Assembly (NCBI RefSeq): GCF_009905375.1
Contig: NW_027417196.1
Location: forward strand, 1-64,000
DNA length: 64,000 nucleotides
Reading direction: 5' to 3'
Source: Apium graveolens
Lineage: Eukaryota > Streptophyta > Magnoliopsida > Apiales > Apiaceae
Positions 1 to 64,000 of the stretch are shown here, one piece after another. The notes beneath the pieces are model-generated. The model ran no database searches. It was given only the letters and a program-made list of their open reading frames with translations, and was not told the DNA's origin. Position numbers and translations under genes: made by a program. Positions within the stretch are counted from its first letter, which is position 1, and each line of letters opens with the position of its first letter.

Positions 1-66
1 GCAGGCTATTGCGTGAGCCCGTAGGGTTTACCTAGTGCGCACCCGAAGGGTAGCGGCTACAGGTTA
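1..66. repeat. GC-rich fragment, possibly SINE-derived
   Basis: The first ~66 bases are much richer in G+C than what follows and include the phrases ACCTAGTGCGCACCCGAAGG and GTAGCGGCTAC. This recalls the tRNA-derived body of some plant SINEs, but I cannot place A and B boxes, a tail or target duplications because the element is cut by the window edge. Very tentative. Confidence 0.2.
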
Positions 67-1102
67 CATACGATTAAAAAAGAGATATTTTTATCGTGAA
101 TTAGATAAGATTCATGTTCACAACTCTGAAACTAATGTTGATAAACCAAATCAACAACGAAGATTGTCCGAGAATAGCTCTCCAACATTGATATAAAATT
201 GTTACGGATGAAAATTGAACGTATATTTTGAGCAAGTTTATTAAATTATCTTTTTCTAAAACCTAATTATTATAAAATAGGTATTATAATATAATAAAAG
301 ATAAGATATATTTTATTTTACTTATTCAGACATACTTACATTATAACAAATATATTTAATAAAATATTAACATTCAAATAATAATTATGTAAAACAACTG
401 TGCATCGCGCAGATTTAGACTAAACATTAAAAGTTTGATAGTTGGTCGGTACTTGATGAAATTACTTAATTTTCCTCACTTAATTAATTTATTATTTTGA
501 CATAATATCTTACATAATATTATCGTTAAAAATTATGAAACCCCTAAACAAAGTTATAAATAACCGGACACAACAAACGAGTATCAGACGGTATTGGGGT
601 AGATATAGACGGTGTTCGGGCTTAAATAAAATAATAGATATTACTGACGGTGTAAAAATAATTATACTATTGAATCGAAATAAAAAAATAAACTAAAAAT
701 AATTCGTTGTCGATATAATGATATCGGGCTAAAAAATAATATATTACTTACTTTATTAACAACTATAATCAATACAATATTAAAATAAAATTTATAAAAT
801 AACAAATATTGAAAACAATCATGCCTCGCATAGAATTTAGGCTAGTTTGTTATAAATTAGACAATTAAAAAAATTATTAAAATTAATAAGATTTCAAAAA
901 TAGAATTAATAAATATTTTTTAAAATTAATTGGGGACCATTCAAAAGATCAAAAATATTAAGAACGTTAATTAATACTACGACTATTTCCAAGAATACTA
1001 GTAAAAAAATAATCAATACTAATTAATACTATGAATATTTCCAAGAATACTAGTCAAAAATCAATCAATACCGCTATGAATGTTTACAAATAATACTCAT
1101 CC
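67..1102. other. AT-rich sequence without recognisable feature
   Basis: About 1 kb of strongly AT-rich DNA with no long ORF, no LTR end and no clear repeat boundary. Two short similar blocks containing AATACTAGT lie near 980-1060. It is the outer flank of the old T4 element that starts at 1103. Confidence 0.5.
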
Positions 1103-2470
1103 TGTAATAGCCTAAATCCGGGGTCAGGATTGGGTGTCATTAAACAATCTTTACATAATATAAACCTGTATATTGAAATAATATACAGATTACCCTTCAA
1201 TTCGGGATCGTTTACAGGTTATGTTATGAAACAAGAATCTAAACCTCTAAAATATATATCTAATAATCACAATTTTATTACCTCTTTACTAATTTCCTTG
1301 TCTTATTCACTCTGATATCTCCAACTTCTCGCTACTAAGATTTGTCCAACTTTGCTGTCTACTAAGAGCTATTCACTTTAATCCTTGTTTGAAACTGAAA
1401 GAAATAAGAATTTACAAAGCAAGAGTGAGCCAAAAATGCCCAGCAAGTACATAACTAATTTCCAAGTATCAGTATCAAGGAAATTTCCGGACACAATTTT
1501 TAAATAATTTTTAAACATTTCTATTTATTTGAAGTAGTTGAGCGAGTAAAACATTGGTTGTTATTAGCCTTTAATCATAAATCAAAAGTGACGAGCAATT
1601 CCCGGATTCATCTCCTGAATCAGGATTTTATCCGGTTTTGTAATCATAAAACTTTTCGAGAGAGAATGATGTGAATGACGATCAACAATAAATTAGACTG
1701 GATAGTAGTTCAACATTCACACTCACATCTTGTTGATTAGTCAGGATATAATGTAGATGTATACCTACTTGTATAGATCCATTCAGGTACCCAGACACAA
1801 TGGCCCAAGGGTCCGGTCCATCCTCGGCCCATAGGGTCCAACTCAATACTGGCCCTCATAGTAAACATCCAGCCCGTAGAGTATTTTGATGTCAAATCAT
1901 TTTGATTTCGAAACATCCTGATTCAGGGTTCACAAATAACCCGGAATAATAGGTATTTTCACAAGAGATCAATCGATAATAAAGGAACAATAATGAAAGG
2001 GACTTGCATAATTAAGAGTAATTGCAGCGAATTATAAAACATTTAACTATTCTGAACTTAGAATAGGAAAGAAATAGTTGCAGTATATAATGAGAAAGTT
2101 TAGGAATACTTGCCTCAATTGATTCGTTTTCTAGCCTTCAATCACCATTATATGCTCACATCTACTTTGTATCTACTCATCTCATTCCCACGTATAATTA
2201 GGCTTTATAGTTACTACCATTGTCTGAATTTGAATGCCTCGAACTATGTGTATCTATCATAAAAGGTGTTATTTCAATTAACCGAGAATTTATAACTGTC
2301 TATTATACGCTTATCCATATCGTCTACCCACCCGATAATAACATATAAGGATCATATGTTTAATCAGATAACGTTTAAAAGGCACGTTGACTCAAATTCA
2401 CATAACACGTATACATAAGGCACATAATCATGTTATTCATATAACACATAGTCACATAATTCATGTAACA
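1103..2470 (-). mobile_element. T4: old Tekay-like element, outer part of its 3' LTR
   Basis: The block starts TGTAATAGCCTAAATCCGGG, which matches in layout the edge of the T2 LTR at 38533 (TATAACACCCTCCAAATCCG). Further in, the stretch near 1730-1870 (cancelled primer-like text, 'cagacacaatggccc', then 'catagtaaacatccag') parallels T2 LTR sequence near 39190-39340. I therefore read it as the LTR of a minus-strand Tekay-like element, split by insertion of E1 at 2470 and resuming at 16670. The two pieces add up to about 3.68 kb, close to the 3.79 kb T2 LTR. Divergence from T2 is high, so this is the oldest element recognised here. Confidence 0.7.
2466..2470. repeat. Target-site duplication of E1, left copy (TAACA)
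   Basis: TAACA directly precedes the LTR start TGTGACGAC and is repeated at 16665-16669 directly after the 3' LTR end GGCGTCACA. Five-base duplications are usual for Ty3/gypsy integration. Confidence 0.9.
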
Positions 2471-5400
2471 TGTGACGACTGAGAATTTTGCGACGTAATT
2501 AAGTGAATAAAGTATGTGTTATGTGATGTGATTATAATTATGTGACTAAGTGATGATTATTTGTCTTATCTGTATACTAGAGTTTAGGAGCGTGGATAAA
2601 AAAAACGTTCCAATTTAAAGAGTCAGCTTAAAAGATAAGCTGCTGTCGGCTGTCGGGCTGTCAGGTAGAACGGAACCCGCCCTAATATGGAGTTAAAGAA
2701 TATAAAATATGAATTATGTGTGATTGAATGAAATGAATGAGTAAATAAAGTATTTCGTCCTAAGTGACGTGTTGATTGGTAAAGACGTTGAGAAGCGTAA
2801 TCGAAACGCTGAGCGTCGGGCCGTCAGGCTGAAGTGACCCGGTACGCGTAAAAGAGGATAAAGATTAAAGAGGGATAGATTCTATGATCAAACCTGAGTG
2901 GTTATGTGACTGTATATGTGTGATTGCTTGACTGAGTGCATGACTATGTGTTCTGTGTCAATTTTGTGAATTTTAAAGGAATTACGTGATTTAAATAAAG
3001 GTTTAATTAACCTTCGCGCATTTTTATAAAATCATTCGAGTAAGATAAAAACATGGGATTTGTTTTGTTATCTTCGTAATGGTCCTAGAGACTTTTTAAA
3101 AAATGATGAGTGAATTTGATAGTTGATCTTTGCATTTTTAAATTGATTTTATGTGAAAAATGTATTTATTAAAGCAAGTTTACGAAATTCATATAAAATC
3201 AACCGTTCACTCAAATTCTTATTATCAGTAATGGATAAAAAGCTAATTTCGAGACCTACGTGTTAAAATTGTCATTTTCGATAATTCTCGACTTTCCGAG
3301 AAAGATATATTTTATATTTGAATTTTGTTGCATTCGAGTAAAAAGAGAAAGAATGTGTGAGCCAAAAAAGAATTAATAGATTACCATTTTGCCCTTGCTT
3401 TGGTGGAGTATAAAATCACCCCTCCCTCCCTCATTTTCTTTTTCTTTCCCGAGCACTCACTCTTTCCTCTCTTCTCTTTTCTTTCCTCTCTCTCTCGAAC
3501 ATTCTCTCTCACTCTCTCTCGGCTCTCTCATCTCTCACCTCTCTCACTTGCATGCAACCATCAAAACATACTCAAACATAAATATATTGCTACCTTTAGT
3601 TGTTATTTTCGGTATACACTTCGATTCCTATCTGCATTTAAGTAATTATAAAAGTTTTGTTGGTTAATCACTATGGTAGTGTTCAAGAAAAACCATTTCT
3701 TGATGCATAACCATGAGAGTGAATTCAAGCGTGTTTGGAGGTCATAAACTCGAGAAGAGACCCGTTATGGGCTCTCTCAAGTTCGGCCACCATCGGCCAT
3801 GATCCAAAGGAGAGCCGGTGGATTTTCCATGGTGTGATCATTTTATTTTAGCTTTGCATGTTATGATTTCTTGAAGATTTGAAAAAGGGTTTTGTTTCTT
3901 TGATGAAAATCGAGTGTGTGCTTGATAAAATAATTCCATTGATTGTGTTAGGAAGTAAATGAATGTGTGCAAATGATTGTTGCTTAGAAAATCAAAAATT
4001 AAGGTTTGCATGTGGATTTTTGCTTCGGCTTTTTTGCTAATTAAGAAGAGGAATTTGATTTTGTGAGATAATCTTGGTAAATACTAAGTTTATATGGCAT
4101 AAAAGTGATTGCATGTTAGTTTTAAAGTAGATCAAGATATGCATGTCATTGATTTGTCCTTGAGATGTAAATTTGAGTTTTTGCCGAATGGAAATTTAGT
4201 TAAAAAGGGGTTAATATGATGAATAAGTGGATGCATGTTGTGATTTATGTGAAATTCGATTGTGTTAAGGAATTTAGTTGGTTTACTTGATGAAAATGAA
4301 GTGTTTGATATATGATGAGTTGAAATTGAATTGCATGCAAGCATGTATGTATGATTTGGTTCGAATTATTGTTGATAAAATGAGATGTTAGTTTAATTGT
4401 TAGATTATGCTATGATTAAGGATGCATGGTGTAATTTTGAGAAATTTGATTGTATATATATAATTATGGTTCAAATTTTTATGATTAAAAGAAAGGGGAA
4501 TGATTCTTTAATAGTTTTTGAATGAGTTATGTGGTTATATGATTTAAAGAACGTATTTGATTGATTTTGTGTGATAAGGCCGAATAGGCCATAGGGATTA
4601 AGAGTCAAAAACTTGATTTTGATGATCACAAGGATGATTGAAAGTGTATAAATGAATATCTATAAATTTGTTTGCTTAATTGTGGTATGTGGTTCGAATT
4701 AAGGAACAAAGGAAAAAGGGAACTAAGTTGAATGATTTTAAAAGATATAAGTGATAGTTATGGACGTAAATGTTTGGTTGTGAATAAATCTTGTACTCGT
4801 ACGAGTTATATTAGTGTGATTTGAGAAATAGCCAAGGTTAAGCGAGTACGCTTTGATTGTTAAGTATATAAGGGTATAAAAGCTACGAGAAAGGGATATG
4901 CTATATGCTATGTGCTATGTGCTTATATGTATAAGCTATATTCGTATACTCGAGTCAAAGATATAATCGAGTTATCGTATAGAGTGATCGTTCCGGGAAC
5001 GAGAGTTGAGAATCTGATTAAGATTTTGGTTTTATTGTAGATTCGGAGCGTGAGGGCATTCAGGCTAGGAAAGGAAAGGATTTACTAGGTGGCAGTAGTT
5101 CAACCTTCAGGAAAGCAAATTCAGGCAAGTAACTCTGATTACTTGTGTAAATGGTTATAAAGAGAATGTTGTTCATACCATGTAGAGTATTGAACTGTTT
5201 AAGTGTGAAACCCTCGTTTTATGATACCCTGATATTGATTTGAAGTACCCTTGTTCTTGATAACCTGTTATTGATAAGCCTATTGATTTCACCCTTTGAT
5301 AATCTATCTTTTCTGTTCAAGTTACCTATTAAGCCATGAATTATATTGAACCTTTTAATTATCTTTGTTAACCCTGTTTAATGATATCCTGTTTCTCTTG

Positions 5401-6651
5401 ATCACCCTATTGATCCCTAAATCAATGCTGATCCTTCTAATTTAGTGCTTTGTTATCCTTGATAAAGAATTCTTATGAATTGTTCCTTGTGTATCTTTGA
5501 ATCACTCCCTGAACTTTGTTTCCTTAAAATCTGAATTAAGAATGAGTTTCGACTTGAAAAAGTTCGAATGATTTCAAATGCTTGGTAATGATAAAATGAA
5601 TTTTTGAGAACCTACTTGTTTTTCCGACTCAAGGTTTTCCAAATTAATTCCTGATGGATTGGATTGGGACGTAAGAGGCTAGTGGGACTAGTCCAGTCAT
5701 GGTAAGAGGCTAGCAGGGCTAGTCCAACTTAAGGCTGAAATTATGCCGAATGGTACCTTAAAGACCGGAATGGAGGTCGATACGGGCTGATCACCCGTAT
5801 ATAATGAAATGGAAATATAAAGTGATACAATCAAGGGTTCTAATTGATTATTTAAAAGGGAACTGAAACTTTTGTTCAGTAAATTGATTTTGAAAATGAA
5901 AATGGTTTATATTGCCTTGAAAAGAGTTGATTATGTTATTGTATAGCTTAAAGCTCGAGAACCCTGATTCTTGAAATTGTTGATCATATGATTGATTCTA
6001 TATCTTGAAATACTGTTGCTTTCCTCTATCAAAAGATCTATTTTGATCCTACAATGATTTGTGATGAATGTCGGCTTTCGTCCTGCTTTGAGCCTTGTTC
6101 CTTGAAAGCCCCATACTATTCTTCAGAAACCTTTCCTTAACCCAAAAAGATGGAAATCTGCCACCTAGATTAAATAAAGTAGAATGCCCTAGTTTGTTAA
6201 AGCATATTGTGATTTGATATTGTAGAACTGCTATATAGTTACTTGCTGAGTTTTATATTCATTTGTTTTGTCTTAATCTAACCATGGCAGTTAAGCAAGA
6301 AGATGGCCAGGCTTAGGCGTACTGCTCGTAAGAGCGTACCTGGTGGTTCCTACCGTGTTGAGGGCTTCCGGTTGCCAGAGCAGGTAGTGGTAATTATGAG
6401 TGAGCTCGCGCCTAGAAAGAAGTTTATAAAGATACAATGGGTTATCTGTCGGTTCCCATCCGGAATCGATGTTGGTTATCTAATAATGTTTTGGGTTTGT
6501 AAGTTATATTTTATGATTGGTAGTTGTGATCTTGTCTCATACTTTATCCTGTTGATCCTGTTAGTAGTTAATCGGGGTTTATGCATATTTAATTATTAGA
6601 TTAGAGGTGTGTGAGTCCTCATTTCCTAACCCCGAGATTGAGGGCGTCACA
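2471..6651 (+). repeat. E1 5' LTR
   Basis: The LTR runs from TGTGACGACT to GAGGGCGTCACA and is followed by the primer-binding site. At 4181 bp it is long even for Tekay elements. U3 contains a twice-used phrase around GTCGGGC(T/C)GTCAGG (near 2650 and 2816). A TATA box at 3409 is followed by a long CT-rich tract, so U3 is probably about 970 bp and R/U5 more than 3 kb. A two-copy repeat around GTAAGAGGCTAG (about 5669-5730) forms a GC-richer island. The last 350 bases carry the H3-like exon. Confidence 0.93.
3409..3416 (+). promoter_or_regulatory. Candidate TATA box of E1 LTR promoter
   Basis: TATAAAAT is followed after a few bases by about 130 bases of CT-rich sequence (CTCTCTC runs, 3420-3550), typical of plant core promoters and 5' leaders. 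The same arrangement recurs at 13418-13425 in the 3' LTR. The inferred transcript start lies near 3440. Confidence 0.6.
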
Positions 6652-7385
6652 AGTTGGTATCAGAGCTACAGGATCTAGTCCCTGAGATAAGTTAGGATTT
6701 AAAAAGGGGTATTTTGGGAATACATCTATATCGCGAGAGAGTTCGACTCATATATAGTTGAGTTAGACTATTAGGTATAGTCTAAGGAAAGTGTTTATTG
6801 GTAAAGCGGAAACTAGAGTTAGGGTGTGAGTTAGCTGGAAGCTTTATTTAACCTTAACATTGTTTTTTGGTTGTTTTGTGTTTCTCTCAGGATCCTAGTA
6901 GTGGTAGTGACTCAGACTCAGAGATTAGTTTGACTGGTAACCCTGTAGACCCCGTTCCACCCTCTCCAGAGGAGCCTGTGTATGTTAGTTCAGACCCAGA
7001 GGAGGACCCTTCTGAGAGTAGTGAGATCCCCATGCAGATTTCACCCCTGAGGCCTGATTCAGAGACCCCTGCCCCTGAGCCAGAGTCCGAGATGCCTAAG
7101 ACTGTTTCTGTCAGTGTAGGTGGCAAGTTAGCCCAGGATCGAGACTTTGTGTACTCCCGCATTCCTGAGTTGGGAGCTTTGGTGGATAGACTAGCCAGAG
7201 AGTCTAGGCAGAGTGCTTCTGTTATGGATGATGAGTGGCGAGTTCGGGTGAAGATGGTGGAGCAGGTTGCCAGGAGGAGATTGGATGAGGGACCATCCAC
7301 TAGTGATGCTGATGCTGAGGCCCGGAGGCTGCATAAGATCATTCGCTGGATGTTGGTTGTGTTGAGAGAGATTCTAGATGGTTAG
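6303..7385 (+). CDS. Two-exon leader gene with H3-tail-like N-terminus and acidic exon 2
   Basis: Exon 1 (6303-6383, 27 codons) lies in the LTR and begins MARLRRTARKSVPGG. Compared with the histone H3 tail (A1 R2 ... T6 A7 R8 K9 S10), residues 1, 2 and 6-10 after the Met are identical. It ends RLPEQ at CAG|GTAGTG. Exon 2 (6891-7385) follows a good acceptor (TGTTTCTCTCAG|GAT) with a branch-like CTTAAC 33 bases upstream. Both junctions are phase 0. Exon 2 is open for 164 codons but has no ATG before 7032 and an in-frame stop at 6855, so it needs an upstream exon. Its first half is rich in Ser, Pro, Asp and Glu; its second half looks helical. The predicted 507 bp intron is T-rich and contains the LTR end and primer site. 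If unspliced, exon 1 would run to 6599 as 98 residues with a hydrophobic tail. The product is a 191-residue protein of unknown function; the splicing is inferred. Confidence 0.6.
6655..6666 (+). other. E1 primer-binding site
   Basis: TGGTATCAGAGC lies three bases after the LTR end. It is complementary to the 3' end of plant initiator tRNA-Met, the usual primer for these elements. It falls within the predicted intron of the leader gene. Confidence 0.9.
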
Positions 7386-7934
7386 AGGGGACTGTTGGTT
7401 GAGCCTGTAGATTGTTGTTGTTTTTCAGCGCCGGTAGGCTTTGGGATACTTGGTCGGATGCCGGGATCCCTTTTTCATTTATCTTGTTGTATTTCAGACC
7501 AGTGTTGTAGTAGTAGTTGTTGGAAGTTAGGGGTAGATAGGGGGATGTTTTCCAGTTTTTCCTCTGTTTAACCCTGCTATTTATTGTACCTTATTTCGAA
7601 ACCTTAATATCCAGAATATTCTCTATGTACCCTTTGATTAAATAATTCTATTGTCATTGTTTTCCATTGTGCACCTTGATTATCTTATAAACTGTTCTCA
7701 ATGCCATGCTTTAATACAACCATGTTTTCGTATAACCATGTTTTAAAGTTCATAAAACCCTATTCCGTGCCATGGTAAAACAACACTGATATGAGAATTA
7801 TGTAGTAATAAGGATTGCATGTGCAAATTGGGTAAAACTTAAAACCCACAAAAGAGATTTCATAGAAATTGTTGTTATATATGCATGCCATGCTATCGTA
7901 TTGCTAAATAATTGCTCAATCAGGTTTGTAAGAA
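7386..7934 (+). other. E1 leader between acidic exon and gag
   Basis: Non-coding leader of about 550 bp. A CAG at 7921-7923, preceded by a T-rich stretch with GCTAAAT, lies 11 bases before the gag ATG and could serve as a splice acceptor for a gag mRNA. T2 has TTTACCAG just before its gag ATG in the same way. No ORF of note. Confidence 0.4.
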
Positions 7935-9066
7935 ATGGCCAACTCACCAGATCACCAAGAAGAAGAAATTCCCACCCAAGACCCAGAAATAAACCCAGAA
8001 ACCACTATGATGAGTAGACTTGCTCAGCTTTTGCAACAACCTGTGGCCCCTAAAGTTGGAAATTTCAAGCACTTTCAATCTGTTCATCCCCTAGAGTTCT
8101 TAGGTTTTCCAGACCCAATTAAAGCTCAGTCATGGTTAAGAGAGATGGAAAAAGCCTTTGAGTTAGCAGAAGTTAAGGATGATAAGAAAGCTCAGTATGC
8201 AAGTTATTATTTGAAAAGATGAAGCAAATTTCTGGTGGGAGTCTTCTAAGGCGTTGTTGGAAGGCAAAGACTTATCTTGGGATAAGTTTATCGAGATGTT
8301 TCTGGAAAAGTATTTGCCAAGCTATATGCAAGATCAATTGGAGATGAAATTTCTGGATCTTAGGCAGGAAGAAATGTCGGTAGCAGAATATGAAGTGAAG
8401 TTTTCAGAATTGTCAAGGTTCGTACCTGAGTACGTGAATACGGAAGCGAAGAAGGATAAGAGGTTCCAGCAGGGACTCAAGTCGTGGATTAGAAGTCAAA
8501 TAGCAATGTTGGAGATTAAGAACTATGCTGCATTGGTTCAAAAAGCAATGATAATGGAAGGTGAGCGGGAAGCTGCTCGAAGAGAAAATGAAGGAAGAAA
8601 GAGGAAGTTTGAAAGCTCTGAGCAAGAGCAAGGAAGCTCAAAGTTCAGAGGGAAGTTTGGGAAGAATGGTGGAGGTCAGAACCAAAAGTTCCAGAAGTTT
8701 AGACCCGGGAATGGAGCTCAGAAGAACCGTTTCCAGAAAGCTGGTCAATCGGGGAAGGATAGCAGACCTCAGATGCAAGAATGCAGGAACTGTGGAAAGA
8801 GACACCCGGGGAGGTGTAATAAGCTGGATATAACGTGTTTTAAGTGCAACCAGAAGGGGCATTATTCTTCAGAATGTCCAAGTGGAGTAAGGAAGCCTGA
8901 TTTAGCTTGTTTCAAGTGTGACAAAGTGGGCCATATGGCCAGGAATTGTAAGGAGCCTGTACAGAAGGCTAATGTTCTCAGAATTGCTGGACCGTTGTCT
9001 CTCCCAGCACCATCAGCTCAACCCAGAGCTAGAACCTTTAACATGACAATGAAAGATGCGGTGTAA
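7935..9066 (+). pseudogene. gag: E1 gag, broken
   Basis: The Gag capsid/nucleocapsid region starts at ATG 7935 (MANSPDHQ). The retrotransposon gag core runs up to about 8560. A basic linker follows, then zinc knuckles with cysteines from about 8785: one CX2CX3HX3C and two CX2CX4HX4C. Alignment with the T2 Gag shows a +1 frameshift near 8217 (after YYLK) and a TAA at 9064 where T2 has a Gln codon, so Gag is cut from protease. Gag would assemble the virus-like particle and bind RNA. In T2 the same region is continuous with pol, so one Gag-Pol frame is ancestral. Confidence 0.88.
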
Positions 9067-9069
9067 GAG

Positions 9070-12000
9070 GTGGACGTGGTAGCAGGTATGCTTGTTATAA
9101 ACTCAGTAGAAGTAAAAGTTTTGATAGATTCTGGAGCAACTAGATCTTTTATCTCTGAAAGTATTCTTGATAACTTAAATTGTGTTGCGTACCCTCTAGA
9201 GCCTAATTTGATTATAGAGGTAGAAAATCAAGAGAAAGTTGTTGTTAATAAGATTTGTCCTGATTGTGATGTGTCTATAGAAGGTCGGCACTTTTCTGCT
9301 GACTTAATTCCTTTTAAGTTAGGAGAATTTGAGGCTATACTAGGAATGGATTGGTTGTCAAACCATGAGGCGCAAATAGAATGTAAAAGTAAGAAGGTGA
9401 AGTTAAGAACCAAGGATGGTGAGGAAGTGATATTTAAAGGAAAGAGGCAAGAGAAGAAATTTCTAACGGCTATTAAGGCAAGAAGATTAATACGTCAAGG
9501 ATGCGAAGTTTATTTGGCTCATGTCATGGACGTGGAGAAAGAATCTGTAAAGATCGACGATATTCCAGTTGTAAGAGATTTCCCGGATGTGTTTCCTGAT
9601 GAATTGCCTGGACTACCTCCAGACAGAGAGATCGAGTTTACGATTGACTTGGCTCCTGGTACGGAACCATTGTCGAAAGCTCCCTATCGCATGGCGCCGG
9701 TCGAGATGAAGGAATTGGCAGCTCAGTTGCAAGAGTTGTTGGACAAAGGAGTGATCTGACCGAGTGTATCCCCGTGGGGCGCACCGGTGTTATTTATAAA
9801 GAAAAAGGATGGAAGTATGCGGTTGTGCATCGATTACCGTGAGCTGAATAAGTTGACGATCAAGAATAAGTACCCCCTACCGCGGATCGATGACTTGTTT
9901 GACCAGTTAAAAGGAGCCTCGTGTTTCTCAAAGATTGATTTAAGATCTGGGTATCATCAGTTAAAGATTAAAGCGGAAGATATACCCAAGACAGCGTTCC
10001 GAATGAGATACGGACATTATGAGTTTTTGGTAATGGCATTTGGCTTGAAAAATGCGCTAGCTGCATTTATGGATCTTATGAACAGAGTATTCAAGCAGTA
10101 TTTGGATAAGTTCGTTATTGTGTTTATCGACGATATACTGATTTACTCCAAGATGGAAGAAGATCATAAGGAGCATTTGAGAATTTCCTTGGAAATTCTG
10201 CGAAAAGAGAAACTGTATGCGAAGTTTTCAAAGTGTGAATTTTGGCTAAAGGAAGTGCAATTTCTCGGTCATGTAGTTAATAAAGAAGGAATTAAAGTGG
10301 ACCCAGCCAAGATAGAAGCTGTAATGAATTGGGGAAGACCCAAGACTCCGACGGAAGTCAGAAGTTTTCTAGGATTGGCCGGATACTATAGAAGATTTGT
10401 GCAAGATTTCTCAAAGATTGTTGTTCCGTTGACAAAGTTGACGAGAAAGAACAAGAAGTTTGTTTGGACAGAAAAGTGTGAGGATAGTTTTCAAGAGTTA
10501 AAGAAGAGATAGGTAACCGCCCCAGTGTTGGTATTACCAGATGACAAAGGAGAATTTGTGATATTCAGTGATGCTTCATATAAAGGACTTGGATGCGTAT
10601 TAATGCAACACGGAAAGGTAATAGCATATGCGTCAAGGCAACTCAAGCCACACGAGCAGAAGTATCCAACGCACGATTTGGAATTGGTAGCAATTGTGTT
10701 TGCTCTTAAGATTTGGAGGCATTATTTGTACGGGGAAAAATGCGAGATTTATACGGATCATAAAAGTTTAAAATATATCTTTACTCAGAAAGAATTGAAT
10801 ATGCGACAAAGAAGGTGGTTGGAATTGATCAAAGATTATGATTGTGCGATAAACTATCATCCTGGAAAGGCAAATGTGGTAGCTGACGCTTTAAGTCGAA
10901 AAGAAAGGTTGAATATGTTAACATCATCGGAAGAATTAATTAAAGACTTTGAAAAGATGGAAATAGAGGTGCAAACTCCGGAATGTGGAGGTGAAGCTAT
11001 ATATGCAATGCTGTTTCAACCTGAAATTTTGGAAAAGATTCGATGTTGTCAAGAGCAAGTGATGAGTCGCGAAAAGGATAAGTTGACGGGAGAAGAAATT
11101 AAAGCTCAAAAGGATGGAAAAGGAATATACCGTGTTAACTCACGCATTTGGAGACCTAATGTGGTGGAACTAAAGCACGAGATTTTGCAAGAAGCGCATA
11201 ACTCAAGATTTTCAATTCACCCTGGGAATACAAAGATGTACCAGGATTTAAAAGAAAATTATTGGTGGCCAAACATGAAAAAGGAAATTGCGGAATGGAT
11301 AATTAAATGTTATACGTGCCAAAGAGTTAAAGCGGAACATCAAAGGCCAAGCGGATTGCTTCAGACACTGGACATACCCGAATGGAAATGAGAACATATA
11401 GCGATGGATTTCGCGGTAGGATTACCTAAAACCAAGTCAAATCACGATGCGATTTGGGTGGTAATCAATCGGTTGACAAAGTCAGCACATTTCTTGCCGA
11501 TAAACGAAAGGTTTTCATTAAAGAGGTTGGTCAAATTATATCTGGATGAGATCGTGATGCGTCATGGAGTTCCTGTATCTATCGTGTCTGATAGAGATCC
11601 AAGGTTTAATTCAAGGTTTTGGTGACAATTCCATGATCATTTGGGAACGAAACTGAAAATGAGTACGGCATATCATCCGCAGACAGACGGACAAAGTGAA
11701 AGGACAATTCAGACGATTGAAGATATGTTGCGAACCTGTGTAATAGATTTCAAAGGAAATTGGGACAATCATTTGCCCTTAATTGAGTTTTTCCTACAAC
11801 AACAGTTATCACGCGAGTATTGGCATGCCGCCTTGTGAAGCATTGTACGGAAGAAAGTGTAGATCCCCTACTTATTGGGACGAAGTTGGTGAGTGCAAGT
11901 TAATTGGCCCAGAGCTAGTTCAGCAAACGAAGGAAAAGGTTGAATTGATTCAAAAGAGATTAATTGCAGCTCAAGATCGACAGGCAAAGTACGCAAATCA

Positions 12001-12444
12001 AGAACGGAAAGATGTGCAATTCGAAACTGGAGACAAAGTCTTGTTAAATATATCTCCTTGAAAAGGTTTAACTCGTTTCGAAAAGAAAGGAAAGCTAGTC
12101 CAAGGTATATTGGACCATTTGAAGTATTGCGACAAGTTGGGAAAGTGGCATATGAATTGGCGCTGCCGCCGCAAATGCAACATCTGCACAATGTGTTTCA
12201 TGTATCTCTCCTGAAGAAGTATAATGCTGATGCGAGCCATGTGATCGAGTTGGAACCAGTGGAAATCCAACCAGATTTGTCCTATGTCGAACAACCAGTG
12301 CGAATTTTGGATCGAAAAGAAAGGACGCTTAGAAATAAAGTTGTACCTCCAGTTAGAGTGTTGTGGAGAAATCCATTAGTCGAAGAATCGACTTGGGAAT
12401 TAGAAAGCGAAATGAAAGAAAAGTATCCCCATCTATTTGCTTAG
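9070..12444 (+). pseudogene. pol: E1 pol (protease-RT-RNase H-integrase-chromodomain), broken
   Basis: Protease shows [10 protein letters not shown] near 9119. RT has the palm motif FIDD near 10125, RNase H has SDAS near 10568, and integrase has its HHCC zinc site (about 11196-11320) and core domain. A chromodomain-like tail around [10 protein letters not shown] ends at LFA. In-frame stops lie at 9757 (TGA), 10510 (TAG), 11389 (TGA), 11623 (TGA) and 12059 (TGA). Frameshifts lie near 11790 and 12095. Compared with T2, most stops replace Arg CGA or Trp TGG codons, which fits C-to-T change at methylated cytosines. The encoded enzymes would have copied and integrated the element; this copy cannot. 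Confidence 0.92.
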
Positions 12445-12471
12445 ATTAGATTCTGGGGACAGAATCCTTTT

Positions 12472-12484
12472 AAGGAGGGTAGAT
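12472..12484 (+). other. E1 polypurine tract
   Basis: AAGGAGGGTAGAT directly precedes the 3' LTR start TGTGACG and is the expected primer site for plus-strand synthesis. Confidence 0.75.
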
Positions 12485-15400
12485 TGTGACGACTGAGAAT
12501 TTTGCGACGTAATTAAGTGAATAAAGTATGTGTTATGTGATGTGATTATAATTATGTGACTAAGTGATGATTATTTGTCTTATCTGTATACTAGAGTTTA
12601 GGAGCGTGGATAAAAAAATACGTTCCAATTTAAAGAGTCAGCTTAAAAGATAAGTTGTGGTGTCGGGCCGTCAGGTAGAACGGAACCCGCCCTAATATGG
12701 AGTTAAAGAATATAAAATACGAATTATGTGTGATTGAATGAAATGAATGAGTAAATAAAGTATTTCGTCCTAAGTGACGTGTTGATTGGTAAAGACGTTG
12801 AGAAGCGTAATCGAAACGCTGAGCGTCGGGCCGTCAGGCTGAACGTGACCCGGTACGCGTAAAAGAGGATAAAGATTAAAGAGGGATAGATTCTATGATC
12901 AGACATGAGTCGTTATGTGACTGTATATGTGTGATTGCTTGACTGAGTGCATGACTATGTGTTATGTGTCATTTTTTTAAATTTTAAAGGAATTACGTGA
13001 TTTAAATAAAGGTTTAATTAACCTTCGCGCATTTTTATAAAATCATTCGAGTAAGATAAAAACATGGGATTTTTTTTGTTATCTTCGTAATGGTCCTAGA
13101 GACTTTTTAAAAAATGATGAGTGAATTTGATAGTTGATCTTTGCATTTTAAATTGATTTTATGTGAAAAATGTATTTATTAAAGCAAGTTTGTGATATTC
13201 ATATAAAATCAACCGTTCGCTCAAATTCTTATTATGAGTAATGGATAAAACCTAATTTCGAGACCTACGTGTTAAAATTGTCATTTTCGATAATTCTCGA
13301 CGTTTCGAGAGAGATATATTTTATATTTGAATTTTGTTGCATTCGAGTAAAGAGAGAAAGAATGTGTGAGCCAAAAAGGAATTAATAGATTACCATTTTA
13401 TCCTTGCTTTGGTGGAGTATAAAATCACCCCTCCCTCCCCCATTTTCTTTTTCTTTCCCGAGCACTCACTCTTTCCTCTCTTCTCTTTTCTTTCCTCTCT
13501 CTCTCGAACACTCTCTCTCACTCTCTCTCGGCTCTCTCATCTCTCACCTCTCTCACTTGCATGCAACCATCAAAACATACTCAAACACAAAGATATTGCT
13601 ACCTTTAGTTGTTACTTTCGGTATACACTTCGATTCATATTTGCATGTAAGTAATTATAAAATTTTTGTTGGTTAATCACTATGGTAGTGTTCAAGAAAA
13701 ACCATTTCTTGATGCATAACCATGAGAGTGAATTCAAGCATGTTTGGAGGTCATAAACTCGAGAAGAGACCCGTTTTGGGCTCTCTCAAGTTCGGCCACC
13801 ACCGGCCATGATCCAAAGGAGAGCCGGTGGATTTTCCATGGTGTGATCATTTGATTTTAACTTTGCATGTTATGATTTCTTGAAGATTTGAAAAAGGGTT
13901 TTGTTTCTTTGATGAAAATCGAGTGTGTGCTTGATAAAATGATTCCATTGATTGTGTTAGGAAGTAAATGAATGTTTGCAAATGATTGTTGCTTAGAAAA
14001 TAAAAAATTAAGGTTTGTATGTGGATTTTTGCTTCGGCTTTTTTGCTAATTAAGAAGAGGAATTTGATTTTTGTAAGATAATCTTGGTAAATACTAAGTT
14101 TATATGGCATAAAAGTGATTGCATGTTAGTTTTAAAGAAGATCAAGATATGCATGTCATTGATTTGTCCTTGAGATGTAAATTTGAGTTTTTGCCGAATG
14201 GGAATTTAGTTAAAAAAGGGTTAATTTGATGAATAAGTGGATGCATGTTGTGATTTAGGTGAAATTCGATTGTGTTAAGGAATTTAGTTGGTTTACTTGA
14301 TGAAAATGAAGTGTTTGATATAATGATGAGTTGAAATTGAATTGCATGCAAGCATGTATGTATGATTTGGTTTGAATTATTGTTGATAAAATGAGATATT
14401 AGTTTAATTGTTGGATTATGCTATGATTAAGGATGCATGGTGTAATTTTGAGAAATTTGATTGTATATATATATATAATTATGGTTCGAATTTTTATGAT
14501 TAAAAGAAAGGGGAATGCTTCTTTAATGGTTTTTGAATGAGTTATGTGGTTATATGATTTAAAGTACGTATTTGATTGATTTTGTGTGATAAGGCCAAAT
14601 AGGCCATAGGGATTAAGAGCCAAAAACTTGATTTTGATGATCACAAGGATGATTGAAAGTGTATAAATGAATATCTATGAATTTGTTTGCTTAATTGTAG
14701 TATGTGGTTCGAATTAAGGAACAAAGGAAAAAGGGAACTAAGTTGAATGATTTTAAAAGATATAAGTGATAGTTATGGACGTAAATGTTTGGTTATGAAT
14801 AAATCTTGTACTCGTATGAGTTATATTAGTGTGATTTGAGAAATAGCCAAGGTTAAGCGAGTACGCTTTGATCGTTAAGTATATAAGGGTATAAAATCTA
14901 CGAGAAAGGGATATGCTATATGCTATGTGCTATGTGCTTATATGTATAAGCTATATTCGTATACTCGAGTCAAAGATATAATCGAGTTATCGTATAGAGT
15001 GATCGTTCCGGGAACGAGAGTTGAGAATCTGATTAAGATTTTGGTTTTATTGTAGATTCGGAGTGTGAGGGCATTCAGGCTAGGAAAGGAAAGGATTTAC
15101 TAGGTGGCAGTAGTTCAACCTTTAGGAAAGCAAATTCAGGCAAGTAACTCTGATTACTTGTGTAAATGGTTATAAAGAGAATGTTGTTCATACCATGTAG
15201 AGTATTGAACTGTTTAAGTATGAAACCCTCATTTTATGAAACCCTGATATTGATTTGATTTACCCTTGTTCTTGATAACCTGTTATTGATAAGCCTATTG
15301 ATTTCACCCTTTGATAATCTATCTTTTCTGTTCAAGTTACCTATTAAGCCATGAATTATATTGAACCTTTTAATTATCTTTGTTAACCCTGTTCAATGAT

Positions 15401-16664
15401 ATCCTATTTCTCTTGATCACCCTATTGATCCCTAAATCAATGATGATCCTTCTAATTTAGTGCTTTGTTATCCTTGATACAGAATTCTTATGAATTGTTC
15501 CTTGTGTATCTTTGAATCACTCCCTGAACTTTGTTTCCTTAAAATCTGAATTAAGAATGAGTTTCGACTTGAAAAAGTCCGAATGATTTCAAATGCTTGG
15601 TAATGATAAAATGAATTTTTGAGAACCTACTTGTTTTTCCAACTCAAGGTTTTCCAAATAAATTCCTGATGGATTGGATTGGGACGTAAGAGGCTAGTGG
15701 GACTAGTCCAGTCATGGTAAGAGGCTAGCAGGGCTAGTCCAACAAGGCTGAAATTATGTCGAATGGTACCTTAAAGACCGGAATGGAGGTCGATACGGGC
15801 TGATCACCCGTATATAATAAAATGGAAATATAAAGTTATCCAATCAAGGGTTCTAATTGATTATTTAAAAGGGAACTGAAACTTTTGTTCAGTAAATTGA
15901 TTTTGAAAATGAAAATGGTTTATACTGCCTTGAAAAGAGTTGATTATGTTATTGTGGAGCTTAAAGCTCGAGAACCCTGATTCTTGAAATTGTTGATCAT
16001 ATGATTGATTCTATATCTTGAAATATTGTTGCCTTCCTCTATCAAAAGATCTATTTTGATCCTACAATGATTTGTGATGAATGTCGGCTTTCGTCCTGCT
16101 TTGAGCCTTGTTCCTTGAAAGCCCCATACTATTCTTCAGAAACCTTTCCTTAACCCAAAAAGATGGAAATCTGCCACCTAGATTAAATAAAGTAGAATGC
16201 CCTAGTTTGTTAAAGCATATTGTGATTTGATATTGTAGAACTGCTATATAGTTACTTGTTGAGTTTTATATTCATTTGTTTTGTCTTAATCTAACCATGG
16301 CAGTTAAGCAAGAAGATGGCCAGGCTTAGGCGCACTGCTCGTAAGAGTGTACCTGGTGGTTCCTACCGTGTTGAGGGCTTCCGGTTGCCAGAGCAGGTAG
16401 TGGTAATCATGAGTGAGCTCGCGCCTAGAAAGATGTGTATAAAGATACAATGGATTATCTGTCGGTTCCCAGCCGGAATCGATGTTGGTTATCTAATCAT
16501 ATTTTGGGTTTGTAAGTTATATTTTATGATTGGTAGTTGTGATCTTGTCTCATACTTTATCCTGTTGATCCTGTTAGTAGTTTATTGGGGTTTATGCATA
16601 TTTAATTATTAGATTATAGGTGTGTGAGTCCTCATTTCCTAACCCCGAGATTGAGGGCGTCACA
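12485..16664 (+). repeat. E1 3' LTR
   Basis: This 4180 bp LTR is collinear with the 5' LTR and ends GGCGTCACA followed by the TAACA duplication. Differences are scattered substitutions and small indels; they are denser in the first 500 bp, including a short deletion near 12655. It carries the same TATA box (13418) and H3-like ORF (16316). Confidence 0.93.
16316..16612 (+). CDS. 3' LTR copy of the H3-tail-like exon
   Basis: The 3' LTR copy keeps MARLRRTARKSVPGG and the whole 27-codon exon up to RLPEQ (16316-16396). The two base differences from the 5' copy inside the exon are both synonymous. Past the GT at 16397 several differences change residues. In this position there is no exon 2 to join, so the copy is probably silent; unspliced it would read 98 residues to 16612. 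LTR copies diverge neutrally after insertion, so two silent differences alone prove little. Confidence 0.5.
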   Translation: MARLRRTARKSVPGGSYRVEGFRLPEQVVVIMSELAPRKMCIKIQWIICRFPAGIDVGYLIIFWVCKLYFMIGSCDLVSYFILLILLVVYWGLCIFNY

Positions 16665-16669
16665 TAACA
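16665..16669. repeat. Target-site duplication of E1, right copy (TAACA)
   Basis: Second copy of the five bases found at 2466-2470. It marks where the T4 LTR resumes. Confidence 0.9.
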
Positions 16670-18982
16670 CCTAAGTTGAATAGCCAAAAGATAGGTCTCA
16701 ATATTTTTAAAATTTCAATCGGGTCAAAAAGGGTATTTATCGATAAATAGTTAACTCAAAACGATTCGCAAAAAAACTTTTTTGTCATACAAAATAATTT
16801 AGGTTTCAAAGGTATTTTATTGGAAGCAGAATATTTTTCTGAGTCTAAAGGCATTCGTTTCGTATTAAACGGACGAACGGTCCATTTATAATGAATTAAA
16901 TAAGAATAATTTAATTAATAATAATATTAATTGAATTTTAAATACCTTTATATAATATTTAAAAGTTCAAAATTATTTTTAAATCATTATTTGGGTTAAT
17001 TATAAATAATTACATTTTATTTAACTATTTATAGAATTAATTAATTAATTAATTAATTAATTAAATCCATAAATAATTAACTAAAATAAATTACAAATAA
17101 TTAAATCAAATTTAGATTTTCAAAAATAATAAAAGAAAATAATTTTATGTATTTAAAATAATTTAGTTAATTATTTAAGGGGAAATCAGATCAAAAGCGG
17201 GTCAGACTAAAAGTAAAACGGGTTGGACCAGGTCAAGGAAACGGGTCGTCGGAAAACAAGAACATAGACTGGAATCTGGAAATTCAAAAAACCGGCCACC
17301 AGAGTTCCGTTTCCCGGCCAAGCTCCGATCACTATGAAAACGTCGTGGTTCAACTTCATTGTTGAGCCAAAATCATTCCATATGACTCCTGTAACCCAGA
17401 AGCATCAACAACAATAACAAGCACGAAGGGAATCACCATCTCCGGTGAAATTCGAGGTACGCCGGCGAGAACTCCAACCAAAACACGATCGGGGCAAAAA
17501 CAGCATCAAACTCGACGAATCATATCTTAAATTAAATCTTGAATTACATATAATCTAATCCCAGAATCAAAATCAACAAACAATCAACAATAAACTCAGA
17601 AAATCGATTCAAAATTTAAGCAACTTTTATAAACTCGATTAACCAATTCTAGGAATCGTTTGGCACAAGTAAATATATGAATCAATTGTAAATTTCATCA
17701 GGAAGCTTAATCAAACATCAAAATCAAGCAATAAACCCAGAATCAAAAACCCCCAATTCGAACATAAACCCTAAAATTACGAATTGAAAAATTACATATC
17801 GTTTGATGATTCTGATGATGGATTATGAAAGAACAGATCGAGGGCTTCGTTTTGGTTACTAGAAGATCAAAATCTGAAGCCGGCATCACCTTCAAATTTG
17901 AGTTTGATTCTCAAGAATACCAAGAACAATTTTCCAGAGAATTTCCAGATTTTTGTTTATTTTTCTGATTTTTATATAATAAAATAATAATTATATAAAT
18001 AATAAGTGGTATTTATAGTTATAAAAATAATATCCCAAACTTTATTTAGGTCCTAATTATATCATTTATTAAAAATAATTAGCCCTATTTAATAATTAAC
18101 GAGTAATAATTTTTAATTCAATAAATACAAAAATTATGTCAAAATTTCCAAACATTACGAATAATCCAACGATGCAAAAATATTGAGTACTTGATATTCC
18201 CACAATTTTATAAAAATAAAAGTACCATTTTTGTGGGCTTATATGCCCTGGTAGGGGCCCAGAAAAGTTATTTTTCACGAAACATAACACTCCCTAAATT
18301 AACTGGATATTATAACTTTTAATATAAATTCATTTAACACGTAATAAAATACCTGTTGGATTGTATCGGATCGAAAAATAGATTACTTAGTCGCTAAGTA
18401 ACTGCAAAAACGATCCAATTTGATACATATTTTGGATAATTATCAAAATCGGGCTTCTTATAAAACACTTTATACGAAAATAATGTAATAATATTATGTC
18501 TTTCAAGAATACGGGTTTTATTGATCAATAAAATGATTATTGTATCGAAAATTTTACGCTGGGACACGTACAGGTCAAACCGTACTCCGAATTGAAAAAG
18601 TCAAAACACGGAAACTGTCCGGAATAATCACATTAGTTTAGAAAGGAGTTTTCTGAAGAGTTTTGGATTGTAAAAACGCAAAAACGGTTGAGTTTGGATT
18701 ATTCCCGGCTTTATAAAATAGTTTCACAATTATATATAAAATAATTATTAGATCTATAAATCCTTATAAAATCATATAAGAATCCAAAAATTGTAAGAAA
18801 AATACCATATTTATCTACACTTTATTCTGGACACATTAAAATTAAAATACTTACACTTTATCAAATATAAACATCCAAATATCAATATCAATTATCAGAT
18901 AATTCACCAAAAATTCACATAATAATCACATAATAATTATTTATTGATAAAAATAATTACACGATATATTCCGGATATTACA
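16670..18982 (-). mobile_element. T4: inner part of its 3' LTR
   Basis: This continues the LTR interrupted at 2470. It contains an (AATT)n run near 17037-17062 and a GC-richer patch around 17210-17480 with CCGGCGAG and TCCGGTGAAAT, paralleling the GC-rich patch of the T2 LTR. A telobox-like AAACCCTAAA lies near 17766. The end, CCGGATATTACA, followed by a pyrimidine tract and GTCCTCAGAATC, matches the arrangement of the T2 LTR end at 42322. Confidence 0.7.
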
Positions 18983-18996
18983 TTCTTCCCCCTTAA
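18983..18996 (-). other. T4 polypurine tract (reverse strand)
   Basis: TTCTTCCCCCTTAA on the plus strand reads as a purine tract on the minus strand, directly beside the T4 LTR end, as in T2. Confidence 0.6.
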
Positions 18997-21900
18997 AAGG
19001 ACTATGTCCTCAGAATCATCCTAAGGAATAGATAATGACCCATTCCAAGTATTTCACTTCAATTTCTAAGGTTGACCTCTCAACCTTACAATTCTTTCAT
19101 AAACTTTAATTCACAACATCAATTATTACTCAACGATCTTTTACTGATATCATATTCTATCAATGGATAATACAACCTACCCAAGTCTCTATTTTATGCA
19201 TAATGGAGCTCAATCACTTTTCCTAGTTATACACATACAAACATCTTATGAATTCGTTATACATGTGGCGATAAAGCCAACTCATTAACAATTTTTTTCT
19301 ACTTATCTTACTGTCTCAAAGGACTAACTTAATTTATACTAATTAATTCTAGTAATTCGTGCTCATGAATGCTTCCCCCTTTCACTGGTTGTTTTACTTC
19401 ATTTTCCACGTCTCTCTTTGTTCAACTAGCTTAACTTGTAGTCGTTTCCAATCGTATTCGAAGCACGTTAATTGTTCCCTTACTCTTTTCATTCATCTTC
19501 GATTGTTATATATATATTGAGACCATGGGGTATTCGGTCTCTAAATGTCCTCGAAATTAACTCCAGAATTAAGAATTAAAGAGAGAGAATTTCGACAGGA
19601 TATGATTGACATACGAATTTGTCGGCGTCCCATATTGCCCTTTTGAGTTACAATCGAATATATTCGTCGAGCGAAAATTATTTACTATTTAGAAGAAATA
19701 TACTAATCTGGAGATATTATCCGTATATTATGAACCCATAGTTCTAGGAATTCCCGATATAAAATGTATTACAAAGCTCTTCTCTAACGTTTCGCCACTT
19801 ATAACGTTCATTCTCGTCTTCACGCCATACTATCAGAAAGTCTCCTTTCACATCTATATTTTGTATCGTATTCTCGGAGTAGCTTGAATTGTTCGAGTTA
19901 TCAATGCTTAGCCAAAATCCTATCTCTTAATCCTATCTTACCTCGTGCTCATCTATACATGGATGGTATATCTTATTCCGGTTCAGCACGGTTTACAGTG
20001 TTTCCCATATTTCTGCCAACCTATTAAAATAAATAATATTATCGATCAATTAAAACCCATACATGAATCTGATAATGTACCACAATCTCCTTGGAGCAAC
20101 ATCGAACTTATTCCTCAGGTAAAGTATTCATTAATAAAAGAATGATTAGGTTTAGTTAACCTCTCCTTAATAATTCATAAAACGCTTGCTTCATCTCTGA
20201 TTTTCAAGTGATTTTACTATATCGTTCCTTAACATTTACTTACATGTCCTTCCATCTCCAGTTATTGGCGTTTCCCTCCGTCCTTTACTTTAGTTCTGGC
20301 ACCCTGACGTTCATAACTTACTTATATCCTGGACAATTTTATAAAATTTCTTTATCATCCTTTTAATTCCACTTTCTTTCCTAATTAAGTTCCCTATTCT
20401 CATGACTATTGTCTCTTCTTAACATAGGTGATGTCTTCTTCCTAATAGTACTGATTTGTTCATCATTAGATAATTCATTTATGTGGCTAACACTTGAATA
20501 AAAGCTTTTAATTCATAATTATTCAAACTCTTTTACTTTTTAGAATAATACTATCAAATTCCACCAATAGTTACTTCCTTAGACTTACTTAGATAATCAC
20601 TAATCACACCATTTTTATTTTTAATTAACTCCCACTATTTCCTATCTCATATTTAGCTTCCTCGAATTGGAGATATGTCTCTGATTATTGGGATCTGTGT
20701 AAGTTATGTATATTCTTTCCTACATAATAAATACTTCATCTTCCGTAGTTCACATGCTGACATTGCCATCCTCTGTCACACACATCAGATATTTGTATTT
20801 GCGAGTTTTCTATTATTTCAAAGTAACTTCCATTACCTCGTCATTCTATATGGATATACATTCACGTCCTTCATGGAGCACCATTATAGATGATAAAATC
20901 TCTCTGCTCTATCTTGAATCTTCAGTTCTTGAAAATGTTCTTCTTGTTTACTGCAAAGGGAATATTTATCTAGATAAGGCCTCACATGTTTGCAGTAACA
21001 CCGCACTAATTCCACTAAACTTCCGATTTTTACTAATGTCTTTACTTCCTCCAAATTCCTAATTATTTTGATTTCGGATCTGAAAGTCATGTCGAAATTT
21101 GACTTAACCTAATTGGAATCGATTTCCATTTAACTAACCATTATTTAATAAAGTTAATCAATTAACTCTTTTAATTGATCAATTAAACCAAGTGATGACT
21201 AGCTAAATGAAATCAAAGACCAATTATATAAAGTCAATTTGGTCATAACAACCTTCTTCAGAAATCGAGATCACAATCATTTGGAGTAATAACAAGAATA
21301 TTATTAACACACGGAAGTATACCTTCCATCTTTACAAATAGGGTATTTTCTGAAAATTTGGGCAGCATCCCCCCTATATTATAGACTACCAGTCGGACTC
21401 AAACCGACACCAAAAATCAACCAAAAATCAACTATCATATCATTCCACCATCATCCTTCAAATCTCATCATTTCATCATACTTCAGAAGATATCATACCG
21501 ATAACCACATATACTATTAACTGACATAGTATACATCTTTTAATCGAACTAAAGTCATAAACAACAATTAATTATTATAGACTTACCTTTCCTCACTTCT
21601 TTCAGAAAATCATAGAATATCACTGATGAATATAAAATTATTCTACTATTTCTCACAAATTTTATTCCAAAAATTCTTCTAGTTTATTGCTCAATTCAAG
21701 CTTTCTTATTAACAATTCATATTACTTATATCCTTTCATAAACCCGTTTACAGCATAACTTTTAGTCGTATTCTCTACCATTGATACTTATATAAATACT
21801 TTTAAGAAATTATACGACACTTTTCAACTAATGGAGCCATCCCTATTTGTGGTACAATATACTTATTCTCATTGATTAACTTGTTTAATTACTGATAATT

Positions 21901-22614
21901 AACACGGGATCTCAACCAATCCCATTATAACCTGTGAGAATTTATTTGGTTTTAAAGTGTCACTTCCTAAAATTTCGCAATTAGATCACCATTTCCATTT
22001 ATGTTTTTCTGTATGGAACCCTCTTCACTGGCTCAGTTATAAGCGTTAATTTTTTCCCATATCTAACTTACTTAAGTTGGGAAGCCTAACAGTTCATTGA
22101 AGTAGACGCTCGGGATTTATACGTATGCAAAATATCTTCGATTCTCAAAATACTATGACAGGTATTCCTCCATGGTTGGGGCATGCTTCGCCTTCTCAGC
22201 GTATTAATCACTCATACGGTTCACTCGTGGAAATTCCTTCATTTTCTTCTGCTTTCCAGTCAAAGGCTTTGATAAATAATTCATTTCACGGCAAAATTTT
22301 AGACTTAAAATATATCATGAATAACATATATATGCTCTTAACGTGATGTTTCGTAACAACCACGTTGTCTGCATATCGGTTCTTCTTTATGCGTGAATGT
22401 CCACCATTTATCGTCTTGAAATCATATCTATACTCAACATGTAGTTTCTAACTACTACACGAAATTATTTCACTTTCTTTAAAACTTTCAGGGAATAGAC
22501 CTTACATAAGAAGAGTATTTGTGTATATGATTTTGATTGGAAAGTTGTATATAGCACAACAGTGCAACAAAACAAGTGAAAAAATTTATAGGTCAATAAA
22601 TCATAATTGAAAAA
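18997..22614 (-). mobile_element. T4: decayed internal region
   Basis: The first 100 bases (GTCCTCAGAATC, then CATTTCACTT-like and GGTTGA...CTCAACC blocks) parallel the end of the T2 pol region at 42350-42440, so this is the minus-strand interior of T4. Beyond that it is AT-rich and too decayed for me to assign domains. The short ORFs in it (for example 20706-21062 and 22125-22346) show no retroelement motif I recognise and are probably chance. The right boundary with SIRE-a is approximate. Confidence 0.5.
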
Positions 22615-23587
22615 TGTTGGTGAGACTGCGTAGCTGTATAAGCAGTTACGTGATAACTTAAAATGAGAACAACACTAGAACATGACATGTTAATAATACT
22701 ACGACAACACAAGAAATCAGAAGAAATGAAGACAAGGCAAATACAAAGAATCAAAATATTAGAAGAAAGCTTGAAGTCTGTTTACAGGTCACTGAAAGAA
22801 TCTCATTAATATGTTCATGCCTCAGTGAAGAATAAAGGTTAAAGACTTTCAAGGTTTCAGAAATGATGAAGATTCAGTGTATAAGTGTCACATGAAGATT
22901 TCAGTGTATTGACATTGATTGAAGATAGATAGTGTATGAAGCATAAGAATCTGAAGAATTGAAGACATGGTATAGACAGGGGTTAAAGAAGACAACTGCA
23001 GTCTTGAAGTTATACTCGTTGACAGGAGTTCATTTATATGTCCAAGCGTCGGTGAAGAACTGAAGTATTAAAGATTGTAGTAGCAATGAAGACATTGTCT
23101 AAAGTATCAGAAATGATTCCTGTGAAAGTATAGTTGTTTATTAACAGTTAGTGTCTGAAGCGATAAAGTTGTTGCAAGCTTAACAATGTAATCAAGGCTA
23201 TAATATGAAGACCTGAATCGGAGTTAGTTGTCTGTGAACTAGACCAGTTGCACTAGGCGTCGACAGCTCGTGAAAGGAATCTGGGTATTATTTTTAGAAG
23301 AATTTTTAAGTTGAGGAACGTACTTGGATTGAACGTTTATCTGTTAAAGTACGAGAAGAGGTGCGTGGGGTATACAACTAAGCGGCTCGAGGGATTGGCG
23401 AAGACCAAAGTTTAATTGTAAAATTAAATAAATTTATTTAATAGACTTTAATATAATTTATTTAATAAGCTTAAAATGATTTATTTTATAAACTTTAAAT
23501 AAGTTTATTTTATAAATCTAAATTAGTTTATTTATATAAGTTATATTTAAGTTTATTTTATAAATTAATTTAGTTACAATTTAAATT

Positions 23588-23690
23588 TAAAAAGAAAAAA
23601 AAAAGAAAAAGAAAGGAAAAAGAAAATACAAAAAGAAAATAAAAAGAAAAAAAAAAGAGAAAAAAGGAAAAACAAAGAGAAAACAAAATA
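23588..23690 (+). repeat. Purine-rich (A/G) tract
   Basis: About 100 bases almost entirely A and G (AAAAAGAAAAAAAAAAGAAA-like), upstream of the SIRE-a TATA box. It may be a low-complexity promoter-proximal tract. Confidence 0.6.
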
Positions 23691-23941
23691 ACAACAAGCA
23701 ACCAAGTTGTTGGTCGCAAGTTGTATAATCAAAGTAAACAAAAAAAGGAAACCAGGTCAGGTTGGTTTCTTTTGTTAGTTACAGGATGTAAAACCAATAA
23801 AACAACCATACTAAGTACCTGTGTTTAATAAGTCGCAGGTTGGTAAATAAAGAAACCAGAAAGCTGGTCGCAGGTTAGATTTAGGAGAAATAAAGTAAGT
23901 GCAATTCCTTAGTCGCAGGTTGGCTAATACTAGTCGCAGGT

Positions 23942-23949
23942 TATAAAAG
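23942..23949 (+). promoter_or_regulatory. Candidate TATA box of SIRE-a LTR
   Basis: TATAAAAG is followed by a CT-rich start region (CTCAGCTCTCTCCTC), as expected for a plant LTR promoter. Confidence 0.5.
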
Positions 23950-24462
23950 AATATTCCCCGATCTCAGCTCTCTCCTCAACCACACATTATTGATAAAAAA
24001 ATCTACACAAGTAGCAGATCAGATTCAGTAATTAGATTTGTTCTGTTCATCTTCTCTCCCAAAGAGCTGGTGAAAATAGAAGCAAAGATTTTCAGAGGAG
24101 TTCAAGCACTTTGATTATTCGTTTAACTTCTCACCGGACTTACGTTATAATGCACGGTTTAACTCTTGTATATTTAAAGGGGCATTATAATTATTACCCA
24201 AAAATTAAATCTTTATACAAACAAAAACTAGAACATTGTATAGGATTCAATTTGTTGATCTTTGTAGAAGTTAGGAACTTTATTATTCTTATATTGTAGC
24301 CGCTTAATTTATTTACAGGAGTGTAGCAACACTCCTAGAAGATTTATATATGAATATATATTTCCCCGAATATCTTGTGTTCCTTGTTTTATATTCCCAA
24401 ACATTATTCCTCTCAAGAATACGGAACCACTAACCGAGCACTAAATTTTATATCCGCAAAAG

Positions 24463-24479
24463 ATTCGAAAGAATTTTTT
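24463..24479. repeat. Retroposon target duplication, left copy
   Basis: ATTCGAAAGAATTTTTT is repeated exactly at 25282-25298. A 17 bp duplication is typical of LINE-mediated retroposition. Confidence 0.88.
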
Positions 24480-25281
24480 TTTTTTTTTTTTGACAAATGC
24501 AGAAAATTTTCATTAAATTGAATATAATCCAGTCGGGACAAACCCCCAACTGTCGATACAACCAGGTGATAAAACAAATATCATACTAAAATCAATTAGA
24601 TGATTTGTTTTCTGATCGTTTAACACATAGAATTTAAAAATTCTTGAAGCTAAAAACGAAATCAAAGACATCCCAAGCGATCCAAATTGCATCGGCATCT
24701 CTGAAAATAGCAACATCGCAATTGACCATATCACGTAAAAATTATGGTTAGCCCAATGTTCAGAAACAACAATCGCATAAAATGAGATTGGAGAAGCGGC
24801 ACCCCAACTATCTACATGCCGGACACCAGCTATAGACATGCCGAAGGCACCCCAGCTATCTACATGCCGGATACCAGCTATAGACATGCCGAAAGTGTAA
24901 AGCCATAAAAGATGAACAATCTTTGGTTGTGAAAGGTGAGCTCTTGCAATAATCACCACCATCCCAGATTCGATACAGGTTTTGCAGATCACCAAAAATA
25001 TCAGCAACTTCGTCCTCAACAGATCTAATACCAGATTAACCCAAGCATGACTAAGCAAAAACATAACAAACACTCCAAAATGAGAGACAAACACACACTC
25101 CAAAAGGAGAGACACACAAATACCCAAAAAAAATTGGGTTTTATTAAAAAGAGATCAACGAAAATAAAAGAAAATGAAGGGATTGGGGCTTTCCACCGGA
25201 GAAAACCAGTGGTAGCCCCTCGATTTACTTGAAAATGGACAAACCCTAGGAGAGGGGAGAGAGGAGGGAGGCGGCGGCTAT
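24480..25281 (-). mobile_element. Poly(A) retroposon (SINE-like, truncated LINE or retrocopy)
   Basis: This 802 bp insertion ends in a T run on the plus strand (poly(A) on the minus strand) and is flanked by a 17 bp duplication. On the minus strand it begins with a CT-rich, GC-richer leader (GCCGCCGCCTCCCTCCTC) and ends ...CTGCATTTGTC before the A tail. I see no reverse transcriptase motif. A reading frame without ATG start runs along most of it (25127 down to 24513, 204 codons) and contains two copies of a 16-residue repeat, FGMSIAG(I/V)RHVDSWGA. It could be a non-autonomous LINE derivative or a processed transcript copy; I do not recognise the parent. Confidence 0.75.
24798..24893 (-). repeat. 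Two 48 bp tandem repeats inside the retroposon
   Basis: Copies at 24798-24845 and 24846-24893 differ at two positions. The unit is a multiple of three, so it stays in frame in the long minus-strand reading frame. Confidence 0.9.
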
Positions 25282-25298
25282 ATTCGAAAGAATTTTTT
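25282..25298. repeat. Retroposon target duplication, right copy
   Basis: Exact second copy of the 17 bases at 24463-24479. Confidence 0.88.
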
Positions 25299-25354
25299 AA
25301 TTTAGTGATTATCGTATTCAACCCCCCTTCTACGATAATTCGGGACCTAACAAT

Positions 25355-25366
25355 TGTTATCAGAGC
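25355..25366 (+). other. SIRE-a primer-binding site
   Basis: TGTTATCAGAGC is one base off the usual TGGTATCAGAGC and lies two bases after the LTR end. Confidence 0.7.
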
Positions 25367-27236
25367 TTACTGATTGATACACAAATCAGGATTCTTAAAT
25401 AAATATAGTTTATTAATTTTTCATTTACATAAATTTATTTAGTAAATTTGATTTAGAAAATTTATTTTATAAATTTAATTTAAATAGGTTTATTTATGAA
25501 CTTAATTTAAATAAATTTATTTTATAAATTTAACTAAATTAATTTATTATTTAAATTTAAGTAAAATAAAGTTTTTTGATTAAAAAAAAAAAGTAAAATA
25601 AAGTTTTTAATTTAAATTTATTTTCGATTATTCAGGCTGCCAGTTTCAGAAGCTCGGGGTGTTTATTTTAGCTGCCATCAAAAGGCGGACAATTGTACCT
25701 GCCAATTCTATTCAAAAACAAAAGAATATACTTTGGAAGCTCTTAATTCCTGTACATCTGTAGTTGCGCAAACAGGAGATAATTCTTACAGCCCACGTGC
25801 GGAAACCAGTGACGCACTCGCCAGGCACACGCGGAGGAAGGAAATCAAAAGAAATGGCAGCTCCCAATCATTTTGGCACATTTTTAAAGAAAGGCGTACA
25901 ATTGAATAAAGAAACGGCAGCCCTGTAATTGCTTCGCCCATCTGCCAACCAAGTCGCAACTTGGATAAGCAAATTCTGAATCCAAACAAATTGTCTCGTT
26001 GCAGGTTAGGATTCTACGAGTCGCAGGTTGGTTTAATAAAAAAATGATGAATCAAATATTAAACTGCGACAACTGAAAATACTTAGTCAGAGAGAATAGT
26101 TGGGACATACATACATCTCAGTTACAGACATTAAAGTTGGAAACTCATGACAGAATGTAAGAGTTACTGATAGTTGAATCAGAGGTAGTTCAGGTAGGAG
26201 TACTTGAGGGACTGGACCTGGACGTCAAGGCAGTGTTTTACTTGTCAAGAAAGTTTCGTCGCATCAGATTCACAAGTAGTATATAAGCTATATCCAAGGA
26301 TCAAACCTATATATTCTAAAGCAGAGACTTTTACAGATTCAGTTAAAGAGGTGATTACAAGATTGAGATTGTGACATAAACAAGATTTGATAGTTACAGG
26401 TATGACAAGAAATATGTGTCAAGTAACTATCAGGGGTTTTGCTACAACAGAACAAGAAGCTTGACAAATAAGAATGAGTAGGGATTTAGTTGAAGAGCTG
26501 TGACAAAGGTGGAATATTTTCTTAGGGAAGCAGCCAGTCAAAACTTTAGTGCACGAGAAAGAGTTGGGATGGATCAGATGACGAGAATAATGAATATCTT
26601 GCTTTCATAGAAATCTCTGAAGATGGTCCAACTCATATATCTTAGGTTTCAATTTCTTGAACCACTACAATATTTTGTTCTCAATATTCAATGCATGATA
26701 AGTGTTTAAATGTTTAACACTCGCACAAGCATGATAGCATCACACATAGATAGTGCCGAACTAGTTCACTAGATTATTTTTCTGGTAACTAGGATTAATA
26801 TTTAACTTGTGCATGTTAATTTAGATGATCTTAAATATGTGTTTGAATATTTGTTGAACGTGATTAATTGCTTTAGTGAGATATATGTTTTCCAGCACTT
26901 AAAACCTTTGTTAATGCTTATTTTCTATATCCTATTATAGTAAGATTTATTCATTTGATCTGAATTGTTTGTTAAGATGTATTAGTTTATAATTAGATTG
27001 AGATAGCTAGATGATATTCTTCAACAGGACTGGACTAGATATAATTAGTGATTTACTTGTTAATTCTGTTTGTTCCATATCATGTCTGTCTTGCTTAATT
27101 CTTATGTGTAAGGTTTCTGAATGAATACCATGTATTCTTATTTCAATGCTTGTTTATTTCTATGTCATGAATGCATCTCTTAGTACTTGCATTAATTATA
27201 GAAGAAGTATGTTTAGGATTACAATAGGACAAAGAC
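25367..27236 (+). mobile_element. SIRE-a internal remnant without recognisable gag or pol
   Basis: AT-rich sequence (25380-25640) resembling the 23405-23580 tract of the LTR is followed by about 1.6 kb with no ORF that I can relate to gag or pol. The family motif AGTCGCAGGTTGG recurs at 25952 (variant) and 26019. Either SIRE-a is a non-autonomous derivative or its coding region was lost before SIRE-b inserted at 27237. Confidence 0.4.
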
Positions 27237-28450
27237 TGTTAGTCCTCCTATGTAAGGTTGGAATCATTTTTCAACTAACCTAGAGACAATTTTGCCAAGG
27301 GTATCAAAATAGAGAAAATGGTCAGTCAAAGATAAAAATTAGCATTATAAGGTTGCAGCTATTGTTATCTCTGTTTATAGTAAAATCTCTAATCCGTCTG
27401 GACCCAAACTGATAAGTTGGGTACCAAGAACTGTTAATCCATTTTTGAGTGCAGGACATAACAGGTTAATTGATTCATATGTATTCTTGGTAATTTATAC
27501 TCAATGCATATGATCAAAGAAAGAGCTTCACAATAACAAAAGTTATTCCGTCAATAATCTTTGGAGATGACAATAAAGGTTTTCGTCACGGGACAAGCTA
27601 TACAGAAATAGGAATGTCATCATGGATTCAACAATTGTTATCACTGATAACAACTAATCATTGGAGTCATTGATAACAATTGAAGCATCTTTCATGCTGA
27701 AGAATCAAGGCACAAATCCTCTTATCAGACGGTTCTGCATCAAAGGACAAAATGTCAATTCAACGAAGGATTAGTGTCTCATCTGAAGCAGGAAGGTTGA
27801 GAAGCTTTCTCTTCTTAGAGTAAGGAATGATATGCTTATGATCAATGAAGCCATCAACGGATGATCATAAAGTCGACGGATAATCATGTATTCAACGGAT
27901 AAAGAATTCAAACATCAGTTGACAGTGACAACTGGTCACATGCGTCGGGATGTATGCAAATGGAATGAGGAAGCCTATTAACCGGGTAATAGAGAACAAA
28001 GTAGCAAAGCATAAAAACTGATAGTTTTTATAATGATTCTATCTTTTGACTTTGTAATCTTGGTAATATATAAACCAAGAAGTAGCAAATAGAAATAGAG
28101 ATCTGAGATACAAAAAGTGAGAAACATTTGTAAGCAGAATTATTAACATTTCTCTGTATTCTCAGTAGTTCAAATTTGTAAGCAGCTGTGAGCATTCTTG
28201 CACACAGAGTTCTCTCGATATAATATATATCTCTGGTGAAATTGTTTAAATCCACAAGAAAGTTTTTAAAGACTCTTGTCTTTTAATTACTTATGTTTTG
28301 ATTCACTTAAGTTTTTATTCCGCATTGTACTAATCAAAACACTTATATTTGTATTTGAGTTTGAACATTTTTATTTTAAGAAAAAGGTTCAAGAATTCCA
28401 TTCAACCCCCCCCCTTCTGTAATTCTTACTATATTGTTAAGGGACTAACA
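27237..28450 (+). repeat. SIRE-b 5' LTR
   Basis: The LTR starts TGTTAGTCC and ends GGACTAACA, a perfect 9 bp terminal inverted repeat, 1214 bp apart, and is followed by a canonical primer site. It contains a TATA box at 28067, a C run near 28407 as in other SIRE-type LTR ends, and three copies of a CAACGGAT/CGACGGAT motif at 27854, 27873 and 27892. Confidence 0.82.
28067..28074 (+). promoter_or_regulatory. Candidate TATA box of SIRE-b LTR
   Basis: TATATAAA in the sequence GGTAATATATAAACC, about 380 bases before the LTR end, as in SIRE-c where it is about 240 bases before the end. Confidence 0.55.
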
Positions 28451-28452
28451 AT

Positions 28453-28464
28453 TGGTATCAGAGC
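28453..28464 (+). other. SIRE-b primer-binding site
   Basis: TGGTATCAGAGC two bases after the LTR end, matching plant initiator tRNA-Met. Confidence 0.9.
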
Positions 28465-28511
28465 AAGCTCTTAATCGATAAAGAGTTTAAAGATCAAAAC
28501 AATTCAGCAAG

Positions 28512-30905
28512 ATGAACAAGAAGGATGTTGGAGTCAAGATTCCTTTTCTAGATAAAGATAATTACCATCATTGGAAGGTAAAGATGCATCTTCATATGCT
28601 TTCTCAAGATGAGGCCTATGTGGACAGCATAGAAAGAGGCCCTCATGTTCCAATGAGAGCTGCAATAGGAAACGAGTCATCAGTTCCCAAACCAAGGCAT
28701 GCATGGTCTGATCCTGACATTGAACAAGTCAGGAAGGATAAAAAGGCCATGAATATTCTGTTTAATGGAGTTGATGCAGATATGTTTGACAACATCATCA
28801 ACTGCAAAACTGCCAAGGAAGTCTGGGATACTATACAGATAATCTGTGATGGTACTGAGCAAGTTAGAGAAAATAAGACGTAGCTCTTGATTCAGCAATA
28901 TGAGCATTTTTACAATGAGGAAAGTGAGTCTCTCACTGATATTTTAGTAGATTTCAAAAACTACTAAATGCTCTTAAGTTGCATGGGAGAGTCTATCAGA
29001 CTAAAGACTCTAATCTGAAATTCCTTAGATCTCTTCCAAAGGGATGGAAACCAATGACAGTCTCATTAAGAAACTCACAAGATTATAAGGAGTTTACTTT
29101 GGAGAGACTGTATGGCATCCTGAAAACCTATGAGCTTGAAATACAGCAGGATGAAAGGATGGAGAGAGGAAAGAAGAAAGGAGGATCCAATGCACTAGTC
29201 GCTGAGTTGGAAAAGGAGAAGGAAGTGAAGATGGAAGTTGTTGAATCAACTTCTAAGGTCTGTGAGAACAAGGGCAATGGGCTTGTAGTAGAAAGTGAAG
29301 ATTCATTGAGCCAAGATGACATGGAGGACATTGATGAGCACCTAGCATTTCTTTCCAGGAGATTTTCCAAGCTCAAGTTCAAGAAGAACTTTGGAGCAGC
29401 CAAGCCAAATAGAAACATGGTGGATAAGTCAAAATTCAAATGTTTCAAATGTGGCTTGGCAGGGCATTTTGCCAATGAGTGTAGAAAGTCAGATTCCAGT
29501 AAGAAAAAGTTTGAGTCTGTGGATTATAAGCAAAAATACTTTGATTTACTCAAACAAAAGGAAAGGGCTTTTATTACACAAGAAAATGACTGGGCGGCAG
29601 ATGGTCTGGATGAAGATGTCAGCTATGTCAATCTAGCCCTAATGGCCAAGTCTGATGAGACAGAGACAAGTTCCTCAAGCAATCAGGTAATTACTACAAA
29701 CCTTGCACATTTATCTAAAGCTGAGTGTAATGATGTCATAAATGACATGTCTACAGAATTATATCATTTGCGTGTTACACTTAAGTCTCTTACTAAAGAA
29801 AATGCTAAAATCAAAGAAAACAATTTGTTTTTAAGTGAGAGGAAATAATGTGCTTGAGTCTCAGTTTATTGATTTTGAAAAATTAAGAATTGATTATAAG
29901 ATTTCCAAGGAAGAATTAACTGAGTCCTTGAAAAAGGAAGAGATTTTAAAGAAGCAGCTCGAGCGTGAACAAGAGGTGATTAAAGCATGGAAAACATCCA
30001 GGGATGTCCATACTCAAATCACCAAAGTTCAAGGAATTGAGTCTTTCTATGATGAAGCCTGGAAAAAGAACAAAGAAAAACTAGAACCTAATTTGGTAGA
30101 TGGACTGCTAACAGATGTAGACTCGACGGATGATGAGGACTATCCGTCGGATAACAAAAAATGTTATCCGTAGAATAATGAAAATCCTCATCCGTCGGCA
30201 GTGAGCAAGCCCATTAGCAAAGCCAAACTAATCAAGCTGAATGAGAAGTATGGGTCTGTTTCCAAGAACTTTGTTTCAGGAGAGTCAAGTCAAGTTAAGA
30301 AAGGGAAAAAGGCTAATATTGGTCACATGACTGTCAAACAGTTAAGTGACAGACTTGAGAAAATTGAGGTAAAAACAGATACCAAAAGGAAAAACAATAG
30401 GAATGGTAAAGTAGGGATTAACAAACACAATAACTACACACCTGATAAATATGCTCCTAGAAAAATCTGTGTCAAGTGTGGTAGTGTAAATCATTTATCT
30501 ATTAATTGTAAATCTGCCATGCCTACTCCCATGTCTGTTCAGTCTCAATTTCCTAACATGAATGCCATGCCTCCCATGCATGTTAATGCTATGCCTATAC
30601 AGAACATGAATGCACAGTTTGCTAATATGCCATTTGCACCTAATCCTTATTATGCTGCATATAGTATGCCACAAATGCCATTTAGCATACCTTACTGAAA
30701 TAATATGTTTACACCAAGCATGTCATTTCCTGTTAGTCATTATATGCATGATAATTCTGTTACAATGAATGGTTTCAAAGGTCCAATCCAAAAGACTAAG
30801 GACAAATCTGAAATTCCTAAGTCAAATGAGATAAGACCTAAGAAACAGAAAAAGAAAGCTAACAAGGCAGGACCCAAGGAAACTTGGGTACCAAAATCAA
30901 CTTGA
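28512..30905 (+). pseudogene. gag: SIRE-b gag, broken
   Basis: This copia-type (SIRE-like) Gag starts at ATG 28512 (MNKKDVGVKIPFLDKDNYHHW). It has zinc knuckles CFKCGLAGHFANEC (about 29438) and CVKCGSVNHLSINC (about 30470). A Met/Asn/Pro-rich segment (30510-30780) with repeated NMNA/AMP words precedes the end at 30903. Lesions: TAG at 28881 (Gln position), 1 bp loss near 28942, 1 bp gain near 29836, TAG at 30171 and TGA at 30696. The frame of pol differs from the end of gag by one. The acidic segment around 30115-30200 contains four copies or variants of the family motif ATCCGTCGG. Confidence 0.88.
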
Positions 30906-30919
30906 TTTGATTTTGATGT

Positions 30920-33468
30920 GTGCAGGGAAACAGAAAGAATCTTTGGTACTTGGATAGTGGTTGTTCAAGACACATGACTGGTGATTCTACCCTGCTCACA
31001 GAGTTTAAGGAGAGAGCTGGCCTAAGTATTACTTTTGGAGATGACAGCAAGGGTTATACTGTGGGATATGGCTTGATTTCAAAGGACAATGTCATCATTG
31101 AGGAGGTTGCCTTAGTGGATGGTCTCAAACATAATCTGTTGAGTATCAGCCAGCTTTGTGACAAAGGCAATTTAGTAACCTTCAACTCAGAAGCCTGTGT
31201 TGTGACTAATAAAAGAAGCAACAAAGTGGTTCTCACTGGTGTGAGAAGAGGAAATGTGTATCTAGCTGATTTCAACTCAACTAAAGCAGAATCTGTAACT
31301 TGCCTTCTCAGTAAAGCAAGTCAGGATGAAAGTTGGCTATGGCACAAGAAGCTATCTCATTTAAACTTCAAGACCATGAATGAGCTGGTAAAGAATTGGT
31401 AAGAGGCATTCCTCTAGTGGAGTTTTCAAAGGATGGACTGTGTGATGCCTGCCAAAAAGGGAAGCAGATCAAAGCATCATTCAGGAAGAAACTTGATTCA
31501 ACAATTGAAGAGCCTTTACAACTGCTTCACATGGATTTGTTTGGACCAGTTATTGTATTGTCTATCTCAAGGAAAAGGTTTTGCCTAGTAATTGTAGATG
31601 ATTTCTCAAAGTTCTCTTAGACATATTTCCTAAAATCTAAAGATGAGGCTAGTGAAATCATCATCAATCACATAAGGCAAGTCAACAATCATCCTGATTT
31701 CAAATTTAGAAGAATCAGGAGTGACAATAGAACTGAGTTCAAGAATTCTGTCATGAGAGCATTTTGTGAAAAAAATGGGATTCTGCATGAGTTTTTAGCA
31801 GCAAGGACTCCACAACAGAATGGAGTAGTGGAATGGAAGAACAGGTCACTTATTGAAGCTGCAAGGACAATGCTTGAAGAATCTAAACTACCAACATATT
31901 TCTGGGCTGAAGCTGTAAATACTGCATGCTACACTCAGAACATTTCTCTGGTTAATCAAGCAAGATGCATGACTCCCTATCAATTGTTCAAGAATAAGAA
32001 GCCAACTCTAAACTTTCTTCATGTCTTTGGCTGCAAATGCTATATCTTGAGAAATCAAACTGATCAAAATGGGAAGTTTGATGCAAAAGCAGATTAAGGA
32101 ATTTTTGTTGGATATGCTGTTGGTAAAGCATACATAGTCTACAATCTTAGAACCAACATTGGTGTGGAATTTATACATGTTATGTTTGATGATAAAAAGA
32201 TTGAAGGACTGAAAGATGGAGATTACCATGAGAGCCTCAAATTTGATAATGTGGAGATGGTTAGTGATGACAGTGATGATGAAAGTGATCAAGAAACAGT
32301 GTCTAAGGATAATGCAGACAAATCTACTACCAATGAAGCACAAAACTCAACATCTGTCGAGTTGCATAATGCTTCATCCGTCGGAAGGCAATCTGCGTTA
32401 TCCGTCGGGAGACAACTTGCTTCATCCGTTGGTACTCAAAATTCACCATCCGTCGGGTTATCAAAAGGTGCAGGAAGTCAAGACAGATCACCTATAGAAA
32501 GTTTCCCTTTCTCAAATCAAAGATCCACAAACTCAAGGGGAGTTTCTAGCAATCAAAGCTCAAGCACACATCAAGACAATCATGAGGTCTCTTCATCTAG
32601 AGCTAATCTACCTCAACAAAGGAAATGGACAAAAGATCACCCCTTTGAGCTTATCATTGGTGATGTTTCTTCTAGAGTTCAAACAAGAAGAGCAACTCAG
32701 GAAGAATGTCTATACAACAACTTTCTCTCCAAGGAAGAACCAAAGAAGGTAGAAGAAGATTTGTTGGATCCTGATTGGATTTTAGCTATGCAGGAAGAGC
32801 TAAACCAATTTGAAAGGAATAATGTATGGAAGCTGGTACCCAAGCCTAAAGGAAAGAATCCAATAGACACTAAGTGGGTATTCAGAAACAAGATGGATGA
32901 AAATGGCATAGTAGTCAAGAACAAAGCTAGATTGGTTGCTAAGGGCTATTGTCAGCAAGAAGGAATAGATTTTGATTAAACATTTGCTCCTGTTGCAAGA
33001 CTAGAAGCCATCAGAATCTTCTTAGCCTATGCAGCCCATGCCAATTTCAAGGTCTATCAAATGGATGTCAAAAGTGCCTTTCTGAATGGAGATTTGGAGG
33101 AAGAAGTATATGTCAGTCAACCTCCTGGTTTTGAAGATCCAAATTTTCCAGAACATGTCTATTATCTTCTGAAAGCACTTTATGGACTGAAGCAAGCACC
33201 TAGAGCCTGGTATGACACTTTATCAAAGTTCCTTTTGGAAAATCACTTCACAAGAGGTACTGTAGATAAAACTTTAATTTTCAGAAATGTTAATGGCTCT
33301 AGTATACTTGTTCAAATTTATGTAGATGATATTATTTTTGGCTCTAAAGATGAGAAACTTTGCAAAAAGTTTGCCAAATTGATGCAAAGTAAGTATGAAA
33401 TGAGTATGATGGTAGAACTAACTTACTTTCTTGGTTTGCAAGTTAAGCAAGTTAGTGATGCAATATTC
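30920..33468 (+). pseudogene. pol: SIRE-b pol (protease-integrase-RT), broken and truncated
   Basis: The domain order is Ty1/copia: protease (LDSGCSRHMTG near 30950), integrase with H-H-C-C and the core (DLFGP near 31540, RSDN near 31718, VVE near 31829), then RT ([11 protein letters not shown] near 33058, YVDDIIFGS near 33319). It is cut at 33468 by SIRE-d, so RNase H and the 3' LTR are not here. Lesions: a deletion near 31393, TAG at 31618, TAA at 32095 and TAA at 32977. The integrase-RT linker (32340-32460) holds four or five copies of ATCCGTCGG read as SVG peptides. Confidence 0.9.
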
Positions 33469-34064
33469 TGTTAGGTCACACACACACTGTAGAGGGGGTG
33501 AATACAGTGTATAGTACAATCAAATCGAATTTTAACAACTCAAGTAACATAAAACAAACTTTATTGAAACAATAAACTTTGTTACAATATGGAACTGTTC
33601 TCTCTCAGTGGTGAACAAATATCACGAGAGCTGCTAGGGTTATAAAATAAATAATCTTCTCGATTGTGATAACACTTATAGTGTAAACCCTATGTCTGTG
33701 TTTATATACTACATAGTTACAAGATAATCGCTAATTGATATGGAGTATAATTCTGCTTCCTAAAATATATCAATCATATATTTTTTCTTCCAAGTATTCC
33801 ATTTTTCATAGAATTTCATCTTCATGCATATCGCTTCTTATGTTTGTCTCGAACTTCTTTCCTTTAACCAGCTGCCTTCCTTATCTGAACATCCTCCAGT
33901 ACTTAAGTTCTGATATCCATCTTCTGATGATTATCTCCTGATAATATAAGTACTGATATGCTTAAGTCCTGACTTCCAGTAAGTACTGATTTATCCTGTT
34001 TAAGTAAGATCTGAAAACTAAACATAAATCACATTAGCCATGACATTATCAAATATATCTAACA
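33469..34064 (-). repeat. SIRE-d 3' LTR (reverse strand)
   Basis: On the minus strand it runs from TGTTAGATATATTTGATAAT to GTGTGACCTAACA, 596 bp. It is the same family as the SIRE-c LTR (58008-58623), roughly 85-90 percent alike by eye. A reverse TATATAAA lies at 33701-33708. It interrupts SIRE-b pol just after the RT motif LGLQVKQ. Confidence 0.92.
33701..33708 (-). promoter_or_regulatory. Candidate TATA box of SIRE-d LTR
   Basis: Reverse-strand TATATAAA followed by ACACAGACATAGGG, the same context as the SIRE-c LTR TATA box at 58385. Confidence 0.6.
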
Positions 34065-34078
34065 ATTTCCCCCAACTT
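34065..34078 (-). other. SIRE-d polypurine tract
   Basis: ATTTCCCCCAACTT on the plus strand is the purine tract AAGTTGGGGGAAAT on the minus strand, touching the LTR. It shows that this LTR is the 3' LTR of a minus-strand element. Confidence 0.8.
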
Positions 34079-34319
34079 GTAAATTAGCATAATATATAAG
34101 TTCAACACATATTTGATGATGTCAAAAACATTAAGTACAAATGCATGAGAATTTGACTAAATAACTACAACTTACAGTCCTTAAAGCTTTACCAATCTTT
34201 AACTTTTGATAACAACTTCAGTCTGTATTCATATCAGAATTTAAGAAGTTGTAGATCTTGACTTGGCTTCATCTTCTGATCTCTCTGATGTCAGGAGTTG
34301 TTCTGAGATAGTTCTTCAA
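34079..34319 (-). other. SIRE-d 3' untranslated region
   Basis: AT-rich stretch between the end of the env-like ORF and the polypurine tract. Nothing else is seen apart from several TTCTGAT motif variants. Confidence 0.4.
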
Positions 34320-37300
34320 CTAACATCTCTCAACATATCTGAGTTCATCAATCATCCTCCTTTTAGCATCTTTAAGTTCTGCAGTATCTTCACCAATTTG
34401 AAAGATTGCAGCCCTGAGATCATTAATTTTAGCTTTCTTTATATCCTGATCCAGTCTGATCAAATATGCGTTGTCAGACTCAAGATTGAATTCCACAGCC
34501 CTGTAACCCAGAAAAGTAGTTATAATCTTGGCAGTGTTGGGCTTTATCTCAACTATATCACCCTTGTGATCTCTGTACTTTGGAAGATATGTGTTGTCGG
34601 ACTTAACAGAATAAAGCCTTTTCTGTCTCTAAATCTGATTCTTCAAATAGTTTGCAGCACTTTCTGTTATTCTGTCATTCACTTGAAGTAAGAATAATAC
34701 ATGCTCCAGTTCTTCAAAATACTTCAGTGGAATGGCATTTTCCCTTATATGATAAACCCTACCATCTGTCATGAAGTACAACAAGATGTGTTCTTTCAAG
34801 TAGGTATGGTAAACCATTTGTACAGATTCCAGTTGATTCAATCTCTCAGGAGTTGCTCATATACCTGGTTCACTTAAGGAAGTTGGATCATTGGTAGTGT
34901 TCTGTATTTTTCTTTCATCAGCACTTCCCAATCCAGTTTTATCTCTTGCTTCCTTTCCAGTAACCACTCTTGCTTCAAAACTACTTGCAGCAGTCTTCAA
35001 AGATTGAGTTTGTTTGGCTTTAGTGAATCCTGGTAGGAGTTTCTTTGATTTATCAGAACTAACTATTTCTTGACTCTGAACAACTTGAACCATGTCAGAG
35101 GTTGTCTTAAAAACTTTTCTTGAAGTCAGAGCAAGATCAGCATTTTCATCAGTAATTTCTTCATTCACAGGAGGCACATAAACCTTGATAGGTTCACCAA
35201 CTTTCTCTTTTCCCTTGGACCTTGGATCTATCTGCAGTTGTGATTTAGCCATGATTGCTTCAGGATTTGTTCTTTCTTTTATCACAATGCCTTTGAGTGT
35301 TGGAAGTTTCTTTTTACCAGAAGCTTCAGATTTAGATTTTTTCTTTTTCTGATTTAAGTTTGGCTTCTTCTTCCATTAGACTCTCCAAGTTCATTCCTGG
35401 ATTTTCCTGAAGATAACTGTCTTGACATTTCTTCATCAAGATCTAAAAGTTCATCAGAACTTATCCTTTTACCAGTAGCAGAAGTAATTCTTTTTCCAGT
35501 ATCAGAACTTGTCCTGTGACTTGTGATTTCAGCTTTTCTTGATGAGAAACCTCTACCTTGACTATGACCTCCACCCATTCCAGAGGTTCCTTGGTCATCT
35601 TTTTCATCATCCTTCCCCTTCAGTGTCTTATCAGTTTTGCATTTGGACTTAATTACTTTCTCCCCCTTTTTGGCATCAGCAGGTAAGAGAAGAGAGATAA
35701 GCAATTTCACTGAGGCTTGGATTTCATTAAGTTGAGATTGCTGAGAAGCTTGATTTTTCAAAATATCATTAATCTAAGATTGTTGTTTCTCTTGAGTCTT
35801 CTCAATATAAGCAACTCTGTCAAAGGTAGGTTGGAAGAATTTTTTCTTGTCAAGTTTCTGAACTTGTTCTTACTTGATCAATTCTTCCTGAACTTGTTCT
35901 TACTTGATCAATTCTTCCTGAACTTTATGTATCTCTGCATGAGTAGTTGAATGAAGACCTTGTAGATGTTTAGTACTCAATACAGTGACTCGAAGCTGTG
36001 TTTTGAAATCATCAGTAATTAACATCTCATCAGCTTTTGTCAAGTGCTCAGCAAGATTCTTTGCAGATGGAACACAGGTAACTGCGTTCCATTCCTTAGT
36101 CCACTCCTGTCCTGCAGGAGTTTCACTCCACGACACTGGTGCTTCTCTTGTACCAAACTTCTTAACTAGTTCAGATTTAGGAACAGTTTGTTGAGGTGCA
36201 TGTCCTGAAGGACCTACTTCATCAGCATCTGCAGTTAGAGCAGCATCACCAGTATTATCAGCATTTGCAGCATCAGAACTTACAGAATCAGCATCTTCTG
36301 ATAAACAACAGTATGAGAAACAATTGAGGCTTCAACATCATCCTCTAAGTGCTGATCTGGTTCCAAGTTCTGATCAACAGCCATATCCTGATGCTCACCT
36401 ATATTCTGATCATCATCATCTAGATGCAGAGAAGGTGTAGTAGATAATTCTGGAGTTTGAGTTGCATCAGTAATAGATGTTGTGGATGGATTAATTGATG
36501 TTGGAGCTTCTAAGTAAAGTACCTCAGGCACAACCAGGTTCTGAATATCAATTTCAGCACTTGTGCCTGGATCAACATGAGATACAGTCTTTTGAATAGG
36601 AGACACGGATGGTGTGTTTTCCATTTCAGTAGCAGCTTCCTGAGGTGGAGTTAATGGAAAGTCATTCTTCTAAGCCTTTTGAGAAGCTTAGATCCCCCAA
36701 TTCCAGAATCCTTCTGAGAAGGAACTTTCTCAGCTTCTTTGACAACAGGTTCTGATGTAGAAACTTGTTCCTCACTATCAGACTCATCTCTCAAAATAAT
36801 CCTCCTCTTCTGAGGTGTTTGAGGAACAGTCTTTGTCCTCTATGGCTTGGAAGATGAAGGCTTCACAGTAGGTGTTGAGGATGAAGGTTGAGCTGTCTAT
36901 GAAGTTGAGAGATATGATTTGAGATATGTTCTGAGGGATGGTTGAGGTATAGATGGATGAGTGGTATGTTCTGATGGTTGCTGTGGTGTTTGGGAGGTGG
37001 TGGTAGGTTGGACATCAGGATAAACAGATCTATAGGTTTGAGGATCAGCATTTACCAAGATCTGTTTTACAGACTGAGGAATCTGTAAAGGTCTAACCAC
37101 CTTTTTCTTAGTGTCAGCATTTACCAGGTCATTAAAGGCTCATTTTGCAATTTTGAATGGTGGAGTTAAGGTACTGGCTAGTTGAGGGGGATCAGTACAG
37201 CAAAAGTTATATATAAGCTGACAGAATCTAGCAAAATAAACTACATTTTTATCTTCTGTCATCCTATCCCCTATGAAACCTATCACAGCACTTGCAAAAT

Positions 37301-37841
37301 CAAAATGAGTTTGGTTAATGATAGCATACCCGATGTGCTGACTCATTATAGGAATGGCATCAAAGTTGGAGCACTTATTCCCAAAAGCTTTAGTGATGCA
37401 GTCGAAGAAGAAGCTCCATTCCTTTCTGATATGAGCCTGTTTCAACTGCCCAAGCTTAGCCAAACTCTGCTCATACCCCAAACTGGCCATTAACTCTTGA
37501 AGAGCTGATTCCTCCGGGGTTAAAAAAGTACATCCTTCTGGTAAATGTAGGGCCTTATGAATTGTACCAGGAGTTACCACATGTGTAGAATCATCCACTT
37601 CAAAAACAATACTGGGAGTACCATGTGTACCACCATTATCAAAGTGCCCAGTCCGCCAAAACGTCAGAACTTGTTCGCTTGAAAAGACTGAAGGCTGGGT
37701 CAATGTATACCCAATTTCACTTTGTGCAAGAAGATCTTGCACAAAATGCAACTCAGACGGAGCTTCAGCATGATCGAGAATTGCAGCATAGTTATTTGGA
37801 ACGAACTTAGCTCCATCAATGATCAAATCCTTAGGTGCCAT
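34320..37841 (-). pseudogene. SIRE-d extra (env-like position) ORF, broken
   Basis: The reading frame starts at 37841 (MAPKDLIIDGAKFVPNNY) and is open for 233 codons to a TGA at 37140. Recognisable coding sequence then continues through several stops and frame changes to about 34320. The N-terminal domain (with FWRTG, a THVVTPGTIHKALHLPEG block and a MTEDKNVVYFARFCQL block) is the type found in the additional ORF downstream of pol in many eudicot SIRE-like elements. The middle is Ser/Thr/Pro-rich low complexity and the C-terminal part is charged and helical. I see no convincing signal peptide or fusion peptide, so 'env-like' refers to position only. The role is unknown. Confidence 0.7.
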
Positions 37842-38532
37842 GAAAAAAATCGAAAATTAAGAGTTGCTTGTTAGGTGTTTGAGAAAATGTCTGTATGAAA
37901 AACCAACGTCAGGAGATGAAAGAGAGTAAAAGCAAAGAAAGAGAGATAAAGTGTAAAAGTAAATAAAAGATTGGAAAATCTTCTCTCTGTCTTACTTATA
38001 CTTGGGAAAAAAAATATAACCGTTGGACACCTGTCAGACATGCAGTAATAATGAATAGTTAATGGGCACGGGAAAACAGTAATCATTACTTACCCACTTG
38101 CAGTTTTTCAAGGAAAAACCGTTCCACTTACCCAGTAATTCCATTAATCGAGGTAAATCAGTTTTAATTCAAAATTGAAACTATTCTCACTTATTCAATT
38201 ATTTTTCACTGCAACACCAATATTCTTAGAAGAAATTCAAGTATGAGAATAACCAAAATTAAATCAAGTAAATAAGTACTGATATTGTAAGATCAGAACT
38301 TAATTTAAATCAAAATTAAAATGGTCATCAGAATATGGATATATCAGGATTTATCAGTTCATTTAAATTACAAACATCTCAGAGACAAAAACTTGCAAAA
38401 AGTAGAGATTCCATTAATATATTAAGAGAATACATTCATGAAATGTAAATTACATCAGAACTTTACAATATTGTCCTAAGCTTCTAAACCTAACATCAAC
38501 AGCCTTTGTCCTAGCTCAAGAAGCAGGGCAAG
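37842..38532 (-). promoter_or_regulatory. Upstream region of the SIRE-d extra ORF with candidate TATA box
   Basis: On the minus strand a TATAAGT at 38000-37994 lies about 150 bases before the ATG and is followed by a CT-rich leader (TCTCTCTTTC type), like a plant promoter plus 5' UTR. The rest is AT-rich with several ATCAGAACTT motifs. T2 is inserted at 38532/57077. Confidence 0.4.
38528..38532. repeat. Target-site duplication of T2, left copy (GCAAG)
   Basis: GCAAG lies just before the T2 LTR at 38533 and again at 57077-57081 just after the other LTR. This shows that the whole 38533-57076 block derives from one integration plus later internal change. Confidence 0.85.
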
Positions 38533-38841
38533 TATAACACCCTCCAAATCCGGGGTATAGATTTGGGGCATTATTAACAACAATTACCAACTATACCTGC
38601 ACAAGCGGAATATTAATATAATAATTACCCCGAACTATCACTACTCAGGATCTTTTAAGGGTTGAGTTTGGAAACAAGAATCATGCACTACACTTTATTA
38701 CAAACCTAACTAAATAAAACCTGTCTCAAGAACTCTCTTTATTACAAAACTTTATTCTATCTACAGTTTCACTACGCAATCTTTTATTCAAACTACACAA
38801 AACCTTTATTCAACCCAACATTACTACTTATCCTGCTACAC

Positions 38842-38952
38842 CTGATCTGGAAATTCAAAGCTCTCTTCGGGAATAGGAAGGAACACTCTTGGTATAAGAG
38901 GGTCCCGCTGCTTGACTCGCTTCTTGACTATGCGGGTCCTGATGGGTTTCAT
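38842..38952 (-). CDS. T2 leader-gene exon 1 (basic N-terminus)
   Basis: On the minus strand, after CAGTTAAGGTAGAG, an ATG opens 37 codons (MKPIRTRIVKKRVKQRD...) ending FEFPDQ at CAG|GTGTAG. E1 exon 1 has the same preceding phrase (CAGTTAAGCAAGAAG) and the same ending (FRLPEQ at CAG|GTAGTG), both in phase 0. I therefore take it as the homologous exon. It is strongly basic, like a nuclear localisation stretch, but without the H3 TARKS match. Unspliced, translation would stop after one more codon. Exon 2 is missing because that part of T2 was lost. In the 5' LTR the exon is cut at 53662. Confidence 0.5.
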
Positions 38953-41722
38953 TCTCTACCTTAACTGTAAAATAATAGGAGTGACAATAAAAGAAATGAG
39001 CCAAAATTGCTCAACAAGTCTGCAACAATATATATATATATATATTATAAAGAGAGAGAAATAAAGAGAAATAAATGAACCAATAAGCTGCTAGTTTGAA
39101 CAACCATCTGTATCTGTATATGATAATAATTTGCCAATGATGGCGAGTGCCAAATGAACAAGACTGGAAACAAGAACCAACATATGCACTATAATCTGCT
39201 GATCAGTCAGAATATAGTGCGGATCTATACCCAACTGCATAGACCCAACCAACATAAGGAGTACTCAGGCAACTATGGCCTATTAATTAATGGTCTGGGA
39301 AAAACCCAGCCTTTATAGTAACCATCCAGTCCAAGGCTGAACATCCGGAACAATCGGTATGCTATTCATATATCCCAACACCAGGATATACCAGAATATA
39401 TGTAACAAGGGTAAAGGAATTGAAATATGAACAGGGAATTCAATAAATTGGGTAAATCAAGAATTGAAATGAAATGGAACAAGTGATAATAAATGGGTAA
39501 CAGTGTATATGAACAATAATTATCAAAAAGAATTGATACGATAGAAAGGAAATATAAATCACTATTCTGAATTTAGAATAGGGGAAAAACTTGCCTTGCG
39601 CGTACTTAACCTGGTTTAACTTACTGCCTTCTGACCCTAGCTTGCTCTGCCTTGCTAACACTGAACAAATCATGGAAAGATAGGTGTTTAGATAATTTTA
39701 CTACATACGTGTATCTTTAATTGATATCACGCAACCTTATCAGTCTACCCATACGTTTCTATCTGACTCGCATATATATACATATATTTACACAACACAT
39801 TTATGCACATAATCACATATAACACGTAACACGTAAAGCACACAATTAATTTCTAGATTTATAATTATTTTTAGAATCAATTCTAGGCTTATACCTGCAT
39901 TACTAGTCTTATCTGATTTTATTATAAATTTTCGGGATTTATTCGGCTCAATTATATCCCTACTAGGACCTACGAACTATCAGTTATCACCAAACCACTC
40001 TTTTTCAGAATAAATTATAACTTACAACTATTTTTATTGGATTCGTCTCATTTTTCTGAGTCTAGGGGTCTTCGTTTCACTTAAATCGGACTAACAGTTG
40101 AATTGTTATGAATTAAACACTGATAATTCAATTTATTATTCAATATAGATAATTATTACAACCTTTTAAATCCTAAAATAATTTTTAAATAATTATTTAA
40201 TAAAAATCAAAGTCAAAAATAATTTTTTTATAATTTTTGGAGTTAAAATGAAGAAGTTACGATTTATTAAAAATTATGTGATTAATTATCGAAATAATTA
40301 ATCACTTTTTAAATATTGAATAAATAAATAACTAATAAATAATTAATAATTGCTTATTTAATAATCTTAAAATAATAAATCTCTAATTATCAGGATTAAT
40401 CACAATTTATTATAATATTTATAACTTATCGATATTTATTCGATTAGATCGATTATTTACAAATAATCAATCGATTTTATTAACGGATACGCTATTTATC
40501 GAATATCTACTATGTGCTCGAATTATAATCTAACTCAACGATTAATTACTCGTATAAATACGAGCTACTCGCAATCCTCATATAATTATCGAACTTATTA
40601 CATTATTACTGAAACTTATACGATTCGTTAATCAATTAATTATCGGTATTTAATTATACGATACAAATAATCACTACAATATTATTCGAATAACTATCGC
40701 TCGAATAATAATTCTCATTATCGAATTATTACTCGTAATAATAACTAATTATCGAATTATTAATCATATTATTTAATTATTTTTAATCCTTATTTATTAA
40801 TTAATTACCTAATTATTAATTAATTACCTAATTATTAATTAATTAGATAACTAATAAATAATTAGATAAATAATTAAATAATTAATTAAATAATTAAATT
40901 CGAATTTATATATTAATAAAATAATTTAGAAATTAATAATACTATTTTTCAGAATTTAGAACTAATTTTTAATTAATTATTAGAATTTTTAAAATCTGAT
41001 TTTGATTTACTAAAATATAAATAAATAATTAATAAATCAAAAACACAATTCAGGGAATTGGTTTCAGGTTTTGGGGATCAAACCCGGGTCGTTTCCGGGT
41101 TGCAAACCGGGTCGAACCCGGGTCGCGAAGAACACTCCTGGCTGCCCAGAAACCCGACGCCGGCGGGGATTTTCCGGTGAAAATCCGGCGAACCAAAACA
41201 ACGTCCAAACACCACAGTTCCAAGCTGGTTTTGCTTCGTTCTTCACCGAAAACACCACAGGGACGTCCTCCTCTTTCATTCGTCCTTCCTCCCCGTCGAA
41301 CCAGACCGGCGAACACGAACAGCGGCGGCGTCGTCGTTTTCCGCCAATGCTAAAACGGACACCAAATCGAGTGAAACCGGTGCCAAACGACTCCCTATTC
41401 GACGATCTACATCCTCATGGCAACGAAATCATCAAACAATCAACCAGAAACGAAACCCGAATTCAAGATTAAAACCCGAAAACACGAAATTAAAATCACT
41501 TAATCAAACAATAAAAATAGTTGCATAATCAGAAACTACGATTCACCAGCTTCAATTTGACTACTTACATGCTCGATTTGGACTCCGGAATCACCTTCAA
41601 AATCGCGATTGATTATGCTGCCCTGTTCTTCACAGAAACCCTAACCCTAATTCCTTTTTCTTTTTATTTTTATTTTCTGATTTTTAATTATAATTAACTG
41701 ATTTAATTAATAGTAATTCAGG

Positions 41723-41730
41723 TATTTATA
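41723..41730 (-). promoter_or_regulatory. Candidate TATA box of T2 LTR, with telobox downstream
   Basis: Reverse-strand TATAAATA about 590 bases into the LTR. The sense strand then has TTAGGGTTAGGGTTTCTG at about 41655-41638, a telobox-type element common near plant transcription starts. Confidence 0.45.
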
Positions 41731-42322
41731 TTTATGAAAATAATACCCCTAAGTAAAATTAAGGGTCTAATTACACTCCTAATAAAAATATTTGGCCCCA
41801 ATTTTTATAATTTTTGGGTATTAATAATGAATTTTTAAATATCCAATAAATACAAAATAAATACTAAAAATTCCCAAAAATTGTGAAAAATACAAAAATA
41901 CAAAGAAAAATGATATATGATAATTTCATAATCATATAAAAATAAAAATGTGATTTTTGTGGGGTTTTTGGTACCCGAAGGGGTCCGGAAAAGTCGTTTT
42001 TCGCGAAAAAGGTCAATTTGTAAAACGTCTAGGGGTTCAGAATAGCGATACGGTATAGGGCATTTTTGGCAAAATAGGGCCAATGATTTTGTTTGAAATA
42101 CGGGCTTTTAAAACATAGTTTTGAGCTGTACAGGTTTTGATATAATATATATAACTGACGATAGAACGCTCAATAAATATCCAAAACACGTTTGGATCAA
42201 AACAACCAACATATAACACATAGCAGTTAGGGTTCAACGACTTAACACATTTAATCACATAATAATACACATAATTTATTATTATTATAATATAATACAA
42301 GCATAATTCCTCGGTCGTTACA

Positions 42323-42337
42323 TTCTCCCCCCCCCTT
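42323..42337 (-). other. T2 polypurine tract
   Basis: TTCTCCCCCCCCCTT on the plus strand; on the sense strand this is a purine tract with nine consecutive G next to the 3' LTR. Confidence 0.85.
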
Positions 42338-42363
42338 AACAAGATTCTGTCCTCAGAATCTAA

Positions 42364-45300
42364 TTATGCAAATAACTGAGGATACTTTTCTAGCATTTCA
42401 CTTTCAAGTTCCCAGGTTGATTCTTCAACCACTGGGTTTCTCCATAAAACTCTCACTAATGACACAGACTTATTTCTTAATACCCTCTCTTGCCTATCTA
42501 GAATTCTTATTGGCTGTTCTACATATGACAAATCTGCCTGAAGTTCTACTGGTTCATACTCTATTACATGCCTTGTATCAGGATTATACCTCTTAAGCAT
42601 AGATACATGAAATACGTTGTGAATGTGCTGCATATGGGGTGGTAGAGCTAACTTGTACGCAACCTTCCCAATTTTCTTCAAAATCTCAAATGGTCCAACG
42701 TATCGTGGCTTCAATTTCCCTTTATTGCCAAATCTGGTCAATCCTTTCCATGGCGATATTTTGAGCAATACGTGTTCTCCTTCCTGATAGTCCATATCCT
42801 TCCTGGCTTGGTTTGCATATCTGCTTTGTCTGTTTTGTGCTGCCTCGATTCGTTTTCGAATAAGATTAATCTTTTCTTTTGTCTGCTGAATTAATTCTGG
42901 ACCCAAAATCTTGCGTTCTCCAACTTCATCCCAGTGCACGGGTGATCTGCATTTCCTTCCATATAATGCTTCATACGGTGGCATTCCAATACTGGCGTGA
43001 TAGCTATTATTATAAGAAAATTCCACTAGGGGTAAATGTTCATCCCAACTGCCCTCAAAATCGATCGCACAAACTCGTAGCATGTCTTCAATCGTTTGAA
43101 TTGTCCTTTCACTTTGGCCGTCAGTTTGCGGATGATAAGCTGTACTCATATTCAACTTCGTTCCTAGACATTCTTGGAATTGTCTCCAAAATCTTGAATT
43201 GAAACGAGGATCTCGATCCGATTTAATTGATACTGGTACTCCATGACGCATCACAATTTCTTTGAGATACATGTGCACTAATTTGTCGAGCGAAAATCTT
43301 TCATTAATTGGTAGAAAATGTGCCGACTTCGTAAGTCTGTCAATGATTACCCATATCGCATCATGATTTGCCCTAGTCCTCGGTAGTCCTACCACAAAAT
43401 CCATCGCTAGATGTTCCCATTTCCATTCTGGAATGTCTAATGGTTGCAATAACCCACTCGGACATTGGTGTTCTGCTTTAACTCGCTGGCATGTGTAACA
43501 TTTACTCACCCATTCTGCTATCTCCTTCTTCATATTCGGCCACCAAAAGTTTTCCTTCAAATCGCGATACATTTTCGTGCTTCCTGGATGAATGGAATAC
43601 TTCGAATTGTGCGCATCTCGCATAATTTCTTCTTTTAATTCTGCCACGTTAGGGATCCAGATTCTTGACACAAAACGTAAAATTCCTTCATTATCTTTCT
43701 GAGTTGTAATCTCTTCTCCTGTTAAGTTGTCGTCTTGACTCATCACTTCTTCTTGACAACGGCGAATCTTTTCCAGCAATTCTGGTTGGAAAGTCATAGC
43801 GTAGATAGTTTCTGCAGATTCATTAGGAGTACGAATTTCGATTTCCAATTTGTCGAATTCCCTGGCCAATTCTTCGCATGAAGTCAACTGATTCAATCTT
43901 TCTTTTCTGCTTAGCGCATCTGCTACAACATTTGCTTTTCCTGGATGATAACTGATTGTAACATCGTAATCTTTAATCAATTCCAGCCATCGACGTTGTC
44001 GCATGTTTAGTTCCTTTTGCGTGAAGATATACTTCAGACTTTTATGATCCGTGTAGATTTCACATTTTTCACCGTACAGATAATGTCTCCAAAGCTTCAA
44101 TGCAAAAACAATTGCTGCCAATTCCAGATCATGCGTAGGATATTTCTGTTCATGAGGTTTAAGTTGTCTCGACGCATATGCAATGACGTTACCATGTTGC
44201 ATCAATACACATCCTAAACCACGATATGAAGCGTCACTGTAAATAACAAAATTTCCTTGCTCGTCTGGCAGTACTAATACTGGTGCCGTCACCAACCGAT
44301 TCTTCAACTCTTGAAAACTTTCTTCACACTTACTATTCCATTCGAACTTTTCACTTTGTCGAGTTAACTTGGTCAGCGGTGTAGCTATCTTCGCAAAATC
44401 TTTGACAAATCTTCGATAATATCCTGCCAAACCTAAGAAACTTCGAACCTCTGTCGGCGTCTTTGGTCTTTCCCAATTCAACACGGCTTCAATCTTTGCT
44501 GGATCAACTTGAATGCCTTCTCTGCTGATGATGTGCCCTAAAAACTGCACTTCTTTCAACCAAAATTCGCATTTGGAAAATTTTGCATAAAGCTGCTCCT
44601 TCCGTAATATTTCCAATGTCGTTCTTAATTGCGCTGCATGCTCTTCTTCCGTCTTTGAATAGATCAAAATGTCATCAATAAATATAATGATAAACTTATC
44701 CAAATACTTCTTGAATATTCGATTCATCAAATCCATAAACGCTGCAGGTGCATTCGTCAATCCAAAAGCAATCACAAGAAATTCATAGTGTCCGTATCTT
44801 GTTCTAAACGCTGTCTTTGGAATATCTTCGGCCTTGATCTTTAACTGATGATAGCCTGATCGTAAGTCAATTTTCGAAAACCATGCCGCTCCTTTTAGTT
44901 GATCAAATAAATCATCAATGCGAGGTAAAGGATATTTATTCTTGATAGTTAACTTGTTCAGCTCACGATAATCAATACACAGTCGCATACTACCATCCTT
45001 CTTTTTCACGAACAATACTGGCGCACCCCATGGGGATACACTTGGCCTTATAATTCCTTTGTCAAGAAGTTCTTGCAACTGCTTTGCTAATTCCCTCATT
45101 TCAACAGGTGCCATTCGATATGGAGCTTTCGAAATTGGTTCAGTCCCTGGCGTCAAGTCAATAGTGAATTCGATTTCTCGATCTGGTGGAAGTCCTGGTA
45201 ATTCATCCGGAAAAACATCAAGAAATTCACAAACTACAGGAATATCTTCAATCTTCAAATTTCCCTTATCAACATCCCGTACATAGGCTAAATAAGCTTG

Positions 45301-46917
45301 ACATCCTTGACGTAGCAATCTTCTCGTCTGCATTATTGATAGGAATTTCTGCTTTTGCTTCTCACCTTTAAATATTACCGTTTCATTTTCTTCAGTTTGC
45401 AATTTCACTCTCTTATTCGCACAGTCAATTTGAGCATTATTACTAGACAGCCAATCCATTCCTAAAATAATATCAAACTCCCCTAACCTAAAAGGTATCA
45501 AATCAACTGAAAAATGACATCTCCCTATCTCAATATCACAGCTCGGACATACTCGCTCTACTGCAACCTGATCATTATTTGCTAATTTTATGACTAACAC
45601 TTCATCCAACCACTGAATCTCACAATCTATCTTAGAGATAAAGGCTTCAGAAATAAAAGATCTAGTAGCTCCTGAATCAATCAATACTAAAGCATTTACG
45701 GAATTTACAGGAAGTGTACCTGCAATCACATTCGGACTCTGTACCGCTTCCTTCATTGACATGTTGAAAGTCCTTGCTCTGGGCTGATTTTGCTGTGGTA
45801 GTGGAGGTGGAGGTAATGCTAAAATTCTTGGAATACTGGCAGCCATTGCAATTCCTCTGCAGTCTTTGGCGATATGTCCTTTTTTCCCACATTGAAAACA
45901 AGTAACTTCTGCTTTTCCCATTGGACATTCTCCAGAATAGTGTCCCCTTTGCTTGCACTTGAAACACGTAACATTTAGCTTGTTGCAAACTCCTGTATGC
46001 TTTCTACCACACGTTCTGCAATCAGGTATAGGCGGTCGAATAAGCCTTTGCTGAGTTGGGGCAGGTAGTCGATTACCCATCCTCTGGTTGTTTTGTTCTG
46101 GTCTCCTAAAGTTTACTTTTCCTCGAGCTTGAAATCCCGGCCTTTTGTTGAAACGATTCTGAAATTTCCCTGGTCCTTTCTCTTTCTGAGCTGCTTCGCT
46201 TTCTCCCTCAATAATCATAGCCTTCTGAACAACAGCCGTATAAGTTGTCAATTCAAACACAGCTACCCTGCTACGCATCCATGGTTTTAGTCCTTGCTGA
46301 AATCTCTTGGCCCGCTTCTCGTCCGTATCCACCTGCTCTGGAACAAACCTTGCCAATTCAGTAAACTTAGTCTCATAATCCGCAACCGATAAGTTGTCTT
46401 GTTTCAGCTCCAGGAACTTGATCTCCATCTGGTTCTTCATAAAATGAGGAAAATATTTCTCCAAGAAAAGATCAGTGAATCTGTTCCAGGTCACCACACC
46501 TTCTTCCAAAGCTTTCTTCGATTCCCACCAGTAATTAGCTTCACCTTTTAGAAAATAGCTAGCGAAATCTGTCTTCTGCTCTTCCTCAACCTTTACCAAC
46601 GAAAAAGCCTTTTCCATCTCTTTCAGCCAAGCTCTCGCTTTCGTAGGATCTGTGGAACCCATAAATTCCGGTGGCTTCACCGACTGAAATTGCTTGAAAG
46701 TAGTCGTAGGTGCTGCTGGAGGTATTTGATGTCCTGGATGAGCGGCTTGCTGTAACATCTGTTGCTGGAACTGCTGTTGCTGCTGCTGCATTTATTGTTG
46801 CATCATCAACATCTGCTGTTGCATGAGATTAAACATCTGATCCATCTGTTTATTATTGTTTTGGCCATCGGTGTTTCCATTCGATGAGTCAGGCTGCGCT
46901 TTTCTCTTAGGTGCCAT
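42364..46917 (-). CDS. gag-pol: T2 gag-pol polyprotein, single in-frame stop
   Basis: The frame starts at ATG 46917 ([14 protein letters not shown]), reads 41 codons to a TAA at 46794-46792 in a Gln-rich stretch, and then runs on from an ATG at 46791 for 1475 codons to 42364. Residues of the 1475: gag core about 30-200; zinc knuckles at C258 (CX2CX3HX3C), C276 and C298; protease D372-S-G; RT with FIDD at 704-707; RNase H with D853, E890, D915, D958; integrase zinc site H1061, H1068, C1098, C1101; catalytic D1131, D1192, E1228; chromodomain-type tail about 1423-1475. All key residues are present. The only break is the early TAA, which could be bypassed by starting at the next Met. The product would assemble particles, reverse transcribe and integrate. 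Confidence 0.93.
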
Positions 46918-47383
46918 TTTTCTGGTAAATAAATAATGGATCTTATTTAATAACAGTATATTAAACATATATTAAAACAGTCGATTCGAGAAATAAAATA
47001 ACTTATTAAATAACTGAATAGATAAAACAGTATGATATGTTTTAAATTTTTTTTTTTTTTTTTTTTTTTTTACAACATGATCGTGAATAAAACTACATTT
47101 ATAAATATGCAATGGTACTGAAATAAATGTAAATGCTTAAATGACTGGAAATAAAATAAAGAAAACGTGCAAAAGATTATCTCATATATATATATAGGTA
47201 GAACACCAGCTACATGTGTCAGTGCTTGATACAAAACCCTATGATATAACAGTCGTACTGCTACTACTATCAGTCAGAGTCAGTAGCTACACTCATACAA
47301 TACTATACTGCCTCTATCTACAAAATATACATAATACAGCACTCATCGATCTGCTAATCTCAAAATCCTGGTGGTACATGGCT
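46918..47383 (-). other. T2 leader remnant upstream of gag
   Basis: About 470 bp of AT-rich leader. It includes a run of 25 T at 47047-47071 (A on the sense strand), a short TA repeat near 47183 and TTTACCAG just before the gag ATG (possible splice acceptor). No acidic exon 2 is present. It ends abruptly at the first base of the T3 LTR. Confidence 0.6.
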
Positions 47384-49468
47384 TGTAATAACCCCAATTT
47401 TTGGGAAAATTTTGAAACCCTTATGAATAGTATTTTTGCTGAATGAGAAAACTTTTCATACCACACTATGTAGGGGTTCTTTTATTGATCTTCTGAGATA
47501 TTATTAGTACTCTATGTGGTATATAAGTGTATGTAAAGATTGTCAGAATCCAAATCCGAACACTTTAATTTTTCCCGAAAATCCACCAGATACCGAAAGA
47601 ATTGAGTATAAGGTAACATGATTAAAAGGATTTAAATTCAAGGATTATAAGAGAGGATCATAAAAGGAATATAATGTATTGAGAAAGGTTAAGGGAACCC
47701 AAGTAATAAGATCCCGGGTATGATCCCTCAAACGATAAACGAGAACAAAAGTTAAGCGAACCGTAAAATAAATAAACGGTCAAGAAACAAGCTTGTAAGA
47801 GAAGCAAGGGAGATTAATCAAGTGGAGTAGAAAATAGATGACATCATCAATCCATAAGAATTAGACAAGTGGCTAGATGGTGAGGTAAGCATGGTGATGC
47901 AAGCATTAGTCAAGATATTTATCCAAGATTAAACCTCCACCAAGTATTCTAATCACATTTTTTAACCAAGTAATCAACCAAGCAACTCATTTCTTCTCTC
48001 CCCACCTTGTAGCTTCGACGTTTTCATGAAAAATGGAGGTTTAGAAATTCAAAGTCCAAGCTTGGCTCATTCATAATTCTCAAGGTAATTCCCATGGCTT
48101 CTTGATATTATAACTTAGTTATCCTAGAAGTTTGAGCTTCAAAAATCATGTCTTTCTTAGCTAATTAATTCATCAAAGATGATGATGAATAGTAATGAAT
48201 AGTAACTTTCAAGAACTAACTTTGATTTCTTGATTTCTTTTGGAAGTTCAAGGTTGTTTAAGCTTAGATCAGGGCTCTCTTAGGAATTTCAAGGCTCTTT
48301 GATGATATTAAGAAGCTCCAAGAAGGTATAACCAAGCTTTCCCCTTTGATTTAAGTTATAAGTTTGTATGAGCTTGGATTGTAAATGGAGGTTTTAATGG
48401 TTGAATTAGTGAATGAGAGATTAAGCATGTTTAGTTATGTATGTAAGTTATTGTAGTTAATTATTGAGCCGTTATCATACTTGGTATTAGAATTATGATC
48501 CATGGATGTTTTGACTTAGAAAATGGTGGAGTGGTAGGTTGGTTTGTTTGTGGTTGATGTTTGGATTGTTGTGGTTGGTTTGGTGTTGATTGGTGGTGAT
48601 TTGATATTGAATTGATTTGGTAAAATTTGGGAATCGCTAAGGTATAGCCGTCGTAATGCCCAATTTTCCTTAAACTGTTTTGTGCATGACTTTTGCACCC
48701 GAACACTAACTACCATGAACTGACCATTGCCATGATTAGATAGTTCATGTTTCAATCTTCGTTTTGATATGTAGTTCGTTCGATTCCGATGCACGGTTTA
48801 GGAGAAACGACCGTTTTAAGTAACGGTGTTTCGCGAACGAACCTTTACCCCTCGCCTTACTTTGAAACCTTGGTTAAGGCCCTTAAATGACTAATCGGAG
48901 CATGAAACATTTATGTAGAGTGTGTTAGGCAGTTGATAAGACACTCGCGAAGGAATCGCCTTAAAACTCGTAAAGGTTAAATTATTAAAAATGGTGGAGC
49001 CGAGGGTACCCGGGTGACTTAAGCGAATCAGTGAGCGCAAAACAAGCGTTAGAGTCTAAGTTAGTTAAAGTATAGATTTACAAGTGACTTTGGTTTAATT
49101 CCAACTTACTTGTTGCTTATAGGTTACCAGACTCGTCCCGAGCCATTCGTAACCCCCAGTCGCTCAGGCAAGTATTCTATCCGTTATACTGTTGTTGTGA
49201 TGAATACACTTGTATATGCATTATCTTGCGATAGATGCATGTTGGTTATTTAGCAAATTCTTGCGATATATTGTAGCATGTGATATGGTATATATGCATG
49301 CCTGTTTCATATTCTTGAAATATATATCTGTTGGTTCAGTTGATAATACCTATGCTAGAGGATAGCGGTAACTTGCATATACCCTTAGTATAGGGACCCA
49401 AAAGGTGAAAATATTTTCTAAAACCGGGAGTCTAGGATCCCGAGTAGATTTTGTATATATATGGATAT

Positions 49469-49513
<45 letters not shown>

Positions 49514-49574
49514 CATATATATGGTCATAGTTTTCAAAACTATTAATCGAATAAGGTTTATTCGATAACTTTAA

Positions 49575-49850
49575 ACTTTATTTATTATTGAATATTATTT
49601 CGAATATTATTCGAAGGCGTATGACTCCTTTTATTATTTATTGAATATTATTTGAATATTCATTCGAGGGCTTATGACTCTTTTATTTTATTTATTGAAT
49701 ATTATTTGAATATTCATTTGAGGATGTATGACTCCTTTATTTTATTTAATGAATATTATTTATAATATTCATTCGAGGTATTATGACTCAGCTTATTTTA
49801 TTTATTGAATATTATTTGAATATTCATTTGAGGATCTATGACTCCGATTA
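49575..49850 (+). repeat. Tandem array of about five ~54 bp units in T3 LTR
   Basis: TATGACTC recurs at about 49619, 49673, 49727, 49782 and 49835, each followed by TTATTTTATTTATTGAATAT-like sequence. Units differ by a few bases and small indels. Confidence 0.8.
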
Positions 49851-51292
49851 TTTGCTGAAATATATTCTTTATTTTATTAAAGAATAAGATGTCAATAATC
49901 AAACTTATTTTCGATTATTCAAATAAAGATAATACTTTCATATAAGTATAGCTTTGGTTAATTAAAACTCGTTTCAAGTATAAATTCTAATACTTCTACT
50001 TCAATTATTTTTATAAAGACTATTCTTTATGGGAATATTATTTAATTAATAATATTCAGATATTTTCTAATATTCTGGGGACTGATTTACTTCATTAAAT
50101 CAGCCTTACTCCAAACACTCTTTAAAGTGTTTTCGAGTCTTCAAAATGATTTTTAAAAGTCAGAGCGGATCCCAAAACTCATTTTTATATTTAAGATCTT
50201 CCTTTTTAAAGGGGATTTAAATACTCGCTCAAAACCTGGGGAATCCGGCTCTGTGGTGTATTTAATATTCGCAACGAGGTTGCAGATTTGGTAAATGAAT
50301 TGATTACTTGCCCAACGTTCGGGAAGTAAGCCCATCTCATTGAGTCGGCATAAGCGACAGGCCGGGGTACGGTCTATTATTGTGTAAGTGGCTGGGTGGC
50401 AGTCCATCAACGCGTGAGGGGCCGGGGTACGGTCTAGCGCGAGGTCCTAATGCGGCCAGGGTGATGACCGGTGAGGAATTCATCCATCTACAGTAGAAAA
50501 GGTTACTTATTGGTATCTTTGCCTGATCAGCGAGATATCGGGTTTATGCCAAAATTCTTTTCCTTTCCAAAATTCATTGGATGTTTCAAACTCTGTCCAT
50601 ACTTTGCATAACAGAGGTTCCAGGAAATGTTTAAAGGGATATATATATGTGGATATATATATATATCGGGGCTAAATAAAGTATCTCATAACTTTTTCAT
50701 TCAATAATATTTCAAAGATTGAATCTATTCAAGTCTTATCTTGTGGTCTCATCAGTGGGATGAACTTTTGAAACTGATTATAACTTGAATGGTGGTAGTT
50801 CAAGTAGTATTGGGAAAGATATAAGTATATTGGGGTATTTGGTAACCTCATCTTTTAAACTTATATCTAATTAATAATTGTCTTATGAATGACAAAGATT
50901 TTCAGAAAAACGTTGAGACAAGGTTAGATATATGAGATCACCTTGCAACGATATTTTTATACAGTTATACACTGGGATTTTGTGTATATTATGCATGGAA
51001 GAGGACTTCCAATATTTTGAAAAGTATATATGTATATATACTGAATATTTTGCGACTTCATCGCATTAAGATATCAAACTTGGTTCATTTCTTTTGACCA
51101 AGACTTTCATGAGTACTATGAGAAGGCTCATATACTAGTAAGTATATACTAGTAATTATCTTACACACGATAAAAGATTCTAGTAAGTATCCATTTAGAT
51201 ACTTATATTATTGTTATCACTATATATTATCTTGCGAGCTGTAAGGCTCACTCTTGCTTTATTTCTTCATCACACAACAACAGTTAGGAAAG

Positions 51293-51415
51293 ATGGCCAG
51301 ACTCCAGCAGACCCAGCGCAAGCGCGTGGGAAGCGTCCCGCGTCTTCCCGATGATGTTGTGGCTGCTATAGCTGCAGAGGTAGATCTATTGGTAGATCAG
51401 GCATTCTATTTTTGA
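51293..51415 (+). CDS. T3 leader-gene exon 1, H3-tail-like
   Basis: An ATG after CAGTTAGGAAAG opens 40 codons beginning MARLQQTQRKRVGSVPRLPD. Against the H3 tail, A1, R2, Q5, T6, R8, K9 and G12 match. It aligns with E1 exon 1 from the preceding CAGTTA phrase through MARL..T.RK.V to RLP(E/D), and a GT stands at the aligned phase-0 position (51356; GTTGTG). A stronger donor-like GAG|GTAGAT lies 24 bases further, also phase 0. DNA identity to E1 is modest, so the shared peptide features are not just recent copying. Presumed partner: the acidic ORF at 51858. Confidence 0.5.
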   Translation: MARLQQTQRKRVGSVPRLPDDVVAAIAAEVDLLVDQAFYF

Positions 51416-51689
51416 GAATCAATTATGTATAATTATAACTTGTGGCAGATAATGGCAATTAACTGTAAATTTATCAAGTAATCATTTTGGGTTGTAATAA
51501 TTTTAAATTGTGGATTCAAAGACTTGTACTTATTTCAATTTCATCTCTGAGACTATAACGGGTTGTGGTGTGTGTTAGTGTGGGGTCACAGCATAAGGTT
51601 ATTATTATTAATTAAGTGAAGTGATATTATGGAAAGAAAGACCGTGACGACCCGGATCCCCGACCCCGGATCTGGGGGTGTTACAGAAA

Positions 51690-51701
51690 TGGTATCAGAG
51701 C
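51690..51701 (+). other. T3 primer-binding site
   Basis: TGGTATCAGAGC four bases after the LTR end. Confidence 0.9.
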
Positions 51702-51857
51702 TAAGCGTTATAAACCTCAGAGATGATGGGACGTTAAGATAATAAGTTCACTAAGATAATAAGAACTCTTGCCAAGTTCATAGTCGGGCTACCTAACGTA
51801 GTACTGACAGTTAAAACCCTTATGGGAACCCTTATAAATATCGTGATAGGAGTGTAG

Positions 51858-52079
51858 TTCGTTATCGTATATGGTAGCGGGACTCCGAACCCTGAGGTTG
51901 AGGAGCAACATCGCGATGATATTTTATTACTAATTGGAGATCGGATTGTGGATCCGATAGAGTGTCCTAATGCAGGACCGGATGATGTTGATATTGAGGA
52001 TTTAGCGGTTGAGGATGTTGTCCTAAAAGGGATAGTTATTGAGGAGGATCCCATGGAGGATCCTGACAGGATTGGATAA
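51858..52079 (+). pseudogene. T3 acidic ORF, probable leader-gene exon 2 remnant
   Basis: An open frame of 73 codons follows an AG at 51856-51857. It reads ...GSGTPNPEVEEQHRDD... with repeated Asp/Glu/Pro words (IEEDPMEDPD) up to TAA at 52077. It has no ATG near its start. Position (between primer site and gag/pol) and acidic character match E1 exon 2, but residue identity is low. The acceptor here is weak, without a good pyrimidine run, so this may be decayed. Confidence 0.4.
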
Positions 52080-52125
52080 AGGACCACTGATGAATTGATG
52101 ACCATGGTTTGGTCGACTACCAGAG

Positions 52126-52975
52126 GTAGGATTGGCCGGTCACTACCGGAGGTTCGTTCAAGTTGTAAAGATAGTAGCCCCTTTAACGCGGCTTACTCGT
52201 AAGACTGAGAAGTTCGAATGGACAGAGAAATGCGAGAACAGCTTTCAAGAACTGAAGCAGAGGTTGGTGATGGCCCTTATGCTGGCGTTGCCGGATGGAA
52301 AAAGAGATTTTGTGAAGTATAGTGACGCTTCGCACAAGGGCTTAGGGTGCGTGCTTATGCAGCACGGTAAGGTAATCGCGTACATGTCAAGACAATTAAG
52401 GTAATATGAAATTCGATATCCCCGCTCATGAGCTTAGGCTCGTGGCAATAGTTTTACCCTAAGGATTGGAGGCACTACTTGTATGGAGAGAAGTGCAAGA
52501 ATTACCTAAGCCATAAGTGCTCTAGTACATTTTCACGAAGAAAGAGCTCAACATATGCCAGAGGAGGCAGTTAGAGCTAATCAAGAATAATGATTGGGAG
52601 ATTCTTTATCATTCGGGGAAAGCCAATATGGTGGCTGATGCCCTTAGTAAAAAGGAGAGACTCAAGATGATAATGTCTTTTGGAGAGTTTATAAGAGATT
52701 TTGAGAAAATGGAAATAGAAGTGAAGGTAACCGGAGCCGGTACCGAAAAGCTGTTTAAGATTGCAATACAGCCCGAATTATTGGAAAAGATCATATTGTG
52801 CCAGAAAAAGTTATGAATGAAGGCAGGGAGCCAACAATTAGATAAAAGATTAATATCGAGAAAGATGATAAGGGAATAATGAGGTATTCCTATAGAATTT
52901 GGGTTCCAAAAGTTCAAGAGCGTAAGGATGAGAACTTAGATGAGAGCCATAGTTTGAGGAATAAGATTTAGAGCA
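52126..52975 (+). pseudogene. pol: T3 RT-end / RNase H / integrase-start fragment
   Basis: Directly after the acidic ORF the sequence jumps to the end of RT (GLAGHYRRFV) and continues into RNase H ([15 protein letters not shown], then NMVADALSKKERL near 52623) and the segment before integrase (RIWVPKVQE near 52890). It has frame changes near 52400-52620 and 52820. Gag, protease and most of RT are missing at the join near 52100. Confidence 0.8.
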
Positions 52976-53229
52976 AACCCTGAACGTGATAGTCAGGGAG
53001 GTCACCATCAAGATAGAAGGAACCCATGACATAATGGAGTGGAAAATGAGGATTTTAAATTAAAAGATGACCCCAATTATGGGGAGTAGGATGAAACATT
53101 TCATACTAAGGAAACAGAAAGTCGAGTAAGGAAAGGAGACCCGAGACGGTACTCCTATACGGCAATTCATGGACCTGTCTAAAAAGAACTTAGACTATTA
53201 TCCCCAACCACCACCCTGAGGAGACAGTG

Positions 53230-53480
53230 CGGTGAGAAATTCTTTCAGGACCTTTAAATCGCTAAGCTCTCAGAGTTCCAAGGAACAAGCTGACCCAGTC
53301 GAGGCAAGAGCCTGGCTAAAGGAAATATAGGAATCATTTGAGATTCTAAATGATTGACGAATCACAAAAGACTGTTTTTATCACTTACCCTCCTAAGAGA
53401 GAGACCACCCGATGGTAAAAGGCCAAGGAAGGCACGGAGCAAGAGATTATAATAAACTGATTTAAGTTCAGTCAATTGTT
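53230..53480 (+). pseudogene. gag: T3 gag fragment, out of order
   Basis: Reading from about 53243, the frame ...TFKSLSS...ADPVEARAWLKEI (stop) ESFEIL... aligns with T2 Gag ([13 protein letters not shown]...[16 protein letters not shown]). It carries several stops. It lies after the pol fragment, whereas gag should precede pol, so the interior of T3 is rearranged. Confidence 0.65.
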
Positions 53481-53551
53481 TTCGGGAAAGTAATTCCCAA
53501 AGATAAGGAGATAGTGTAAAAGCTTTAGAGCCAGAACAAAGGCAGACGAGT

Positions 53552-53663
53552 ATGATAAATTATGAATCTAAGTTGTAAAAGTTATCAAGATTCGTTCTGA
53601 GGACACGAATCCAGAATGATAAATTATGAATCTAAGTTGTAAAAGTTATCAAGTTGTAAAAGT
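53552..53663 (+). repeat. Repeated filler sequence at the T3/T2 junction
   Basis: A 38 bp segment (ATGATAAATTATGAATCTAA...) at 53552-53589 recurs exactly at 53616-53653. Its part AAGTTGTAAAAGT (13 bp, 53634-53646) is repeated again at 53651-53663, right where T2 LTR sequence (GTCCCGCTG) begins. Confidence 0.88.
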
Positions 53664-56600
53664 CCCGCTGCTTGACTCGCTTCTTGACTATGCGGGTCCT
53701 GATGGGTTTCATTCTCTACCTTAACTGTAAAACAATAGGAGTGACAATAAAAGAAATGAGCCAAAATTGCTCAACAAGCCTGCAACAATATATATATATA
53801 TATATATTATAAAGAGAGAGAAATAAAGAGAAATAAATGAACCAATAAGCTGCTGGTTTGAACAACCATCTGTATCTGTATATGATAATAATTTGCCAAT
53901 GATGGCGAGTGCCAAATGAACAAGACTGGAAACAAGAACCAACATATGCACTATAATCTGCTGATCAGTCAGAATATAGTGCGGATCTATACCCAACTGC
54001 ATAGACCCAACCAACATAAGGAGTACTCAGGCAACTATGGCCTATTAATTAATGGTCTGGGAAAAACCCAGCCTTTATAGTAACCATCCAGTCCAAGGCT
54101 GAACATCCGGAACAATCGGTATGCTATTGATATATCCCAACACCAGGATATACCAGAATATATGTAACAAGGGTAAAGGAATTGAAATATGAACAGGGAA
54201 TTCAATAAATTGGGTAAATCAAGAATTGAAATGAAATGGAACAAGTGATAATAAATGGGTAACAGTGTATATGAACAATAATTATCAAAAAGAATTGATA
54301 CGATAGAAAGGAAATATAAATCACTATTCTGAATTTAGAATAGGGGAAAAACTTGCCTTGCGCGTACTTAACCTAGTTTAACTTACTGCCTTCTGACCCT
54401 AGCTTGCTCTGCCTTGCTAACACTGAACAAATCATGGAAAGATAGGTGTTTAGATAATTTTACTACATACGTGTATCTTTAATTGATATCACGCAACCTT
54501 ATCAGTCTACCCATGCGTTTCTATCTGACTCGCATATATATACATATATTTACACAACACATTTATGCACATAATCACATATAACACGTAACACGTAAAG
54601 CACACAATTAATTTCTAGATTTATAATTATTTTTAGAATCAATTCTAGGCTTATACCTGCATTACTAGTCTTATCTGATTTTATTATAAATTTTCGGGAT
54701 TTATTCGGCTCAATTATATCCCTACTAGGACCTACGAACTATCAGTTATCACCAAACCACTCTTTTTCAGAATAAATTATAACTTACAACTATTTTTATT
54801 GGATTCGTCTCATTTTTCTGAGTCTAGGGGTCTTCGTTTCACTTAAATCGGACTAACAGTTGAATTGTTATGAATTAAACACTGATAATTCAATTTATTA
54901 TTCAATATAGATAATTATTACAACCTTTTAAATCCTAAAATAATTTTTAAATAATTATTTAATAAAAATCAAAGTCAAAAATAATTTTTTTATAATTTTT
55001 GGAGTTAAAATGAAGAAGTTACGATTTATTAAAAATTATGTGATTAATTATCGAAATAATTAATCACTTTTTAAATATTGAATAAATAAATAACTAATAA
55101 ATAATTAATAATTGCTTATTTAATAATCTTAAAATAATAAATCTCTAATTATCAGGATTAATCACAATTTATTATAATATTTATAACTTATCGATATTTA
55201 TTCGATTAGATCGATTATTTACAAATAATCAATCGATTTTATTAACGGATACGCTATTTATCGAATATCTACTATGTGCTCGAAATATAATCTAACTCAA
55301 CGATTAATTACTCGTATAAATACGAGCTACTCGCAATCCTCATATAATTATCGAACTTATTACATTATTACTGAAACTTATACGATTCGTTAATCAATTA
55401 ATTATCGGTATTTAATTATACGATACAAATAATCACTACAATATTATTCGAATAACTATCGCTCGAATAATAATTCTCATTATCGAATTATTACTCGTAA
55501 TAATAACTAATTATCGAATTATTAATCATATTATTTAATTATTTTTAATCCTTATTTATTAATTAATTACCTAATTATTAATTAATTACCTAATTATTAA
55601 TTAATTAGATAACTAATAAATAATTAGATAAATAATTAAATAATTAATTAAATAATTAAATTCGAATTTATAAATTAATAAAATAATTTAGAAATTAATA
55701 ATACTATTTTTCAGAATTTAGAACTAATTTTTAATTAATTATTAGAATTTTTAAAATCTGATTTTGATTTACTAAAATATAAATAAATAATTAATAAATC
55801 AAAAACACAATTCAGGGAATTGGTTTCAGGTTTTGGGGATCAAACCCGGGTCGTTTCCGGGTTGCAAACCGGGTCGAACCCGGGTCGCGAAGAACACTCC
55901 TGGCTGCCCAGAAACCCGACGCCGGCGGGGATTTTCCGGTGAAAATCCGGCGAACCAAAACAACGTCCAAACACCACGGTTCCAAGCTGGTTTTGCTTCG
56001 TTCTTCACCGAAAACACCACAGGGACGTCCTCCTCTTTCATTCGTCCTTCCTCCCCGTCGAACCAGACCGGCGAACACGAACAGCGGCGGCGTCGTCGTT
56101 TTCCGGCGATGCTAAAACGGACACCAAATCGAGTGAAACCGGTGCCAAACGACTCCCTATTCGACGATCTACATCCTCATGGCAACGAAATCATCAAACA
56201 ATCAACCAGAAACGAAACCCGAATTCAAGATTAAAACCCGAAACACGAAATTAAAATCACTTAATCAAACAATAAAAATAGTTGCATAATCAGAAACTAT
56301 GATTCACCAGCTTCAATTTGACTACTTACATGCTCGATTTGGACTCCGGAATCACCTTCAAAATCGCGATTGATTATGCTGCCCTGTTCTTCACAGAAAC
56401 CCTAACCCTAATTCCTTTTTCTTTTTATTTTTATTTTCTGATTTTTAATTATAATTAACTGATTTAATTAATAGTAATTCAGGTATTTATATTTATGAAA
56501 ATAATACCCCTAAGTAAAATTAAGGGTCTAATTACACTCCTAATAAAAATATTTGGCCCCAATTTTTATAATTTTTGGGTATTAATAATGAATTTTTAAA

Positions 56601-57076
56601 TATCCAATAAATACAAAATAAATACTAAAAATTCCCAAAAATTGTGAAAAATACAAAGAAAAATGATATATGATAATTTCATAATCATATAAAAATAAAA
56701 ATGTGATTTTTGTGGGGTTTTTTGGTACCCGAAGGGGTCCGGAAAAGTCGTTTTTCGCGAAAAAGGTCAATTTGTAAAACGTCTAGGGGTTCAGAATAGC
56801 GATACGGTATAGGGCATTTTTGGCAAAATAGGGCCAATGATTTTGTTTGAAATACGGGCTTTTAAAACATAGTTTTGAGCTGTACAGGTTTTGATATAAT
56901 ATATATAACTGACGATAGAACGCTCAATAAATATCCAAAACACGTTTGGATCAAAACAACCAACACATAACACATAGCAGTTAGGGTTCAACGACTTAAC
57001 ACATTTAATCACATAATAATACACATAATTTATTATTATTATAATATAATACAAGCGTAATTCCTCGGTCGTTACA
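53662..57076 (-). repeat. T2 5' LTR, lacking its U5 end
   Basis: It matches 38902-42322 almost base for base (about 14 substitutions, an 8 bp indel and small repeat-length changes). The first 369 bases of the family LTR on this side, which would be the U5 end in sense orientation, are gone. The break falls inside the leader-gene exon. Confidence 0.93.
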
Positions 57077-57081
57077 GCAAG
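57077..57081. repeat. Target-site duplication of T2, right copy (GCAAG)
   Basis: Matches 38528-38532. SIRE-d resumes here. Confidence 0.85.
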
Positions 57082-57171
57082 GCTGACGATGAAGAAAAAC
57101 AGGAAGAAGAAAATAAATTATTTCTTCTTCCTACTCTCTACAAAAAGAATAGCGAGTCTGATGATTCGCTC

Positions 57172-57387
57172 TTACTGGCGGAGAACTTCCAGCCTTTCTT
57201 CCTCCAATCGCTCCAGATGGCAATGGTAGTCCATGTAAAAGAACAGGATGTGGGTGAGAACCTCCTGGGGAACCGAGTCCCAAATCTCATCAGGAATGGC
57301 AGTGACGTGCCATTCCTGCTGCCAGGCTTCACAGCTCAGCTCCATGTTGAATGTTTCATAGTTCAAAAACATGTTGTAGTTGACCAT
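57172..57387 (-). CDS. Small ORF of SIRE-d with its own promoter-like upstream region
   Basis: 71 codons from ATG 57387 (MVNYNMFLNYETFNMELSC...) to TAA at 57172. The protein is acidic and rich in Trp, Glu and Leu, with a helical end (HLERLEEERLEVLRQ). I do not recognise it. Upstream on the minus strand a TATATAAA (57471-57464) lies about 77 bases before the ATG, with an A/C-rich leader in between. If SIRE-d is read through the T2 insertion, this ORF stands between the missing pol and the env-like ORF. It may be one of the extra ORFs of this family. Confidence 0.45.
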   Translation of the reverse strand: MVNYNMFLNYETFNMELSCEAWQQEWHVTAIPDEIWDSVPQEVLTHILFFYMDYHCHLERLEEERLEVLRQ

Positions 57388-58007
57388 GGTTTTGTTGGTA
57401 TGAAGAAAATGAAGGTGACTTTGTGAGAAAAGAATTAATGTGTAGGTTGTTGTGAAATGTTTGTTTATATAGGCAAGAGAATGTCAGGAGACGCAAGGAA
57501 ATTTAATGCTGACAGGTAGAATTAATTCTACCTCGTCTCCCTAGACTGGGAAGACGAAAAACAGTCATTGGAAGTGTAAGACAGGGTTTAATGCACACAA
57601 GTAACAAGTAAAAATTACTGTGCATGTACATGTTGTACTAACCCTAATTAGATTGACAGTTAATATTCTACCCAAACATATTCTGATTTAAAATGAGACT
57701 GTTTTTAGATTTTATCCACAAATAAGTCAAGTAAAGGATCAGAATTTAATATCAGAACTTAGACTTATATCAGAACTTAACAGTTATCAGAACATGATTT
57801 CTTAACTCGAAAAATAAATGCCTATTTTTGTAATTCTTCACACAAATTCTGATATTGATTCTTCAGAACTTAATCATCAGAACGTTCAACAAAACTTGTC
57901 CTCAGAATTTATGCAATGTGACACATAAACTGTTCATCTAAAATAACATAGACCACCACAGTAATTTTCATCATTCATATAGAGTGTTTAGTGTGTGCAT
58001 TAAGCTA
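57388..58007 (-). promoter_or_regulatory. SIRE-d region upstream of the small ORF
   Basis: Contains the TATATAAA at 57464-57471. Dense copies of ATCAGAACTT and variants follow (57751, 57769 and near 57785, 57865 and 57880). No gag or pol sequence. It ends where SIRE-c inserted at 58008. Confidence 0.4.
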
Positions 58008-58623
58008 TGTTAGATATATTTGATAATGTCATGGCTAATATGTTTTATGTTTAGCTTTCAGAATCTTACGTGAACAGGATAAATCAGTACTTAACTGTTG
58101 ATCAGTACTTATACTGGAAGTCAGGACTTAAGGATATCAGTACTTATATTATCAGGAGATAATCATCAGAAGATAGATATCAGAACTTAAGTGCTGAAGG
58201 ACAATCAGATAAGGACAGTAGCTGATTAAAGGAAAGAAGATCGAGATAAACATAAGAAGAGATATGCATGAAGAAGGAATTTCGTGAAGAATGGAATACT
58301 TGGAAGAAAAGATATCTGATTGATATATTTTAGGAAGCAGAATTATATTCCATATCAATTAGCGATTATCTTGTAACTGTGTAGTATATAAACACAGACA
58401 TAGGGTTTACACTACAAGTGTTATCATTATTAGAAAAGATTATTCATTGTAACCCTTGCAGCTCTCGTGATATTTGTTCATCACTGAGAGGTAACAGTTC
58501 CATACTGTAACAGAGTTTATTGTTTCAATAAAGTTTGTTTTCTGTTATTTAAGTTCTTAAAGTTCGATTTGAGTGTACTATACACTGTATTCACCCCCTC
58601 TACAGTGTGTGTGTGACCTAACA
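58008..58623 (+). repeat. SIRE-c 5' LTR
   Basis: 616 bp from TGTTAGATATATTTGATAAT to GTGTGTGACCTAACA, followed by the primer site. It has a TATA box at 58385 and a cluster of AGTACTTA / ATCAGAACTT motifs in U3 (58085-58195). Same family as the SIRE-d LTR, in opposite orientation. Confidence 0.95.
58385..58392 (+). promoter_or_regulatory. Candidate TATA box of SIRE-c LTR
   Basis: TATATAAA followed by CACAGACATAGGG, conserved with the SIRE-d LTR. Confidence 0.65.
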
Positions 58624-58625
58624 AT

Positions 58626-58637
58626 TGGTATCAGAGC
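58626..58637 (+). other. SIRE-c primer-binding site
   Basis: TGGTATCAGAGC two bases after the LTR end. Confidence 0.92.
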
Positions 58638-58679
58638 CTATCTGTTAACATACATACAGTTAAAGATCCAAACACAATC

Positions 58680-61016
58680 ATGTCGGACACAGAAACTCAA
58701 ACTAAGCCTACCACAACTGAGGAACCACCAAAGACAAAAATTCAGAGTCGGTATGAGATCATCAGAGTCCCCATACTGAGACCATCTGAATATCCCATAT
58801 GGAAGGTAAGGATGACCATGTTCCTGGAAGCAACAGATCCAGAATACCTTGATAGAATCAAGGAAGGTCCTCACAAACCAATCAAACTCGCTGTTGCAGT
58901 TGCAGGTGAAGCAGCAAAGACCGTACCAATGGAGAAGAGTGATTATACTACTGAGGACATAGCATCAATTGTTAAGGATGCTAAGGTATGACACTTACTG
59001 CATAGTGCCATTGATAATGTAATGTCAAATAGGGTAATCAACTGCAAGACTGCTAAGGAGATATGGGATGCTCTGGAAACAAGGTGTCAGGGAACTGACA
59101 CAATTAAGAAGAACAGGAAGACAATACTCACTCAAGAGTATGAACACTTTGACTCAAAGACTAATGAGTCATTGAATGATTTATATGATAGATTTGTCAA
59201 ACTTTTGAATGATTTGTCATTGGTTGATAAAGAGTATGATCTTGAAGATTCAAACCTTAAGTTCCTGTTAGCTCTTCCTGAATGCTGGGATTTGAAGGCA
59301 ACGACAATAAGAGACAACTACAATCTTGATGACACAACTCTTGACGAAATCTATGGAATGCTCAAGACTCATGAGCTGGAGATGGAACAAAGAAGCAAGA
59401 GGAAAGGAGGAAAGTCAAGGACAGTTGCTCTTAAGGCTGAAGAAGAATTCCCCAAAGCAGCTTCCTCAAAGAAAGACAAGGGTAAAGCTCTTTTCATAAA
59501 GTCTGATACTGAGTCATCAAGTTCTGAGAGTGATGATGACTCAGATTCTGAAAACTTGCCTGAGACTGATGCTGATGAGGAGATGATGAAGCTGTGTGCT
59601 CTTATGGTGAAAGGAATCACAAAGATTGCATACAAGAAGTTCAGGAAGGGAAAGAAGTTTTCTAGGAAAAGCATAAGTTCTGATAAGAAGAATTTCAGAA
59701 GATCTGAAGGCAGAGGAGGAAAGTCTGACAGAGGAGATTACACCAATGTTAAATGCTATAACTGTGGTGAGAAAGGCCACATATCTCCTGAATGCAAGAA
59801 GGTAAAGGGTGACAAAGGCAAGGCTCTTGTCACAAAGCAGAAAAGCTGGACAGACACCTCAGACTCTGAAAGTGAGGAGAACTATGCATTGATGGCAAAT
59901 GCTGATAAAGAAAGTGCTGAGAGCAGTTCTGAAGCTGTTGAAACAAAGGTACCTCAGACTACTTATGCTTTTCATACTGATGATATTAATGAGTTGAGAA
60001 GATATCTTAAAACCATGTTTGTTAGCTATAGAGATCAAACTTTAACATGTGAAAGATTAACTTCTGAAAATCTTGCATTTAAGAAAAGGAATGATTTCTT
60101 AGAAAAAGAGTTAGTCATGTTCCATCAAACTCAGAAGGATAGAGATGATGCTTTTTATGTTAGGAATGAAGTGCTAAAATTAAATGAATCTCTAAAAACT
60201 GAGTTAGAAAAGGAAAGAGAGATTATCAGGACTTGGACTAACTCTGGCAAAACAACTCAAAATTTGCTAAGTAGTGGAAACTGGAAAGAGGGCTTAGGTT
60301 ATGGAGAAGATAAGAATGATAAAGGAACTGAAGAAATTAAGCCTGTTGGTAAGCAAAAGCCAAAGTTTAAACCTGTTAAGTTTGTAACTGTAAAGTCTGA
60401 AAATGAGAAATCAGAAGTTAAAGAGGAATTAACTTCTGACAAACTAAAACAGGAAAAGATAGCTGAAGTGAACATAGGCTTAATGACAAAGAAGCAGCTT
60501 AAGCATAAGCTGAAAGATGTCAAGAATGCAAACAAGGTAAAATCACCTAGGAAAAATAGGAATGGAAAGGAAGGTGTGAATAAAAGCAATGATTATAAAC
60601 CTGTTCCTGATGCTCCTAGGAAAACATGTCATAACTGTGGAAGTTCTAACCATCTGGCTTCTTTTTGCAGGAAGAATAAGAATATTAACTCCTTACCTTC
60701 AAAATCAGGAGTTAAGAGTCAGTCTGTTAGATACAAACCACAAAATCCTTGTTTTCATTGTGGTAGTTTATGGCATTCCATTTATACTTGTAAGGAATAT
60801 CATAGTTTGTACTATGATTATTATCAAATAAAACCTTCTTTGAAGAAAGTTTCCATTGTTCCTTCTAGTGTAAATTCTGATTCAAAGTCTGATAGTGTAA
60901 GTTCTGATAAGAAAAATGTTAACATAAACTCTGATGCTAAATCTGCTGCAAATGTTAACAAACTTAATAAGGCCAAAGGATCCAAGCAAGTCTGGGTCCT
61001 TAAAACTAATAATTAG
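58680..61016 (+). CDS. gag: SIRE-c gag, one in-frame stop
   Basis: The frame from ATG 58680 (MSDTETQTKPTTTEEPPKTK) runs for 778 codons to TAG at 61014, broken only by a TGA at 58989 where an Arg CGA is likely. It has a gag core, then Ser/Asp/Glu-rich linkers, a coiled-coil-like stretch (about 59990-60240), and three zinc knuckles: CYNCGEKGHISPEC (59754), CHNCGSSNHLASFC (60627) and CFHCGSLWHSIYTC (60750). Linkers repeat SSD, encoded by the family motif AAGTTCTGAT. Gag would form the particle and bind RNA. Pol follows in the same frame after a second stop. Confidence 0.9.
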
Positions 61017-61028
61017 TGGTCTTTGTGA

Positions 61029-64000
61029 TTGCAGGGCAACAGGAAAAATATTCTAGTTCTGGATAGTGGATGTTCAGGACATATGACTGGAAATAAGGCC
61101 CTGCTATCAGACTTTGTGGAGAAAGCTGGCCCAAGTGTTTCTTATGGAGATGGCAACATTGGAAAAACAATGGGATATGGAAATATTAATCTTGGAAATG
61201 TCATAATTAAACAAGTAGCTCTGGTCTCAGGACTTAAACACAACCTACTGAGTATAAGTCAAATCTGTGACAGAGGTTATCATGTTGATTTCTTTGAAGA
61301 ACACTGTGAAATTGTGAGTAAATCTAAAGGCAAAGTTGTTCTGAAAAGATACAGACGTGGTAACATTTATGAAGCTAAGCTTTCAACAAGTAGTGATGGT
61401 TCTGCAATTTGTCTGTTAAGTAGAGCATCAATTGAAGAAAGCTGGAATTGGCATAAGAAACTCTCTCATTTAAATTTCAACAATATAAATGAACTGGTCA
61501 AGAAAGATCTTGTGAGAGGATTGCCAAACACAGTATTTGCTCCTGATGGTCTTTGTGATTCATGTCAGAAAGCCAAACAAAGAAAATCTTCATTCAAGAG
61601 CAAGACTGCATCATCAATTCTTGAGCCTTATCATCTTATACATGTTGATCTATTTGGTCCAGTAAATGTCATGTCTATTGCAAAGAAGAAGTATGCGTTG
61701 GTCATAGTGGATGAGTTCACCAGATACACATGGGTGTATTTCTTGCACACAAAAAGTGAAACTGCATCTATCTTGATTGATCATGTCAAACAGCTGGATA
61801 AAATGGTTAAAGATTCTGTAAAAATTTTAAGGAGTGATAATGGCACTGAGTTCAAGAATTTGATAATGGAAAAGTTCTGCAAAAGCCATGGAATAAAGCA
61901 GGAATTTTCTGCTCCTGGAACTCCACAGCAAAATGGAGTTGTTGAAAGGAAGAATAGAACTCTCATTGAAGCTGCACGAACAATGCTTGAAGAAGCAAAG
62001 CTTCCAACCTATTTCTGGGCTGAAGCTGTGCAGACTGCTTATTTTACTCAAAATGCAACACTCATTAACAAGCATGGAAAAACACCATATGAGATGGTGA
62101 AGAAAAAGAAGACAAATCTGAAATATTTTCATGTATTTGGATGCAAGTGTTTTGTTCTCAAGACTCATCCTGAACAGCTATCAAAGTTTGATCTAAAAGC
62201 TGATGAAGGAATCTTTGTTGGATATCCACTTTCCACAAAAGCCTTCAGAGTCTATAATTTGAGAACAAAAGTGGTCATGGTATCTATCAATGTCTCTTTT
62301 GATGACAAGAAGATCACTGGTCTTAAAGATTTCATTGACCATGATCAGCTGAGATTTGAAAATGAAGACTCATATTCTGATACTGAAAATCCTGACAGTC
62401 TAAGTCCAGATACTGCAAACTCTGATGAATTAAACTCTGATGTTATTGAAACTGTGGTGACTACGTTAAAGGAAGATGCACCTATGCAGGGGGAGCATAC
62501 TCAAGATCCTACCACATCTCAAGAAACATTAGAACATGCATCTGGCTCTTCAAGTTCTGATTCGTCAAGTTCTGATAAGCCAAGTTCTGATAGTGCTGAA
62601 AATCTAAATACTGAAGAATCCAACTCAGAGAGCATAGTTTTAGGGGGAGCATCAGAAAATGAAAATGAAGATAGCATGGATCATGGGGGAGCATCCAGTT
62701 CTAGAGAAAACCTTCCATCTGCAAGGAAGTGGACAAAATCACATACACCTGATTTGATAATTAGAAATCCTGATGCAGGTGTCAGAACTAGAACAGGTAC
62801 TTCAAATGAGTGTCTTTACAATTCTTTTCTCTCTCAGACTGAGCCAAAGAAAGTGGAAGAAGCTCTTCAAGATGCTGATTGGGTGCAAGCAATGCAGGAA
62901 GAGTTGAATGAATTTGAAAGAAACAAAGTCTGGACCCTAGTGCCAAGACCAAAGAATAGATCTGTTATTGGTACAAAGTGGGTATTCAGAAACAAAACTG
63001 ACAGTGATGGCATAATTACAAGGAATAAGGCAAGGCTGGTTGCAAAAGGATATTCTCAACAGGAGGGAATTGATTATGATGAAACATTTGCACCACTTGC
63101 GAGGTTAGAAGCCATAAGGATATTTTTGGCTTATGATGCTCACAAAAAGTTTATTGTCTTTCAAATGGATGTGAAAAGTGCTTTTCTCAATGGAGAATTG
63201 GAGGAAGAGGTATATGTTGAACAACCTCCAGGTTTTGTAGATACCAAATATTCAGATTATGTCTACAGGCTTGATAAAGCACTTTATGGACTTAAGCAAG
63301 CTCCTAGAGCATGGTATGAGACTTTAGCTCAGTTTCTTCTGGAAAGTGGATTCACAGAGGGACAATAGACAAAACACTGTTCTACCTCAACCATGGAAAG
63401 GACTTACTTCTGGTCCAGATTTATGTTGATGATATCATTTTTGGATCTACAAATGACAAACTTTGCAAGAAGTTTGCCAAACTAATGCAGTCAAGATATC
63501 AGATGAGTATGATGGGGGAACTTAGCTATTTTCTGGGCCTTCAAGTCAAGCAGAATGAGGAAGGTACTTTTATTTGTCAAACCAAGTACACCAGAAACTT
63601 GCTAAAGACATTTGGAATGCAAGATTGTTCAAGTGCATCCACTCCAATGGCCACTGCGACAAAACTGGATAAGGATACCGGTAAATCAGTAGATATTACT
63701 GACTACAGAGGTATGATTGGCTCTCTACTCTATCTAACTGCTAGTAGACCTGATATCATGTATGCTACCTGTCTTTGTGCAAGATTTCAAGCAGATCCAA
63801 GAGAACCTCACTTAACAGCTGTAAAAAGAATCTTTAAGTATCTTAAAGGAACAGCTGCTCTGGGATTATGGTATCCTAGAGAATTAGATTTTAAACTAAT
63901 AGGTTACTCAGATGCAGATTTTGCAGGTTGCAAAATTGACAAGAAAAGCACAAGTGGAAGCTGCCAATTTCTTGGAGGCAGATTGGTTTCTTGGTACAGC
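61029..64000 (+). pseudogene. pol: SIRE-c pol, one frameshift, runs off the window
   Basis: Protease [11 protein letters not shown] (catalytic D at 61062). Integrase has its H-H-C-C site near 61450-61570 and catalytic D at 61647, D at 61836 and E at 61944 (35 residues apart for the last pair). RT starts [11 protein letters not shown] near 63165. One base is missing near 63356, giving a stop at 63366. In the new frame the RT continues (YVDDIIFGS near 63423) to RNase H (SDADFAGCKIDKKSTSG near 63909), still open at 64000. Everything else is intact, so this copy is young. The integrase-RT linker (62340-62700) is Ser/Asp/Glu-rich with many SSD motif copies. Confidence 0.93.

Follow-up and report, generated by a model that had tools for sequence, protein, structure and literature searches.

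The 27-codon open frame close to the end of a gypsy-element LTR in celery (Apium graveolens) appears to be the first coding exon of a split 5'aORF accessory gene of Tekay-like chromoviruses, a reading that we favour with modest confidence. The element lies in the window analysed here, which comprises the first 64,000 nucleotides of contig NW_027417196.1 (NCBI RefSeq assembly GCF_009905375.1, forward strand), and the frame (exon b) is followed by an intron and by a second coding exon (exon c) ahead of gag (Table 1). Splice sites are conserved among genomic copies, annotated splice products join the exons, exon b is common to two element families and exon c carries a weak coding signal. An abundant split accessory gene whose product bears an N-terminal arm resembling the tail of histone H3 is probably real.

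In the gene as proposed, the transcript would start inside the 4.2 kb LTR and would be spliced from exon a through exon b to exon c, which would take the LTR end and the PBS out of the RNA. With its PBS spliced out, the RNA would be a messenger rather than a template for reverse transcription. Its protein would open with a 27-residue basic N-terminal arm, continue through an acidic, disordered stretch and end in a helical C-terminal domain. The arm most likely serves in nuclear import and in binding to nucleic acid or chromatin, as part of a regulatory protein with a presumed nuclear role, in a logic comparable to that of the accessory proteins that retroviruses make from fully spliced RNA.

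Element A and the predicted split gene

The LTRs of element A, about 4.2 kb long, begin and end TGTGAC..GTCACA. A 5-bp repeat at its flanks (TAACA at 2466-2470 and 16665-16669) is a putative target-site duplication, and the LTR divergence corresponds to an age of ~1.1 to 2.1 million years at assumed substitution rates. Pfam matches in the pieces of element A that were scanned comprise Retrotrans_gag, zf-CCHC, RVP_2, SH3_Tf2-1 and a weak Chromo match. An earlier sequence-only reading of this DNA had described a chromodomain-type tail on the integrase, and that tail is indeed where Pfam places its Chromo match, but at 21.2 bits the match falls below the curated cut-off of 25.1. Reverse transcriptase (RT) and integrase-core matches were scored in a second gypsy element, element B, the pol of which aligns with that of element A at 74% (inverted repeats I1 and I2). 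With its gypsy order of gag and pol and a C-terminal chromodomain, read partly by way of the element B pol, element A would be classed as a Tekay chromovirus, and the extra sense ORF between the 5' LTR and gag (exon c, 6891-7385, ahead of gag from 7935) is the arrangement that defines a 5'aORF. A plasmid search gave no match, and a search of viral contigs gave five pattern-matching stretches, none of them confirmed.

Table 1. Features of element A and of the homologous exon in element C (positions in the window; a slash marks a splice junction)
Feature	Position	Strand	Basis or detail
5' LTR, gypsy element A	2471-6651	+	self-BLAST, 97.2% identity to 12485-16664; termini, flanks
Exon a in LTR, probably 5' leader	5041-5128	+	TAG/ATTCGG ... 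TTCAGGCAA/GTAACT
Exon b in LTR	6291-6383	+	LSKK codons (TTAAGCAAGAAG), start codon 6303, 27 residues, donor CAG/GTAGTG, phase 0
Intron	6384-6890	+	takes out LTR end and PBS; junction EQ/DPSSG in P0018, P0023, P0028, P0031
PBS 12-mer, element A	6655-6666	–	just past 5' LTR
Exon c between LTR and gag	6891-7385	+	164 codons + stop; acceptor TTTCTCTCAG/GATCCT
gag region, element A	7935-9066	+	two overlapping frames, the first ending at 8222
pol region, element A	9067-12444	+	several separate frames; integrase tail with group II-like chromodomain ~12295-12435
3' LTR, element A	12485-16664	+	97.2% identical to 5' LTR
Exon b copy in 3' LTR	16304-16396	+	BLAST, tblastn; same 27 residues
Homologous exon b, element C	51284-51379	+	CAG/TTAGGAAAG ATG (51293), MARLQQTQRKRVGSVPRLPDDVVAAIAAE; inferred donor GAG/GTAGAT

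The coding part of exon b (6303-6383) lies 348 to 268 bases upstream of the end of the 5' LTR, with 6383 as the last base ahead of the splice donor, and the unspliced frame from 6303 stays open for 98 codons, through 6599. Its copy in the 3' LTR differs at two bases within the 27 codons, both changes being synonymous. Four residues, LSKK, stand immediately before the methionine in 9 of the 29 public proteins that contain exon b, where they are preceded by varying residues, and this places the acceptor before TTAAGCAAGAAG at 6290/6291. Exon a is known as the tblastn match of one of these proteins, P0018 (AgCh_013186), which reads ..FRQ at the exon a donor and continues with LSKKM. The exon a acceptor AG is present in 37/37 loci and the donor GT in 35/37 (the alignment held 38 loci, which by their coordinates fall at 32 distinct places, and 37 of the loci were above the score cut), in a tally whose 30 underlying copies, found by intron DNA, largely overlap the 69-copy set described below and are not an independent sample. 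Exon a suggests at least one intron within the LTR (5129-6290), and the start of transcription would lie further upstream.

In total, 36 distinct public proteins were found; the 27-residue block is present in 29, and the other seven have the second exon only. Exon b is joined directly and in phase to the ORF at 6891 in four of the block-bearing proteins, namely P0018, P0023 (LOC141682795 isoform X3), P0028 (LOC141700179) and P0031; as modelled, ..CCAGAGCAG runs into GATCCTAGTAG at junction 6383/6891. By tally, nine further proteins leave LTR sequence directly after residue 27 and sixteen read on. A V follows residue 27 in P0017, P0021, P0032 and P0036, which makes the exact junction ambiguous there. 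These splice products are gene models, and those with AgCh_ names may be partly ab initio. All species-named relatives in the protein searches come from celery; the first search returned 13 source-named relatives, all from celery, and six others on ENA contigs of 524 to 1,165 bases.

Among the celery models, P0017, P0019, P0020, P0021 and P0032-P0036 carry unrelated sequence right after exon b residue 27, which in P0019 is a ribosomal L29-domain protein (PF00831), and P0037, an Arf-domain model, includes a few residues past the exon b donor. Models of this kind possibly represent LTR-driven first exons, or else annotation artefacts. The words MNSGEP and PSNEGTT, shared upstream by P0014, P0020 and P0038, are absent from the window.

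Exon c encodes an acidic, Ser/Pro-rich stretch (net charge -14 over its first 60 residues) followed by a predicted helical region. The spliced form is represented by P0023, a protein of 191 aa in a cluster of 9 sequences, in which a basic tail leads into an acidic stretch rich in Ser and Pro and the C-terminus is predicted to be helical. Its AlphaFold model, computed from a 10-row alignment (A2; mean pLDDT 63.7, pTM 0.45), gives residues 1-52 a pLDDT under 50, leaves most of residues 1-100 at low confidence and predicts helices at 103-131, 137-159 and 165-190. A fold search of P0023 against PDB and BFVD returned 0 matches at E<=0.001, and no Pfam domain was found in exon b or P0023. The segment LPEQVVVIMSEL, which we take to resemble the start of an F-box, was considered and set aside, as ten proteins gave no F-box match at E<=10 in a search whose HMMER filters drop most weak matches. 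The pattern LPxxVV, which has no Pfam support as an F-box, occurs near the end of exon b in both families (6372-6389 and 51344-51361, both on the + strand), and in family A its VV codons are the splice donor itself.

Conservation of the exons within and between families

The window contains a diverged second LTR family, element C, with an exon of the MARLQQTQRKRV type located 397 bases upstream of another PBS and preceded by an acceptor like that of family A. Exon b peptides of families A and C align with a local score of 45 (BLOSUM62, Met fixed) that was reached by 0/5000 shuffles. Their homology rests on this shuffle test. BLASTP at default settings gives no alignment of the two peptides; the two LTR ends likewise show no DNA match at E<=1e-3. 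The first 12 residues have M, A, R, L, T, R, K and V in common, and the codons of 5 of these 8 residues differ synonymously. Family C has at least 150 genome matches in which all 40 aa are identical (150 scored of 21,510 first-look candidates). Of ten family C copies examined, four have a PBS; L102 among them has an acidic ORF, and L104, L105 and L108 have a different internal region that carries RNase H-like pol fragments. Past the PBS of L102, the one copy from which family C splicing is inferred, a candidate phase-0 acceptor (TGTAG/GCG) precedes a 228-codon ORF that is acidic and Pro-rich, turns basic towards its C-terminus and gives no alignment with exon c of family A. Taken together, the family C exon, its PBS and the L102 ORF suggest that the design of an LTR exon with a basic MAR tail, an intron over the PBS and an acidic ORF exists in both families, and that the H3K9 core does not.

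Element B (gypsy, - strand; 38902-42322, 53662-57076 and 42364-46791) has LTRs of 3.4 kb that are 99.2% identical, and its gag-pol frame runs for 1475 codons without interruption. Between the gag and the 5' LTR of element B sit the LTR end and PBS of element C. No such exon was found among ATG ORFs of at least 20 aa near the element B LTR end, which may be cut by an insertion.

Conservation within family A, where 150 places were scored of 9,452 first-look genome candidates for exon b, was followed in 115 copies. These consist of 69 copies (L001-L068 and the 3' LTR copy) from those 150 places and 46 subfamily copies from 150 scored in a second scan. Selection of both sets relied on protein similarity, a criterion that enriches for intact frames and treats exon b and intron codons alike. 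The ATG is kept in 115/115 copies, the donor GT in 110/115, the exact motif TARKS in 96/115 and RK in 107/115. In the 69-copy set alone, TARKS is found in 62, ARKS in 65, RK in 68 and the MAR start in 55 copies, and the 46 subfamily copies have TARKS in 34. Where exon c was also followed, in 25 sampled copies, the acceptor AG is present in 22 and at least 150 codons are open in 15, and 13 copies combine both splice sites with an open exon b and at least 150 open codons of exon c. The sequence-only reading had asked for a conserved ORF in related elements, and one is found in these copies, chosen as they were by protein similarity. It had also asked that the frame be broken less often than its neighbours, and this it is not: exon b has 6 stops in 2,990 codons (in six of the 115 copies, five of them at codon 27), as against 9 in 4,140 in the adjacent intron codons 28-63 (p 1.0). 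Insertions that decay after landing would show such stops anyway, so the parity of stops neither proves nor excludes function.

Changes were then assigned to tree branches. The trees use 204-495 bases from closely similar copies, among them LTR pairs that belong to one element, and parsimony counts from them are rough. On the 115-copy tree, internal and terminal changes stand at 26:163 in exon b compared with 93:206 in the 36 intron codons that follow (p 1e-5), and at 1:25 in the TARKS codons compared with the same intron codons (p 0.0025). Synonymous changes (S) in exon b are depleted internally as well (7:55 vs 38:70 in the intron, p 6e-4), and the codon-level check proposed in the sequence-only reading gives no signal of nonsynonymous (N) versus synonymous change on internal branches (19 N : 7 S vs 55 N : 38 S in the intron, p 0.25). 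Counts for the 69 copies are 11 N : 1 S internally in exon b vs 38 N : 10 S in the intron, with a pairwise pN/pS of 0.87 (0.37-1.96) for exon b. The synonymous depletion together with the undistinguished N:S ratio thus indicates a sequence conserved in the lineages that spread, without proof that its amino acids are the reason, and the synonymous depletion could reflect constraint at the RNA level.

Exon c behaves differently in its own frame than in the other two. With 33 unique sequences, internal branches carry 31 N : 26 S and no stops, compared with 181 N or stop : 78 S on terminal branches (p 0.029), while the +1 frame gives p 0.88 and the +2 frame is reversed (p 0.042). Pairwise pN/pS is 0.51 in frame (bootstrap 0.35-0.77) vs 0.64 and 1.06 in the other two frames. 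These values point weakly to a frame-specific coding constraint on exon c.

These results bear on the strongest alternative, in which exon b persists chiefly for its part in splicing or in the leader RNA and both its open frame and its H3-like appearance are incidental. The joint depletion of synonymous and nonsynonymous changes on internal branches is what such an RNA module would leave, as are stops no rarer than in the adjacent intron codons and the continuation of 9/29 exon b gene models into unrelated sequence past residue 27. We nevertheless consider it unlikely, given that eight of the first 12 residues are held in common by families A and C despite five synonymously different codons, and that exon b joins in phase 0 a frame of 164 codons that itself shows a weak coding signal.

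Resemblance to the histone H3 tail

The tail of histone H3 reads MARTKQTARKS. The peptide encoded at 6303-6383 (+), MARLRRTARKSVPGGSYRVEGFRLPEQ, is identical to it at 8 of 11 residues in register, and so the H3-like peptide claimed in the sequence-only reading is encoded where that reading placed it. As a matter of sequence, the resemblance is real. A scan of 1,210 open ATG peptides in the window (11 residues, both strands) gave a score of 8 for two peptides only, which are the two LTR copies, and a score of 7 for one further peptide, that of element C at 51293 (7/11). None of 100 simulated windows (first-order Markov chain) reached a score of 8, and two peptides in them reached 7. About 1e-4 score-8 matches are expected per window, and permutation of residues 2-15 (400,000 trials) gave matches of at least 7/10 at a frequency of 1e-5, both figures leaving uncounted the other famous motifs that a reader might notice. 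Searching the 27-mer against PDB chains with phmmer gave no match at E<=10, so that the resemblance is one of a short motif and not of database-detectable homology, and homology to H3 genes was accordingly dropped. The sequence-only reading had treated the peptide as an ORF in its own right. It does appear to be more than a chance ORF, but the gene models place it at the start of a spliced accessory protein and do not give it as a free small protein.

A more ambitious proposal is that the arm works as an H3 mimic. After removal of the methionine, ARLRRTARKS would present an H3K9-like site that could occupy, or be methylated by, SUVH-type methyltransferases or be bound by H3K9me readers, and it might in this way counter silencing of the element or steer an element protein to heterochromatin. 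The arm does match H3 around an N-terminal modifiable lysine, above chance for the window; TARKS and RK persist in most family-A copies, with a single internal change in the TARKS codons; M, A, R, T, R and K of the H3 match recur in register in family C; and H3-like automethylated motifs exist in G9a and GLP (PMC9768651). The core motif is not kept across the homologous exons, as family C retains MARLxxTxRKxV, yet the TARKS of H3 and of family A is TQRKR there. In addition, T3, K4 and Q5 of H3 are replaced in the arm; PMC6318295 describes the plant H3K9me2 reader ADCP1 as contacting R2, K4 and K9me2, not A7, R8 or S10, and HP1-type chromodomains as using Q5-T6-A7-R8-K9-S10.

The sequence-only reading had also suggested that the element's own integrase might bind the tail. 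In a hand alignment, the element A chromodomain keeps the equivalent of W45 and has E and P at the equivalents of Y24 and Y48, residues that would assign it to group II and that make canonical reading by it unlikely. Group II chromodomains are described as having no Y24 and usually no Y48, and a partner of the plant members had not yet been found when PMC3350952 was written. Because of the family C motif, the missing T3, K4 and Q5 and the group II-like chromodomain, mimicry is kept as a rival that is quite unlikely, and the lack of an N-versus-S signal in exon b and of any paper on such a mimic among the literature matches listed, as far as their partial texts extend, also goes against it. A mimic role for the arm, as judged from sequence comparison, is moderately disfavoured, and the suggestion of the sequence-only reading to that effect finds no support. 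About as unlikely is a compound version in which a spliced nuclear protein with an H3-mimic N-terminus and an intact H3K9 core would draw off H3K9 methylation, or its readers, as a decoy, with TQRKR in family C a derived or escaped form.

The least probable explanation, that a basic N-terminus in functionless LTR sequence merely happens to look like H3, would fit the lack of detectable homology to PDB histones, the loss of A7 and S10 in family C, the likelihood of some match when many famous motifs are scanned for and the intron-like stop frequency, but is countered by the expectation of 1e-4 matches per window, the conserved splice sites and the presence of the exon in two families.

Known accessory genes and the meaning of a probable exon within the LTR

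The split accessory gene that we favour resembles, by description, the 5'aORFs of the Tekay clade (sunflower Tekay 13-2; rice Retrosat2 ORF0, RIRE3 and RIRE8; maize and sorghum elements), each an extra sense ORF between the 5' LTR and gag of a chromovirus. In sunflower, a 5'aORF is present in 500/523 group-2-like Tekay elements and has no amino-acid similarity to those of grasses, and the Tekay 13-2 protein is predicted to be nuclear, mostly disordered and Pro-rich with three helices (PMC11728184), a profile of amino-acid bias, disorder and helices that the predicted celery product shares. Retrosat2 has ORF0 upstream of gag-pol and LTRs over 3.2 kb (PMC3485330), and the celery LTRs are likewise long. 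Unlike the Tekay-clade 5'aORFs as described, the celery gene as modelled is split, with its start codon and first 27 codons inside the LTR. The words "intron" and "histone" are absent from the main texts of PMC11728184 and PMC3485330, and "splic" turns up a single time in PMC3485330 and nowhere in PMC11728184. Among the literature matches listed, in the portions available, there is neither an H3-like tail in a plant retrotransposon nor a 5'aORF with a first exon in the LTR.

Introns that allow an element to make another protein or its whole polyprotein are described for barley Bagy2 (env-like) and pea Ogre in PMC7264820 and PMC6317226; unlike these, the predicted celery intron covers both the LTR end and the PBS, and the gene that it belongs to is a 5'aORF. 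As with the H3K9 mimics of G9a and GLP, a motif resembles histone H3, but those motifs are reported as methylated and HP1-bound in PMC9768651, whereas the celery peptide is known from sequence. By analogy only, a transposon-encoded accessory protein is also found in the VANC anti-silencing proteins of VANDAL DNA transposons, which act on silencing (PMC12844716).

Beside the known 5'aORFs, what is new is probably the split gene and a conserved N-terminal arm encoded within the LTR. The chromatin idea about this arm can be reduced to a 15-residue peptide, and if it were true, an H3-tail decoy would help very abundant elements to escape silencing. With thousands of first-look candidate sites (150 scored per family), exon b is in addition a mobile first exon, joined in some gene models to other sequences. 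As the first coding exon lies inside the LTR, searches that begin past the LTR miss it, and the annotation of 5'aORFs must change.
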